Virus record (IMG/VR): IMGVR_UViG_3300040801_005051
Location: 1-43,210 of that record
Direction: 5' to 3' (one strand)
DNA length: 43,210 nucleotides
From: a virus
Part shown: piece by piece, positions 1 to 43,210 of the stretch
Layout of the letters: each line of letters begins with the position of its first letter
How positions within the stretch are numbered: position 1 is the first letter of the stretch
Position numbers and translations under genes: made by a program
Notes under the pieces: generated by a model
The model's database searches: none
Told to the model about the DNA's origin: nothing
The model's input: the letters and a program-made list of their open reading frames with translations, nothing else

Positions 1-722
1 AGCTTCAGTCCCAGTTCCCGCCCGAGCGTCTCGGCGACCGAACGGCGGAAGTCACGAATGCTGCCGGCGATGCTGCCCTGCCCAGCGGCGCGGGAGATCT
101 TCGCCGCCAGCTCGTTTCCGCTGAAGGCCCGGTAGCGCCCGTTGGCCAGTGTCTCGTTCAGCGTCGTGAGGATGGTCCAGACCTGACTTGACCGACTGGC
201 GTTGGCGATCGTGACTCCGCAAAGCTCCGCACGGTCACGGTAGAACACCAACTCGCCGCCCTCGAACGGCTCTGTCGCCGCCTTGGGCGTCTTCTCCGGC
301 TCCTGGGGGGCGTAGGCACGGTGCAGGACGGACTCGATCACGACCGCCAAGGTGCGGCCGCTGCGAGGGAACGGCTTGCTAATGCAGTCCTTGACGCCGT
401 GCTCGAAGAGCCGCCCGGCGATGGCGAAGCCCTCGCTACCGTGGGCGGTCATCGCGATCATGGGGACGTCGCGCATCGTCCGGCTCTGGTGAATCTCCCT
501 GGCCAGGTGCTCTCCGTACTCCACGCACGCCAGCCCGCGATCGTGCCGGACCGGAATCTGGAGGTCGAGCAGGACGTAGGTGAACCCCCCATCGGTGATA
601 TGCCCCCTCGCCTCCTCCTGGGACCGGGCCCAGGCGTGCTCGTGCCCGAGCGAATCAAGGGTGTCGGCCACCGATTCGGCGATGTCCGGGTCGTCTTCCA
701 CAATCAGTGCGCGATGCTTCAT
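1..722 (-). CDS. Response regulator, receiver plus C-terminal winged-helix-like domain (3' end cut by window edge)
   Basis: I translated this directly; it has no stop inside the window, so only the first 240 codons are present. Residues 1-120 form a receiver domain: acidic pair D10/D11, phosphoacceptor D53 in LLDLQIP, T92 in MTAHG and K116 in SKPFP. Residues 155-240 form a second domain, helical and basic (FSGNELAAKI, GSIRDFRRSV), which looks like a winged helix and suggests DNA binding or protein contact. The ATG lies 9 bp after the stop of the histidine kinase, so the two are almost certainly a cognate pair in one operon. The receiver assignment is firm. The output domain and its target are inference. 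Confidence 0.85.
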   Translation of the reverse strand, partial: MKHRALIVEDDPDIAESVADTLDSLGHEHAWARSQEEARGHITDGGFTYVLLDLQIPVRHDRGLACVEYGEHLAREIHQSRTMRDVPMIAMTAHGSEGFAIAGRLFEHGVKDCISKPFPRSGRTLAVVIESVLHRAYAPQEPEKTPKAATEPFEGGELVFYRDRAELCGVTIANASRSSQVWTILTTLNETLANGRYRAFSGNELAAKISRAAGQGSIAGSIRDFRRSVAETLGRELGLK

Positions 723-731
723 GACACAGGC

Positions 732-1892
732 TCAACCGACCGGCAAGATGATCGTCACGGTCGTTCCTTCGTTCTCCTTGCTGTCGATCGTCAGCCGCCC
801 GCCGTGGGCGGCCACGTACCGACGGGCGTTGCACAGCCCGAAGCCGGTCCCCACTTTGCGGCGGCTGGTGCGCCCGGGCAGGCACTCGCGAATCTCGTCC
901 AGGTTTGCGGCTGGGATGCCCTGGCCTGTATCGCGGACGGAAAGATGCACCTGCTTTCCGCGCCGAACCGCTCGAATCTCAATCTCGCCGCGGGGGCCGG
1001 CGGCATCGGCGGGGAGGAAGTCGTACGCGTTCTTCAGGATGTTCGCGATAGCGGTCACGATCTGGACCCGTGACACCTTGATGACGACGTCACGTGGGGC
1101 GGTGACATTGAGTGCCACGTTGCGGGGGCTGACGTTCCTCGCCTTGAGGTTCTGCGAAACGATGCTGCGGGCTTCGGTGATCAGGTCGGTTAGGTCTGCC
1201 GGTACTCGCTCATCCGAGATGGGGCGGGCCGAATTGCGCATTTCCTCCGTCAGCCGTTCTATGAACGACAGCCGCTCGGCCATCTTCAGCGACTTGCGCT
1301 TAAGAAACGCTGGATCAAGCTCATCGGCCTGCTGCCGCTCGATGATCGCGGCGTTGTCCTCCTTCAACGCGGTCAGGACGCTTCTGATCTCGTGGACGGT
1401 CGCGCCGATCAACGTGTCGTAGAGCTGCTCGGCCAGTCGACGGGCCTTCTCGGCCGCGTCCTTGCCGTGATCGGCCTCGAGCTCCTGGTAGAGCGCAAGC
1501 ACCAGATCGACGCCACGCTTGTTCTTCTTCGCCTCGCGGGCGGCTGCACGCCGGCGTTCTGCGCTCCGTTTCGCTGCCTTCCGCACGTAGGTGTGGCTGT
1601 CGCCCTCGAACCCGTCGAGCAAGGCCGCCAGTTCGTTATCGGGGATGGCCCCCAACGCGTCCGCCACGTCGCGACGCACTTCCCACTTCGGGTCGGCGGC
1701 CAGTAGCACCAGCAGCGAACGGAACGGCTCGCCCGCCTGGCCCTCTGAAAGCGGCCCGACCAACCGCTTCACGATCTCGCGTCGCTGCGGCCAGTCGATC
1801 GACTCTCGGTTGGCCTGTAGCGATGCCAGCGCCTCGGTCAGGTCGACCGACGACGACGCGGTCGCCGCGGACCGTGAGGCGGTGCTGGCCAT
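732..1892 (-). CDS. HEAT-repeat histidine kinase (soluble, GHKL ATPase)
   Basis: This 386-residue protein has no signal peptide or membrane segment, so the sensor is cytoplasmic. Residues 56-115 look like HEAT/armadillo repeats (DPKWEVRRDVADALG, DSHTYVRKAAKRS). Residues 130-225 are a helical dimerisation region with a candidate phospho-histidine H167 (VHEIRSVLT). The GHKL ATPase domain has an N-box (NILKN, 284-288), G1 (DTGQGIP, 321-327) and G2 (GTGFGL, 348-353). The ATG at 1892 shares one base with the TGA of the upstream ATPase gene, a TGATG coupling, and was preferred over a longer ORF that overlaps that gene. The repeats probably sense a partner protein or nucleic acid. It is followed directly by the response regulator. 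Confidence 0.85.
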   Translation of the reverse strand: MASTASRSAATASSSVDLTEALASLQANRESIDWPQRREIVKRLVGPLSEGQAGEPFRSLLVLLAADPKWEVRRDVADALGAIPDNELAALLDGFEGDSHTYVRKAAKRSAERRRAAAREAKKNKRGVDLVLALYQELEADHGKDAAEKARRLAEQLYDTLIGATVHEIRSVLTALKEDNAAIIERQQADELDPAFLKRKSLKMAERLSFIERLTEEMRNSARPISDERVPADLTDLITEARSIVSQNLKARNVSPRNVALNVTAPRDVVIKVSRVQIVTAIANILKNAYDFLPADAAGPRGEIEIRAVRRGKQVHLSVRDTGQGIPAANLDEIRECLPGRTSRRKVGTGFGLCNARRYVAAHGGRLTIDSKENEGTTVTIILPVG

Positions 1893-3823
1893 CAGTAGGC
1901 GTACCTTTCCTGGCGGCGCTTGAATGCCTGCTCGCCGCCCTCGAGCAGGTTGACGATGGACTCGCGGCACGCGTCCACGTCGCCGCACACGGAGGTGCGG
2001 GCTCGCCCGCCGTCGGACTCGAGGACGAAGACGCGTTCGGCGTCCGCGAGCACCGGGATATTCGGGTTGTGGGTCACGAACACCAACTGCCGCGCCGCCT
2101 TCGCCGTCCGGATGCTTTCGACCACCGACTCGCAGATGAAGCGGTTGTCGAGATTGTCTTCGGGCTGATCGACGAGCAGCGGCGTATCGCTGTCGAGCAG
2201 CAGGATCGGCAAGATCGTCGTGCACTTCTGCCCGGTGGAGAGCGCCGAGGACTCCTTGTAGCTGTCGCAGTCTTTCAGTTCGATGCACGGCCGGTCGGCC
2301 AGCTCGACGGACTCGATGGAGTAAAGAGCATCGGCGGTGCGAAGGCCGTCCACCACCTTGCGGGCTTGGTCGGCGTTGAGGCTCGTTGCCGCCTGGAGCC
2401 CCTCGACGTCTTCGCTTCGGATGAGGGCGACGAGTTCCATCGGCGTAACCCGCTCGACGATCTGCTGGGCCACCATGCCGCGTTTGACGCGGACCCCGTC
2501 CAGCAGGCTTTCCACGAGGTTGCGATACTCACCAAGGTGGCCTGACTGCTCGACGGTGACGCGGATGGCACCATGGAGTGCGTTGTTGATCCGTTCGGCG
2601 ATGCCACGGCGGATCGCGTACCGCTGATCCCGCAACTCCGACAGCTTCCGGAGGAGATCCGTCCGTTCGTCCTGCAGCTTCGCCTGCTTGTCGATCAGCG
2701 CATCGCGGTCACGTTCCTTTGTTCGCAGGCCGTTCAGCAGCTTCTCCAGCCGCGTCCGCTCAGACGCTTGGCCGCGAATGGCCGAATCCGCCTGTAGCAA
2801 CCTCTGGTACGCCGCCTCCTGTTCGGCGTGCGTCGTGGTGAGCGCCGTGCCCGCGTCGCCCAGCGCGTCCTGCAGGCGCGTGATCACGTTTCGAGACTGT
2901 CGCATCAGATCGTCGATTTCGACTCCACCGTCGAGCAGCTTCTGGCGAACAACCTTGATGGCCTCGCCGTTCGCGCCATTGGTCAAGTCGTCGGGAATCA
3001 GCTGGCGCGCCTGAGATTCAACCTGCCCCTGTAGAGCTTCAACCTTCTCGTCGTAGTCCTGCAGGAACTGCCACAGACCATCCATGGCATCTGATTCACG
3101 CTGCCGCATGGTCTTGGCCTGCTGCCCCTTCGTCACCTCTTCGGCGTTCTGTCCGGTTATCGGGCCGAGGCCCTTGAGCTTCTCATCGATGCCGCCTTTC
3201 GATGCGAGCTCGGTGTTCTTCGTCTCGATATCCTCTTGAAGCGGCGCAATCGCCGTGGCGTTGGTTGCGAGCTTGGAGGTGAGCGTGCGAAGCTCCGCGT
3301 TGATCGCGGCAATCTCGGCCCCTGCGAAGGTGTCGATCAGCGAAAGCTGCGATTGCGACTGCTCGGCAATGCGCTCGATCTCGTTCTGGCTGTAGATGTG
3401 CGCGCGAAACACCCCGTTGCCGGCGGCGTTGGGACGCAGGCTGATGTCAGTGGCCGCGCCGTCGGCGGTCACCACCACCGGGTCGTCCTGCCATGAGCGG
3501 ATGACGCGGTAGGCCAGACCGTCGCGAGTTTCGATCCCCACCTCGATCGTGCCGTTGCCGAGGTTAGCCTTGACCAGATTCTCGATCCGGTGCCGCTCTG
3601 CGCTGTTTCCGGCCGGAAGTGCGTCGAGCGCGTAACGCACGAGTTCAAGAACCGTCGTCTTCCCAGTGCCGCGGGCCCCGATGAGGCAGTTCAGCCCCTC
3701 GGCCAGATCGAGTTGGATGCCGTCGAGAAAGCCCCCGCTGATGGCAAAGCTGCGGATACGATGCGTGCCGGATTGAGCGGAGTCAGCGAGAGAGGGGGCC
3801 GGAGCCGTCGTGATGCCTTCCAT
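1892..3823 (-). CDS. SMC/RecF-like ABC ATPase with coiled coil
   Basis: A 643-residue ABC-type ATPase. It has Walker A GARGTGKTT near residue 50, long coiled-coil segments in the middle (roughly 180-420), an ABC signature (ALSTGQK) near 530, Walker B LLVDQPEDNLDN and an H-loop FVTHNPN. The QPEDNLDN form of Walker B resembles TrlF/OLD-type defence ATPases, but there is no PHP nuclease domain. The protein may act on DNA ends or as a nucleotide-driven clamp; that is inference. It is the first gene of a tightly coupled operon with the HEAT-repeat kinase and response regulator, behind its own sigma70-like promoter. Confidence 0.8.
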   Translation of the reverse strand: MEGITTAPAPSLADSAQSGTHRIRSFAISGGFLDGIQLDLAEGLNCLIGARGTGKTTVLELVRYALDALPAGNSAERHRIENLVKANLGNGTIEVGIETRDGLAYRVIRSWQDDPVVVTADGAATDISLRPNAAGNGVFRAHIYSQNEIERIAEQSQSQLSLIDTFAGAEIAAINAELRTLTSKLATNATAIAPLQEDIETKNTELASKGGIDEKLKGLGPITGQNAEEVTKGQQAKTMRQRESDAMDGLWQFLQDYDEKVEALQGQVESQARQLIPDDLTNGANGEAIKVVRQKLLDGGVEIDDLMRQSRNVITRLQDALGDAGTALTTTHAEQEAAYQRLLQADSAIRGQASERTRLEKLLNGLRTKERDRDALIDKQAKLQDERTDLLRKLSELRDQRYAIRRGIAERINNALHGAIRVTVEQSGHLGEYRNLVESLLDGVRVKRGMVAQQIVERVTPMELVALIRSEDVEGLQAATSLNADQARKVVDGLRTADALYSIESVELADRPCIELKDCDSYKESSALSTGQKCTTILPILLLDSDTPLLVDQPEDNLDNRFICESVVESIRTAKAARQLVFVTHNPNIPVLADAERVFVLESDGGRARTSVCGDVDACRESIVNLLEGGEQAFKRRQERYAY

Positions 3824-3919
3824 CGGTGGTCATATCCCCGTCAGTGGTGCTTCGGCTCATCACGCATCCTGCGGTTTCTCATGGCCGGACAGTCCTTGGC
3901 CTCTCTAGCCGATGCGATC

Positions 3920-3948
3920 AATATGTTTGGTTCGTGTTCGGTTGTCAA
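3920..3948 (-). promoter_or_regulatory. Sigma70-type promoter for the ATPase-kinase-regulator operon
   Basis: Read on the minus strand, a perfect -35 TTGACA (3943-3948) is followed after 17 bp by CATATT (3920-3925), a 4/6 match to TATAAT. It lies in the 141-bp gap between the DUF3732 gene and the SMC-like ATPase, about 95 bp before the ATG at 3823. The second operon can therefore be transcribed independently of the ABC-3C genes. Confidence 0.6.
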
Positions 3949-3964
3949 GTTTGCTCCCGCCGAC

Positions 3965-5911
3965 TTAGGCTTGCAGCCAATCGTCCGGCACAAGCTTCTG
4001 GCCGCCGCGCCACCTCTCGACCACGCTCTCCTGGAACCATGGCTCCGCGATGTCCGCGTGATCAGTCATGATGATCTGCAGACGACCATCCAGGGAGTCG
4101 GCAACGTCCTTCGAGATCAGATACATCTGAGCGACAGCCTGTCGGTCGTCATCTCCGACCTCCCCTGGGCCAGCCTCAACGTCAGGATCCTGCGGAAAGT
4201 ACACCTGCGACGGTTGGTCAACGAAGAGGAATCGTGGGACGGGCCGTTGCTTCATGACAAATAATCGGTGTAGCGCCAGGTGGGCAATCAGGTGATAGCC
4301 GACCCAATTGGCCCCACTGCCCATGCGCTCCATTGGCACGGGTCCGTCGTCAGTGTCAGCTACCACGGTCAGCCGCTTTGGGTCCAATCGAAGAGGTGAG
4401 TCTGCAAACTCCAGATTTAGGCGTCGCGCCCACTCGGACATGTCTTGCGTCATGCGGCCGATGAAAGACTGCATGCGTTCCTCAACTACCTCATCGCTCA
4501 ATTCTTCGGCGAGAGCCTCCGCCTCGCGCTTCAATCGCTCGATCTCTTGTCGCAGGTCGCTGTCATCTGCAGCTTCGGGCAGGCTCTCTAGATAAAGAGC
4601 TACGCGACCCATGATGTACGAGCGGCGTGCAAGGCTGTCACGAATGCGTTCAATCTCCACGTTCGTGCGTTGCAATGCATCCAACGCCTCTCTGTTCTCG
4701 CGTAGCCGCGTCTTGGCAGCGTCGAGACGTTCACGCAAGGTCCGAAGCACCTCATCCATCTGTGGAGACCGCTCCTGAACAGACCGCACTTCCTGAGAAA
4801 GGCGCTCGACCGCCGAAGAAAACTGCTCAACACCCGGCAGTGCGCCTTGCTGAAGCGATGTCTGGCAGAGCGGACAAGCGTGACCCGCGTCCTCGTCGCC
4901 ATCGCCGAATAGCTCGATGCTCTTCAACCGAGCGATTTGCGCCGACCCCTCTTTTGTGAAACCTTCGCGATCAGCTGCTAAGGCCTCGGCCGCCTCCAGT
5001 TGAGTCTTCACCGACCGCATCTCCTCGATCAGACGTCTCCGCTCCTCCTGCATTTGTTGAAACTGATCACCCGCATCTGTTAGCGCCTGCTCCTGCTCGA
5101 AGGGCAGGCGTTGAACCTCTCGTAGTAAATCGACGCTTGTCTCCCATGATTCAGGCAAGCGCTCCGTCTGGACGAGACCGAGGTCACGTACTTCCGCGAG
5201 CAGAGTGTGCGCTCGGCTCACGCCCGTACCGCGGATGGCATCAAGCTCGGCCAACTTCTTCTCAGCAGACTTCAGATCCCGCCGAAGCTGCCTTAGCTTC
5301 TGCATCTTCGCAACATGATCATCTGTCACCGCTCCGAGGAAGTAGGGAAGCACGTCCTTGATCGCCTGCGGAACAAATGGCTCGCTCTGCTTGTGGAACA
5401 GGTGCCGCTGGCTGATAACCTCACTTTGCTGCTGAAAGCAGAAGAAGAGGGCATGCCGGATGTTCGCGGAAAGCGCGGCTCTAGTCTGGCCCGACGGGGG
5501 CTCATGCACGTTAGCGCGAATCCCGGCATGTGCAGTAAGCAATCCTTCTAGCGCCCTTGGGTTTGTCGTCTGCCGAAGCCCGGCGTATTCGGGCACCTCA
5601 ACGTCCGCCCCAACGGAGTAATACACGTCAGACGATGCTTGGGCTCCGCTACTGGGAAGCCTTCGCGCGACAAAGACCTGCCCCTCGGGAACGCTCAACC
5701 GAAGGCCAACCCATTCCACCGCTCGGCGGATCACACCTTCTGGAATCCGACACTCGCCGCTGCCCATGCAGTAGTCGACAATCTCGATCAACGCGGTCTT
5801 GCCCGTCTTTGAGGCACCCGTGATGATGTTGAGTTGTCCGAGCCGCAGCGATAGTACCCGTCGTTGCTCGTTGATGCCGTACAACACGATGTCCAGTAGC
5901 TGAAAGCTCAT
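3965..5911 (-). CDS. ABC-3C system ATPase (DUF3732 family)
   Basis: A 648-residue Rad50/SMC-like ATPase. It has Walker A GASKTGKTALIEIVDYC near residue 30, a long coiled coil with a CPLC zinc-hook-like motif near its middle, an ABC signature region MGSGANWVGYHL, and the Walker B variant FLFVDQPSQVYFP typical of DUF3732. In ABC three-component systems this is the motor that senses or threads nucleic acid and licenses the effector. The ATG at 5911 overlaps the stop of the middle-component gene (ATGA); a longer in-frame start at 5968 would overlap it by 61 bp and was rejected. It is the last gene of the ABC-3C set. Confidence 0.87.
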   Translation of the reverse strand: MSFQLLDIVLYGINEQRRVLSLRLGQLNIITGASKTGKTALIEIVDYCMGSGECRIPEGVIRRAVEWVGLRLSVPEGQVFVARRLPSSGAQASSDVYYSVGADVEVPEYAGLRQTTNPRALEGLLTAHAGIRANVHEPPSGQTRAALSANIRHALFFCFQQQSEVISQRHLFHKQSEPFVPQAIKDVLPYFLGAVTDDHVAKMQKLRQLRRDLKSAEKKLAELDAIRGTGVSRAHTLLAEVRDLGLVQTERLPESWETSVDLLREVQRLPFEQEQALTDAGDQFQQMQEERRRLIEEMRSVKTQLEAAEALAADREGFTKEGSAQIARLKSIELFGDGDEDAGHACPLCQTSLQQGALPGVEQFSSAVERLSQEVRSVQERSPQMDEVLRTLRERLDAAKTRLRENREALDALQRTNVEIERIRDSLARRSYIMGRVALYLESLPEAADDSDLRQEIERLKREAEALAEELSDEVVEERMQSFIGRMTQDMSEWARRLNLEFADSPLRLDPKRLTVVADTDDGPVPMERMGSGANWVGYHLIAHLALHRLFVMKQRPVPRFLFVDQPSQVYFPQDPDVEAGPGEVGDDDRQAVAQMYLISKDVADSLDGRLQIIMTDHADIAEPWFQESVVERWRGGQKLVPDDWLQA

Positions 5912-6405
5912 GGTTGGATTCCCCAAAGTGCCATCACTGTTGCCGGTGAGCCCGCCGCCGCCAGCCACTTGCCCACGAATATCGCTTTGATGACGCAGTC
6001 TTTCGGTTCGGCCTCCAGCGACTGATACGACCTCCGCAGGGCGGCTTCCGTTCTGTCAGTCGTAAGCGAGGCGTCCTCTTGCATCGCAAACCACGCCCTG
6101 CTGCAGCCGAAGAGAATGGCTTCACGAGCAAATGGCTTCAGCGAGACAAGGCGCTCGTGGAACAGCACGCGTGCCGACGCGTTGACCTGAATCCACATGG
6201 GCAACGATGTGCGGCGGTCGCGAGGGAGCAAGTCCCTCGTTGGTTTGTGAAGTGTGATTGGCAGGATCATGAAAGCCAGACCGAGAGGAAGACCTCGGTT
6301 GGCATCTGCCTGGTAGCCAGCGATAGCGGCGGTCATCCCCAAGCAACAGAACGCGGGGTTAAGAAGATTGGCCTCTTCGTGGGGGCGTTCAGTCCACTCG
6401 GTCAT
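5908..6405 (-). CDS. ABC-3C system middle component
   Basis: A 165-residue mostly helical protein (NLLNPAFCCLGMTAAIAGY near the start). Its size, composition and position between the effector and the DUF3732 ATPase fit the middle component of ABC three-component systems, which is thought to bridge the other two. Both ends overlap neighbours by 4 bp (ATGA), so the three genes are translationally coupled. No catalytic motif is visible. The family call rests on context plus the opening NxxxNPxF-like motif. Confidence 0.75.
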   Translation of the reverse strand: MTEWTERPHEEANLLNPAFCCLGMTAAIAGYQADANRGLPLGLAFMILPITLHKPTRDLLPRDRRTSLPMWIQVNASARVLFHERLVSLKPFAREAILFGCSRAWFAMQEDASLTTDRTEAALRRSYQSLEAEPKDCVIKAIFVGKWLAAAGSPATVMALWGIQP

Positions 6406-7625
6406 CGGCGCACCTCCTCCGTTGCCGGTTCAAGCAGTAGGCGAAGGCGTGCTTCGAACTCGGGGTGCCAACCGATCTTAAGTTCATCGGCGAGAATGTG
6501 GAACGAGCCCCGGGCGACGAACCCATCTCGACACTGCGGGCGAATACGTGGAAGGTCACCGGTCTCAATCCACTTGTAGAGATTAGTGGCTGCGCGGCGC
6601 AACTCATCCTCAGCAGCTGACTCACCGAGTTCGTCGCGCATGATGAGGAAGTGAGACTGCCAAGCGTCTTTGAGGCGTGTGCCATACCGATCGAGATCGC
6701 CAACACCCACCAGCTCTTCACGGACCCAACGTGAACGCTGCACAAACGCCCGGTAGTAGTCTCGGATCGCGCGGACGACACGGGCATTGCTGATTTGAAT
6801 GAGGCGCAACTGATGGACGAAGACCCTCTCGGAATATCCAGTCGCGTCGACCTCCAACTGCTCAATGTCGTCATCGATTGGCAGGTTGTCTTCACGCAGC
6901 GACTCACGCAGGTTGTTGATCTCGTCCAGAAGCTCGGCACTCAGGATCGGAACGCCGCGATCCGCAGCCAGATGCCGAATCACTCGACGGAACCACCACC
7001 CCTCAAGGCGGCCCAGGAAAGCATCCAGGAAATGGCGGTCAACTGCGTAGAACACCTCCTGCCGGATGTCAGCATCAAGCGATGTGATCGATGATGCAGA
7101 ATCGACGACGATCACATCGTCGAGCAGTTGCTGCTGCTTCGTTCCATCCAACGCCTTGAAGGCTGTGTAGGCTGTAGCATTGGTCTGGTTGGTGGAAGTC
7201 GCCGCCGTTGACCGAAGTCGATCCAACGCACCCGACACATCCCGGCCCACACCTGGCCTCAGCATTTCAGCTGCCGAACCTGAGCCTGCCGACGCTGTAG
7301 TGACCAAGATGAATCGTGACCCCAGGTGTAGTGACCCGCTCGCGACGCCCTCACACCAGATGCGCAACGTCTTCCATAGATCGACCGACGCATCAGTCAG
7401 ATCAGCGGCTCGGTTGACGTGATGCTTCGTCTGCAGCAGCTCCGGCGGCGATCCCTGCTGGTCGAACACGACGTCGTCAAGCGTCTCGATGCAAACCTGG
7501 AAGTCGGCTTCCTGCCGCATTCTCCGTAGCGCTTCCAACAAGCTGTACCGACACTGGTAAAAGTACCCCGTGGCAGAAGCCGCCGCAGAGAAGGGATATC
7601 CGTTTGCCAAAGCTTCGCCCGTCAT
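6402..7625 (-). CDS. ABC-3C effector with Cap4-like nuclease N-domain
   Basis: A 407-residue protein. The N-terminal region (about 14-120) reads YFYQCRYSLLEAL, then ETLDDVVF, then LLQTKHH. This is the E/D...QxK arrangement of a Cap4-type PD-(D/E)XK DNA endonuclease, with the acidic residue in LDDV and the lysine in QTK likely catalytic. The C-terminal half (about 220-407) is helical and resembles the ABC-3C effector C-terminal domains that dock on the middle component. It is coupled to the small ORF upstream by ATGA. Nuclease activity is inferred from the motif; the exact C-terminal domain subtype is not certain. Confidence 0.78.
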   Translation of the reverse strand: MTGEALANGYPFSAAASATGYFYQCRYSLLEALRRMRQEADFQVCIETLDDVVFDQQGSPPELLQTKHHVNRAADLTDASVDLWKTLRIWCEGVASGSLHLGSRFILVTTASAGSGSAAEMLRPGVGRDVSGALDRLRSTAATSTNQTNATAYTAFKALDGTKQQQLLDDVIVVDSASSITSLDADIRQEVFYAVDRHFLDAFLGRLEGWWFRRVIRHLAADRGVPILSAELLDEINNLRESLREDNLPIDDDIEQLEVDATGYSERVFVHQLRLIQISNARVVRAIRDYYRAFVQRSRWVREELVGVGDLDRYGTRLKDAWQSHFLIMRDELGESAAEDELRRAATNLYKWIETGDLPRIRPQCRDGFVARGSFHILADELKIGWHPEFEARLRLLLEPATEEVRR

Positions 7626-7780
7626 GCCTTCACCCCCGAAGCTTTCCCGCCTTTCATCACGAGTGCGATGCCCGTGAACTGCTCGATATCGTCCAGCAGG
7701 TTCTCAATAGCGATGCGAATCCCCCGCGGCTCGCCCTGCGGCAGGAGGAACTGGATCGTCTGTGGCCGTTTGTCGGTCAT
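7622..7780 (-). CDS. 52-residue small ORF, GIY-YIG-leader-like start
   Basis: This short ORF has an ATG at 7780, 25 bp after the type ISP stop, and its TGA overlaps the effector ATG (ATGA). The first 24 residues (with TIQFLLPQGEPRGIRIA) closely resemble the N-terminal leader of GIY-YIG nuclease family proteins. The remainder (IENLLDDIEQFTGIALVMKG) does not, and no GIY-YIG catalytic core follows. It may be the fused remnant of such a gene or a genuine small partner of the ABC-3C system; coupling argues that it is translated. Function unknown. Confidence 0.5.
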   Translation of the reverse strand: MTDKRPQTIQFLLPQGEPRGIRIAIENLLDDIEQFTGIALVMKGGKASGVKA

Positions 7781-7805
7781 GCTTTCGCCTTGTCATTAAC
7801 TCAAA

Positions 7806-10800
7806 TCACGTCCGCTCGTTCAGGTCCGGGAGTGACTTCACGATCTTCATCGTTTCGAGGCTGACGCGGATGAGGCGGGGGATGAGGTCGAGGATGTAGC
7901 GGGGGTCGTCGTGCTCTTTGCACCAGTCGTTGGGGTCGTTCTTGATGCCGCTCCCGTTCTTTTTATTGTCGACGGTGACTTTGTAGCGGTCCATGATCCA
8001 CTCGATGGCCGGCTTGCCGTTGACGACGTAGTCGTATGCTTCGAGCGGGATGTTGGTCAGGGTGATGTGGGCGTTGTAGACGATCTTCGTTTTGTCGTAC
8101 TTGAGCCCCTCGGCCTTCTGCTCTTTGGTGGGGCGACCGAAGGCCATCTTCTTGACCTTGAACTTCTCGAAGGTGTCCATGGTCATCGGGCCGGTGTCGT
8201 GTTCGATGACTTCGGGCCAGGGGTCGACGGTTTCGTAGTTGAGGTGCAAATCGGCGAGGTCGCGGCCGCCCCCGGAAAACTTCCAGAAGTCCTCGGCGGT
8301 GCCGGTGAGCGGGATGCGGGGGAGCATCTTCTTGAGGTCGGCCGCGAAGCGCGTCCGGTACTCGGGACTGTGCAGGATGCCGTAGACGTAATAGAAGATG
8401 TCTTCTTTCTCGACTTCCTTGCCCTTACCCTTCCGGGGGTAAGCGTCGCGGAACGTTTTGAGCATCCCATCGGTGATCGCGTCCCGACGGCGGTAGCCGT
8501 CGATGACTTCGCCATCCCCGGAAGTATCAAAGCCGAGCTTGCCGTCGTCCTCGGCCTTTTCGTAGAGGTAAAGGGGGAAGCATTGACCTGTGTCAAGCAT
8601 GTGATAGTTCGGAATGCAATCGAGAGCGAGAGCCGACCAATCCTTTCCTGCTCCACCGCCTGTCACAAATATCCCGATGTTTGGTAATCGTCCTTCAGGA
8701 AATACACTTGGAATCTGGTAAACAAATTCGTTTAAAGTCCTATCAAAGTAAATGCACTGCTTGGCGTAGGGACGGTAACCGCCCACAACTATCCCGTCTT
8801 TGCGCAGTTTTACTTTCTTACCAGATGCCACGTCATTCTTGAGTGCACGTGACCACGAGATTCGCTTCGGATCAGTATTGATCGTGTCAGACACTACAGG
8901 ATCGCGCTCCGCTCGCTTCAAACCCGCTACCGCTTCAAGTACGCGCGGTTGATCTTCGTTGTATGCGTCAATCATTCTCCGCATACTTTTTTCTACGGCC
9001 TGGCGTCCGAAGCTGTAGCACCACTTGTCCCGACTGGTTAGCACGCCCTGCGTGTAGTTCTCAAAGAATCGCAAGCCCTTCTCGCTGTCCTTATCGCCTA
9101 GCGGGATGAACTCATCAAAAGCCGGGTCGCGCTGGTTGATCCAGTCGTGTTCGGGGTTGGGTTTGATTGTGGTCCACTTCTTCACCTTGGCGATGCCACC
9201 GATGCTGGCGAAGCTGCGGATGATGCGGAGCTTCTCTTCACGTTTGAGGTAGTCGCCGATGTCGTAGTAGTGGAGCTTGGGCTTGCCTTTGTGAGAGGGA
9301 TTCTTGACAAGTAACGTGATGGCGATGGTATTGCGGCTCCCAGAACCGAAAATCTTTCCTCCTTCCTGACGTGATAGTTCCCCGGATGTACGTTGATTTC
9401 CGCGGAGGTTGAAGACGTAGAGCGAGGTAAACTCTTCGGAGAGGCTACCTCGCAAACCGTCCATATTGTTTGCGTCAATGAACGATCCATTGGTGACGAA
9501 TCCAACGATACCACGATCTTTTATCCGGTCACCAGCCCATCGGATGGCGCGAGTTTCGCTCGCATAGAGATTCTTTTTGAGCTTCGCTTTTGAGGCTTTT
9601 GCGTACGTTTCACGGATGCGCTGGTCGAGCGCAGTATATTCCAAACCCTTATTGTTGTCGTTCTCACTCTGCTGTTGAGCTGAATACGGCGGATTCGCAA
9701 TCACCACACGGATAGGGCTTTGTTGCTGGCGTTTGGCGCGTTTACTGTTTTCGGGGAATGTGCCTTCGATCTGGCCTTGCCTGGCTTCGTAGAGTTGGAA
9801 GGTGTCGGTGAGGACGATCCCATCAAACGGCTCATACTTCGCGGGCTTCGATTTGCCTTCACTTCCGGGGGCGGATGACATGAGGCCGTGATAGGTTTCT
9901 TCGATGTTGATCGCGGCGATGTAGTAGGCGAGCAGGACGATCTCGTTCGCGTGCAGCTCCCCCCGGAATTTGCGGGGCAGGTCTTTGCGGTCAATCAAGC
10001 CGGATTGGAGCACGCGGACAATAAACGTGCCGGTGCCGGTGAAGGGGTCGATGATGTGGACGTCTTTATCGCCGAGCGCGGAGTCGAACTCGCTCTTGAG
10101 GATGTCCTGTACGCTGTGGATGATGAAGTCGACGACTTCGGTGGGTGTGTAGACGATGCCGAGGCGTTCGGCCATCTTGGGGAAGGCGTTTTTGAAGAAT
10201 TCGTCGTAGAGCTCGATGATGACGCGCTGGCGGGCCTCGGCGTTGTCGAGCCCGGCGGCGCGGTCGCGAACGGAGGCGTAGAACTTTTCGAGCGTCTCGG
10301 CCTCTTTGCTGACGGATTGCTCGTCGAGCTTGTCGAGCATGCCTTGCATGGCTTGGGAGACCGGGTTGTGCTCGGTGAAGGCGTAGCCGGCGAAGAGGGC
10401 GTCGAAGACGGGCCGGGTGATGAGGTGTTGGGCGAGCATCTCGACGGCTTCGTCGGCAGTGACAGCGGGGTTCAGGCTGTCCTGCAGGCTGGCGAGAAAT
10501 TGCGCGAAGTCGTCGGCGTAGGGGGCGTCTTTGTCCTTGACGAGGGCTTTGATGCGGGTGATGTGCTTTTCGGCGATGCGGGCGATGTCGTTGGCCCACG
10601 TGGCCCAATAGGCGCGGTCGCCGACCTTCTTGACCATCTTGGCGTAGATGGCGTCTTTCCACTCGTCGAGCTGGGGGAAGGCGAACGCGCCTTGAATTTC
10701 GCGGGTCTTGGGTTTGGAGTCGCCGTCTGAGCTAGTGGACTCGCTGTCGCGTTGCTGGCCGATGGGGCCTGCGCCGATGACCTGGATGTTGTCGGGGCGT

Positions 10801-12761
10801 TGCTTGTTGAGTTCGATCTGGTTGACGGTGGCGTTGAAGCGGTCGTCGTGGGCGCGGAGGGCCTGGAGGACCTGCCAGACGACCTTGTATTTCTCGTTGT
10901 CCTTGAGGGCGTCCTCGGGGGTCTTGTTGGCGGGGATGCCGATGGGCAGGATGATGTAGCCGAACCGCTTATCGGGGGCGAGGCGCATGACGCGACCGAC
11001 GGACTGGACGACATCGATCTGTGAGTTTCGGGGGTTGAGAAACATGATCGCGTCGAGGGCGGGGACGTCAACGCCTTCGGAGAGGCAGCGGGCGTTGGAG
11101 AGGATTCTGGCTCCGCCGGAATGTTCTTCTTTCAACCACTCCAAAAGGGCATTGCGCCGGAGGGCGTCAAACGATCCATCCACGTGGTCGGTTTCGACGT
11201 CGAGGACGTCAAGGTCAGGGTGGTCGTCTTTGTAGGCCTCGACAATATCGTGGAACTGTTGGACGAAGCGTTTGGAGTCTTTGATGGTGCGGGAGAAGGC
11301 GACGGCCCGGCGCATTGGTTGGAGGTCGCCTTGGAGCTCGGGGGTTTGGCGGAGTGCTTCGAAGCGTTTTTCGAGGCCGTTCCAGCAGCCGGTGATGCGG
11401 GTAGCGTCGTCGAGGTTGAGTTCGCTCTTGCTAGCGAGTTGTTTTTGGAAGGTTTTGGCGACGTAGGACTCATCGACGGCAAGGACGAGGACCTTGTAGT
11501 CGGTGAGCAAGCCTTTGGAGACGGCGACACCAAAGCCGAGGCGATGGAGTTCTTCGCCGAAGACGGCGGGGTCGTCCATGGAGGCGATTTCGGCGGCGGC
11601 GTCGTTGGCTTTGGACTTGGCGTCTTCGCCGTAGATGCGGGGGGTGGCGGTCATGTAGAGCCGCTTGGCGGCCTTGATGAAGCCAGCGTCGTGGACCTTG
11701 ACGAAGTGGGATTCGTCTTGCCCGACGAGGGTGACGCCGGTGGTGCGGTGGGCTTCGTCGCAGATGACGAGGTCGAAGTCGGGCAGGCCGGCTTTCTGAG
11801 CTTTGTGGACGGCTTCGATGGAGTGGTAGGTGGAGAAGACGACGGTGAGTTTTTTCGTGCTGCCGGGGTCTTTGTCCTTGGCGGCGTAGGCGGCGAGGCT
11901 GTTGTATTGGGCGGTGAGTTGTCTGGCGTTGGTGGTGGCGGGGAAGGCGAGATCGTGGACGGTGATGTCCTCGGTGTCGTCCTTGGCTTTTCTGCGGCTG
12001 GTGCCGATGCTGACGTCGGAGCAGACGGCTAGGGCGCGGATGCCGTGGGTGGCCTGGGCGGTCCACTCGCGGAGGGTCTGGGCGAGGAGCGAGAGGGAGG
12101 GGACGAGGAAGAGGACGGTTCCCCCTTGGGCTTGCTTCTCAGCGATCTTGAGGGCGGTGAAGGTCTTGCCGGTGCCGCAGGCCATGATGAGCTTGCCGCG
12201 GTCGGCGGACTTGAAGCCGTTGATGACGTCGGCGATGGCTTCTTGCTGGTGTAGGCGGGGCTTGTGCTTGGCGAGTCGCTTGAGGGCTTGGGGGCGTTTG
12301 GCGTCGAAGACTGACCAGTCGATGGGGCTGGCTTCGATGTCATGGACGCTGAGTCGGGTTACGGGCTTGGTCTGGTGGTTGAGTGCGTCGTCGGCGTTCT
12401 TGCCCCACTTGTCGGTCGTGGAGATGATGATGCCGGAAGAGAATTGCTTGCGGCCCATGGCCGTGAAGAAAGAGTCGATGTCGCCTTTGGAGAGAGTGTG
12501 TTCGGGGAGGTAGAACTTGCACTGGATGGCGACGTGTTCGCCGGTGGCGCGGTCGCGGGCGACGAGGTCGATGCCGACGTCGCCGACCTTGCCCTTGTCG
12601 GGCCAGTCGTTCCACATCCAGATTTTGTCGAAGCGGTCGGCGTAGGTGGGGTCGAGTTCGAAGTAGCGGACCATCAGCCGCTCGAAGCGGTCGCCGAGGT
12701 CACGGTTGTTGCGGGCGTCGTCCCGGAATTGGGCGAGGATGTCTTGCAGATTCTTGGGCAT
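7806..12761 (-). CDS. Type ISP restriction-modification enzyme (nuclease-helicase-methyltransferase-TRD)
   Basis: A 1,651-residue single-chain enzyme in the order known for LlaGI/LlaBIII. Residues 50-115 are an Mrr-like nuclease with D65 (GIDLVA) and Q80/K82 (IQCKF). Residues about 165-640 are an SF2 helicase with Walker A ACGTGKTF (194-201), DEAH 335-338 and MTATPR. Residues about 860-1,100 are a gamma-type adenine methyltransferase with motif I FTGTGTF (907-913) and NPPY (1023-1026). The rest holds the target-recognition region. It would methylate host DNA and translocate along and cut unmodified DNA. It starts 3 bp after the HTH gene stop. The reading frame is intact, and base composition is somewhat less GC-rich than the prophage. 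Confidence 0.92.
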   Translation of the reverse strand: MPKNLQDILAQFRDDARNNRDLGDRFERLMVRYFELDPTYADRFDKIWMWNDWPDKGKVGDVGIDLVARDRATGEHVAIQCKFYLPEHTLSKGDIDSFFTAMGRKQFSSGIIISTTDKWGKNADDALNHQTKPVTRLSVHDIEASPIDWSVFDAKRPQALKRLAKHKPRLHQQEAIADVINGFKSADRGKLIMACGTGKTFTALKIAEKQAQGGTVLFLVPSLSLLAQTLREWTAQATHGIRALAVCSDVSIGTSRRKAKDDTEDITVHDLAFPATTNARQLTAQYNSLAAYAAKDKDPGSTKKLTVVFSTYHSIEAVHKAQKAGLPDFDLVICDEAHRTTGVTLVGQDESHFVKVHDAGFIKAAKRLYMTATPRIYGEDAKSKANDAAAEIASMDDPAVFGEELHRLGFGVAVSKGLLTDYKVLVLAVDESYVAKTFQKQLASKSELNLDDATRITGCWNGLEKRFEALRQTPELQGDLQPMRRAVAFSRTIKDSKRFVQQFHDIVEAYKDDHPDLDVLDVETDHVDGSFDALRRNALLEWLKEEHSGGARILSNARCLSEGVDVPALDAIMFLNPRNSQIDVVQSVGRVMRLAPDKRFGYIILPIGIPANKTPEDALKDNEKYKVVWQVLQALRAHDDRFNATVNQIELNKQRPDNIQVIGAGPIGQQRDSESTSSDGDSKPKTREIQGAFAFPQLDEWKDAIYAKMVKKVGDRAYWATWANDIARIAEKHITRIKALVKDKDAPYADDFAQFLASLQDSLNPAVTADEAVEMLAQHLITRPVFDALFAGYAFTEHNPVSQAMQGMLDKLDEQSVSKEAETLEKFYASVRDRAAGLDNAEARQRVIIELYDEFFKNAFPKMAERLGIVYTPTEVVDFIIHSVQDILKSEFDSALGDKDVHIIDPFTGTGTFIVRVLQSGLIDRKDLPRKFRGELHANEIVLLAYYIAAINIEETYHGLMSSAPGSEGKSKPAKYEPFDGIVLTDTFQLYEARQGQIEGTFPENSKRAKRQQQSPIRVVIANPPYSAQQQSENDNNKGLEYTALDQRIRETYAKASKAKLKKNLYASETRAIRWAGDRIKDRGIVGFVTNGSFIDANNMDGLRGSLSEEFTSLYVFNLRGNQRTSGELSRQEGGKIFGSGSRNTIAITLLVKNPSHKGKPKLHYYDIGDYLKREEKLRIIRSFASIGGIAKVKKWTTIKPNPEHDWINQRDPAFDEFIPLGDKDSEKGLRFFENYTQGVLTSRDKWCYSFGRQAVEKSMRRMIDAYNEDQPRVLEAVAGLKRAERDPVVSDTINTDPKRISWSRALKNDVASGKKVKLRKDGIVVGGYRPYAKQCIYFDRTLNEFVYQIPSVFPEGRLPNIGIFVTGGGAGKDWSALALDCIPNYHMLDTGQCFPLYLYEKAEDDGKLGFDTSGDGEVIDGYRRRDAITDGMLKTFRDAYPRKGKGKEVEKEDIFYYVYGILHSPEYRTRFAADLKKMLPRIPLTGTAEDFWKFSGGGRDLADLHLNYETVDPWPEVIEHDTGPMTMDTFEKFKVKKMAFGRPTKEQKAEGLKYDKTKIVYNAHITLTNIPLEAYDYVVNGKPAIEWIMDRYKVTVDNKKNGSGIKNDPNDWCKEHDDPRYILDLIPRLIRVSLETMKIVKSLPDLNERT

Positions 12762-12764
12762 GCG

Positions 12765-12959
12765 TCAGGTCCTTTCAGTTCGTTCGCCTGCCTTCAACCA
12801 CGTGTCGATGACGTCACGGTGGAACCGCCAGTGTCGGCCGACCTTCTGCCCGGGGATTTTCCCCGCCTGGCAGAGCTTGTAGACCGATGACTTGCTCAGC
12901 TTGAGGTACTCAGCGAGGTCGTCGATGGTCATGACCGGGTCCGGCTGCTTCTTGGGCAT
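12765..12959 (-). CDS. Excisionase-family helix-turn-helix protein
   Basis: A 64-residue protein of the MerR-like/excisionase HTH_17 type. TIDDLAEYLKLSKSSVYKLCQAG forms the helix-turn-helix, and the KIPGQKVGRHWRFHRDVIDTWL segment is the characteristic wing. An AGGA element lies about 7 nt before the ATG. It sits 3 bp from the type ISP gene behind a strong promoter, so it probably acts as a controller for the restriction operon; a role in excision of the element is the alternative. Binding site and sign of regulation are inference. Confidence 0.85.
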   Translation of the reverse strand: MPKKQPDPVMTIDDLAEYLKLSKSSVYKLCQAGKIPGQKVGRHWRFHRDVIDTWLKAGERTERT

Positions 12960-13024
12960 CGGAAAATCCTGCCCGGGAGAGATGGGAAAGCGACGAGCCC
13001 CCCGTCGGCTCCGGTGGCCTGAAC

Positions 13025-13053
13025 ATTTGATCGCTGTTGGCCGTTATTGTCAA
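13025..13053 (-). promoter_or_regulatory. Sigma70-type promoter for HTH - type ISP - ABC-3C operon
   Basis: On the minus strand, TTGACA (13048-13053) is followed by a 17-bp spacer and TCAAAT (13025-13030), a 4/6 match to the -10 box. It is 65 bp upstream of the HTH ATG and is the only good promoter seen before the whole restriction and ABC-3C gene row. Confidence 0.6.
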
Positions 13054-13073
13054 ACCACCCGATGCCAGCGGGA

Positions 13074-13089
13074 TGACACAAATATGTCA
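13074..13089. promoter_or_regulatory. Short dyad, possible operator
   Basis: TGACA-6 nt-TGTCA forms a small inverted repeat about 20 bp upstream of the -35 box at 13048-13053. The position suits a binding site for the neighbouring HTH protein or another regulator. With five-base arms it could be chance. Confidence 0.35.
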
Positions 13090-13100
13090 GCAGTCATAGA

Positions 13101-13134
13101 AAACCCCCGCGGCACACGAGGCACCGCGAGGGCT
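13101..13134 (-). terminator. Intrinsic terminator of the prophage late operon
   Basis: A GC-rich stem (CCCTCGCGG pairing with CCGCGGGGG, one mismatch, loop about 11 nt) is followed on the minus strand by GTTTTCT. It lies about 145 bp downstream of the last virion gene (stop at 13278) and just upstream of the defence promoter. The rest of the 318-bp gap 12,960-13,277 shows no ORF. Confidence 0.6.
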
Positions 13135-13277
13135 TCCGGGGGCAATGGGAGATGCAGGAGCCTATCGTGCGGAACCCACATTCGGCCACCAGCCGAACGT
13201 GCAGTCCTCGGCCAGGTCACGGGCCCTTTCCTCAGAACACAGCCGCAGGTGCCCGATTACCGCAGCAGCGAAACGCA

Positions 13278-14636
13278 TCACACCTTGATCGCCCCGCGTC
13301 CGGCCCCGCCGTCATCGAGCATGGCGAGCGTGTTGCGGTCGAGCCTGCCGTTGGTCGTGCCGTAGCTGGTGGTCTCGGGCGAGGGCAGGCCGGTCGCGTG
13401 CGTCCAGCGGACGGTGCCCGCGAGGTGATCGATGCGGGAGAGATCGACCTCCTGCCTTGACGGGTTGTGGGTGAAGGCGAAAAGGCTGTTGGCGTTGCCG
13501 TCGCGGCAGATGGCTTTGAGGGTGCGGTTGTCGCCGAAGAGGTCGAACATGCGGACCGACCAGAGGGTGTCGCGGGGGTTGGTGACGCCGTTGGACCAGC
13601 CGAACGGCGCGTACTCGGCGATCACGGTGTCTTGCTCGTGACCTTGGGCGTAGTAGCCGTTGGACGCCCAGCCGGCGACGATGAGGTTGAGCACGTCGGT
13701 AGGGTTGCGGAGCACGCAGCCGATCGAGTGGGGGACGATCCGCGAGACGGTGCGGTCTTCCTGGATCTGCAGCGGATACCAGCCGGTGCCGGCCCGAGCG
13801 AACCAGCCGGCCTCGAAGCCGCCGGGCAGGACGACCGGGGCCGAGTTGTAGTCGGCCCCGGGGATTAGGCTGATCCGCGGGTTGCCGCGATAGTAGATCG
13901 TGCGTCGCTCGGAGCTTGGCACGTACGTGTCGCGGTAGTCGCTTGGCAGGCCGCCCAACTCGACGAGGTACTGGCCGGTGTGATTGGGGTTGTAGGCCTG
14001 CATCGATATGAGCATGGCGCAGAGTTTGCCGCCGTGGTGGTAGGCGTTCCGCGGGGTCATGATGTAGCTGGTCTGCTCGAGGTCGAGGTAGGTCCCGGTC
14101 TGCAGCTGGACCGAATCGATCAGCGTGAAATCGTGGGTGAGCTGGGTGTAGGCGAAGCGGCGGTCGCGGCGACCCTCGCCGAGGAAGACGCCGTGACTGT
14201 TGACGGTGATGCACTGGTCGCCGCAGTAGATGTCGTAGACGCCTTGTTGCGAGGACGGGTTGCCGCTGTGCAGGTCGGCGAAGTAGCTGGGGATGGTGGT
14301 CATGGGGACCGACAGCTCCTCGGTCGCGGTGGACAGCCGATACCTCTTGAAGCAGCTTTCGCCCCCGCTACTTCCGGGGGCGGAACTTCCGGGGTCGTAC
14401 CACCAGACGCGGTCGTCCCAGACGTCCAAGGCCTCGACGCCGGTGAGCGTGCCGATGGGCCACTGCGTGACGGTCGGGGGCGTGGTCGATTCGTCGATGC
14501 GGAAGTGGTAGAGGCTCCGCTGGTACGAGAACACCAGATCGACGGGGGTGGGGTCGCAGGGGCACTCGTCGGCGACGCAGATGACGCCCTGATCGTTGAG
14601 CACGATGCCCCCGGAAGTTCCGGTCCAGGCGGTCAT
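13278..14636 (-). CDS. Virion-associated protein of unknown function (distal tail region)
   Basis: A 452-residue protein I cannot assign. It is beta-rich, with repeated WxYD/PG-type segments, several cysteines (ADECPCDPTP, IYCGDQC) and no membrane segment or signal peptide. Segments such as VEALDVWDDRVWWYDPG look like propeller-style blades. It is the last gene of the late operon, after the tape measure and two other structural-looking proteins, which points to a tail-tip or receptor-interacting part. The ATG shares one base with the upstream TGA. Confidence 0.6.
   Translation of the reverse strand: MTAWTGTSGGIVLNDQGVICVADECPCDPTPVDLVFSYQRSLYHFRIDESTTPPTVTQWPIGTLTGVEALDVWDDRVWWYDPGSSAPGSSGGESCFKRYRLSTATEELSVPMTTIPSYFADLHSGNPSSQQGVYDIYCGDQCITVNSHGVFLGEGRRDRRFAYTQLTHDFTLIDSVQLQTGTYLDLEQTSYIMTPRNAYHHGGKLCAMLISMQAYNPNHTGQYLVELGGLPSDYRDTYVPSSERRTIYYRGNPRISLIPGADYNSAPVVLPGGFEAGWFARAGTGWYPLQIQEDRTVSRIVPHSIGCVLRNPTDVLNLIVAGWASNGYYAQGHEQDTVIAEYAPFGWSNGVTNPRDTLWSVRMFDLFGDNRTLKAICRDGNANSLFAFTHNPSRQEVDLSRIDHLAGTVRWTHATGLPSPETTSYGTTNGRLDRNTLAMLDDGGAGRGAIKV
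14370..14396. repeat. Two neighbouring copies of the dispersed CTTCCGGGG motif
   Basis: ACTTCCGGGGGCGG (14370-14383) and ACTTCCGGGGTC (14385-14396) lie side by side inside a virion gene. They belong to a motif of which nine exact CTTCCGGGGG copies were found across the window, in both strands and several reading frames. The other exact copies are at 8430, 9862, 13133, 14608, 17142, 20664, 21068 and 37277 (left ends). Confidence 0.7.
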
Positions 14637-15445
14637 CAGGCACCCTCCGTCGCCTGACAGGCGTTGGCGTTGGGGACCTCGTTGATCCAGTAGATGGCCG
14701 GAGCGCCGTCCGGTTGCGGGACAGCTAGGCCGGCGGTCGCGGCGAGGTACTGACCGCGTGGCATGCGTCGCCAGGCGTGGGGGCTGGCGAGCGGGTCCAC
14801 GGCCGTGGCGAGCTCGTTGCCGGCGAGGTCACGGACGGTGTAGGTGAACGAGCATTGGTTGTCCTTGTCGCCGGGCAAACCGCCGGTCTGCGTGAGCTGG
14901 ACCGGGACAAGGGAGTCGGCTTCGCCGAAGCGGACGAGGGCGAAGACCACGCCGGTGCCGGCTTCCTTCCACAGGATCGACAGAGGCCCCGAGGTCGAAG
15001 ACGCAAGCATCGTCTCGTCGTCGGCCACGTCGGCGTGGGTGTGAGCCTCGTCAGTGACGTCGATCTTGGCTATGCACACGCCGCTGGCGTAGGCCCGGCC
15101 GATTCCCCCGGCGATGATGGGCTCGGCCGTGATGACGATGCGTCCCGTGCCGACGTCCTCGGCCACGGGCATCGCCACAGTGAATCCGGGGGTGGCGGCG
15201 AACGCTTCGGCGTTGTCGCCCGGGTCGATCAGCACCCCCAAGATCGCCGCGGCCGAGAACCGTTCAAGGTCAGCCCCGGAAGTGTTCTTCACGCGGATTG
15301 TTGCCCTGGACATCACCATGGGCGTCACGGACCGCGGCGCACCGAGCCCCTCGTAGTGCGCCCGCGTGGCGTCGATGACGCGGTTCCAGTCCGCGGCCGG
15401 GATCCGCATCGGCTGGCCGGACTGGACGTGACGCAACCCGGCCAT
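14636..15445 (-). CDS. Putative phage structural protein
   Basis: A 269-residue protein of unknown family. The N-terminus (MRIPAADWNRVIDATRAHYEG) resembles the start of small virion proteins encoded near tail-tip genes. The middle (GRIVITAEPIIAGGIGRAYASGVCIAKI) is beta-rich and could form a carbohydrate-binding or fibre-like fold. It lies 2 bp after the 264-residue gene and overlaps the next one by 1 bp, so it belongs to the late operon. Function not recognised. Confidence 0.6.
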   Translation of the reverse strand: MAGLRHVQSGQPMRIPAADWNRVIDATRAHYEGLGAPRSVTPMVMSRATIRVKNTSGADLERFSAAAILGVLIDPGDNAEAFAATPGFTVAMPVAEDVGTGRIVITAEPIIAGGIGRAYASGVCIAKIDVTDEAHTHADVADDETMLASSTSGPLSILWKEAGTGVVFALVRFGEADSLVPVQLTQTGGLPGDKDNQCSFTYTVRDLAGNELATAVDPLASPHAWRRMPRGQYLAATAGLAVPQPDGAPAIYWINEVPNANACQATEGA

Positions 15446-15447
15446 GG

Positions 15448-16242
15448 TCAGATCCCCAGCCCCGCGAAGCTCGCTTGACGGTACACCCGCTCGACGTACG
15501 CGGCGATCGGTTTGCGCACCAGCATCTTGGCCGCCGTGTCCTCAGCCTCCTGGTAACGCACCCACAGGTAGTCCCATCCGGCTTTGGCAATCCCGGTGAT
15601 CGAGCCGATGGTGAGCCCGCTCACATTGGGCGAGCCGGCGAAGGCGTACGTCACTTCCCAGAGGTCGTCTGCCGACGTGCCGCGCCGCGACCCGGCCGCG
15701 CCGAGGAAAAGGCACTCGCCCGGGTCGAGACCGCGGAAGTTGTTGGTGTTGACGCAGCCCGTGAGGCTGAACAGCGTGCCCTTGTAGGCGGTGGTCACCG
15801 TGGACGGGCTGAGCCAGTGCGTCTCGGAGAACGAGTAGACGGGCACGGTGATGTCCACGCCGTCCACGCCGTTCTCAGTCACGCCAATCGCCCCCTCGTA
15901 ATTCGCCGCCGTGCCGCTTGCCGCGTACGACCCCACCGTCTGCAGCGACTGGGTGATGTGTTGCGTGCCGCCGCGGGTCTCGAAGGTGAAGCTCGATTCG
16001 CCGGGTTCGGCGGTCGAGCCGCCGGTTGGCTTGGTGTACCGCACTGCGCCGAGCCAGATGGTCGGGGCGATCTCTTCGACTTCGGCGTCGTCGCGTTTGA
16101 GGCCCTCGTGGGTCAGGGGGGAAGCCGACAAGACCTGCGAGCGTGCCGTGGCGTCGGAGTCGGTGCCGCGGACTATATAGGTCAGCTCTGCCGACTCGTC
16201 GGCGAGCACGCGACCGAATTTTTCTTCCACGACGACGGGCAC
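15448..16242 (-). CDS. Putative tail/virion protein downstream of tape measure
   Basis: A 264-residue beta-rich protein without signal peptide. It starts MPVVVEEKFGRVLADESAELTY and contains many threonine/glycine-rich strands (GGTQHITQSLQTVGSY), typical of virion proteins. Its place directly after the tape measure gene (11 bp gap) corresponds to the distal-tail or baseplate-hub position in siphoviruses. No specific family is recognised. Confidence 0.65.
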   Translation of the reverse strand: MPVVVEEKFGRVLADESAELTYIVRGTDSDATARSQVLSASPLTHEGLKRDDAEVEEIAPTIWLGAVRYTKPTGGSTAEPGESSFTFETRGGTQHITQSLQTVGSYAASGTAANYEGAIGVTENGVDGVDITVPVYSFSETHWLSPSTVTTAYKGTLFSLTGCVNTNNFRGLDPGECLFLGAAGSRRGTSADDLWEVTYAFAGSPNVSGLTIGSITGIAKAGWDYLWVRYQEAEDTAAKMLVRKPIAAYVERVYRQASFAGLGI

Positions 16243-16253
16243 CCCTGAATCCT

Positions 16254-18257
16254 TTATGCGAAGGTCAAACCACCATGGCGCATCTCGCGTTCGATGCGCT
16301 TGGTGTTGCGGGCGGTGGCCTCGGCCGCGTCGGCGGTGCGTTCGGCGGCGTCGCTCTGCAACGCCATGCCGACGAGCGCCGCGGGGTTGAACGACCCCAC
16401 CGACACGATGCGGTCCATAGCCCGGTCCAACTCTTCTCCCAGGCCCGAGAGGTCGGGCAGTTCCAACCCATCGATCCCTGGCACGGGGCTCTCACCAGCC
16501 TCGACGGACTCCCGCTTCTGCCTCGCCTCGGCGATCGCCTGCTCCCACTCGCGGCGGGCCTCGATGAGTGCCTTCTCGGCGTCGCGCTGCGCGTGGGCTT
16601 GTTCTTGAGCCTGTCGGTCTTGCTCGTCCTCGTACCGCTGGCCGATGACGCCGAGCGTCTGCTCGTTGAGCCTGGCCGACTGGCGGCGTCGGCTCTCGCG
16701 ACGGCGGTCGGTCTCGATGACCTGCTCGCCGGTGCTGGCATCGATCTCCGACAGCCGCCCCCGGATTGCTCTGTCGATCTCGGCGTTCGCCTTGCTGGGG
16801 TCAAGCGAGTCGTCGAATAGCGACTTGATGACGTTCCACGTCTTTGCCGCCAGCGCCCGCATCCGCTCCCACGAGCGGTTGAAGATGTTGACGAACCCCA
16901 GCCACGCGGTCTGCAGGAACGCGGTGGTCTCGATCCAGCCCGCTTCGAGGCCGTGCCAGACGAGCTGCAGCGCCGACAACGCGCCGGTGAACGCGCCGAC
17001 CAGCAGGTCCATGATGAAGTGCTTGAAGCCCAGCCACAGCCCCTGAACGAAGTTGATGCCCCGCACCCACTCGGCCTTGAGCGCCAGCCACAGGACGCGG
17101 GCCGCGAGCGAGACGTCTCCCGCCGCCAACGCATCCGCGATCCCCCGGAAGGTGGCCGCCGCGCGATCGCGGAGCTGGGTGAATCGGTCGGCCAGCCAGT
17201 CGAGCGCTTGTCCCGCGATGCCGCTGGCGTGCAGCAGGTACGCCGACAGCGCCGTCACGGCCACGATCACCAACCCGATCGGCGAGACGAGGAACGCCAA
17301 ACCGGCGGCCAAACCGCCCAGCAGCGACACCACCCCGGCAACGGCCGACGCCAACGCACCCATGACTAGGGCCGAGCCGATCAACAGCCCGCCCAGCAGG
17401 ATCAGGGCGATGCCGGCCCCGGTGATGACCGCGGCGATCTTCGCGGCCTGCACGACCAGCTGGCGGTTGGCCTTGATCCACTCGCTGGCAATCACCGCCA
17501 GCCGCAGCAGCGTGTCGGCGAGCTTGGTCAGCAGCGGTGCCAGCGCCGCTCCGACGTTGAACACCCCCTGGCGGACCACTTTCCACAATCGGTCGAGGGC
17601 ATCGGTGAAGACCTCGGCCGCCGCGGCGTCCTCGCCCGACATCGTCAGGCCCAGGCGTCGCGCTTCTTCCTGCAACGCCGAGATGCCCTCGGCCCCCTGG
17701 GCGAACATCGGCAGCAGCTGCGTGCCGGCCCGACCGAAAAGGGCCTGGGCCAGCGCCGCCTTGCGGGTGGGGTCTTCGATTTCCGCGATGGCGTCGGCGA
17801 TCCGCTTGAACTGCTCCTCGGGCCCCCCGGTAAGCCCGTCGAGGTCCTCGTACGCCAGCCCCAGGTCCGCGAGCGCGTCGGTCTGCGTCGACAGCCCACG
17901 GCCCGCGTCGTAGACCGATCGCTGCATGCGACGCAGCCCGCTTTCCAACGCCTCCAGCGACGTGCCGGTCTGGCTGGCCACGAACTTCAGCTCCGACAAC
18001 GCCTCGACCGAGAAGCCGGTGCGTTTGGCCATCTTGGCAACCTGGTCGCCGTACGAGCTGAAGTATTTGGCCGACGCGACCAGCGGGGTCAACAGCGCAG
18101 TGCCGATGCCGGCCACACGCAGGCCCATCCCCCGGATTGCGCCGCCGAAGGCTCGCAGCTTGCGTTGGGCGGCGCGGAGGGCGCGGACCAGCTTGGTGTC
18201 GTCGGCGAACAGCTCGACGAAGGCCCGACCGGCCCGGATGCCCTTGGATGATGCCAT
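16254..18257 (-). CDS. Phage tail tape measure protein
   Basis: A 667-residue protein that sets tail length and is threaded through the tail tube. The N-terminal 200 residues match the TP901-type tape measure start (FVELFADDTKLVRALRAAQ, then AKRTGFSVEALSELKF). The middle (about 270-350) has several hydrophobic helices (ITGAGIALILLGGLLIG, VVSLLGGLAAGLAFLV). The C-terminal third is a charged coiled coil (RQAQEQAHAQRDAEKALIEARREW). At about 2 kb it implies a short tail. Confidence 0.88.
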   Translation of the reverse strand: MASSKGIRAGRAFVELFADDTKLVRALRAAQRKLRAFGGAIRGMGLRVAGIGTALLTPLVASAKYFSSYGDQVAKMAKRTGFSVEALSELKFVASQTGTSLEALESGLRRMQRSVYDAGRGLSTQTDALADLGLAYEDLDGLTGGPEEQFKRIADAIAEIEDPTRKAALAQALFGRAGTQLLPMFAQGAEGISALQEEARRLGLTMSGEDAAAAEVFTDALDRLWKVVRQGVFNVGAALAPLLTKLADTLLRLAVIASEWIKANRQLVVQAAKIAAVITGAGIALILLGGLLIGSALVMGALASAVAGVVSLLGGLAAGLAFLVSPIGLVIVAVTALSAYLLHASGIAGQALDWLADRFTQLRDRAAATFRGIADALAAGDVSLAARVLWLALKAEWVRGINFVQGLWLGFKHFIMDLLVGAFTGALSALQLVWHGLEAGWIETTAFLQTAWLGFVNIFNRSWERMRALAAKTWNVIKSLFDDSLDPSKANAEIDRAIRGRLSEIDASTGEQVIETDRRRESRRRQSARLNEQTLGVIGQRYEDEQDRQAQEQAHAQRDAEKALIEARREWEQAIAEARQKRESVEAGESPVPGIDGLELPDLSGLGEELDRAMDRIVSVGSFNPAALVGMALQSDAAERTADAAEATARNTKRIEREMRHGGLTFA

Positions 18258-18263
18258 GGCGAA

Positions 18264-18623
18264 CTACTCCTCGTCACCCAACGGCAGCGCGTACCAGCCC
18301 TCGTGTAAATCCATCCGGCCCGCGACCGGTTCGCCGTCGTCGCCCTTCACCCAGACCTTCACGTCGGGGAGCGTCTCGCGCAGCCGCACCGGCGTGCCGT
18401 CCGGCACGTAGGTCGTGCGTACGCACCCGCTCAACCCGACCGTCGCGAACAGCACCAGCACCACCGGCCAGTGTCGACGCACCTGGCGGATCAGCCGCTC
18501 CCGTCGATCGCCGTCCGGGTCCGCGTCGTCGAACGTCGGCTTCAGGTGGGGAGCCCACAACTCGACGAGCGTTCCCAGCACCAACACGAGCACCGGCTGG
18601 AGCGCAGCGATGAGGCCGGTCAT
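18264..18623 (-). CDS. Membrane protein with internal lipobox, spanin/Rz1-like
   Basis: A 119-residue protein with a membrane helix at 5-24 (ALQPVLVLVLGTLVEL) and a second hydrophobic stretch at 52-66 ending in LSGC with Cys67, a lipoprotein signature. The part after Cys67 is a small beta domain (VRLRETLPDVKVWVKG). An in-frame GTG at 18482 would begin a 72-residue lipoprotein with a basic RRH n-region, so two products may be made. It overlaps the holin-like gene by ATGA. A role in lysis or envelope disruption is likely but inferred. Confidence 0.6.
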   Translation of the reverse strand: MTGLIAALQPVLVLVLGTLVELWAPHLKPTFDDADPDGDRRERLIRQVRRHWPVVLVLFATVGLSGCVRTTYVPDGTPVRLRETLPDVKVWVKGDDGEPVAGRMDLHEGWYALPLGDEE

Positions 18624-18838
18624 CCCTGGCCTCCGCTCTTGACCTTCGCGCGGCTGGCCGAGTAGCCGAGGCTGGCGAGCACGGCGACCAGGCCGCCGAC
18701 CACGGGGGCGCTCCAGTGGTTGTCGCCGAGGATGTCCAGAGCGCCCGACGCCATGACGAAGCCGAGCAGCGTCGCGAGCAGCGACAACCAGAACTCGGTG
18801 GTCTTGAAGCCGGGCTTGGGGGAGGTGGTGTCAGGCAT
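18620..18838 (-). CDS. Small membrane protein, holin-like
   Basis: A 72-residue protein with two hydrophobic helices (TEFWLSLLATLLGFVMASGAL and APVVGGLVAVLASLGYSAS) and a basic C-terminus (RAKVKSGGQG), the layout of class II holins. The ATG at 18838 has an AAAGGA Shine-Dalgarno and was preferred to a longer ORF from 18940. It is followed by the lipobox protein, making a two-gene membrane module between the tail chaperone and tape measure. No endolysin was seen nearby. Confidence 0.65.
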   Translation of the reverse strand: MPDTTSPKPGFKTTEFWLSLLATLLGFVMASGALDILGDNHWSAPVVGGLVAVLASLGYSASRAKVKSGGQG

Positions 18839-19151
18839 GAGAGTGTCCTTTCGTGGATTCCAAGGCCTCGCGTAGGAGGCGCAGGTCGTGCTTGCCGGCG
18901 ACCGTCCGTGATCGCCGGTCGTGTCTTGCGTGAGGATCAAAATCCGACGCGTTGAACGGCCGGTGCTTCTTGGGGTTGCGGTTGGCGTTGGCGATCAGCG
19001 CACAGAGCAGGGAGGTGTGGGCCCACCGCTCGCGGCTGCTTCCCTCGGCCATCCAGAGCAGTTGCCGAAGCGTCAGACCCCGGAGCCCGGCGTCGCCGGG
19101 TCCGAGGCCGAGGCTTCCGGCGATCCGCCAGACATCCGCCCACCCCTGGAA
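18831..19151 (-). CDS. Tail assembly chaperone extension (T-like), probably reached by -1 frameshift
   Basis: In the -1 frame relative to the upstream chaperone there is an open stretch reading FQGWADVWRIAGSLGL, then LTLRQLLWMAEG, ending at 18831. The VWRIAG...LTLRxLLWMA pattern is typical of the C-terminal extension of tail assembly chaperones. It overlaps the last ~78 bp of the G-like gene in another frame and has no good start codon before the internal ATG at 19052, so it is best explained as the frameshift product (GT). The listed start is where recognisable similarity begins; the slip site is not resolved. Confidence 0.6.
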   Translation of the reverse strand, partial: FQGWADVWRIAGSLGLGPGDAGLRGLTLRQLLWMAEGSSRERWAHTSLLCALIANANRNPKKHRPFNASDFDPHARHDRRSRTVAGKHDLRLLREALESTKGHSHA

Positions 19152-19609
19152 GCGTCTGGATCGGCCATCGCTTCTTCCACCAGCTTCCCGGGGTCCAGGC
19201 CGTCGATCCGTGTCTCGATGGCCGTCACCGCCGCGTGGATCGTGGCCATCTGCTTGGCGACCGCCTTGGCCCGATCGTTGCGGCCCCGGGACCGGAAAAA
19301 ATCCGTCAGCTCCTCGTAGAACGCCTTCTGCGCCGCGAGCAGCGTCTGGCCGTCAAAGGCGTTTCGCACGTCGTCGTCGCTGACGCCGTGCGTGGCGAAC
19401 TGCCCTTCGAGCATGACGCAGAGGACTTCGCCCAAGAGCAACTCGTCGGTGCCGAGGAGCGTGAGGACAGGCGGCCCTCCCGGATCATCCTGCCGGGGGG
19501 CCTCCGGCTGCAGCAGGTCGATGCCCAGCTTCTCCTTGACGGCCATGGCGGTGCCAAGGTTGAGCGTCAGCGCCCAATTCCGGCCGGTGGTGTCGGTGAA
19601 GGATTTCAT
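19073..19609 (-). CDS. Tail assembly chaperone (G-like)
   Basis: A 178-residue protein with FTDTTGRNWALTLNLGTAMAVKEKLGIDLL at the start, the usual opening of planctomycete and siphovirus tail chaperones that coat the tape measure before tube polymerisation. The last ~25 residues are low-complexity (SGGSPEASASDPATPGSG), while the overlapping -1 frame carries a conserved-looking sequence, supporting programmed frameshifting. It sits between the tail tube gene and the tape measure as expected. Confidence 0.72.
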   Translation of the reverse strand: MKSFTDTTGRNWALTLNLGTAMAVKEKLGIDLLQPEAPRQDDPGGPPVLTLLGTDELLLGEVLCVMLEGQFATHGVSDDDVRNAFDGQTLLAAQKAFYEELTDFFRSRGRNDRAKAVAKQMATIHAAVTAIETRIDGLDPGKLVEEAMADPDASRGGRMSGGSPEASASDPATPGSGV

Positions 19610-19621
19610 GGGTGGTGTTTC

Positions 19622-20092
19622 CTATCGCTTGGCGGCGACAGGCTCGCCGGTGAACTCGGGCAGGTCCAGGGCTTCGGTGCCGAAGTTGACGAGCTCGAGC
19701 GTGGCGGCGATGAGCTGGTCGAGGCGCTGCTTGTCGGCCTGGTGCAGGCCGGCGGCGGCGTCCTTGCTCTGGCTGCCGACCAGCTCGGTGTAGCCGGCCT
19801 TGAACCGGCGGAGCACCGCCTGGACGAGCGAGTTCTCGATGCCGTTGATGGCCTCGTCGGGGAGGAACTCGATCACGGGGTAGCTGTCGGGGTGCAGCTT
19901 GGGCAGGTCGAGCCGCTGGCCGGCGACGAGGTCGGCAAGGTCCTGGACGCGGCCGAGATAGCTGCGGGCGCGGGCGCGGTCGGGCAGCGGGAACTCGGCC
20001 TGCCGAGCGGCCTGGCTGACGCTGAGTTCCTTGGCGAACTTGGCGAAGTACTCGGCGAGCGTGGCGACGTCGAAGTTGGCGACTGAGGTCAT
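19622..20092 (-). CDS. Conserved phage protein between tail tube and chaperone
   Basis: A 156-residue mostly helical soluble protein (VATLAEYFAKFAKELSVSQAARQ at the start). No family is recognised. Its place between the tail tube and chaperone genes, in the same operon, suggests a tail assembly role. An AAGGATG-like Shine-Dalgarno element lies just before its ATG. Confidence 0.6.
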   Translation of the reverse strand: MTSVANFDVATLAEYFAKFAKELSVSQAARQAEFPLPDRARARSYLGRVQDLADLVAGQRLDLPKLHPDSYPVIEFLPDEAINGIENSLVQAVLRRFKAGYTELVGSQSKDAAAGLHQADKQRLDQLIAATLELVNFGTEALDLPEFTGEPVAAKR

Positions 20093-20123
20093 GGGAACAT
20101 CCTTGTGAAAGGGGTGAAAGGGA

Positions 20124-20561
20124 TCAGGCGACTTCGACCCAGTAGTCGAAGACGGCGAGCTTGGCGGTCACCGACACGGTGACGCCTTCTTCAAGCGGTT
20201 CGCTGCGGCTGAAGTTGGTGATGGAGAAGTCGCCCAGCGGCCCTTCGGTGCCCGAAGCGTCGCTGGCACCGGTGAGCACGGCCAGTCGCAGCGTGCCGGC
20301 GGTGAGGAAGGCGGTCTTCACCGCGTCGAAGCCGGTGTCGCCGGGCTTCCAGAGCATCTCGAACTCGACGGTGCATTCGCGGAGGGTGGGGGCGGTGGCC
20401 CGCCAGCCCTGGTTGGCGCGGGTGGTGACGTCGGCCTCGCCGGCTTCGAGGTTGAGCGTGACGTCCTTGACGTTGGACATCTCGGTGAGGGAGGTGATCG
20501 CGGTGCCGGCGGGGCCTTGATAGATCTTGGCGTTCATGCCGAGGAGGAAGGCGTCGGGCAT
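20124..20561 (-). CDS. Major tail tube protein
   Basis: A 145-residue beta-rich protein. It starts DAFLLGMNAKIYQG, then has SNVKDVTLNLEAGEADVTTR and the motif LRECTVEFEMLWKPGD, and ends with DFSITNFSRSEPLEEGVTVS. This arrangement of strands around an EADVTTR loop is typical of siphovirus tail tube subunits. It precedes the tail chaperones, as expected. Confidence 0.8.
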   Translation of the reverse strand: MPDAFLLGMNAKIYQGPAGTAITSLTEMSNVKDVTLNLEAGEADVTTRANQGWRATAPTLRECTVEFEMLWKPGDTGFDAVKTAFLTAGTLRLAVLTGASDASGTEGPLGDFSITNFSRSEPLEEGVTVSVTAKLAVFDYWVEVA

Positions 20562-20585
20562 GGTGGGGTGCTCCGGGTGGAGGGG

Positions 20586-21017
20586 TTATCTGCGAACCGA
20601 GTCCCGCCACATGGCGGGGAGCTTGGGTTGTTCTTTGTCGAAGGCGGGGCCCATGTAGGGCCGCCCCCGGAAGTGGACGCGGTGACGTTGGCCGCGTCGG
20701 CGGAGGGTGGTGGTGCCGCCGTGCTCAAGCAGGGACGGCGCGTCGCCCCGACCCGAGCCGTTGAGCCGGGCGGGGCCGATGACAACGGAACGCTTGGTTG
20801 GGTCGAAGCCGAAGAAGATGAAGCGCTTGAGCAGGCCGGTGCGGGAGGTCGGCGGCTGGCCGGGTGACGAGGTGCGCTTTCGTCGGCGGATCGACGAGCG
20901 AGCCGAGCGACGCACGAACGCCCCGAAGCGGCTGAAGACGCGACGGGTCGCGCGATCGGTGGTCCTCACGACGGCGGGCTGATCGAAGAACAGGCTGTTG
21001 ATCTTCATACCGATCAT
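20586..21017 (-). CDS. Virion morphogenesis / tail completion-type protein
   Basis: A 143-residue very basic protein (MKINSLFFDQPAVVRTTDRATRRVFSRFGAFVRRSARSSIRRR near the start) with PGQPPTSRTGLLKRFIFFGFDP and VVIGPARLNG, features shared by phage virion-morphogenesis (HK97 gp10-like) proteins. An ATG at 21017 or 21008 is possible; neither has a strong Shine-Dalgarno. It lies just before the tail tube gene, where neck and tail-completion genes are found. Confidence 0.65.
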   Translation of the reverse strand: MIGMKINSLFFDQPAVVRTTDRATRRVFSRFGAFVRRSARSSIRRRKRTSSPGQPPTSRTGLLKRFIFFGFDPTKRSVVIGPARLNGSGRGDAPSLLEHGGTTTLRRRGQRHRVHFRGRPYMGPAFDKEQPKLPAMWRDSVRR

Positions 21018-21151
21018 GGCGTTGATCTGCTTCTCTTCGCGGGCAATCCCGGGTGTTCGTTGGCGGGCTTCCGGGGGCGGGGGGGGGGCAGGAAGTTGGG
21101 CTCGAAAAATGGCGCTTGATTCCTGTCGCCGCTGTGTCCCGCGTCGAGAAG

Positions 21152-21550
21152 TCAGGTGATGTCCTCCAAGGGGCCTTCGCTGGTGATGCGGTAGACGACG
21201 CCTTCGCTGGCGACGACGGAGCGGACGTGGATCTTGCTGGCGTCGTCGATGCGGATGACCACGCCGCGGTAGTTGGGCGGGGTGAGCGGCATGTTCTGCC
21301 CCCCGGAATCTCCTAAGAAGATGGGCTTGGTATTGATGTATGTGGCGTCGTTGTCGATGGGCGAGGCGATCCACACGAAACGGCAGGGCGTGGGTTCGCT
21401 GACCAGCGGCTCGGCGACGCCGGCCTGGGCGGGGGCCATGCTGCCGCCGACAAAGGAAGTGGGGGCGGTGATGTCAACGAGCATCGCGCCGTCGTCGGGG
21501 TCGATGGCGATGGTCGCGCTGTTGAGCCATTGGCGTCGGGGTGGTGCCAT
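21152..21550 (-). CDS. Unknown late-operon phage protein
   Basis: A 132-residue beta-rich protein (APPRRQWLNSATIAIDPDD at the start, later VVIRIDDASKIHVRSVVASEG). No family is recognised. It lies among head-tail connector genes on the late strand. A 134-bp gap with a run of ten G residues (21079-21088) separates it from the next gene. Confidence 0.5.
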   Translation of the reverse strand: MAPPRRQWLNSATIAIDPDDGAMLVDITAPTSFVGGSMAPAQAGVAEPLVSEPTPCRFVWIASPIDNDATYINTKPIFLGDSGGQNMPLTPPNYRGVVIRIDDASKIHVRSVVASEGVVYRITSEGPLEDIT

Positions 21551-21570
21551 GGTGGGTCTCTCCGGGGGGG

Positions 21571-22011
21571 CTATTTCATGCCGCGGTAGGTGACGGTGAG
21601 GACGCTGGTGAACACCCGCTTCTCGGTCAGGTGCTCGGACGCGTAGACAGGATCGTTGGTGGTGCGGACCCAGCTCACCCCCGCCCCTGGAGGTTGGGTG
21701 AGTTGGCGTCGACGGAGGTAGTCGGCGATGGCATCGACGAGCCCGCCGAGTTCGAGCACGAAGGCATCGACGTCGGAGTCCGGAGGCACCCGTTGCTGGA
21801 CGCCTATGTCGACGCTGAGGTCGTGCTGGCTGGCGGCGCGGGTGGCCCCGGTGATCTCGACGGCCTTGGGCACGACGGTGACACGCAGGCCGGTCAGCTC
21901 GGACAAGTTGTAGACCGGCAGCACGCGCCGCTCTGCGATGAATGCGGGCGTGAACGTGGCGGCGTTGAGTTCGGCCGCGACCGCATCGGCAAGCTGGACG
22001 ATGACGCTCAT
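21571..22011 (-). CDS. Putative tail completion / tail terminator protein
   Basis: A 146-residue protein with SVIVQLADAVAAELNAATF at the start, a middle strand VTVVPKAVEITGATR, and a helix VDAFVLELGGLVDAIADYLRRR. This pattern and its place between the head-tail adaptor and tail genes fit the small alpha/beta tail completion (gpU-like) proteins. The exact family is not certain. Confidence 0.6.
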   Translation of the reverse strand: MSVIVQLADAVAAELNAATFTPAFIAERRVLPVYNLSELTGLRVTVVPKAVEITGATRAASQHDLSVDIGVQQRVPPDSDVDAFVLELGGLVDAIADYLRRRQLTQPPGAGVSWVRTTNDPVYASEHLTEKRVFTSVLTVTYRGMK

Positions 22012-22013
22012 GG

Positions 22014-22253
22014 TTACACCACCCCTTCTGCCGTGAGCCAGGCCACGGCGGCCGACGCCGCAGCGGCGGTCACTGCCCCGACGACGACCCAGATCAATCG
22101 CCGCTGCCGGCGAGTGTCCTGTTCGAGGCGGTCCAGCCGCAGTTGGAGGCCCAGCTTGCCGTTGCCGCGGATCGCCTCGTCCAGCCGGTCGAGCTTGAGG
22201 TGGATCGACTCGAACTGGTTCTCGCAGTGCTCGGCTTGGGTGCAGGTGCTCAC
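22014..22253 (-). CDS. Small coiled-coil membrane protein, XhlA-like layout
   Basis: This gene starts at GTG, in a GTGA overlap with the head-tail adaptor stop. The 79-residue product has a heptad-like segment (QFESIHLKLDRLDEAI, then LRLDRLEQD), a basic patch (RRQRR) and one C-terminal membrane helix (LIWVVVGAVTAAAASAAVAWL). The layout resembles haemolysin XhlA-type phage proteins associated with lysis, but similarity is architectural only. Confidence 0.6.
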   Translation of the reverse strand: MSTCTQAEHCENQFESIHLKLDRLDEAIRGNGKLGLQLRLDRLEQDTRRQRRLIWVVVGAVTAAAASAAVAWLTAEGVV

Positions 22254-22630
22254 GCTTCGTCTCCGTCGGCGGGGCCGGTCTCGCGGGTGTGGATGCGGTA
22301 AGTGGTGCGGTACGGGTCGGACCAGCGCCAGGGCCCGTCGCCGTGGACGTCCATGACCTCGTACACGCGGCCGTCGTGGATCAGCTGGTGACCGACGCGC
22401 GGTTCGAGGAGCAGGACGTCTGCGGCGACGAGGAAGTCGACCGAGCGCGAACGGACCGTCGCCCCGTAATCGTCGGAGCCCTCGTGCTCGGTCGCGCCGA
22501 GCGTGGCCGCGATCGGCAGGTCGGCCTCGCCCGGGCGGCGGTAGACGACCGGTTCGGTGAGGTGCCTCTCGCGTTGCCGGTTCAGGAAGTCCTGGCCTCG
22601 ACGCAGCATGCTCGTGGGAAGCGAGGTCAT
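22250..22630 (-). CDS. Head-tail adaptor / stopper-like protein
   Basis: A 126-residue protein (MLRRGQDFLNRQRERHLTEPVVYRR) with a beta-rich C-terminal half (VDFLVAADVLLLEPRVGHQLI, then GRVYEVMDVHGDGPW), which resembles head-closure or stopper proteins. The ATG overlaps the stop of the DUF2190 gene (TAATG) and the stop overlaps the next gene. Its place directly after the capsid genes supports the call. Confidence 0.65.
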   Translation of the reverse strand: MTSLPTSMLRRGQDFLNRQRERHLTEPVVYRRPGEADLPIAATLGATEHEGSDDYGATVRSRSVDFLVAADVLLLEPRVGHQLIHDGRVYEVMDVHGDGPWRWSDPYRTTYRIHTRETGPADGDEA

Positions 22631-22971
22631 TACTGCGTGAGCCTGACCCGGATCGTGGCGTCGTCGTCGGCGGCGGGCAGGAGGCTCTTGCCCAGCAGCT
22701 TATTAGCCCCGGCGTTGTCGTCGGGCGTGGCGACCTGATTGCCGGCGTCCCAATAGATGGGCAGGCCGGCCGCGGCGTCGGTGCCGACGCCGGTGGCCTT
22801 GGCGATGTCGAAGACGCCGACGACGGCGATCGCACCGGGCTCGTTCGCCGGCAGCTTACGGGTGGCGACGCCGAGCAGGTCGTTGATGACGACGACCGAC
22901 CCGGCCGGAACCAGCACGCTTGGGGTGTAGTCAACGGTGTTGCCATGCTGGATGTAGGTGGCGGTGAACAT
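22630..22971 (-). CDS. Capsid decoration protein, DUF2190 family
   Basis: A 113-residue beta protein: FTATYIQHGNTVDYTPS, then VPAGSVVVINDLLGVATR and later GLPIYWDAGNQV. This order is characteristic of DUF2190 proteins, which are capsid cement or decoration subunits next to the major capsid gene. It lies about 70 bp after the protease-capsid gene. Confidence 0.85.
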   Translation of the reverse strand: MFTATYIQHGNTVDYTPSVLVPAGSVVVINDLLGVATRKLPANEPGAIAVVGVFDIAKATGVGTDAAAGLPIYWDAGNQVATPDDNAGANKLLGKSLLPAADDDATIRVRLTQ

Positions 22972-23040
22972 GGTGGGTCTCGCAGGAGGTGGGGGTCAGT
23001 GACGGGCGCAGCGGCACTGGCCGGTTCCAAGGGGGTGGAG

Positions 23041-25086
23041 TTAGGCTTCGCCCTTCATCTTCAGGCCGCCGCGGAAGTCTTGTTCCTTGACACCGAAGTC
23101 GAGGTAGCCGCGGAACTCGATGCCGAGCTTGTTGAAGACCATGTCGCTGCGCTCGACGGTCGGCACCTGCTTGCCGTTGAGAAACACGACCTCAACCGTG
23201 GGGATGGAGGAGGGTTCCGCAAGCAAGTACCAGGCCTTGGCGCTGGAGCCGCTGTAGTCCTCGTTGTCGAGGTAGTCGCTGGCGACGACGCTGAACTTGT
23301 TCGCGTGGGGGTTGCGGTCGCTCTTGGGCGAGCTGGCCGCCTCGTTGAGCGTCGTGGAGGTCATCAGCAGGTCGGCGAGGATCTCCAGGCTCGACGGCAC
23401 GAGCAGCAGCTTGGGTCGGATACCCAGCGGGTCGTGCTTGCCGTCGGCGGAGGGGCGACGCTGCTTGCTGAAGGTGTGGCGAGCCAGCGTCAGGCCGTCA
23501 ACGCTCAGGGCGGTGTCGGCCCCGGCCTTGTAGTTCTTGTGGCCAGCCGAAAAGAAGCTGCCCGGGTTGGCGAGCCACAGCGTCCAGAAGACCTTGTTGA
23601 TGGTCAGGGCGGCCCCCTCGCCGATGCGGAACGGCACGTCCTTGAGCGCGTCGAGGTCGTCGTTGACGATATCGCGGCGATCGACGCCGAACATCTTGGC
23701 GTAGGTGTCGGCCTTGTTGGTGTACGACTCCTCGCCGACCTGGCCGTGCTTGATCTCGCCGTTGGGCGGCAAGGGGTCGAACCCGAAGCCATCAATGAAG
23801 CGGTAGCGTGTAACGGTCTTGAAGTCGCGGACCGATCCGATCTTGGCGATGCGACGCCAGGCGTTCTCGACGAAGTCAAAGCCCGCAATCAGGCTCTTGT
23901 TGGCGATGTTGGACATTATGCCCGGCAGGCTCATGGTGCTGGCCGCAGCCTCGAGGATTTCGGTCGGGCTTGCTCCAACCGCGGGGATGTAGCGCCCTTC
24001 GGCCGCGGCGGCGAGGCGGATAAGCCCCGCCACGCCGATGTTGCGGAAGCGGTGGGCCGCATCCAGCGTCTGCTCGCCGTAGTCCTTGACGAGCTGCTCG
24101 TCGCTGAACGCGTTGGTCGCCAGACACGCGGCGGCTTCGATCACCTTCGGCGTCGCATCGGAGCGCCCGCTGATCGCGCCGGGTGCCGGCGCGCTGGGCC
24201 GCGAGGCGCGGAGCACTTCAAGCTCGGTGCGCGTGGCGTCCCAGCCATCCTCGATGGCCTTGGCCTCTACCGCCGGGAACTTGCCGTCGCAGGCCAAGCG
24301 GATGGCGGCGATCCGCCTGCTCTCGGCGGCCGCCTCAGCACGCATCGCCTGAACGGCGTCGCTGAGTCGACCTGAGCCCGGGGCGGGGGCGGTCGAGGCG
24401 TCCGCAGCTTCCTTGGCGTGGGCCTCGACGCGGTGCTGGTCCTGCCGCGACTGGTATTGGATGCTCTGCTCAGCCGTATCTTCGGTCGCCGTGGTGGTGA
24501 CGTCCATGTCGCTCATCGCGTGGTTCTCCTTGTCGTGTGCCGCGATCCGGGCGGTCGTGCTCGTGTCGGCACCGCTGTCGACGAAACTGATCTCTTTGAG
24601 GACGGCCCGGCGCACGACGTGTACGGGGCCGGTGAAGGTTTGGACGTTGACCCGGACGCTGACCCCGCCGGGCACCAGTTCGGCCTCGACGACCGCCGCG
24701 CCGATCGATGCCTGCCAGGGAAAGCCGTTTGCGCCACTTCGCGCGACATCCCGCGCCCAGGACGTGTCGCGACTGATCAGGCCCTCGGCGACGAGGTTGC
24801 CCCGCTCAACAGAAACCCGGTGCGTGTGCCCAACGCCCTGGCGGCGCTCGTGGTCCAGGCGGATCGGCAGGTTCTGTGACGGGATGTCCAGGCCCGCGAG
24901 GTCGACCACCACGGGGTGCGGGAACCCAGCGATCCGCATCAGTCCGCCGGTGTAGGCGACCATGCGGAACTGCGGCAGCGCCGGAACCTCACCGTCCGTG
25001 CCGGATGCCGCGGCTTCCACCGTCAGTGGCCCGCGCATCGTCACGAACTCAGGCTGCTTGTCGTTGATCGCCGGTGTCGTCGACAT
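23041..25086 (-). CDS. Prohead protease - major capsid protein fusion
   Basis: A 681-residue two-domain protein. Residues about 15-180 are a prohead protease: H79 in IRLDHER and S127 in WQASIGA are the likely catalytic pair. A linker rich in Ala, Glu and Gln (about 190-250) may act as the scaffold segment. Residues about 330-681 are a Mu gpT-like capsid subunit (SNIANKSLIAGFDFV, FGVDRRDIVNDDLDAL, FWTLW). The ATG at 25086 has an AGGAGA Shine-Dalgarno and overlaps the portal gene by 38 bp. Self-cleavage would release the capsid subunit. Confidence 0.85.
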   Translation of the reverse strand: MSTTPAINDKQPEFVTMRGPLTVEAAASGTDGEVPALPQFRMVAYTGGLMRIAGFPHPVVVDLAGLDIPSQNLPIRLDHERRQGVGHTHRVSVERGNLVAEGLISRDTSWARDVARSGANGFPWQASIGAAVVEAELVPGGVSVRVNVQTFTGPVHVVRRAVLKEISFVDSGADTSTTARIAAHDKENHAMSDMDVTTTATEDTAEQSIQYQSRQDQHRVEAHAKEAADASTAPAPGSGRLSDAVQAMRAEAAAESRRIAAIRLACDGKFPAVEAKAIEDGWDATRTELEVLRASRPSAPAPGAISGRSDATPKVIEAAACLATNAFSDEQLVKDYGEQTLDAAHRFRNIGVAGLIRLAAAAEGRYIPAVGASPTEILEAAASTMSLPGIMSNIANKSLIAGFDFVENAWRRIAKIGSVRDFKTVTRYRFIDGFGFDPLPPNGEIKHGQVGEESYTNKADTYAKMFGVDRRDIVNDDLDALKDVPFRIGEGAALTINKVFWTLWLANPGSFFSAGHKNYKAGADTALSVDGLTLARHTFSKQRRPSADGKHDPLGIRPKLLLVPSSLEILADLLMTSTTLNEAASSPKSDRNPHANKFSVVASDYLDNEDYSGSSAKAWYLLAEPSSIPTVEVVFLNGKQVPTVERSDMVFNKLGIEFRGYLDFGVKEQDFRGGLKMKGEA

Positions 25087-26521
25087 CCGTGTCGTTCTCC
25101 TGGTCGGTCTGCGACGGGTCTTCGGGGCTGGCCTCGGATGCACTGAGCCCCAGTTCGTCCATCAGCTGCTTTTCCTTCGCCCGCTGGCGAAGCTCGCCTT
25201 CCCAGTCCTTGCCCTGCCGCGCGTATTCGCTCGCGAGCGTGGTGGTGTGGTTTGCCAGTCGCGTCGCTTGCGCGTTGGCCTCCTTGGCCGGATCAACGTG
25301 CTCGGTGCCGTCCCAGAACCACTGGTGCGACATCTCTTTGTCCTTGAGGTCGCCTCGGAGGAAGGCGAAGTCGCTCAGCAGTCGCGCTTCGTGAAGCCAG
25401 GCGGCGAAGATGGGGTCGAGCACCGACGTATTGCAGTCGGACTGCTCCACGCGGATCGATTTGAAGTAGGTCTGGTGGTCGAGGCGGCCCGAGGCGTAGT
25501 TGTAGCCCGACGAGTTGCCTGCAGCGACGTTGAACGGCATGTTCAGGCAGCGGGCAATCTCGTTCAGCAGCTCGCGCTTGAACTCGCTGTAGGTCGTGCC
25601 CGGTTGCTCGGCCTTGATCTGCCCGAGCTTCCACCCGTCGGGCAGCACGGTGGCCATCCGCTTCTCGAGCTCGACAATGTCCATCGGTTCGACCGCCGCC
25701 GCTTCGCCGTTGGCCGGCGCGTCGGTAAACAGCACGGCCGCGAAGTCGGCCGCCGTTTCCGCAGCGCCCAGGACCGCGAGCGTGTACCGCCTCAGCTGCG
25801 CGAACAGTGGAAGCGCCGGCGTGATCTCGGGCACGCCGCGGAGCTGGCCCGGGCGGTCGGGCCGGAACCAGTGGATCACGTCGGCGGCGGGCACCGCGTC
25901 GTAGTGTGCGGTTGGCGAGTCGGGCGCGTAGGCCTCGCCGGGGTGCAGGCGGAGGATCGTGTAGGTGCGGGGGTTGCCGTGCCGGTCGAGGATGATGCCG
26001 TCGACGTCGCTCGTGGTCGGTAGCACCGCCATCGTCGGCGACACCACGCGGTCGGCCTCCACCAGCCTCACGTCGAGCTGGACCGGCGCGTCCATCACCG
26101 GGTTGGCGGTGAGCACCGCGAAGACCTCGCCGTCGGTCGCCTTGGCCATCCGCATCGTGCGGAGCTTCTCGGCCAGGCGGACCTCGCGTGCCCACTCGGC
26201 GAACGCGGACTCGACCACGCGGTTGACCTCCGGGTCGTCGGTCAGCACCTGCAGCCGTGGCCCGGTGCCCACGCAGTCGTTGGCCAGCGTCAGCACGACG
26301 CCTTTCGCGTAGGAGTTGTTCGCCACCTCGTAGCGGGCGCGGTTGCGGAGCGTCCGCCGGACTTCGTGCGAAGCGGCGGCGTTGGCCGACAGCCCGTCGG
26401 CGTTCTGCCAGTGGCGGGCGTTCTCCACCGTGGTGGCGGCGGCGTCGTACCGCGCTTTCAGCGCCCCCAGCGTTACCGGGAGGGACCGTAGGGCCTTCGT
26501 GCTCTTTGGGAACGGCCACAT
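25049..26521 (-). CDS. Portal protein, lambda family
   Basis: A 490-residue portal of the lambda gpB type. It has the N-terminal segment ARYDAAATTVENARHW, RYEVANNSYAKGVVLTLANDCVGTGP, the VIHWFRPDRPGQLRGVPEI motif and the C-terminal MPFNVAAGNSSGYNYASGRLD motif. It forms the DNA entry channel of the head and binds the terminase. Its start shares one base group (TGATG) with the preceding small gene. The C-terminus is acidic and probably flexible. Confidence 0.92.
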   Translation of the reverse strand: MWPFPKSTKALRSLPVTLGALKARYDAAATTVENARHWQNADGLSANAAASHEVRRTLRNRARYEVANNSYAKGVVLTLANDCVGTGPRLQVLTDDPEVNRVVESAFAEWAREVRLAEKLRTMRMAKATDGEVFAVLTANPVMDAPVQLDVRLVEADRVVSPTMAVLPTTSDVDGIILDRHGNPRTYTILRLHPGEAYAPDSPTAHYDAVPAADVIHWFRPDRPGQLRGVPEITPALPLFAQLRRYTLAVLGAAETAADFAAVLFTDAPANGEAAAVEPMDIVELEKRMATVLPDGWKLGQIKAEQPGTTYSEFKRELLNEIARCLNMPFNVAAGNSSGYNYASGRLDHQTYFKSIRVEQSDCNTSVLDPIFAAWLHEARLLSDFAFLRGDLKDKEMSHQWFWDGTEHVDPAKEANAQATRLANHTTTLASEYARQGKDWEGELRQRAKEKQLMDELGLSASEASPEDPSQTDQENDTDVDDTGDQRQAA

Positions 26522-26718
26522 CAGACGGTCCCTCCCGGGTCCACCTTGACCAGCTTGATGCCGAGTCCCTTCGACCGGCTGGCCTTCTTGGACTCGAGGT
26601 ACTTGTCGGCAGCGACCTGGTCGGCCAGGCCGTGCTGCTCGACGGACCCCGAGTCACCGCTGGCCCTCCGTGGCCCCGCGGCGTTCTCCTTGATCGCGTT
26701 GTCGAGTTCGTCAGCCAT
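26521..26718 (-). CDS. Small conserved protein upstream of portal
   Basis: A 65-residue charged protein (DELDNAIKENAAGPRRASGD, then VEQHGLADQVAADKYLESKKA). No domain is recognised. Its position, where lambda-like phages keep a small head-joining gene, and the TGATG overlaps at both ends suggest a head assembly function. Confidence 0.65.
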   Translation of the reverse strand: MADELDNAIKENAAGPRRASGDSGSVEQHGLADQVAADKYLESKKASRSKGLGIKLVKVDPGGTV

Positions 26719-26933
26719 CAGTCACCTTGTGCGAGCACCGAACTGATCAACGTGCGCTGTCGCTGGCGACGCAGCCGCTGCGCGAAGGTCGCGACGGCCC
26801 GGGCCGGGTTGCGGCCCTCCAGATGCGCGACCCATGCCTCTTGGACCGCATCGGGGCGGTCCTCAGCCCGCACGTAGCGCATCTCGGTGTGAAGCGCGTG
26901 AGGATCGGCGACCGGCGGCAGCGTGCGTGTCAT
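26718..26933 (-). CDS. Hypothetical small phage protein
   Basis: A 71-residue protein with a compact helical middle (EDRPDAVQEAWVAHLEGRN) and a basic tail (RLRRQRQRTLISS). It is not recognised. It sits between the zinc-ribbon and the small pre-portal genes. No clear Shine-Dalgarno is visible; a TTG one codon upstream is an alternative start. Confidence 0.5.
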   Translation of the reverse strand: MTRTLPPVADPHALHTEMRYVRAEDRPDAVQEAWVAHLEGRNPARAVATFAQRLRRQRQRTLISSVLAQGD

Positions 26934-26996
26934 CAACAGGAAGGTGTCAGCACAACGGGGATGTGATGGGTGATGGGAAAGATCGACGCCAGATCG

Positions 26997-27212
26997 TTAC
27001 ACCGGTGGAATTCGCGAGCGATACTCCCCGCGGGACGGCTCGCCCGCGACGGTTTCGCGCGTCACGATCCGCCGCCCGCAGTGGCGGCAAGCGCGGACGC
27101 GGGTCACGCCGCGGTTGGTCGGACGGGTGTAGACGACGCGGAAGTCGCGGCACCCGCAGGCGCGGCACTCGAAGCCGGCAACGGCCGGGCTGACACTCTC
27201 GGTCTGGATCAT
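26997..27212 (-). CDS. Com-like zinc-ribbon protein
   Basis: A 71-residue protein whose ATG overlaps the terminase stop (ATGA). It has two CxxC pairs (CRAC and CRHC) separated by 22 residues with many basic residues between, a zinc-ribbon fold similar to Mu Com or Ogr-type small regulators. It could regulate translation or late transcription, or help DNA packaging. The zinc ribbon is clear, the role is not. Confidence 0.7.
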   Translation of the reverse strand: MIQTESVSPAVAGFECRACGCRDFRVVYTRPTNRGVTRVRACRHCGRRIVTRETVAGEPSRGEYRSRIPPV

Positions 27213-29527
27213 GAGCGCCTCCGTTGGATCTGCGACAGCTTGATCCTGCGGCGGGTGGGGTCGCGCTGGGTGTCGGTGCCGAACAGCACGCTGCCCTGCA
27301 TGCTCGCGGCGACGGCGCAGCCGACCAGGCAGTCGAGCCAGTGGTTGTCCCGGCCCGGCGCGATCAGCTTCCACTCGTCGACCCGGCGGCCGCGCCCCTC
27401 GGTCTTCACCCGGTACTCGGCGGTCAGATGCTCCGACAGCAGGCGGTGCCCGTCCTTCGCGCCGGGCACGAACAGCGACAAACAGCCGGGATCGCCCATC
27501 GGCACCGACAACCGGGCCTGCACGAAGCTCTTCCAGTAGTTCGTGTCGATCAGCGCGTATCGCACGCCGCGCAGCGCTCGCTTGCCCTGCACGTTGGGGA
27601 TGCGCCAGTGCAGGCCCTGTCGCTCGCCCCGCTTGGGCTTGTAGTCGGAGAACGGCACGCTGGACGCGCCAACGTATTTGCCGTGGCTGGGCATCAGCAC
27701 GGCGGCGTGCGGGCTCTGGCGGCAGAACTGGTACACGACGTCCGTGGAGTTGCCCCAGTTCGCATCGATCAGGCACCGCTGCACCGCCATCTCCGCGCCG
27801 TCGTCGCGACGCCAGCGGCGGGTTAGACGCTGCCCGCTCAGCGCTTCCAGGCCGGCGTAGATCGCGCCCTCCTGCCCGGTGCCCGCGTGGGTGCTCATCA
27901 GCGTCTTGCGGATGTCGCGGAGCGTGAAGTAGCCGCGGCGCTGGTCCGGATGCGTGCCGTAATCGACGACGTACCCGGTGAAGTTGTCCTCCCACCCGCA
28001 GATCATCCAGAACAACGCGTTGGCCTGCACGTCGACGAACATGGTCAGGTGCTGGACGCCGACCGGCACCTCGTTGCGCTTCATCCCGTTGGTCTTCGCG
28101 GCGATCTGCTCGGCGCTGAGCAGGTCGTCGGCGTCGCTGGCGTCGGGGAGCGGTTCGTTCTGATACTCGGCCCAGAACGCGGCGTCGCCCTGGTCGAGCT
28201 TCAGGTTCATCGCGTGCTGGATGGCGCTGAGCTCGTCGGGGTTGTGCCGCTGAGGCCAGGCGACCCGAGCCCCTTCGTCCATCGCCGCGCGGTGTTGGCG
28301 GTAAAACTCCGTGGCTTCCCCCGTCCCGCGGTCCGCGCGCTGCCCGTCGGCGCGGAGCTGCGCGTAGCGATGCCACAGCTTCTCGTTGGCCGGGAACGCA
28401 TAGACCATCCGCGTCCGCTGGCCCTGCCACTGAGGGTGCTTCTCGCGGTTGAGGATGCGGTCGGCCATGTCGTCGGGGCGGACGACGGTGACGGTCATCA
28501 GGCCGGCGATCTTCCGCCCGGGGCCGGCGAGGCCGAGGATCGCCCCGGCGAGGATCTGCTCGCGGGTCGCGCACTGCGAGGGCGACCGCGCCGACTCGTC
28601 AGTCTGCGGATCGTCGAGCAACACCAGCGACGGCCGCGTGCTCTTCCCGTCGGCCCGCTTATGCTTCATGCCCCGGATGCGGCCGGTGATGCCGGCCACC
28701 TTGATGATGCCGCCCCCACCTGGCGAACCTTCGATCGTGGGCAGAACGATTTCCTTCGCCGTCCAGCCGATGTGCGTTCGCGCGCCGCGGTAGAGCTGCC
28801 CGTTCGCGCGCTGATGGATACCCTCGAGCGCCCGGATCGGGCCGGCGACCTCGGCGAAGTCCTCGTCGATGAGGTCGTTGTTCTCCAGCTCGCTCTTGAT
28901 CGAGTCGAGCATGTCGGCGGCGTGGTCTTCGTCGCTGCCGATCAGCGCGACGAAGTCGCGATGGCCATAGAGCAAGGCCCACAGGCACGCCGTCTCGCAG
29001 AGGGTGGTCTTGCCCGACCCGCGCGGCATCGCCATGGCGAACAGCCCGCCTTCCAGCACGGCCTGCTCGATCTTGCCGATCACTTTCAGGTGGTCGTCCG
29101 ACCAGGCGAGATGAAACGTCTGCGGGAAGTACGCCTCGCAGAACCCGCGGAAGCTCGAGCGGCACGCTTCGCGGCGGTCGGGGTGGATCGGCGGGTGGAC
29201 CCAGCCCTCGGTCGCGATGTCGCGTGACGACTCGGAGGCGGCGCGGCTCCTCGTGTTCATCGCTTCCTTGTGGCGGGCGTACGCGTCGCCGCCGGGCGCG
29301 CCGTCCGCGGAGCCGCGCCGCTCATGGAACAGCCAGGCCGCGTACCGCAGCAAGTCGATCCGCCGCAGGTCGCCGGGGGCGGCGATCCGGTTGGCGGCCC
29401 GGTTGAGGTGCCGGTGGAGGACGTGCGGCTGCACCACCTCGCCCAGGGGTGTGGCGTTGAGCAGCCGCACGGCTTCGGCGACGCGGAGCTGGCGCGGGTC
29501 GATCTGGGCGGGCCTTCCGGAGGTCAA
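27209..29527 (-). CDS. Terminase large subunit
   Basis: A 772-residue packaging motor. The ATPase has Walker A PRGSGKTT at about 168-175 and Walker B LVLLDDPQTDE; the nuclease region includes LTMFVDVQ and LIDANWG. The TTG at 29527 overlaps the previous stop (TTGA) and is preceded by GGAGGTG eight bases upstream, so it is preferred to a GTG at 29554. The first ~75 residues form an extra domain that resembles the small protein encoded just upstream (RLL...RIDLLRYAAWL). The ATPase and nuclease calls are firm. Confidence 0.92.
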   Translation of the reverse strand: MTSGRPAQIDPRQLRVAEAVRLLNATPLGEVVQPHVLHRHLNRAANRIAAPGDLRRIDLLRYAAWLFHERRGSADGAPGGDAYARHKEAMNTRSRAASESSRDIATEGWVHPPIHPDRREACRSSFRGFCEAYFPQTFHLAWSDDHLKVIGKIEQAVLEGGLFAMAMPRGSGKTTLCETACLWALLYGHRDFVALIGSDEDHAADMLDSIKSELENNDLIDEDFAEVAGPIRALEGIHQRANGQLYRGARTHIGWTAKEIVLPTIEGSPGGGGIIKVAGITGRIRGMKHKRADGKSTRPSLVLLDDPQTDESARSPSQCATREQILAGAILGLAGPGRKIAGLMTVTVVRPDDMADRILNREKHPQWQGQRTRMVYAFPANEKLWHRYAQLRADGQRADRGTGEATEFYRQHRAAMDEGARVAWPQRHNPDELSAIQHAMNLKLDQGDAAFWAEYQNEPLPDASDADDLLSAEQIAAKTNGMKRNEVPVGVQHLTMFVDVQANALFWMICGWEDNFTGYVVDYGTHPDQRRGYFTLRDIRKTLMSTHAGTGQEGAIYAGLEALSGQRLTRRWRRDDGAEMAVQRCLIDANWGNSTDVVYQFCRQSPHAAVLMPSHGKYVGASSVPFSDYKPKRGERQGLHWRIPNVQGKRALRGVRYALIDTNYWKSFVQARLSVPMGDPGCLSLFVPGAKDGHRLLSEHLTAEYRVKTEGRGRRVDEWKLIAPGRDNHWLDCLVGCAVAASMQGSVLFGTDTQRDPTRRRIKLSQIQRRRS

Positions 29528-29766
29528 CGGGCCTGCACCTCCCTCGCGAGCCACGCCGCGTAGTGCACCAGGTTGATCCGGCCGTCAGCCCCGGCGGGCG
29601 TGCCGGCGTCAAGATCGGCCTGCACCTGCTCGGCGGTGATCTTCAGTCCGCCCGCAGCCGACAGCAGGCGCGACACCTCCTCAATGGACAGCGAGGCGGG
29701 ATTCACCGCGCTGGCGGCGCTGGGCTGAGCGGGCGTCTCGAAATTCTGGCTGGGCTGTTTGGCCAT
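29524..29766 (-). CDS. Small protein with terminase N-domain similarity
   Basis: An 80-residue protein: a polar N-terminus (AKQPSQNFETPAQPSAASA) then a helical domain (SIEEVSRLLSAAGGL, then RINLVHYAAWLAREV). The same pattern opens the terminase large subunit downstream. It takes the place of a small terminase subunit, so a DNA-recognition or docking role is possible. GGGAGATG precedes the ATG at 29766. Confidence 0.65.
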   Translation of the reverse strand: MAKQPSQNFETPAQPSAASAVNPASLSIEEVSRLLSAAGGLKITAEQVQADLDAGTPAGADGRINLVHYAAWLAREVQAR

Positions 29767-29900
29767 CGTCACATCTCCCGCAGACATCGCCGGTTACGGC
29801 AGTCGGAAAGTTGCCCACATGCCTGCGAATCGCCTTGCTGCGGGCGGGCGCTCATGGCTGAATGTGTCTGTAAACGCAGCGCCGAAAAGGAGATAGCGCC

Positions 29901-30107
29901 ATGACAAACTTCGATGATCAAGACGGCAGCCGCGAGCTCGGCGACGTCTACCGCGCCACCGTCACTGACCTGATCGCCCGCCGCGAGGCAGGCACTTTCG
30001 CCTTCTTCGCCGACTCGATCGAGGACGCCCGCGAGAAGGCCTGGCGCATCGCCGGCCACCGCAACGGCAGCGACATCCACGTCCGCGTCGAGCGCGGCAA
30101 CACCTGA
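29901..30107 (+). CDS. Small unknown protein, first gene of plus-strand cassette
   Basis: A 68-residue acidic protein (ELGDVYRATVTDLIARREAG, then SIEDAREKAWRIAGHRNG). It has an excellent Shine-Dalgarno (AAGGAGAT) eight bases before its ATG. Nothing in the sequence identifies a function. It faces away from the terminase operon and begins a row of five genes on the opposite strand. Confidence 0.65.
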   Translation: MTNFDDQDGSRELGDVYRATVTDLIARREAGTFAFFADSIEDAREKAWRIAGHRNGSDIHVRVERGNT

Positions 30108-30134
30108 ATCCACCTCACCACCCGGAGCCCTGCT

Positions 30135-30404
30135 GTGCAGACACGACGCATCGAGCTTGAAGGCGACGCCGGCAACGTCGCGATCGAACGCCCACGCGGC
30201 AGCGACACCATCCGCATCGACAGCACCATCCGCGACCCGAAGCGCGGGGAGCGGGCCTGGAAGACGTGGGAACTGCCTGCCCGGACCAGCGACGAGGACC
30301 TCTTCAACGTCGCCGCCGAGGTGCAGCGCCGCACGGACGGACATCGCGGCACCAACAGCATGGTCCACGACTACTACCGCGAGATGCAGCGTTTCCAAGC
30401 CTGA
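30135..30404 (+). CDS. Unknown small protein of the plus-strand cassette
   Basis: An 89-residue protein starting at GTG with a GGAG element upstream (CGGAGCCC). It opens with beta strands (RRIELEGDAGNVAIERPRG) and ends with a charged helix (MVHDYYREMQRFQA). No family is recognised. It lies 27 bp after the first cassette gene. Confidence 0.55.
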   Translation: MQTRRIELEGDAGNVAIERPRGSDTIRIDSTIRDPKRGERAWKTWELPARTSDEDLFNVAAEVQRRTDGHRGTNSMVHDYYREMQRFQA

Positions 30405-30425
30405 ACCAGAAAGGACCGCACCACC

Positions 30426-30662
30426 ATGCCCAAGCAGACCGCACGCGATCTCTACGACGAACGCCGCGAAGACATCGCCCGCGTCCTGGACTGGATCGAG
30501 CTCGAACTCGAAAAGCACAGGATCAACGCGAAGGCCAACCCCGCCGACTGGGGCTACGCGGGTGACCTCGGGCACGTCCGGGAGAAGTTGATCGAGACGC
30601 TCGCCTTCCTCTCCAACAACGAGCTGCAAGAGATCGAAGACCTGCTCAGCGAATGTCGCTGA
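30426..30662 (+). CDS. Small helical protein of the plus-strand cassette
   Basis: A 78-residue, strongly helical acidic protein (RREDIARVLDWIELELEKH, then LIETLAFLSNNELQEIEDLL). No domain is recognised. A GAAAGGA element lies 14 nt upstream. It sits 21 bp after the GTG-start gene, so it is probably co-transcribed. Confidence 0.6.
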   Translation: MPKQTARDLYDERREDIARVLDWIELELEKHRINAKANPADWGYAGDLGHVREKLIETLAFLSNNELQEIEDLLSECR

Positions 30663-30698
30663 GCATTTTTGTTTCACCCTCCAACCAGGAGAACCGCA

Positions 30699-31316
30699 AT
30701 GCAGAGAGACCAGATTCAGATCGGCAACACGTACACCGCGAAGGTCACCGACAAGGTCGTGCCCGTTCGCATCGACGCCGAGGATCCCAATGGCGGATGG
30801 ACGGCAACCAACCTCGTCACCAACAAGAAGGTGCGGATCAAGACCGCCCAACGCCTCCGCGAAGAGGTGAGGGCCGACACGGCTGCGGTCAAGCGACCGG
30901 TCAGGAAGAAGCTGGCCGCCGCCGAGCGCCAAGCGCTGCGGGCCCAGCACAAGGCCGACCAGGAGAACGCCCGCGTCCGGGACGAGCGGGCCAGGGCCAA
31001 GGACGGCATGACCGACAGCGAACGTGCGATGGCCGAGAGCGCCCCGCAGAAGAGCATGGGCGTCGCCAAGCCCGCGAAGCCGAAGAAGGCCAGCGGACTC
31101 GACGCGGCGTTCGAGGTCCTGAAGAAGGCCAAGGAGCCGATGGCCAGCAAGGACATCGTCGAGAAGATGCTCGCCGATGGGATGTGGAGCACGGACGGCA
31201 AGACGCCGCACGCCACCATCTACGCCGCCATGGTTCGCGAGATTCAGAGCAAGGGCAAGGACGCGCGGTTCATCAAGATCGAGCGCGGCCGCTTCGCCGC
31301 CGGGAAGGGAGCGTGA
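30699..31316 (+). CDS. HARE-HTH domain protein
   Basis: A 205-residue protein. Residues 1-55 form a small beta domain (IQIGNTYTAKVTDKVVPV), residues 60-125 are charged and helical, and residues about 135-200 form a HARE-HTH winged helix (LDAAFEVLKKAKEPMASKDI, then TPHATIYAAMVREI). This domain links chromatin, restriction and transcription proteins, so DNA-related regulation is likely. The ATG at 30699 has an AGGAG Shine-Dalgarno; an upstream in-frame start at 30669 was rejected. Confidence 0.8.
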   Translation: MQRDQIQIGNTYTAKVTDKVVPVRIDAEDPNGGWTATNLVTNKKVRIKTAQRLREEVRADTAAVKRPVRKKLAAAERQALRAQHKADQENARVRDERARAKDGMTDSERAMAESAPQKSMGVAKPAKPKKASGLDAAFEVLKKAKEPMASKDIVEKMLADGMWSTDGKTPHATIYAAMVREIQSKGKDARFIKIERGRFAAGKGA

Positions 31317-31319
31317 ACC

Positions 31320-31679
31320 TTGCCACGCACTCGCCCACGCCAGCGGGACGCGACCTTCCGCGTCCTCGATGACCACCTGGAGATGACGGTCAGCTTCCCG
31401 GACGCCCCCGACCGGTCGTACACCCACCGATGCTCGCGCGACATCTTCCGCGACGTCGCCCACACCATCCAAGAGCGGGCGGCTGGCGGCGCGACGCTCG
31501 AAGAACTGGTCGAAGCGATGGACGCCCCGTACTCCCAGGTCAACGTCGCCTTGGCGTTTTTGAAGGAACGGGGGTGCGTCGAGGTTCGCCGTCGGCGCAC
31601 CTTTCCGGCATCGGCCTGGGTGTACGAGGACGCCATGACAGAGTTCATGTACCTGGCGGGATCTCCCGAGGCTGACTGA
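31320..31679 (+). CDS. Winged-helix-like small protein, last gene of cassette
   Basis: A 119-residue protein starting at TTG 3 bp after the HARE-HTH stop, with GGGAG eight bases before. Residues about 40-95 look like a winged helix (ATLEELVEAMDAPYSQVNVALAFLKERG). It converges on the methyltransferase gene with only 2 bp between stops and no visible terminator. A regulatory role is inferred. Confidence 0.6.
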   Translation: MPRTRPRQRDATFRVLDDHLEMTVSFPDAPDRSYTHRCSRDIFRDVAHTIQERAAGGATLEELVEAMDAPYSQVNVALAFLKERGCVEVRRRRTFPASAWVYEDAMTEFMYLAGSPEAD

Positions 31680-31681
31680 CC

Positions 31682-33070
31682 TCACGCCCGCACCCCCGCG
31701 CCCGCCGCGACAGCCCCGGCCACCGTCGGGGTTGTCTCAGTCTGGATCGCAACCACGCCCGGGGTTCGCTCCGCCTTCTTCCCGGTGAACTGCTCCCACC
31801 GCTGAACGATGACGTCGCAGTAGGGCGGGTCGAGCTCCATCAGGTAAGCGCTGCGACCCGTTTGCTCCGCTGCCATCAGCGTGCTGCCGCTGCCGCCGAA
31901 CAGGTCGAGCACGTTCTCGCCAGCCAGCGACGAGTACTGCAGCGCCCGCACGGCCAGCTCGACGGGCTTCTCGGTCAAATGCACCATCGACTGCGGGTTG
32001 ACCTTCTTGACCGACCACACGTCCGCAGCGTTGTTGGGCCCGTAGAACTGGTGCGCGGCCCCGGCGCGCCAGCCGTAGAAGCACCATTCGTGGTTGCCCA
32101 TGAAGTCCTTCCTGGTCAGCACCGGGTGCTCCTTCACCCAGATCAGCGCCTGCGAGAAGTACAGATCGTGCTTCTTCAGGAACGGTGGGTAGTTGGCGCA
32201 GTTGGCGTAGCCGCCCCAGATGTAAAACGCGCGGCCGGGCGCGAGCACGCGTGCGATGTTGCCGAACCACGCGTCCAGCAGGTGGTCGAACTGCTCGTCG
32301 GTGACGAAGTCGTTTTCGAGCGGCCGGTCCTTGGCCCGCATCTGTTTGTGCGTGGGCTTGCTCTTCTCCGGGTGGCGGGCCAGGTCGAGCTTCTGGTGAT
32401 GGCCTGCGGAGCCTTTCGCCTTGGCCTTGGCGAACGACGAGTTGCCGGCGGCGATCGCGTTGTTCGAGCGCGGCTCGACCTTCACGTTGTAGGGCGGGTC
32501 GGTGTTGCACACGTGGACGACCTGGCCGTCTAGCAGGCGGTCGACGTGCTGCGGGTTGCTGCTGTCGGCGCACAGCAGGCGGTGGTTGCCCAGCACCCAC
32601 AGGTCGCCGGGCTGCGTGGTGGCTCCGTCCGGCGGCGAGGGCACATCGTCGGGATCGGTCAGCCCCGACTGCACGTCGCCGGACATCAGCCGCGTCAGCT
32701 CCTGCGGGTCGAAGCCCAGCAGCCCGAGGTCGAAATCGAGCTGCTCGAGGCCCGCCAGTTCGACCGGTAGCAGCTCGTAATCCCACTCGGCGATGGCGGC
32801 GGTCTGGTTGTCGGCGATGCGGTACGCCTTGATCTGCGCTTCGCTGAGGTCGGTGGCGACGTGGACCGGCACCTTGGCCAGACCCAGCTTCTTCGCCGCC
32901 TTCCAGCGGGTGTGCCCGACGATGATCACGCCGTCCGCGTCGACGACGACGGGCTGGCGAAAGCCGAACTCCCGCAGGCTGGCGGCCACGGCGTCCACCG
33001 CCTCGTCGTTCTGGCGGGGGTTGCCCGGGTAGGGCTGGACCTGGTCGGTGTCACGCAACTCAATCTTCAT
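31682..33070 (-). CDS. ParB-N / DNA methyltransferase fusion
   Basis: A 462-residue protein. Residues 1-110 are a ParB/Srx-like domain (YPGNPRQND, VVVDADGVIIVGHTRWKAAK). The rest is a beta-class amino methyltransferase with motif IV DPPY at 191-194 and motif I FGGSGST near 391-396. Such fusions occur widely in phages and modify adenine or cytosine N4 in phage DNA, protecting it from host restriction or controlling packaging. The ATG at 33070 is preceded by AAGGGA; the longer ORF start is unlikely. Confidence 0.9.
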   Translation of the reverse strand: MKIELRDTDQVQPYPGNPRQNDEAVDAVAASLREFGFRQPVVVDADGVIIVGHTRWKAAKKLGLAKVPVHVATDLSEAQIKAYRIADNQTAAIAEWDYELLPVELAGLEQLDFDLGLLGFDPQELTRLMSGDVQSGLTDPDDVPSPPDGATTQPGDLWVLGNHRLLCADSSNPQHVDRLLDGQVVHVCNTDPPYNVKVEPRSNNAIAAGNSSFAKAKAKGSAGHHQKLDLARHPEKSKPTHKQMRAKDRPLENDFVTDEQFDHLLDAWFGNIARVLAPGRAFYIWGGYANCANYPPFLKKHDLYFSQALIWVKEHPVLTRKDFMGNHEWCFYGWRAGAAHQFYGPNNAADVWSVKKVNPQSMVHLTEKPVELAVRALQYSSLAGENVLDLFGGSGSTLMAAEQTGRSAYLMELDPPYCDVIVQRWEQFTGKKAERTPGVVAIQTETTPTVAGAVAAGAGVRA

Positions 33071-33323
33071 GGCGAATCCCTTCGTGAAAGAAAGTCTGTC
33101 CGGTATGGCCGCCGTTCCCGCCGGCATCTCCTGCGTTTCGCGGCCGGGAAGGAACCATGCTCAGGCCGGCCCGCCTGCCACACTGGCACGCGACGCACGC
33201 CGCCCGACGTTGGCCCGTGTTGGGCCGGGGCGGGGGTTGGGAGGTGGCGTCGACCCTCGGCGTGGAACGCGGCGTGGGCCAACGACGCGGCCCGTTGCCG
33301 CCTCGCCCCCTGGGGTGCCGATA

Positions 33324-33515
33324 TGTTTTGTGCGCGTCCGTCCGGTCGCGGGGCACGCCTGGCCCGTTCGTTATGTTTTGTGTGCGCCCCTTTAGGGGGC
33401 GCACAAAACAAAACGAACCAGGCGTGCGGCTTGTGTTTTGTGCGCCTCCGCGAGCGCACAAAACTAAACGCCGAAGCCGATCTTTTTGGCGCACAAAACA
33501 CGTCACAAAACACGT
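33324..33515. repeat. Cluster of inverted and direct GCGCACAAAAC repeats
   Basis: Five exact copies of the 11-mer GCGCACAAAAC or its complement occur at 33325-33335, 33399-33409, 33435-33445, 33454-33464 and 33489-33499, plus degenerate copies at 33375-33387 and 33504-33511. Copies at 33435-33464 form a perfect 11-bp stem with an 8-nt loop. At the right end, CACAAAACACGT is repeated twice in tandem (33492-33515). This fills the second half of the 447-bp gap 33,071-33,517. The first half (33,071-33,320) shows no gene, only a 9-bp inverted pair (GTTGGCCC near 33209 and GGGCCAAC near 33276). Confidence 0.8.
33353..33427. repeat. Long imperfect palindrome inside the repeat cluster
   Basis: The left arm begins GCACGCCTGG at 33353 and the right arm ends CCAGGCGTGC at 33427. 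In between, CGTT...TGTTTTGTG...GCGCCCC pairs with GGGGCGC...CACAAAACA...AACG around a TTTA loop, with a few bulges. The element is 75 bp long and could extrude as a hairpin or serve as a replication or regulatory site. Confidence 0.65.
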
Positions 33516-33517
33516 CC

Positions 33518-35533
33518 TCACGGGGTGGCCTCCTGCTCTGGAGGTGTCGCGGCGCGGCGGTAGGTGAACGGCGAGTTGCGGCCGCCCGACCCCTCGCGGT
33601 GCATCAGCCCGTCGGCGTCGGCCATCCGCAGCAGGTTGTCCGCCGCCCACCGCGACAGGCCCGCCTGCACGGCCTTGCCGATCAGCGACGACCGGGTGGC
33701 CGGCTCGCCGTCGACGAACGCCTGCACGAACGCCTGGGGCGTCCACTCGTCCTTTTTCTCGCCCCGCTTCTTGCCGCCCTCGGACCGCAGCTGCGACGGG
33801 TCGAGGTCGTCGGCGGCGTACCAGACCGGGAACGACCACCGCAGGCACCGCGGCGACACCGGCGGCCACGAGCGAACCGCCGCGTCTAGCACGACCGCGT
33901 CGTCCTCCTCGTGCGACCGCAGCACGACGTGCGTGTCGGTGGCCCGGCTCTGGCTGCCGGCCCCCGCCCCGACGTCGGTGACGCTCTTGGCCGACTGGCT
34001 GCCCTTGGTGGTGTGGTGGATCAGGACGAACGAGCAGCCCAGCCGGTCCGCGTAGAGGTCCAGGTGGTTGTAGAGCGACGCCATCGTGCCGTTGTCGTTC
34101 TCGTCCATGTCCCGGGGCATGAACCTGTAGAAGGCGTCGAGGATGATCACGCGGTAGCGGCCGGGCTCGACGCTCTGGAAGAACGCGCCCAGGGTGTAGA
34201 CGTCCTTGAGCCCGCCCCGCAGGTTGTGCACGAACACCCGGTCGGCGTAGGCGTCGGCGGGGATGCCTCGCGCTTCTGCGACCTTCGGGATGCGGTTGGC
34301 GCTGGTCTCTCGGTGCAGCTCGTTGTCGAGGATCAGCACCTCGCCGCGCTCGCAACGGAACTGCTCGAGCCAGTCGCGGCCGGTGGCCACCGCCAGGGCG
34401 AGGTCGAGCACGAGCCAGGACTTGCCCATCTTGGGGGCCGAGATCAGGTTCATGGTCTCGCCGCGGCGCAGCAGGCCGTGAATGACCGGCTGCCGCAGCT
34501 GTGGGTACTGTGCCCGCAGCTCGCGGACCGAGAGCGGCTGCGGCTGCTCGAACGGGGCCGTCGCGCCCGCTCCCACGACGGGTCCGACTGCGGTGCCTGG
34601 CGGCGACCCGAAGCCCTGGGTTCGAAGCGCCGACGCCGCACGCGACCAGTTGCCGCCGTGCTCGAGCAGCGCGTAAACCGCGAAGGGCGAGTAGGCCCGG
34701 TTGGGCTCGAAGGGATCGGCGCTCGAGCTGAAGACGTAGAAGACCCCGCCGCCGGAGCCGTCCTTCAGCGTCGCGCTCCAGCCCCGCGGCTTGCCGGGCC
34801 GTCGCCAGTACTCGTTGCCGTCGGACCCGTCCCGCACGTGCGACCACCCGTGCTGCACGAGGACCTGCCGCACGTCACCGCGGGCGTTGAATTCGTCGCC
34901 CGGACGGGCCGTCGCTTCCGCGGCCAGCGCCGCCTTGGCCCCATTGACCACTGGCGGCACGTACTCGTTGAGCTCCCACGCCGCCTGCAGCAGCGCGTCG
35001 CGCTCGGCCTCTGTGAGCGTCGGCAGGCTGAGCAGGTCGCCCTGCACCATCTCGTACCCGTCGGTGGGCGCGCACAGGAACAGGCCGCCTTCGCCGCGGG
35101 TTTCGATCAGCGTGACGACCTTCCCGCCGCCGCCAGAACGGCGCTGGGCCAGCTTGAGGTTGCCGCAAACCTCCGACTCGGACTGGTACACGGCGTGGTA
35201 GCCGCCCGACGGCGTCCGCTCCACCGACAGGCGGTCTCGCAGCTCGGGCGGAACGCGGCGACACCACGCGTCGAAGAGCTCGCCGCCGGCGTCGAAGTCG
35301 ATGATCTCGGTGTTGCCCGACACCCCGCCGCAGAGCACACACACCGCGTCGTGCGCGTTGGCGAACCAGCCCGAGACCTCTGCCGGGGTCGGCGGGCGCT
35401 GGCGGTACTGCTTCCACGCCCCGATCGCCGGCCGCTTCTCGGCGCGCCGGGCCGGGAGCACGGCCAGGCCGGCCTGCTGATACGCGACGGCGGCGTCGCG
35501 GAGGCTCGTCGTCGGCGGTGCGTCTCCGATCAA
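33518..35533 (-). CDS. Bifunctional primase-polymerase with RepA-type ATPase
   Basis: A 671-residue replication protein. The N-terminal prim-pol domain has DFD at 79-81 and SGGYH at 109-113. The middle is a linker. The RecA-like AAA_25 helicase domain has Walker A APKMGKSW at 366-373, Walker B RVIILDAFYRF at about 461-471 and IHHTTKG. The TTG at 35533 overlaps the helicase stop (TTGA) and is preceded by GAGG seven bases upstream. It would prime and unwind phage DNA at the origin. The adjacent repeat cluster lies just beyond its 3' end. Confidence 0.88.
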   Translation of the reverse strand: MIGDAPPTTSLRDAAVAYQQAGLAVLPARRAEKRPAIGAWKQYRQRPPTPAEVSGWFANAHDAVCVLCGGVSGNTEIIDFDAGGELFDAWCRRVPPELRDRLSVERTPSGGYHAVYQSESEVCGNLKLAQRRSGGGGKVVTLIETRGEGGLFLCAPTDGYEMVQGDLLSLPTLTEAERDALLQAAWELNEYVPPVVNGAKAALAAEATARPGDEFNARGDVRQVLVQHGWSHVRDGSDGNEYWRRPGKPRGWSATLKDGSGGGVFYVFSSSADPFEPNRAYSPFAVYALLEHGGNWSRAASALRTQGFGSPPGTAVGPVVGAGATAPFEQPQPLSVRELRAQYPQLRQPVIHGLLRRGETMNLISAPKMGKSWLVLDLALAVATGRDWLEQFRCERGEVLILDNELHRETSANRIPKVAEARGIPADAYADRVFVHNLRGGLKDVYTLGAFFQSVEPGRYRVIILDAFYRFMPRDMDENDNGTMASLYNHLDLYADRLGCSFVLIHHTTKGSQSAKSVTDVGAGAGSQSRATDTHVVLRSHEEDDAVVLDAAVRSWPPVSPRCLRWSFPVWYAADDLDPSQLRSEGGKKRGEKKDEWTPQAFVQAFVDGEPATRSSLIGKAVQAGLSRWAADNLLRMADADGLMHREGSGGRNSPFTYRRAATPPEQEATP

Positions 35534-37299
35534 AAGGGCACCTCGTCGTCGGCGGGCACGTACGCCAAAGGTCCGGCGCTAGGCTCGCCCGCCACGCCGA
35601 CCGGCTCGGGCAGGCTGAGGTCGGCGGCCTCGGGCTTGGGTCCGAGCTCGTAGTCGACGATGCGGTCGTACTTCTCGCCCGCCACCGAGCGGACGGTGAT
35701 CGCCTTCGTCTCGGCCAGCGCCCCGGCCTCGGCCAGCGCCACGGCGTCGTCGGCGCTATCCGGCACCGGCAGCTGGCACCGCGCCCGCCACCACGCCTCG
35801 GCCTTCTGGCGAGCGAAGCCGCCCGAGGGGTGCTCGATGCAGATCCACTCGGACTGGTACTCGCGGAGCCCGATCTGATACTCAACCCGCAGCGTCCGCG
35901 GGTGCCCCGGCGGCGCGTCGCGCTTCACATGGACGCCGTAGTAGACGCCCCGCACCCGGCGCTCTTCGACCGTCACCTGCCCGCTGAGGATGCCCGCCGA
36001 GCCGGCGCTCGCTTCGTGGCGGCGGCGCTGCGGCGGCGGGAACTCGTGGCCGCAATAGGGGCACGCCGCATAGCCCGTCGCGATCAGCGCTTGGCACTCG
36101 GGGCACTCCTTCGCAGGCGCGTCGCCCGAGCCCTTGGCGGGCGTATCGCTGGCGCGGATCGCGTCGACCGGGCCGTGGCGCAGGACGTTGCCGCCGAAGT
36201 CCAGCACCAGGCAGTCGGACTTGCCGTTGCACAGCCGGAAGCCCCGCCCGACCATCTGGAAGTAGAGCCCCGGCGACATCGTTGGCCGCAGCAGCGCCAC
36301 GCAGTCCACGTTGGGCGCGTCGAACCCGGTGGTCAGCACGTTCACGTTGACCAGGTACGCCATGTCGCCTGCGCGGAAGCGCCCGATCAGCTGGTCGCGG
36401 TAGAGCGTCGGGGTCTGCCCGTCGATGAAGCCGCACTCGACGCCGGAGGCCCGCTCGAGCGCCGAGGCGACGTGCTTGCCGTGCTCGACGCTCGAGGCGA
36501 ACACCAGGCACGCGCGGCGGTGGTCCGACTCCATCGAGTCCGCGATCTGCCGGCACGCCGAGGCGACCAGCGACTCCTGGCCCATCAGCTGCTCGACCTC
36601 GTCCGCCACGAACTCGCCCGCCCGGACGTGCAGCGACTGGAAATCGGGCTTGTACCGGCCGGCCCGGGTCTTCAGCGGCGACAGGTAGCCGTCGCGGATC
36701 AGCTCCCGCACGCCGATCTCGTAGCAGACCGCGTTGAGAATTCCCTCGGGCGGCCGCGCGCAGATCGGTCCCGACGACATGCGGTACGGGGTCGCCGTCA
36801 GCCCGATGACCCGCAGGTGCGGGTTGATCCGGTGCATGTCCGCCAGCAGACGGCGATACATGCCGTCGCCGTCCTTGCCGGGGGGGATCATGTGCGCCTC
36901 GTCGACGACCACGAGGTCGAAGCGGCCCAGTTCCTCGGCCCGCTGGTACACCGACTGGATGCCCGCGACGATCACCGGGTGCGTCGTGTCGCGGCGCTTG
37001 AGGCCCGCGGAGTAGACGCCCACGTGCAGGTCGGGGCTGACCAGTTCCAGCTTGTCGCGCGCCTGCGCCAGCAGCTCCTTGACGTGGGCGAGGATCAGCA
37101 CGCGCCCGTCCCAGCGGGTGACCGCGTCCGAACAGATCGTGGCGATCACCGGCGTCTTGCCGCCGCCCGTGGGAATCACGACGCACGGGTTGTCGTCGTG
37201 CTCGCGAAGGTGACGGTATACGGCCCTGACCGCCTCGGCCTGGTACGGCCGCAGCGTCATCGGGCGGCGCTCGGAGCTTCCGGGGGTAAACAGGCTCAA
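35530..37299 (-). CDS. SF2 DEAD/DEAH helicase
   Basis: A helicase of about 589 residues with Walker A PTGGGKTP, DEAH (VVVDEAHMIPPG), the LTATPYRMSSG motif and the helicase C motifs TGFDAPNVDC and QMVGRGFR. A four-cysteine zinc ribbon (CPEC...CPYC) follows, with a C-terminal domain that may bind DNA. The TTG at 37299 overlaps the previous stop (TTGA) and has GAGGAGG just upstream. The ATG at 37260 is an alternative with a weaker site. It acts in phage replication with prim-pol and RusA. Confidence 0.88.
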   Translation of the reverse strand: MSLFTPGSSERRPMTLRPYQAEAVRAVYRHLREHDDNPCVVIPTGGGKTPVIATICSDAVTRWDGRVLILAHVKELLAQARDKLELVSPDLHVGVYSAGLKRRDTTHPVIVAGIQSVYQRAEELGRFDLVVVDEAHMIPPGKDGDGMYRRLLADMHRINPHLRVIGLTATPYRMSSGPICARPPEGILNAVCYEIGVRELIRDGYLSPLKTRAGRYKPDFQSLHVRAGEFVADEVEQLMGQESLVASACRQIADSMESDHRRACLVFASSVEHGKHVASALERASGVECGFIDGQTPTLYRDQLIGRFRAGDMAYLVNVNVLTTGFDAPNVDCVALLRPTMSPGLYFQMVGRGFRLCNGKSDCLVLDFGGNVLRHGPVDAIRASDTPAKGSGDAPAKECPECQALIATGYAACPYCGHEFPPPQRRRHEASAGSAGILSGQVTVEERRVRGVYYGVHVKRDAPPGHPRTLRVEYQIGLREYQSEWICIEHPSGGFARQKAEAWWRARCQLPVPDSADDAVALAEAGALAETKAITVRSVAGEKYDRIVDYELGPKPEAADLSLPEPVGVAGEPSAGPLAYVPADDEVPF

Positions 37300-37553
37300 C
37301 GCGCCTCCTCGGCAACGCCCGCCCCTTGGAGCAGCAGCTCGCGGTGCCCGCGCTGTCGCAGGCAACCTGCGCCGATTCGGCGCAGGTCGTTTTCGGCGCG
37401 GTTGAACACGTCCATCGCCTCGTCCAGCGACATGTGCCGCCGCCAGACGCAGGGGTGCGACTCGAACCAGTCCGCCACGGCGCAGTAGCGCAACGCCGCC
37501 CCGAGCAGCTCTGCCTGCGACACCGCCGGGCTGTCTTGGACCATGGTGGGCAT
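37296..37553 (-). CDS. Unknown small early protein
   Basis: An 85-residue helical protein (SQAELLGAALRYCAVADWFE, then MSLDEAMDVFNRAENDLRRIG). No family is recognised. It lies one base after the RusA stop and overlaps the helicase start. Its position in a replication operon suggests an accessory role. Confidence 0.6.
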   Translation of the reverse strand: MPTMVQDSPAVSQAELLGAALRYCAVADWFESHPCVWRRHMSLDEAMDVFNRAENDLRRIGAGCLRQRGHRELLLQGAGVAEEAR

Positions 37554-37554
37554 A

Positions 37555-37950
37555 TCAGTTCTCGTTCGACATCACCGCACCGCACACCGGGCAGCGCAGC
37601 AGGGGCAGTGGCGCGACCAGCACGTGGATCCGGCCGGGCGAGGTCACCTCGCGCCGCCGCGTCAAGAGGAGGTCGATCTGGCTGTCGTCCTCGTAGACGC
37701 CGGCGTGCTCCATCGCGTCGAGCAGGGGCTTTTGAAGGTTGTCCAGGTCCCGCCGGCGTCGGTCGGGCGGGAAGGCGTCCATGCACAGCGCGATGCGGCC
37801 GTCGTTCGGCGGCTTGCGCCCGTCGCCAGAGACGGCGAGCATTGCTCGCGTGCGGTACTCGCGCCCGTCGCGGCTGATGAGCGTGCGGCCACGGACGTTG
37901 CGGTAGTAGCGGTTCGTCGACGGCGGGTACGGCAGAGTCAGGTTCAGCAT
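37555..37950 (-). CDS. rusA: RusA-family Holliday junction resolvase
   Basis: A 131-residue nuclease with LTLPYPPSTNRYYRNVRG at the start and the RusA signature RRDLDNLQKPLLDAMEHAGVYEDDSQI, including the catalytic aspartates. It resolves four-way junctions formed during phage recombination. A C-terminal LLRCPVCGAVMS adds a CxxC motif. A 117-bp gap separates it from the DUF669 gene. Confidence 0.9.
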   Translation of the reverse strand: MLNLTLPYPPSTNRYYRNVRGRTLISRDGREYRTRAMLAVSGDGRKPPNDGRIALCMDAFPPDRRRRDLDNLQKPLLDAMEHAGVYEDDSQIDLLLTRRREVTSPGRIHVLVAPLPLLRCPVCGAVMSNEN

Positions 37951-38067
37951 GGGTATCTCGGCGGGAGCGGCGTGGAACGCGCCTCCCGGCGGCGAGAACA
38001 GCCGCCGGAAAGCGCGCGGGAGGTGTCGGGGAATGCCGGGGCGGGGCTACCGGCCCGCGGCTCCGCG

Positions 38068-38523
38068 TCAGCGACGCCACGGCGGGGTCGGATCGGCCGC
38101 CTGCGGCGGTGCCTCGCCGGCGGCGGCCTCGCGCTTCGCGTAGCCGCGGACCTCGTTGGTGAAGTCGCCGGTGTCGTCGCGCTTCTTCATCCGCACGGTG
38201 ATCACCAGCGGGATGTTGTGCAGGTCGACGCTGTCCGCGGGCTTGGTCACGCCGACGGCGCGGCAGATGTCCGCCAGCTCCCGCCGCGCGATCTGCACCG
38301 CGGTGGCGTTGGGGTTCTCCAGGTTCAGCCGGGCCCAGACCAGGCGGTCCTTGTACTGGCCGTCGAGGACCTTGAAGCTCAGCTGCAAGTAGTTGCCGGT
38401 GCCGCTCTTGGTCGGCTTCATCTCGCTCTCGGTGATGACCGCGAGGTACTTGCCGGCGGGGATCGGTTCGAAGTCCTGCGAGGGCTCGATGGTCGAGGCG
38501 TCGAATCCGTTGAGGTTGGCCAT
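38068..38523 (-). CDS. DUF669 protein, phage SSB-like
   Basis: A 151-residue protein with SQDFEPIPAGKYLAVITESE, then GTGNYLQLSFKVLDGQYKD, the DUF669 pattern. In phages this family accompanies Sak4-type ATPases and RecE-like nucleases and is thought to bind single-stranded DNA. The C-terminus is disordered and ends in TPPWRR rather than an acidic tip. Confidence 0.85.
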   Translation of the reverse strand: MANLNGFDASTIEPSQDFEPIPAGKYLAVITESEMKPTKSGTGNYLQLSFKVLDGQYKDRLVWARLNLENPNATAVQIARRELADICRAVGVTKPADSVDLHNIPLVITVRMKKRDDTGDFTNEVRGYAKREAAAGEAPPQAADPTPPWRR

Positions 38524-38552
38524 GCGCGTGCTCCTTGCTCAGTAGGGGTGTG

Positions 38553-39377
38553 TCAGTTGGACGGCGAGTTGGTGGGTTCGGCCCGCGGCGCGGCGTCGAT
38601 TGACGCGGCCGGGGCGGCGGCGGACGGCTGAGCCCGCGGGTGGGCCTGCTGGGCGAAGTAGTCGTAAGCGGCCCACTCCAGCGGCAGCTCGTAGGGCATG
38701 CCCAGGCGGTTCTTCGCGACGTGGGTGGGGCCCTCGCAGGTCCGCATCACCCGCTCGGGCGCGGTCATCTTCTTGACCTTCTTCGGGTCCGTCGCCGTCG
38801 AGTAGGTGGCGAAGAACACCTCGTCGCACCACTCCATCACCACCGACGCCGCCAGCTTGTGCAGGCGCGGGGCGAAGCGGTCGAAGGCCGAGTCCTCCGG
38901 GGTCTGGAACTTCTCGATCCGGGTGTGGGCGATGAGGATCACCGCCATCCCGCTACCGATTCCAGCAGAACGCTCGCGGCGCAGGTCGTCGAGGGCGTCG
39001 AGGAACTTGCGCCAGTAGTTGAGGGCGTAGGTGTAGCCCTTCTGGAACCCGATCTTCTCGATGTTGCTGACGTTCTCGGCGGTGCAGACCTCCTGCCAGA
39101 TCAGACGCTCGAGCCAGTCGAGCGAGTCGACCACCACCGTTCCGTAGCGGTGCGGCTCGTCCCGCAGCGCCCGGAGCTGCGACATCACCTCGCTGAACGA
39201 GCGGGCCTGCGGGAACTTGGCGCAGTCGATCTCGCCGAGGCCGTCCTCGGTCTGGACGAAAACGGGCTCGCGGGCGCTGGCACCGAAGGTGCTCTTGCCC
39301 ACGCCCTGGACGCCGTGGAGCATGCAGCGCCTTGGCGCTGCGCGCTTCCCGGTTTGCACTTGCGATAGCAGACTCAT
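38553..39377 (-). CDS. Sak4-like recombination ATPase
   Basis: A 274-residue RecA-fold ATPase with Walker A HGVQGVGKST at 21-30 and Walker B TVVVDSLDWL at 80-89, then ILIAHTRIEKF. Proteins of this type (phage AAA_24) promote single-strand annealing together with DUF669 and an exonuclease. The C-terminus is rich in Ala and Pro. It lies next to the exonuclease gene, as expected. Confidence 0.85.
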   Translation of the reverse strand: MSLLSQVQTGKRAAPRRCMLHGVQGVGKSTFGASAREPVFVQTEDGLGEIDCAKFPQARSFSEVMSQLRALRDEPHRYGTVVVDSLDWLERLIWQEVCTAENVSNIEKIGFQKGYTYALNYWRKFLDALDDLRRERSAGIGSGMAVILIAHTRIEKFQTPEDSAFDRFAPRLHKLAASVVMEWCDEVFFATYSTATDPKKVKKMTAPERVMRTCEGPTHVAKNRLGMPYELPLEWAAYDYFAQQAHPRAQPSAAAPAASIDAAPRAEPTNSPSN

Positions 39378-39413
39378 GGGTTGACTCCTGTGGGGTTCGA
39401 TGGTTGGGTCGGT

Positions 39414-40235
39414 TCAGATCCAGTCGAAGGCGCGGACGGGCTCGTAGTTGGTGGGCCAGACGTCCCGCTGGCGGCAGTCGCGCAGCCGCTTGACGGCTTC
39501 CTCGTTGGCTCGCTGGGCCACGGCCATGACGTCCTCGCCCATGCGCCAGACGCCGCAGCGAAACGGCTCGCACTTCTCGACGGCGATCAGGTGGACCGGC
39601 AGCTCGCGCGGATCGAGCCGCGCCGCGCCGGAGGCGATGGATCGGTAGAAAGCGAGCTGGTGCGCGTAGCCGTAGCGGCGGGCGTCGGTCTCGAAGTAGT
39701 CCAGGTTGTCGCAGGTCTTCAGGTCGACCAGCGACGCGCCCTCCGCGTAGGTGAACCAGTCGACGCGCGCCTGGCAGGCGAGTCCGTGCCACTCGGTGCG
39801 GATCACCATCTCGGCGACGCCGACGTCCAGCAGCCGCGACGCGAACTCGTGCGCTCGGACCCCGGCGGCCATTCGTTCGATGAATTCCGCTTGCTTGTCG
39901 GTCAGGACCGGCCGGCCGATGGCGGCGGCCCACTCGGCGAAGGCCTTCGTGTTCGAGCCAAACGCCTGCCCGGTCCGCGGGTTGACCGGCCCGCCGACGG
40001 CGTACTCCTCGGCGAAGCGATCGTCCCCTTCAAGTATGGCGGTGTGCGCGGCTCGTCCGACCAGGTAGGCCGGCCGGTCCTCGTCCGCGATCAGGCCCGC
40101 CTGCTTGCGCTGGTAGAGCAGCGGGCAGCGGCGGAAGTCCGCCAGGCGGTGGCTGGAGAGGTAGTCCTTGGTCGCAGCGTGGTACGCCTCGGCGGGCTCC
40201 ACGATGAACTGAAGGTCGAGCTCGTTGGGGATCAT
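39414..40235 (-). CDS. RecE-like PD-(D/E)XK exonuclease
   Basis: A 273-residue nuclease of the exodeoxyribonuclease VIII type. The core has E142, then QARVDW (D159) and LVDLKT (D171, K173), followed by RYGYAHQLAFYRS. It degrades one strand of double-stranded DNA ends to give substrates for the Sak4/DUF669 annealing pair. The ATG at 40235 shares a base with the upstream TGA (TGATG), which rules out the longer ORF start. Confidence 0.87.
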   Translation of the reverse strand: MIPNELDLQFIVEPAEAYHAATKDYLSSHRLADFRRCPLLYQRKQAGLIADEDRPAYLVGRAAHTAILEGDDRFAEEYAVGGPVNPRTGQAFGSNTKAFAEWAAAIGRPVLTDKQAEFIERMAAGVRAHEFASRLLDVGVAEMVIRTEWHGLACQARVDWFTYAEGASLVDLKTCDNLDYFETDARRYGYAHQLAFYRSIASGAARLDPRELPVHLIAVEKCEPFRCGVWRMGEDVMAVAQRANEEAVKRLRDCRQRDVWPTNYEPVRAFDWI

Positions 40236-40528
40236 CACGCCACCCCCTTCGCGGGCAGCCACGTCATGCTTGGGTTGCCGGTGACGCTGCACTTGCGCTG
40301 CGGACCGTTGACTACCTGACCCGCGTCGCGCAGCTCGGGGAGTCGGCGCGACGGGACGTGGCGCTCCAGCCCCGCGGCCTCGGCGATCTCAGCGGCCGTG
40401 CTGCCCGGCTTCTTCCAGACTTCCATCCAGCAGAGGTGACGGTGGCTCGCGGCGCGGCCGCTGGACTCGACGCGGTCGGCTGCTTCGTAAGAGGTGGACG
40501 GGTCGTTCGTGCGTGACAGTGCGTGCAT
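40235..40528 (-). CDS. Small winged-helix early protein
   Basis: A 97-residue protein starting HALSRTNDPSTSYEAADRVESSG, an opening common in phage early proteins, followed by a winged helix (STAAEIAEAAGLERHVPSRRLPELRDAG). GGAG lies 7-10 nt before the ATG at 40528; the ORF could begin 12 codons earlier but without such a site. It opens the early minus-strand operon and may bind DNA. Confidence 0.75.
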   Translation of the reverse strand: MHALSRTNDPSTSYEAADRVESSGRAASHRHLCWMEVWKKPGSTAAEIAEAAGLERHVPSRRLPELRDAGQVVNGPQRKCSVTGNPSMTWLPAKGVA

Positions 40529-40592
40529 CAGCGGGTCTCCAACGTGGGTGCCGGTTGCGGACACCCGGGTTGTTTGCCGCTGGTGCTTCGCA

Positions 40593-40622
40593 TTGCTCGG
40601 TCATTGGGATGTGACCGAGCAA
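40593..40622. promoter_or_regulatory. Perfect 11-bp dyad in the divergent control region
   Basis: TTGCTCGGTCA and TGACCGAGCAA face each other across 8 bp. The site lies in the 283-bp region between the early operon (minus) and the sigma-like gene (plus). There is no U-tract, so an operator is more likely than a terminator. Nearby, CATGTGCGC occurs twice (40637-40645, 40668-40676), 31 bp apart. Confidence 0.6.
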
Positions 40623-40811
40623 ACACATCTGCGCCACATGTGCGCGAAACGCCGCGCCGCCGACCGCCATGTGCGCCGCAGCTGTGGCCCATATGACGTT
40701 CGCCGCGCACGCCCGGGCCTACATACGCGACCCCGTAACGCGCGGAGCATGGCAGTCCCTCGTCGAGGACGTCTCGACGGCAACGCGAACCGCCTACAGA
40801 AAGGCAACGCC

Positions 40812-41369
40812 ATGCACGCGAACAGCTACGTTGGAATGATCGAAGCCGAGGTGCCCCGCCTCATCGTCCGCCGCGCCCGGCGCATGCGGATTACCAGCGA
40901 CGAGATCGACGATCTGCAGCAGAAGATCGTGCCCAAGCTCATCGCTTTCCAGTACGACGCGTCGCGCTCGAACGGCGCGTCTCTGACCACGGCGCTCATT
41001 GGCGTCATCGACAACCAGCTCAAGGCGTATCTGCGGAGCAAGCGGCGCTACAAGGACCGCATCGAGCAGATGCGGGCGGATTCGCTTGCCGCTTCGCGGA
41101 ACCGGCCGATGCGGCCGCAGCACGTCGCCGAAACCGAACCGATGGACCGCAAGATGGACATCGACAGTGTCGTCGCGACGCTCTCGCAGCGCGACCAGGC
41201 CATCTGCGAGGGTCTCCGCGAGGGCAGGACGAAGAAAGCCATCGCCGACCAGGTCGGGTGCGGCCGCGACACGGTCGCCCGCGTCATCGCCCGCATCGGG
41301 GAGGCGTTCGAGAAGGCGGGCCTGCGGGTGTGGATCGACCCGGACTACGAGCCGGAGGTCGCCCGTTGA
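40812..41369 (+). CDS. Sigma70-like / ECF-type regulator
   Basis: A 185-residue protein with a region-2-like helix set (DEIDDLQQKIVPKLIAFQYD, then LTTALIGVIDNQLKAYLRSK) and a region-4-like HTH (RDQAICEGLREGRTKKAIADQ, then CGRDTVARVI). It could act as a phage sigma factor or as an activator of the recombinase operon. The ATG at 40812 is preceded by AAAGG. The longer ORF from 40494 has unlikely codon content and was not used. Confidence 0.75.
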   Translation: MHANSYVGMIEAEVPRLIVRRARRMRITSDEIDDLQQKIVPKLIAFQYDASRSNGASLTTALIGVIDNQLKAYLRSKRRYKDRIEQMRADSLAASRNRPMRPQHVAETEPMDRKMDIDSVVATLSQRDQAICEGLREGRTKKAIADQVGCGRDTVARVIARIGEAFEKAGLRVWIDPDYEPEVAR

Positions 41370-41608
41370 ACAGCGTGAAAGATGCCGATGGAGCCGCAGA
41401 TTCCACTGGATTGATGTCGCCCTCTGAGCAAGGGTGTCCATCGCCCGGCGCGCGGGCCTGGGTCAGCGATGAAGCGATCGAGGACACGCGCCGGGTCTGG
41501 TCGCCGTACTACGGCCGGGAACTGACCGACGGCGAGGCGGTCGAGATCCTGACCAACGTCCGCAACCTCGCCCAAGCCCTGGTGAAGGCCAGAAGGAGCA
41601 CCGAATGA
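41366..41608 (+). CDS. Small protein coupled to the serine recombinase
   Basis: This starts at TTG overlapping the sigma-like stop (TTGA), with a perfect GGAGG (41354-41358) seven bases upstream. The product of 80 residues ends in a compact helical domain (ELTDGEAVEILTNVRNLAQAL). Its stop overlaps the recombinase ATG. It may be a directionality or accessory factor for recombination; that is inferred only from position. Confidence 0.65.
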   Translation: MNSVKDADGAADSTGLMSPSEQGCPSPGARAWVSDEAIEDTRRVWSPYYGRELTDGEAVEILTNVRNLAQALVKARRSTE

Positions 41609-43116
41609 CCAACTGCGTGATCTGGGCACGCGTGTCCTCGCGGGAACAGCGGGAGGGGTACTCCATCGACGCCCAGCTCCGCGTCAACCGCGAGAAGGCC
41701 GAGAAGGAAGGCTGGAAGATCGCCCGCGAGTTCGTCGTCGCCGAGTCCGCCAAGCGCGGGGCCGAACGCGTCGCGTTCAACGAGATGATCAAATGGGTCA
41801 AGGCCAACGCCCGCAAAGAGAAGATCGGCTACATCCTCGCTCACAAGCTCGACCGCGCCTGCCGCAACATGCGCGACGCGGTGCGGATGCAGGAACTCGA
41901 AGACGCCTGCGGCGTGCAGCTCGCCTTCGTCGAGAACCACTTCGGCCCGGGGGCGGCGGGGGCGCTGTCGTTCAACGTCATGGCCGCCGTCGCGCAGTAC
42001 TACTCGGACAACCTCCGCAACGAGGTGCTCAAGGGGATCGAGGAGAAGGTCCGCCAGGGCTGGGCCCCGGGCCTCGCCGCGTACGGCTACCGCAACGTCA
42101 AGGGGGACCGCGAGGAGCCGATCCAACCGCACCCGACCAACGCGCTGGCCGTGCAGCGGATCTTCGAGCTCTACCAGACGGGCCTCCACACGTTCGAGGA
42201 GATCGCCGACACCCTCGAGCACGAAGGCTTCGTCTACCGCCGCAGCGCCCCGCGCTTCTCGCGGACCGGCATCTCCTACATCCTCAACAACCCCTTCTAC
42301 ATGGGGCTCGTCAGCTTCCGCGGCCAGACGTACCCGGGCCGGCACCTGCCGATCGTCGACATGGACGTCTTCCACCGGTGCCAGGACATCCTCAAAGGCA
42401 AGAACCGACGGTCGCGGAAGGTCAACCACTACCTCGCCGGCGGCATGTTCGTCTGCTCCCACTGCGGCTACGGGATCACCGGCGAGCGCATCCGCCGCCG
42501 GATGAAGAGCGGCACCGTCCACGAGTACACCTACTACCGATGCGGGAACATCCACCCCAGCCCCGACCATCCCAAGGTCCGCTGGCGCGAGGAGCAGTTG
42601 GAGCAAGCGGTGGAGCAGGACCTGCTGCGCCTGCGGATCCCCGACGACGAGCGCCGCGACTGGTTCCGCCGCCACCTCGTCGAGGCGTGCGACAGCGAGA
42701 CGCGGCTGCGGAAGGAGCGCATCCGCCAGGCCCGCAAGCGGCTGACCGACATCGAGCAGATGCAGGAACGCCTGCTCGACGGGTTCCTCGGCGGCGCGAT
42801 CGACCAGAAGACGTTCAACTCCCGCCGCGCCGCGATGCAGGTCGAGGCCGAGCGGCTCACGCAGGAACTGGAAGACGACACCGCCCGGCAGGACGACGCG
42901 GGCGTGGGCGAATACGTGGTGGCGATGTTCGATTTCGCCCAGGACGCGGCCGAGCGATGGAGAGTTTCAAAGAAGTCGGACCGGCGGGCGATCTTGGCCC
43001 GACTTTTATTGAAACGGTCATTGAGCGACGTAAGTCTCGACACCGTAAAGAGAAGGCCCTTCGACGTGCTCGCCGAAGGGCCTATTTCTCACGAAAGTCG
43101 GGGCGACAGGATTTGA
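41605..43116 (+). CDS. Large serine recombinase (integrase)
   Basis: A 503-residue site-specific recombinase. Residues 1-150 are the resolvase catalytic domain (WARVSSREQREGYSIDAQ, with the nucleophilic serine at about 11-12). Residues about 165-270 are the recombinase domain, and 285-330 the zinc ribbon (FVCSHCGY...YYRCGN). The rest is a coiled coil and C-terminal tail. The last codons run into the 3' end of the tRNA-Pro gene on the other strand, which marks the integration end. It would integrate and excise the element. Confidence 0.93.
   Translation: MTNCVIWARVSSREQREGYSIDAQLRVNREKAEKEGWKIAREFVVAESAKRGAERVAFNEMIKWVKANARKEKIGYILAHKLDRACRNMRDAVRMQELEDACGVQLAFVENHFGPGAAGALSFNVMAAVAQYYSDNLRNEVLKGIEEKVRQGWAPGLAAYGYRNVKGDREEPIQPHPTNALAVQRIFELYQTGLHTFEEIADTLEHEGFVYRRSAPRFSRTGISYILNNPFYMGLVSFRGQTYPGRHLPIVDMDVFHRCQDILKGKNRRSRKVNHYLAGGMFVCSHCGYGITGERIRRRMKSGTVHEYTYYRCGNIHPSPDHPKVRWREEQLEQAVEQDLLRLRIPDDERRDWFRRHLVEACDSETRLRKERIRQARKRLTDIEQMQERLLDGFLGGAIDQKTFNSRRAAMQVEAERLTQELEDDTARQDDAGVGEYVVAMFDFAQDAAERWRVSKKSDRRAILARLLLKRSLSDVSLDTVKRRPFDVLAEGPISHESRGDRI
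43054..43083. terminator. Hairpin terminator overlapping the recombinase 3' end
   Basis: A perfect 10-bp stem, AGGCCCTTCG and CGAAGGGCCT, with a 10-nt loop. On the minus strand it is followed by TCTCTTT and would terminate tRNA-Pro transcription. It lies inside the last recombinase codons (the RPFDVLAEG segment), so the same bases serve as coding sequence and as terminator. Confidence 0.7.
43098..43116. other. Probable attachment site core at tRNA-Pro 3' end
   Basis: The last bases of the tRNA-Pro gene also encode the recombinase C-terminus, and an intact tRNA remains. This is the typical result of insertion at the 3' end of a tRNA gene. A matching left copy was searched for by eye from 1 to 13,300 and not found. 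Confidence 0.5.
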
Positions 43117-43171
43117 ACCTGCGGCCTCCTGCTCCCAAAGCAGGCGCTCTGCCAAGCTGAGCTACGCCCCG
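43098..43171 (-). tRNA. tRNA-Pro (anticodon TGG)
   Basis: A 74-nt tRNA on the minus strand: acceptor arms CGGGGCG and CGCCCCG with discriminator A, a D arm beginning GCTCAG, an anticodon loop TTTGGGA with anticodon TGG, and a T arm with GGTTCAAATCC. The 3' CCA is not encoded. Its 3' end overlaps the recombinase gene by 19 bp. The 39 bases to its right are host flank with no visible feature. Confidence 0.95.
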
Positions 43172-43210
43172 CTGCGTGAATGAACGGTCGCCGCCACGCC
43201 CGCCATCGGC

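What the first reader, a model, noticed from the sequence alone, without database searches (positions are those of the whole stretch)
1..3948. Candidate defence-signalling operon: SMC-like ATPase, HEAT-repeat kinase, response regulator
Three coupled genes behind a TTGACA/17-bp promoter combine an ABC-type DNA-acting ATPase with a soluble histidine kinase whose sensor is HEAT repeats and a receiver protein with a DNA-binding-like tail. Two-component defence (Detocs) is known, with a TPR-type kinase and an enzyme effector. This set has a different sensor repeat and an SMC/RecF-like ATPase, and sits directly beside ABC-3C and type ISP genes. The defence role is inference; the domain calls are read from motifs.
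Basis: partly seen in the sequence, partly recalled or inferred. Interest (0 to 1): 0.78.

Follow-up and report, generated by a model that had tools for sequence, protein, structure and literature searches.

The report
Phage-borne ATPase-fed two-component gene switch
Three neighbouring genes, read here near one end of a bacterial-virus genome, form a conserved but undescribed relay (an SMC-like ATPase, a cytoplasmic histidine kinase and a DNA-binding response regulator) that in many other phages sits where lysogeny control genes normally sit and elsewhere sits beside anti-phage genes, so it is probably a switch by which phages and other mobile elements sense trouble and change their gene expression.

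Summary
On the minus strand, 3823..3, lie a 643-aa ABC-type ATPase, a 386-aa soluble histidine kinase with N-terminal helical (HEAT-like) repeats, and a response regulator cut by the window edge. Linkage is real: about 80 of 86 relatives with enough downstream sequence keep ATPase-HK-RR in that order, across at least six phyla, with catalytic residues conserved. The ATPase is a TrlF/Ppl-type ATPase without the PHP nuclease. The regulator is a transcription factor (receiver, OmpR/PhoB-like winged helix, often a second HTH).

In Alphaproteobacteria- and Verrucomicrobia-type phages the trio sits between integrase and early recombination genes, where sister phages carry XRE/ImmA-type or other cassettes. 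In verrucomicrobial elements the shared promoter region holds operator-like arrays that follow the trio across different phage backbones. Elsewhere, as in the window, it sits beside RM, BREX or Lamassu genes.

Best reading: a sensor-ATPase two-component transcription switch of mobile elements, probably controlling lysogeny/induction. Stand-alone anti-phage defence remains possible but unproven. No description was found in the open literature searched.

The parts
1892..3823 (-). PHP-less TrlF/Ppl-type ABC ATPase, 643 aa; Walker A GARGTGKT, signature LSTGQKC, Walker B/D-loop LLVDQPEDNLDN, H-loop THNPNIPVL
   Evidence: NCBIfam TrlF_fam_ATP 304 bits over profile 286-943 of 944; AAA_21, AAA_23; motifs 95-100% conserved in 82 relatives
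732..1892 (-). soluble histidine kinase, 386 aa: HEAT-like helical repeats (residues about 18-96), DHp with His167, HATPase_c
   Evidence: Pfam; AlphaFold pLDDT 88; His167, Asn288, DxGxG 321-325 and GxG 350-352 at least 97% conserved in 80 relatives
3..722 (-). response regulator, cut by the window edge (240 aa held; relatives about 250-390 aa): receiver with Asp53, start of an OmpR/PhoB-like winged helix; longer relatives add a C-terminal wHTH (TAKRxLxxL)
   Evidence: Pfam Response_reg; alignment A4; AlphaFold of the near relative L065 RR, pLDDT 89; Foldseek best hits are whole OmpR/PhoB-family regulators RpaA, MtrA, VanR
3920..3948 (-). sigma-70-like promoter TTGACA-N17-CATATT in front of the ATPase
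   Evidence: TTGACAnCCtAAC conserved upstream of the ATPase in L002 and L004, imperfectly in L030
3925..3943 (-). candidate autoregulatory operator: direct repeat CCGAACA-N4-CCAAACA, 11-bp period, inside the -35/-10 spacer
   Evidence: equivalents CCTAACA-AAAA-GCGAACA (L002) and CCTAACA-GAAT-CCGTACA (L004). Suggestive only: no enrichment of 11-bp repeats over control regions in general
3965..7625 (-). context, not part of the trio: ABC-3C/Lamassu operon (LmuA 7625..6402, LmuC/MC3 6405..5908, LmuB/DUF3732 5911..3965)
7806..12761 (-). context: type ISP restriction-modification enzyme, 1651 aa
   Evidence: Pfam Mrr_cat_2, ResIII, ISP_coupler, Type_ISP_C
41605..43116 (+). context: large serine integrase; with Sak4-type protein, exonuclease, SSB, terminase, portal, head protease and tape measure it shows that the window is a temperate tailed phage

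Best explanation
The trio is a cytoplasmic signal-to-transcription switch carried by temperate phages and other mobile elements. A TrlF/Ppl-type ATPase that has lost its PHP nuclease acts as the sensor, most plausibly of a DNA or replication event such as damage or a second infection (inferred). It docks on the HEAT-like repeats of the histidine kinase and sets the kinase/phosphatase balance (inferred). The kinase passes phosphate from His167 to Asp53 of the regulator (residues shown to be conserved, reaction inferred). The regulator binds DNA through an OmpR/PhoB-like winged helix and often a second HTH (fold shown, binding inferred) at the trio's own promoter and, in slot-type phages, the divergent early promoter, and so controls lysogeny/induction. 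In the window the trio is placed like cargo next to Lamassu and a type ISP enzyme, where it may govern phage genes in trans or the adjoining defence genes.
For: Conserved trio: 77 of 89 loci with room by gene calls; three further loci have the HK in the ORF search and three misses are PHP-type, so about 80 of 86. Phosphorelay and ATPase residues conserved. RR output is DNA-binding. The window encodes a temperate phage and has no S24, HTH_3 or M78 repressor-type domain. 26 of 29 viral and 29 of 69 genome loci carry phage-type neighbours, with about 14 switches of context on the tree. Slot test: in 34 Verrucomicrobia-type, 33 Alphaproteobacteria-type and 21 window-type phages, the place next to the early recombination genes holds exchangeable cassettes: XRE, M78 (ImmA/IrrE) peptidase, ~383-aa and ~300-aa proteins, others, or the trio; no trio-bearing slot also held the XRE/M78/383-aa cassette. 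None of 20 sister phage records with other cassettes encodes the ATPase. M78 is in 0 of 20 trio records against 6 of 20 sister records. Operators: ACCCTATG, learned from one verrucomicrobial backbone, occurs 15 times upstream of the ATPase in 10 other loci against 2.3 in shuffles (0 of 200 reach it) and 0.12 per region at other genes; CCCATGTG/CCCATATG reach 8-9 of 15 loci with 2 or more copies against 4-5 in shuffles. An S24/LexA-type repressor gene lies directly upstream of the ATPase in L033 (18 bp) and L050 (92 bp). ATPase relatives pair with other phospho-signalling outputs: RR-TCAD9/APH-like kinase on plasmids, TCAD9 proteins, SpoIIE.
Against: In the window itself the trio is not in the slot but beside RM and Lamassu genes; in L012 the trio follows BrxL while a 383-aa-type slot protein stands on the other side of the integrase. 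About 40 of 69 genome loci show no phage neighbour among the families tested. Operator arrays were found only in the verrucomicrobial group, not in the alpha, myxo/magneto or planctomycete groups. 3 of 20 trio records do carry an HTH_3 protein. That the ATPase senses DNA, that it contacts the kinase, and the sign of regulation are inferences.
Confidence: 0.5

Rival explanations
1. The trio is itself an anti-phage defence system, carried as cargo by prophages and islands: the ATPase detects an infecting phage and the phosphorelay switches on a toxic or protective programme through the regulator.
For: The ATPase family includes Ppl, an anti-phage protein, and resembles LmuB, AriA and GajA-type ATPases. 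Placement beside BREX (BrxL, L012), type I RM and AAA_13 (L006, L010), KAP NTPase (L014), NOV_C (L039) and, here, Lamassu and ISP. Plasmid relatives have an enzyme (TCAD9/APH-like kinase) fused to the receiver, as an effector would be.
Against: No conserved effector gene follows the RR and the RR of the window clade ends in DNA-binding domains, not an enzyme. Occupation of the regulatory slot in place of XRE/ImmA cassettes, and operator arrays on the divergent early promoter, are not expected of mere cargo. PADLOC has no model for the HK or for the trio.
Confidence: 0.25
2. The trio is a dedicated regulator of neighbouring defence genes (RM, BREX, Lamassu), analogous in role to the WYL-type BrxR/BrxR-like or RptR regulators, and its phage carriage follows from phages carrying such defence cargo.
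For: Co-directional, closely spaced genes upstream in L012 (24 bp after BrxL), L006 (overlapping AAA_13), L010 (after HsdM) and, here, 141 bp after LmuB. WYL genes are also found next to 14 trios. Published precedents for islands controlled by dedicated regulators: PMC9122601, PMC9122589, PMC12255303 (titles and abstracts).
Against: Many phage trios have no RM/BREX/Lamassu neighbour in the stretch held. The direction is trio downstream of the defence genes with its own promoter, so the operators seen are on its own and the early-gene promoters.
Confidence: 0.18
3. An ordinary host two-component system with an unrelated ABC ATPase, picked up by phages by chance.
For: Receiver, DHp and HATPase_c domains are generic.
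Against: Monophyletic ATPase clade with the HK and RR retained (support 0.91; core clade 0.998), spread over at least six phyla, repeatedly in phages and islands.
Confidence: 0.04

Closest known systems
TrlF family AAA-like ATPases / Ppl anti-phage protein (NF045780, NF042955)
   Same: ATPase part aligns over profile 286-943 of 944 with the same C-terminal motifs (DQPEDNLDN, THNPNIPV, LEGGxxAFxxR)
   Different: the N-terminal PHP nuclease part is absent and the output is passed to a histidine kinase encoded next door
Detocs (two-component anti-phage system DtcABC; described from my own knowledge, the paper is not in the library)
   Same: a soluble repeat-bearing histidine kinase and a response regulator
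   Different: no TPR hit, no nucleoside phosphorylase effector gene seen, an added ABC ATPase, and a DNA-binding regulator instead of a bare receiver-to-effector relay
OmpR/PhoB-family response regulators
   Same: receiver plus winged helix with GYRL hairpin; Foldseek best matches RpaA, MtrA, VanR, KdpE
   Different: usually a further C-terminal wHTH; Pfam Trans_reg_C is not hit; always tied to the ATPase and HEAT-HK
Phage lysogeny regulators (CI/LexA-like S24, XRE, ImmR/ImmA XRE plus M78 peptidase)
   Same: same genomic slot and, in verrucomicrobial phages, operator arrays between the regulator and the early genes; ImmA/ImmR-like cassettes replace the trio in sister phages
   Different: phosphorelay with sensor ATPase instead of protease-sensitive repressor
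Plasmid ATPase-HK-RR::TCAD9 loci (Klebsiella pneumoniae NZ_CP054974, Phaeobacter NZ_CP081253, Rhodococcus NZ_CP096564)
   Same: same ATPase and kinase type, same gene order
   Different: the regulator carries a TCAD9/APH-like kinase domain instead of DNA-binding domains; outside the window clade on the tree

Membership tests
TrlF/Ppl family | C-terminal ATPase with family motifs | tested here: met
   304 bits, below the equivalog cut-off of 350 because the N-terminal part is missing; motifs conserved
TrlF/Ppl family | N-terminal PHP nuclease domain | tested here: not met
   643 aa, match starts at profile position 286; no PHP hit in Pfam
Two-component system (HK and RR) | phospho-accepting His in a DHp, N and G boxes, phospho-accepting Asp and Lys in the receiver | tested here: met
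   His167 100%, Asn288 100%, DxGxG 97-100%, GxG 100%; Asp53 and Lys116 100%, Asp10 99%
Two-component system (HK and RR) | phosphotransfer between the two proteins | not testable with these tools
   needs biochemistry
OmpR/PhoB response regulator | winged-helix output domain after the receiver | tested here: met
   AlphaFold of L065 RR (pLDDT 89) and Foldseek alignment over receiver plus wHTH, about 265 columns; the window copy itself is cut within this domain
Detocs | TPR-type sensor on the kinase | tested here: not met
   HEAT_2 is the repeat model hit, no TPR; helical repeats in the model
Detocs | purine nucleoside phosphorylase (or replacement) effector gene | tested here: inconclusive
   no conserved gene after RR in relatives; the window ends inside RR, so its own third-gene flank is unseen
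Lamassu / ABC-3C | LmuA, LmuB and LmuC genes | tested here: not met
   those genes are the neighbours (7625..3965), matched strongly there; the trio's ATPase matches LmuB only weakly
Phage lysogeny regulator | located at the integrase/early-gene boundary of temperate phages in place of other regulators | tested here: inconclusive
   met for alpha- and verruco-type phages; in the window the trio is at the opposite record end, beside defence cargo
Phage lysogeny regulator | binds operators at its own and the early promoter and maintains lysogeny | not testable with these tools
   arrays seen in the verrucomicrobial group; binding and effect untested
Anti-phage defence system | confers protection against phages | not testable with these tools
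   no protection data; context only

The most novel reading that the evidence does not exclude
Temperate phages of several bacterial phyla use a phosphorelay fed by a nuclease-less TrlF-type ATPase as their lysogeny/induction switch: the first widespread two-component lysogeny switch, evolved from an abortive-infection ATPase and interchangeable with XRE/ImmA cassettes in a modular regulatory slot.
Probability: 0.38. Interest if true: 0.9.

Novelty: new variant of a known kind. Interest (0 to 1): 0.72.

Why it matters
If the switch reading is right, phages of Planctomycetota, Verrucomicrobiota, Lentisphaerota, Myxococcota and Alphaproteobacteria decide between dormancy and lysis by phosphorelay rather than by a cleavable repressor, with a sensor borrowed from an anti-phage nuclease family. 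That would link defence ATPases and phage decision-making, and it makes the question of what TrlF/Ppl ATPases sense directly testable through a transcriptional reporter. If instead it is a defence system, it is an undescribed two-component type with a sensor ATPase. Cultured carriers exist (Chthoniobacter flavus Ellin428, Enhygromyxa salina, Plesiocystis pacifica).

Tried and rejected
1) The idea that the operon is unique to this window: rejected. 2) A conserved fourth effector gene after RR: none found; the downstream neighbours differ by host group. 3) Isolated phages in INPHARED with the trio: none; hits are generic kinases or PHP-type ATPases. 4) General 11-bp direct-repeat operators at all trio promoters: no enrichment over control promoters; only the window, L002 and L004 show a conserved repeat. 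5) Shared operator motifs in the alpha, myxo/magneto and planctomycete groups: not above the shuffled null; in the lentisphaeral group only poly-T words; one run of this test timed out. An early count of repeats against simple shuffles looked strongly enriched but did not hold against control regions. 6) HEAT domain shared with the SpoIIE or TCAD9 partners: only a weak match to one plasmid kinase (E 2e-4 among 8 sequences), none to SpoIIE/TCAD9 proteins. 7) Circular closure of the record to complete RR: the frame does not continue into the other end, so RR is simply cut. 9) Literature: no paper found on the trio or on TrlF and phages, and the ABC-ATPase classification paper (PMC7544218) is not held. 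10) The K. pneumoniae plasmid locus in complete E. coli genomes: no match. 11) VIA-align second look at the RR model: rows fill with receiver domains, so it says little on the winged helix.

Full report
CHECK OF THE OBSERVATION. The three genes are on the minus strand: ATPase 3823..1892, HK 1892..732, RR 722..3. ATPase stop and HK start overlap by one base (TGATG); nine bases separate the HK stop from RR. RR runs off the window. The ATPase is not a generic SMC/RecF protein: it matches the TrlF family at 304 bits, from position 286 to the end of the 944-residue profile, so it is a TrlF/Ppl-type ATPase without the PHP nuclease part. The promoter TTGACA-17-CATATT is at 3948..3920. The neighbours are a Lamassu-type ABC-3C operon (7625..3965) and a type ISP enzyme (12761..7806).

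WHAT THE WINDOW IS. The source is an IMG/VR virus record of 43,210 bases. PHROG and Pfam hits give a tailed temperate phage read mostly leftwards: serine integrase 41605-43116 (+), sigma-like protein 40749-41369 (+), exonuclease VIII-like 40292..39414, Sak4-type AAA 39323..38553, SSB 38523..38068, helicase 37260..35530, primase about 35533..33518, ParB-methyltransferase 33070..31682, terminase 29527..27209, portal 26521..25049, head protease 25086..23041, tape measure 18257..16254, then the ISP enzyme, Lamassu and the trio. Seen in the phage's reading direction the trio is at the far end, as in L011, L012, L021 and L033, where RR is directly followed by a convergent serine integrase. No S24, HTH_3 or M78 domain occurs in the record.

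CONSERVATION. The ATPase query fetched 80 genome loci and 50 viral loci. HK and RR relatives follow the ATPase in nearly all of the close ones. Of 89 non-PHP loci with at least 2.6 kb downstream, 77 have both by gene calls. Three more (L025, L033, L103) have the kinase in the ORF search, three are PHP-type, and six (L073-L075, L077, L078, L081) lack it: about 80 of 86. Record titles name Planctomycetota, Verrucomicrobiota, Lentisphaerota, Myxococcota, Alphaproteobacteria, Magnetococcales, Gemmatimonadota and Neomarinimicrobiota. The trio clade is monophyletic apart from a few nested members without HK (support 0.91; core 0.998), with a minimum of 14 switches between phage-type and other neighbourhoods. 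Catalytic residues of all three proteins are nearly invariant.

OUTPUT AND INPUT. RR of the nearest complete relative (L065) folds with pLDDT 89 into a receiver, an OmpR/PhoB-like winged helix (155-258) and a second wHTH (286-346). Foldseek's best matches are whole OmpR/PhoB regulators aligned over about 265 columns; the large rmsd reflects domain orientation. The second look by VIA-align is filled by receiver domains and adds nothing on the winged helix. The kinase model shows N-terminal helical repeats, a DHp pair and a catalytic domain. Distant relatives of the ATPase are paired with other phospho-signalling parts: plasmid loci with HK and an RR fused to a TCAD9/APH-like kinase, TCAD9 proteins in Bacteroidetes (L077, L078) and a SpoIIE phosphatase (L081). 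The common theme is an ATPase whose state is read by a phosphotransfer module; that the ATPase is the sensor is an inference from this.

CONTEXT. 29 of 69 genome loci and 26 of 29 viral loci with the trio have phage-type neighbours among the families tested. Others are in defence neighbourhoods: 24 bp after BrxL in L012, overlapping an AAA_13 gene in L006, after an N6-methylase in L010, before a KAP NTPase in L014 and a NOV_C protein in L039.

SLOT TEST. I searched viral contigs with three Sak4 alignments, from alpha-type, verruco-type and window-type trio phages, and asked what sister phages hold where trio phages have the trio. In verruco-type phages the divergent genes next to Sak4 are the trio (3 of 34), or XRE, M78 peptidase and ~383-aa/~300-aa proteins in several combinations, or a three-gene 202/153/342 set. 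In alpha-type phages, between integrase and early genes, they are the trio (2 of 33, which are the query's own contigs), XRE plus M78, or other sets with a sigma-like gene. The same ~383-aa family turns up in all three backbones, so this is a place where regulatory cassettes are exchanged. XRE plus M78 is the ImmR/ImmA type of mobile-element regulator (from general knowledge; domains). The second protein of one such cassette (L317) shares the RR's winged helix (21.5 bits, E 3e-5). No ATPase was found in 20 sister phage records. M78 occurs in 0 of 20 trio records and 6 of 20 sister records, HTH_3 above cut-off in 3 and 6; these records are often fragments. In L033 and L050 an S24/LexA-type gene directly precedes the ATPase.

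OPERATORS. In the verrucomicrobial group the region between early genes and ATPase is packed with palindromic or repeated words (CCCATATGGG, CACATAGGGT, TGATACCGGTATCA). Copies are confined, or nearly so, to that region in each locus and absent from the same region of sister phages. Those words were chosen by eye, so one search is partly circular. A held-out test is not: ACCCTATG, learned on six loci of the Sak4-type backbone, occurs 15 times in ten loci of other backbones against 2.3 expected, and 0 of 200 shuffles reach it. A de novo count agrees. Other groups gave nothing above the null. In the window and in L002 and L004, the ATPase promoter holds an 11-bp-period direct repeat CCnAACA-N4-(C/G)CnnACA inside its spacer, the spacing of PhoB-type operators (general knowledge); this is suggestive only.

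INTERPRETATION. Shown: a conserved trio with intact catalytic residues, a DNA-binding output, phage carriage, placement in the regulatory slot in two phage groups, and operator-like arrays that travel with the trio in one group. Inferred: signal, docking, phosphotransfer, sign of control, and the function in the window, where the trio lies with defence cargo. A regulator of adjoining defence genes or a defence system proper cannot be excluded. On present evidence I put a mobile-element transcription switch at 0.5.

LIMITS. Most relatives are from MAG or viral contigs and may be mis-binned or incomplete; genes were called with a home-made codon score; loci may be related, so counts are not independent events; the subscription literature, including the paper that classified ABC-3C systems, could not be read.

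Noticed in passing
L220, L225, L241, L247, L250, L251 (upstream of Sak4); L177; L300, L307, L320, L372: A recurrent undescribed regulatory-slot cassette in phages of three unrelated backbones: XRE, M78 (ImmA/IrrE) peptidase, a ~383-aa protein without any Pfam hit and a ~280-370-aa protein without any Pfam hit, in varying combinations.
   Followed up: partly
L132:5971-10116, L133:4995-9164, L134:4929-9155: Plasmid operons in Klebsiella, Phaeobacter and Rhodococcus: PHP-less TrlF-type ATPase, short histidine kinase, and a receiver fused to a TCAD9/APH-like kinase; a likely enzyme-effector cousin of the trio. In L132 a SMEK-domain gene lies next to it.
   Followed up: partly
L033:569-1252, L050:208-834: An XRE-S24 repressor and a LexA-like protein encoded directly upstream of the ATPase, hinting at coupling to the SOS response.
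   Followed up: partly
L317:4778-5845:+: Zinc-ribbon protein in the same phage slot whose C-terminal winged helix resembles that of the trio's response regulator.
   Followed up: partly
window 3965-7625 (-): Lamassu-type ABC-3C operon (Cap4-like LmuA with CTD7, LmuB DUF3732, LmuC MC3) carried on the phage.
   Followed up: no
window 7806-12959 (-): Type ISP enzyme of 1651 aa preceded by a 64-aa excisionase-like HTH gene.
   Followed up: no
window 40749-41369 (+): Sigma-factor-like protein between integrase and early genes; related genes recur at this place in many sister phages.
   Followed up: no
L073, L074, L075, L081: Relatives of the ATPase without the histidine kinase next to it: Nannocystis (a zinc-ribbon Ser/Thr-kinase-like gene follows in L074/L075) and Acidobacteria (SpoIIE phosphatase in L081).
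   Followed up: no

Follow-up and report, generated by a model that had tools for sequence, protein, structure and literature searches.

A repeat and hairpin array behind a prim-pol helicase gene is a probable phage replication origin with relatives in Planctomycetota genomes

In the pRN1 family, the replication protein ORF904 consists of a prim-pol, a helicase and a winged helix, and a stem-loop origin lies directly downstream of its gene; the same account describes that the pRN1 replication protein showed no specific binding to its stem-loop, and itself proposes the same arrangement for the phages BIP-1 and BPP-1 (PMC4234260). For RSF1010 (IncQ), the RepA helicase, the AEP primase RepB', the iteron binder RepC and the ssiA and ssiB hairpins have been described (PMC4538821, PMC4234260). 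The alpha protein of P4 carries a primase, a helicase and a C-terminal winged helix, which binds the origin repeats, in one polypeptide (PMC4234260). In the PLE satellites of Vibrio cholerae, a RepA_N domain and the origin iterons are swapped as a module, and their cognate pairing was demonstrated experimentally (PMC8263062).

The window examined in this study, namely the whole stretch of 43,210 bases, is an IMG/VR virus record. A sequence-only reading had pointed to a cluster of repeats and hairpins directly after a prim-pol gene, and indeed the array begins 2 bp past the stop codon of that gene. The flanking genes had been taken as prim-pol and ParB_N/methyltransferase genes, with which the domain matches agree. 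In the initiator encoded by the prim-pol gene, Pfam found Prim-Pol at residues 15-163 and AAA_25 at residues 330-512, and no domain in the last ~65 residues. When a profile of 25 relatives was compared with the PDB, matches to RSF1010 RepA (1g8y, E 1.6e-13) and to the pRN1 ORF904 prim-pol (E 3e-9) were obtained, and the RSF1010 RepA structures 1olo, 1nlf and 1g8y were the best Foldseek matches. The C-terminus showed a helix-helix-helix-strand-strand order in two AlphaFold2 models (pLDDT about 90 and mean 84), and Foldseek matched this domain to winged helices of the Fur, YodB, HypR and MarR types with a probability of 0.91-1 and weak E values of 0.04-0.2, together with some unrelated matches. 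A sequence profile of the domain gave a best E of 0.096 against the PDB and matched no P4 chain at E up to 5. The domain is predicted from these models to be a winged helix, and the initiator is a chimera in which a prim-pol of the pRN1 ORF904 type and a helicase of the RSF1010 RepA type are joined to this predicted C-terminal winged helix.

The locus resembles pRN1 in the kind of prim-pol, as recognized by the profile match, and in the predicted C-terminal winged helix; as in pRN1, a large hairpin with poorly conserved sequence and conserved pairing lies directly behind the gene (PMC4234260). However, the published description of pRN1 gives an SF3 helicase and no iterons (PMC4234260), whereas the window combines an AAA_25, RepA-like helicase with an iteron array, the unit of which changes with the winged helix. 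With RSF1010 the locus shares a homologous hexameric helicase of the RepA type as well as iterons and hairpins as origin parts, although one fused protein stands here in place of three separate ones, among them the RepB' primase and the RepC initiator. As in P4 alpha, primase, helicase and C-terminal winged helix (predicted here) are joined in one protein, but P4 alpha has a bacterial Toprim-type primase and the window's initiator an AEP Prim-Pol. As in PLE, iterons and DNA-binding domain vary together and are swapped, here as judged by sequence comparison. The initiators of the two are nevertheless unrelated: Pfam found no RepA_N domain in the window's initiator, and the DNA-binding domain, N-terminal in PLE, is here C-terminal and beside the array. 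By analogy, the proposed origin most likely works like RSF1010 and like pRN1, with all the defining features of neither. The PER element of the Streptococcus thermophilus phage Sfi21 sits behind a primase gene. It is a short non-coding replication origin activated by infection, so that PER and the window's array are both short non-coding phage elements, PER being an origin in a different phage (PMC6356513).

The 11-mer GCGCACAAAAC occurred in five exact copies, as the sequence-only reading had counted, and in a sixth copy with one mismatch, all within 33325-33499 (Table 1). When the whole window was scanned with up to one mismatch, six matches were observed against 1.12 expected and a maximum of 4 in 100 shuffles; all six fell in 175 bp of the array, and none was found outside it in the 43,210 bases. 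The alternating orientation described for the copies holds in part only, since with the sixth copy included the order is -,-,+,-,+,+. The perfect 11-bp stem, the 75-bp imperfect palindrome and the tandem 12-mer of the same description were all recovered, and 24-nt inverted arms (33366-33389 and 33395-33418) were 88% matched. The repeat-pair score of the first 250 nt past the stop was 87, whereas 200 dinucleotide shuffles averaged 3.4 and did not exceed 9, and the single-strand folding z of the array was -8.0 and -7.8 for the two DNA strands and -9.05 for RNA. As expected of an iteron origin, several copies of a short unit were gathered in one non-coding cluster adjoining an initiator gene.

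Table 1 Coordinates of the array, its parts and the neighbouring features in the window.
Feature	Position	Strand	Basis
Iteron array, proposed replication origin	33320-33516	-	Repeat score, folding, position kept in relatives
Repeat unit, exact	33325-33335	-	GCGCACAAAAC match
Repeat unit, one mismatch	33375-33385	-	GCGCACAAAAC match
Repeat unit, exact	33399-33409	+	GCGCACAAAAC match
Repeat unit, exact; one arm of perfect 11-bp stem	33435-33445	-	GCGCACAAAAC match
Repeat unit, exact; other arm of perfect 11-bp stem	33454-33464	+	GCGCACAAAAC match
Repeat unit, exact	33489-33499	+	GCGCACAAAAC match
Tandem 12-mer, two copies (33492-33503, 33504-33515)	33492-33515	+	Second copy is a partial repeat unit
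Central extended hairpin, 32 consensus pairs, 3'-side bulge	33353-33427	-	Compensatory changes
Palindromic C/G core at hairpin tip, CCCCCTAAAGGGG on gene strand	33387-33399	-	Kept in class A and B arrays; a C-rich doublet takes its place in most other classes
Initiator/replicase gene (prim-pol helicase), 671 aa	33518-35533	-	Predicted start; AEP prim-pol, RepA-like hexameric helicase, C-terminal winged helix
Winged-helix coding region (predicted), residues about 597-660, proposed repeat reader	33554-33745	-	AlphaFold2 models, Foldseek
ParB_N and N6/N4 methyltransferase gene, neighbour of the array, not its reader	31682-33070	-	Domain matches, ParB_N comparison
Second conserved element, free of repeats, in the gap from the array to the methyltransferase start	33067-33175	-	Alignment of relatives

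The second conserved element consists of GGTTCC/GGTACT ... GCGGGAACAG ... CAGAGTTTGTTT and was found in relatives of several array classes; covarying structure was looked for in 24 aligned sequences of this element and none was found. After the methyltransferase gene, a 638-aa ORF (29769-31685, minus strand) had no Pfam or PHROGs match at 0.01, and the AT skew climbs to 0.36 across this stretch. A serine integrase gene ends beside a tRNA-Pro gene (41605-43171 of the window), and this adjacency suggests an attachment region at that end.

At 33515-33521, and at the matching position in relatives, the prim-pol stop shares bases with a start codon (ATGA or GTGA), which is often preceded by a Shine-Dalgarno-like GGAGG. 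A coding ORF through the array was considered and rejected: a frame is open into or through it in most relatives, yet no codon-position bias was observed (for 16 overlapping pairs, the substitutions counted at the three codon positions were 119/103/89 in the array and 178/84/781 in the helicase), and the indels were not confined to multiples of three. A known RNA was rejected as well. In an Rfam search of the window, tRNA alone passed the gathering score, the array being without a curated family, and the weak matches in the array, mostly to microRNA families, were far under the cut-offs and reflect the long hairpin.

The 75-nt hairpin was compared among 14 sequences of classes A and B, of which 12 are distinct; its 32 consensus pairs were formed in 96.1% of cells, compared with 34-47% in slid controls. 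Compensatory changes on both sides were observed at 17 of the 32 pairs, and none of 500 shuffles was as high. Mirrored protein sites would likewise covary within the repeat part of the hairpin; in the outer helix (columns 9-17 with 82-90), which is outside the repeat units, 6 of 9 pairs were doubly changed. The stem-loop directly 3' of the prim-pol gene, with pairing kept while the sequence varies, is of the kind found in pRN1.

Relatives were collected by a protein search, which gave 21 viral loci and 17 loci in bacterial genomes (most of them MAGs of Phycisphaerae and other Planctomycetota), and by an alignment search, which gave 60 viral loci largely repeating the first 21. The initiator signature motif was carried by 79 loci, the window included, of which 61 were distinct; 51 of these were scorable past the stop, 39 belonging to the main family and 12 being distant rows. 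An array of like architecture at the same position beat all 200 shuffles in 33 of the 39 scorable main-family loci, the other six being L037, L102, L106, L108, L111 and L117. Among the relatives compared, the origin reading thus passed the check on absence of the cluster from close relatives, which the sequence-only reading had named as a finding that would speak against it. Among the distant rows, 11 of 12 did not beat all 200 shuffles and one did. Seven named phages with related genes were also compared. Four of them (Streptococcus Javan131, Paenibacillus Hayley, Faecalibacterium FP_Lugh and Bacillus BCJA1c, the last two being L136 and L139) have an array straight after the gene, with 0 of 200 shuffles as high; there was no clear array in Arthrobacter Shambre1, Corynebacterium BFK20 and Mycobacterium Philly, for which 29, 3 and 2 of 200 shuffles, respectively, were as high.

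The repeat unit varies by lineage, being GTTTTGTG in the window's class and TTCGTGGTG, TGTGTGGTG, CGAGGTT, CGCTCRAGCGAA, GGGTYGAGCGC, GGAAC or CGCGTCGA in others. In close pairs the array is more conserved than the gene; for example, 5 of 204 positions are changed in the array between L027 and L028 versus 37 of about 600 in the gene. Initiators of the GGAAC class carry an additional C-terminal stretch, labelled helix-turn-helix-like by inspection. Extra ends of this kind were seen in eight loci (L019, L043, L102, L105, L106, L107, L111 and L115), five of them with GGAAC-type arrays and the rest with few or no repeats. Separately, the distant relatives L119-L132 (about 25% identity) have a fixed CCCCTTAAG stretch 23 bases past the stop, after which C-rich tracts and conserved hairpins are found in place of a repeat array.

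Array similarity was calculated from repeated 6-mers, independently of the array classes, which were assigned by eye for the trees. Over 43 loci, the partial rank correlation of the array with the winged helix given the helicase was 0.41 (0/1000 permutations), and that with the helicase given the winged helix was 0.11 (29/1000). The corresponding values were 0.38 (0/2000) and 0.09 (98/2000) for the 39 loci left when near-copies were removed, and 0.88 (0/2000) and -0.18 in the window's 13-member clade. When the helicases were at least 80% identical, the mean array similarity was 0.37 for pairs with winged helices at least 60% identical (73 pairs) and 0.03 for those below 60% (97 pairs). Trees of the 43 classed rows of 49, which are quick trees with few columns on the winged-helix side, required 15 changes of array class for the helicase versus 8 for the winged helix, the minimum possible being 7; with the six unclassed rows taken as a group, the changes numbered 20 and 11. 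For ParB_N (28 loci), the correlation with the array was 0.17 given the winged helix (10/2000), and that of the winged helix given ParB_N was 0.42 (0/2000). The repeat unit tracks the winged helix and neither the helicase nor the ParB_N domain encoded downstream.

The initiators of L014 and L015, two loci of a single MAG, have 84% identity in their N-terminal parts, 86% in the helicase and 45% in the winged helix, and their array classes differ; the corresponding identities of L016 and L012 are 80%, 88% and 34%. The extent of the exchanged region was followed in nucleotide identity profiles of 15 pairs, with positions given relative to the prim-pol stop. Between L101 and L097, identity was 84-98% over most of the helicase part, fell to about 37-55% from -300 to +200, and was 78-91% from +200 to +900 and 54% in the next bin, and between L014 and L015 it was 26-50% from -200 to +300 and mostly 75-89% beyond. 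Similarity returned from about +400 in L097/L102 and L023/L036, about +500 in L012/L015 and +900 in L014/L012. No clean right boundary was seen in L036/L039, L036/L021 and L041/L021, which were similar again only from +1100; L100/L101, L100/L097 and L100/L102 did not regain similarity in the compared stretch, and L102/L107 runs out of sequence. These profiles suggest that, in some pairs, the winged helix and the array were exchanged jointly as one matched cassette between well-conserved flanks. The leader, that is the gap between the array and the methyltransferase gene, gave 0.27 given the winged helix in 24 loci (2/2000), and the winged helix gave 0.40 given the leader (0/2000). Because the right boundary is unclean in some pairs and the leader keeps this correlation, physical linkage of winged helix and array accounts for part of the correlation between them.

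Three related loci with different arrays (L012/L033, L014/L031 and L015/L030) are found in one Phycisphaerales MAG, and another Phycisphaera MAG holds L027 and L028 with nearly identical arrays. These one-MAG loci bear on whether the cassette governs coexistence, and L027 and L028, with nearly one array in one MAG, argue against strict incompatibility.

We consider that the cluster is probably the phage replication origin, made up of iterons and a priming hairpin and bound by the winged helix of the initiator. The C-terminal winged helix would bind the inverted GCGCACAAAAC iterons, and this binding would load the RepA-like hexameric helicase, which would open the DNA. Subsequently, the central hairpin with its CCCCCTAAAGGGG tip would be exposed on single strands and may provide the start site for the prim-pol domain, as the ssi hairpins do for RSF1010 RepB', and the primer would then be extended by the host replisome. 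The sequence-only reading had also offered an origin, and this part is well supported by conservation, covariation and cassette exchange; its two alternatives, a binding array for the ParB domain and a non-autonomous repeat element, were not supported, as described below.

An array bound by the winged helix could instead be a control element, acting in copy-number control, in incompatibility or as a decoy, with the origin elsewhere. P4 has a second, iteron-bearing control region (crr) beside its origin, and the GC skew of the window shows no switch at the array, both of which would fit such an element. We nevertheless hold it unlikely, as there is no second array of the unit in the window, and the covarying central hairpin and its position behind the gene match the pRN1 origin as described (PMC4234260). 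The array might also regulate the downstream genes or the initiator, either as an operator or as an RNA hairpin formed in the transcript at the junction of prim-pol and methyltransferase: it lies between same-strand genes, its RNA folding z is -9.05, and covariation of the hairpin is equally expected of an RNA. RNA folding, however, does not need all units to change together in step with the predicted DNA-binding domain, and Rfam gave sub-threshold hairpin matches only, with no family at the gathering score; this kind of regulation appears slightly less likely than a control element. That winged helix and array were co-inherited merely as neighbours, without recognition, would agree with their adjacency and with the correlation kept by the leader on the other side of the array. 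Such co-inheritance is improbable in our judgement, since in some pairs the right boundary of the cassette comes soon after the array, and in the 13-member clade the winged helix reached 0.88 compared with -0.18 for the adjoining helicase.

Much less credible is a parS-like site for the ParB_N domain of the methyltransferase, to which the adjoining gene and the small correlation of 0.17 (10/2000) given the winged helix might point. The sequence of such a site should track the ParB protein, yet when ParB_N was at least 80% identical the array similarity was 0.05 for pairs with different winged helices (n=31) and 0.47 for those with winged helices alike (n=45), and L101 and L097 have different arrays despite 78-91% identity from +200 to +900, which covers the leader and the ParB_N start. 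A REP or MITE-like non-autonomous element that landed between the genes is the least probable explanation of all. Short inverted units are seen in such elements, but dispersed copies were not observed: the unit has no copies elsewhere in the window, and its position is fixed across relatives. Furthermore, the repeat was searched in host genomes, as the sequence-only reading had proposed, using ten MAGs that carry relatives and may not include the window's own host. Exact copies of GTTTTGTGCGC clustered only at prophage arrays, with 8 of 8 copies in two clusters in G001, 3 of 3 and 2 of 2 in one cluster each in G003 and G004, and 2 of 5 together in G005; in the other six MAGs 1-4 copies lay scattered, about as many as for the reversed control. 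Scattering of the cluster over unrelated intergenic regions, the other finding named against that reading, was thus absent from the window and from these MAGs.

Compared with the origin proposal, the following concerns a wider lead. The hairpin tip of classes A and B reads CCCC(C/T)TAAAGGGG or a close variant, and in 22 other distinct loci as well as L020 and L097 a C-run doublet, most commonly the 15-mer CCCCCCATACCCCCC, was found in place of the palindromic tip. A scan of viral contigs gave at least 120 stretches with CCCCCCATACCCCCC, compared with 37 for a composition-matched scramble and 111 for an AT-step-reversed version; the reversed control is not neutral, some of its matches also being in replication genes, and the scrambled control was added. 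Among the 80 CCCCCCATACCCCCC loci listed (L140-L219), 34 were preceded by an ORF of 120 aa or more, the end of which lay under 400 bases away, and the DNA polymerase/primase family phrog_906 matched 9 of these 34. Ten longer upstream ORFs examined singly included seven primases or replicative helicases (L163, L168, L171, L172, L196, L198 and L217), one terminase, one capsid and one without a match. Among the 27 upstream ORFs of the AT-reversed set, each primase or helicase family was matched by a single member. In 52 of the 80 listed loci CCCCCCATACCCCCC was spanned by an ORF of 150 aa or more, which was on the motif's strand in 39, and the leading families were those of replication initiation (phrog_9474, 10/52; phrog_2509, 6/52; phrog_270, 5/52); of the 29 such ORFs in the AT-reversed set, 5 matched primosomal families and 4 matched O-like families. 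When ten across-motif ORFs of the main set, mostly picked for strong repeats, were examined, eight matched replication initiation, primosomal or DnaD-like families and two matched nothing.

The motif was read in all three frames in the 39 same-strand ORFs (17/14/8), a few of which are probably not genes, which suggests that selection has kept the nucleotide sequence and not a proline linker; in many of these ORFs it lay at about 0.5-0.65 of the length. In L140-L219, CCCCCCATACCCCCC recurs both next to primase genes and within initiator genes of the lambda-O-like or DnaD-like kind. A local HMM from the present protein family detected 4 of the 80 CCCCCCATACCCCCC loci versus 0 of 80 in the AT-reversed set. 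Replication initiation proteins were likewise found among the 44 ORFs of the scramble set (4 each for phrog_270 and phrog_391), and C-rich stretches in initiator genes are partly a general trait; the box is therefore presented as a lead. Tentatively, and on balance with more doubt than confidence, the window's core may represent one form of an origin box that is widespread in phages and has as yet no name, a C-run doublet around an AT step, lying beside phage-specific iterons both behind AEP primase-helicase genes and inside lambda-O-like initiator genes. It might be a common priming or helicase-loading site for very different initiators, and in the window's class it would have turned into the palindrome CCCCCTAAAGGGG. 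No occurrence of the box was found in the open-licence papers searched, which by title are not on phage origins. If true, the box would allow phage origins to be located with no more than the sequence.

In the open-licence literature we found no paper on these planctomycete phage origins, which is weak evidence of absence. If the origin proposal is right, the array would be a mapped origin with a proposed reader for phages and prophages found in Planctomycetota genomes, and the relatives would form a natural series of matched and exchanged protein-DNA pairs that may reveal the recognition code used by a winged-helix initiator. Furthermore, the swapping of origin modules described for PLE satellites would extend to tailed phages, and the stem-loop model of pRN1 and the iteron model of origins would be joined in one system.
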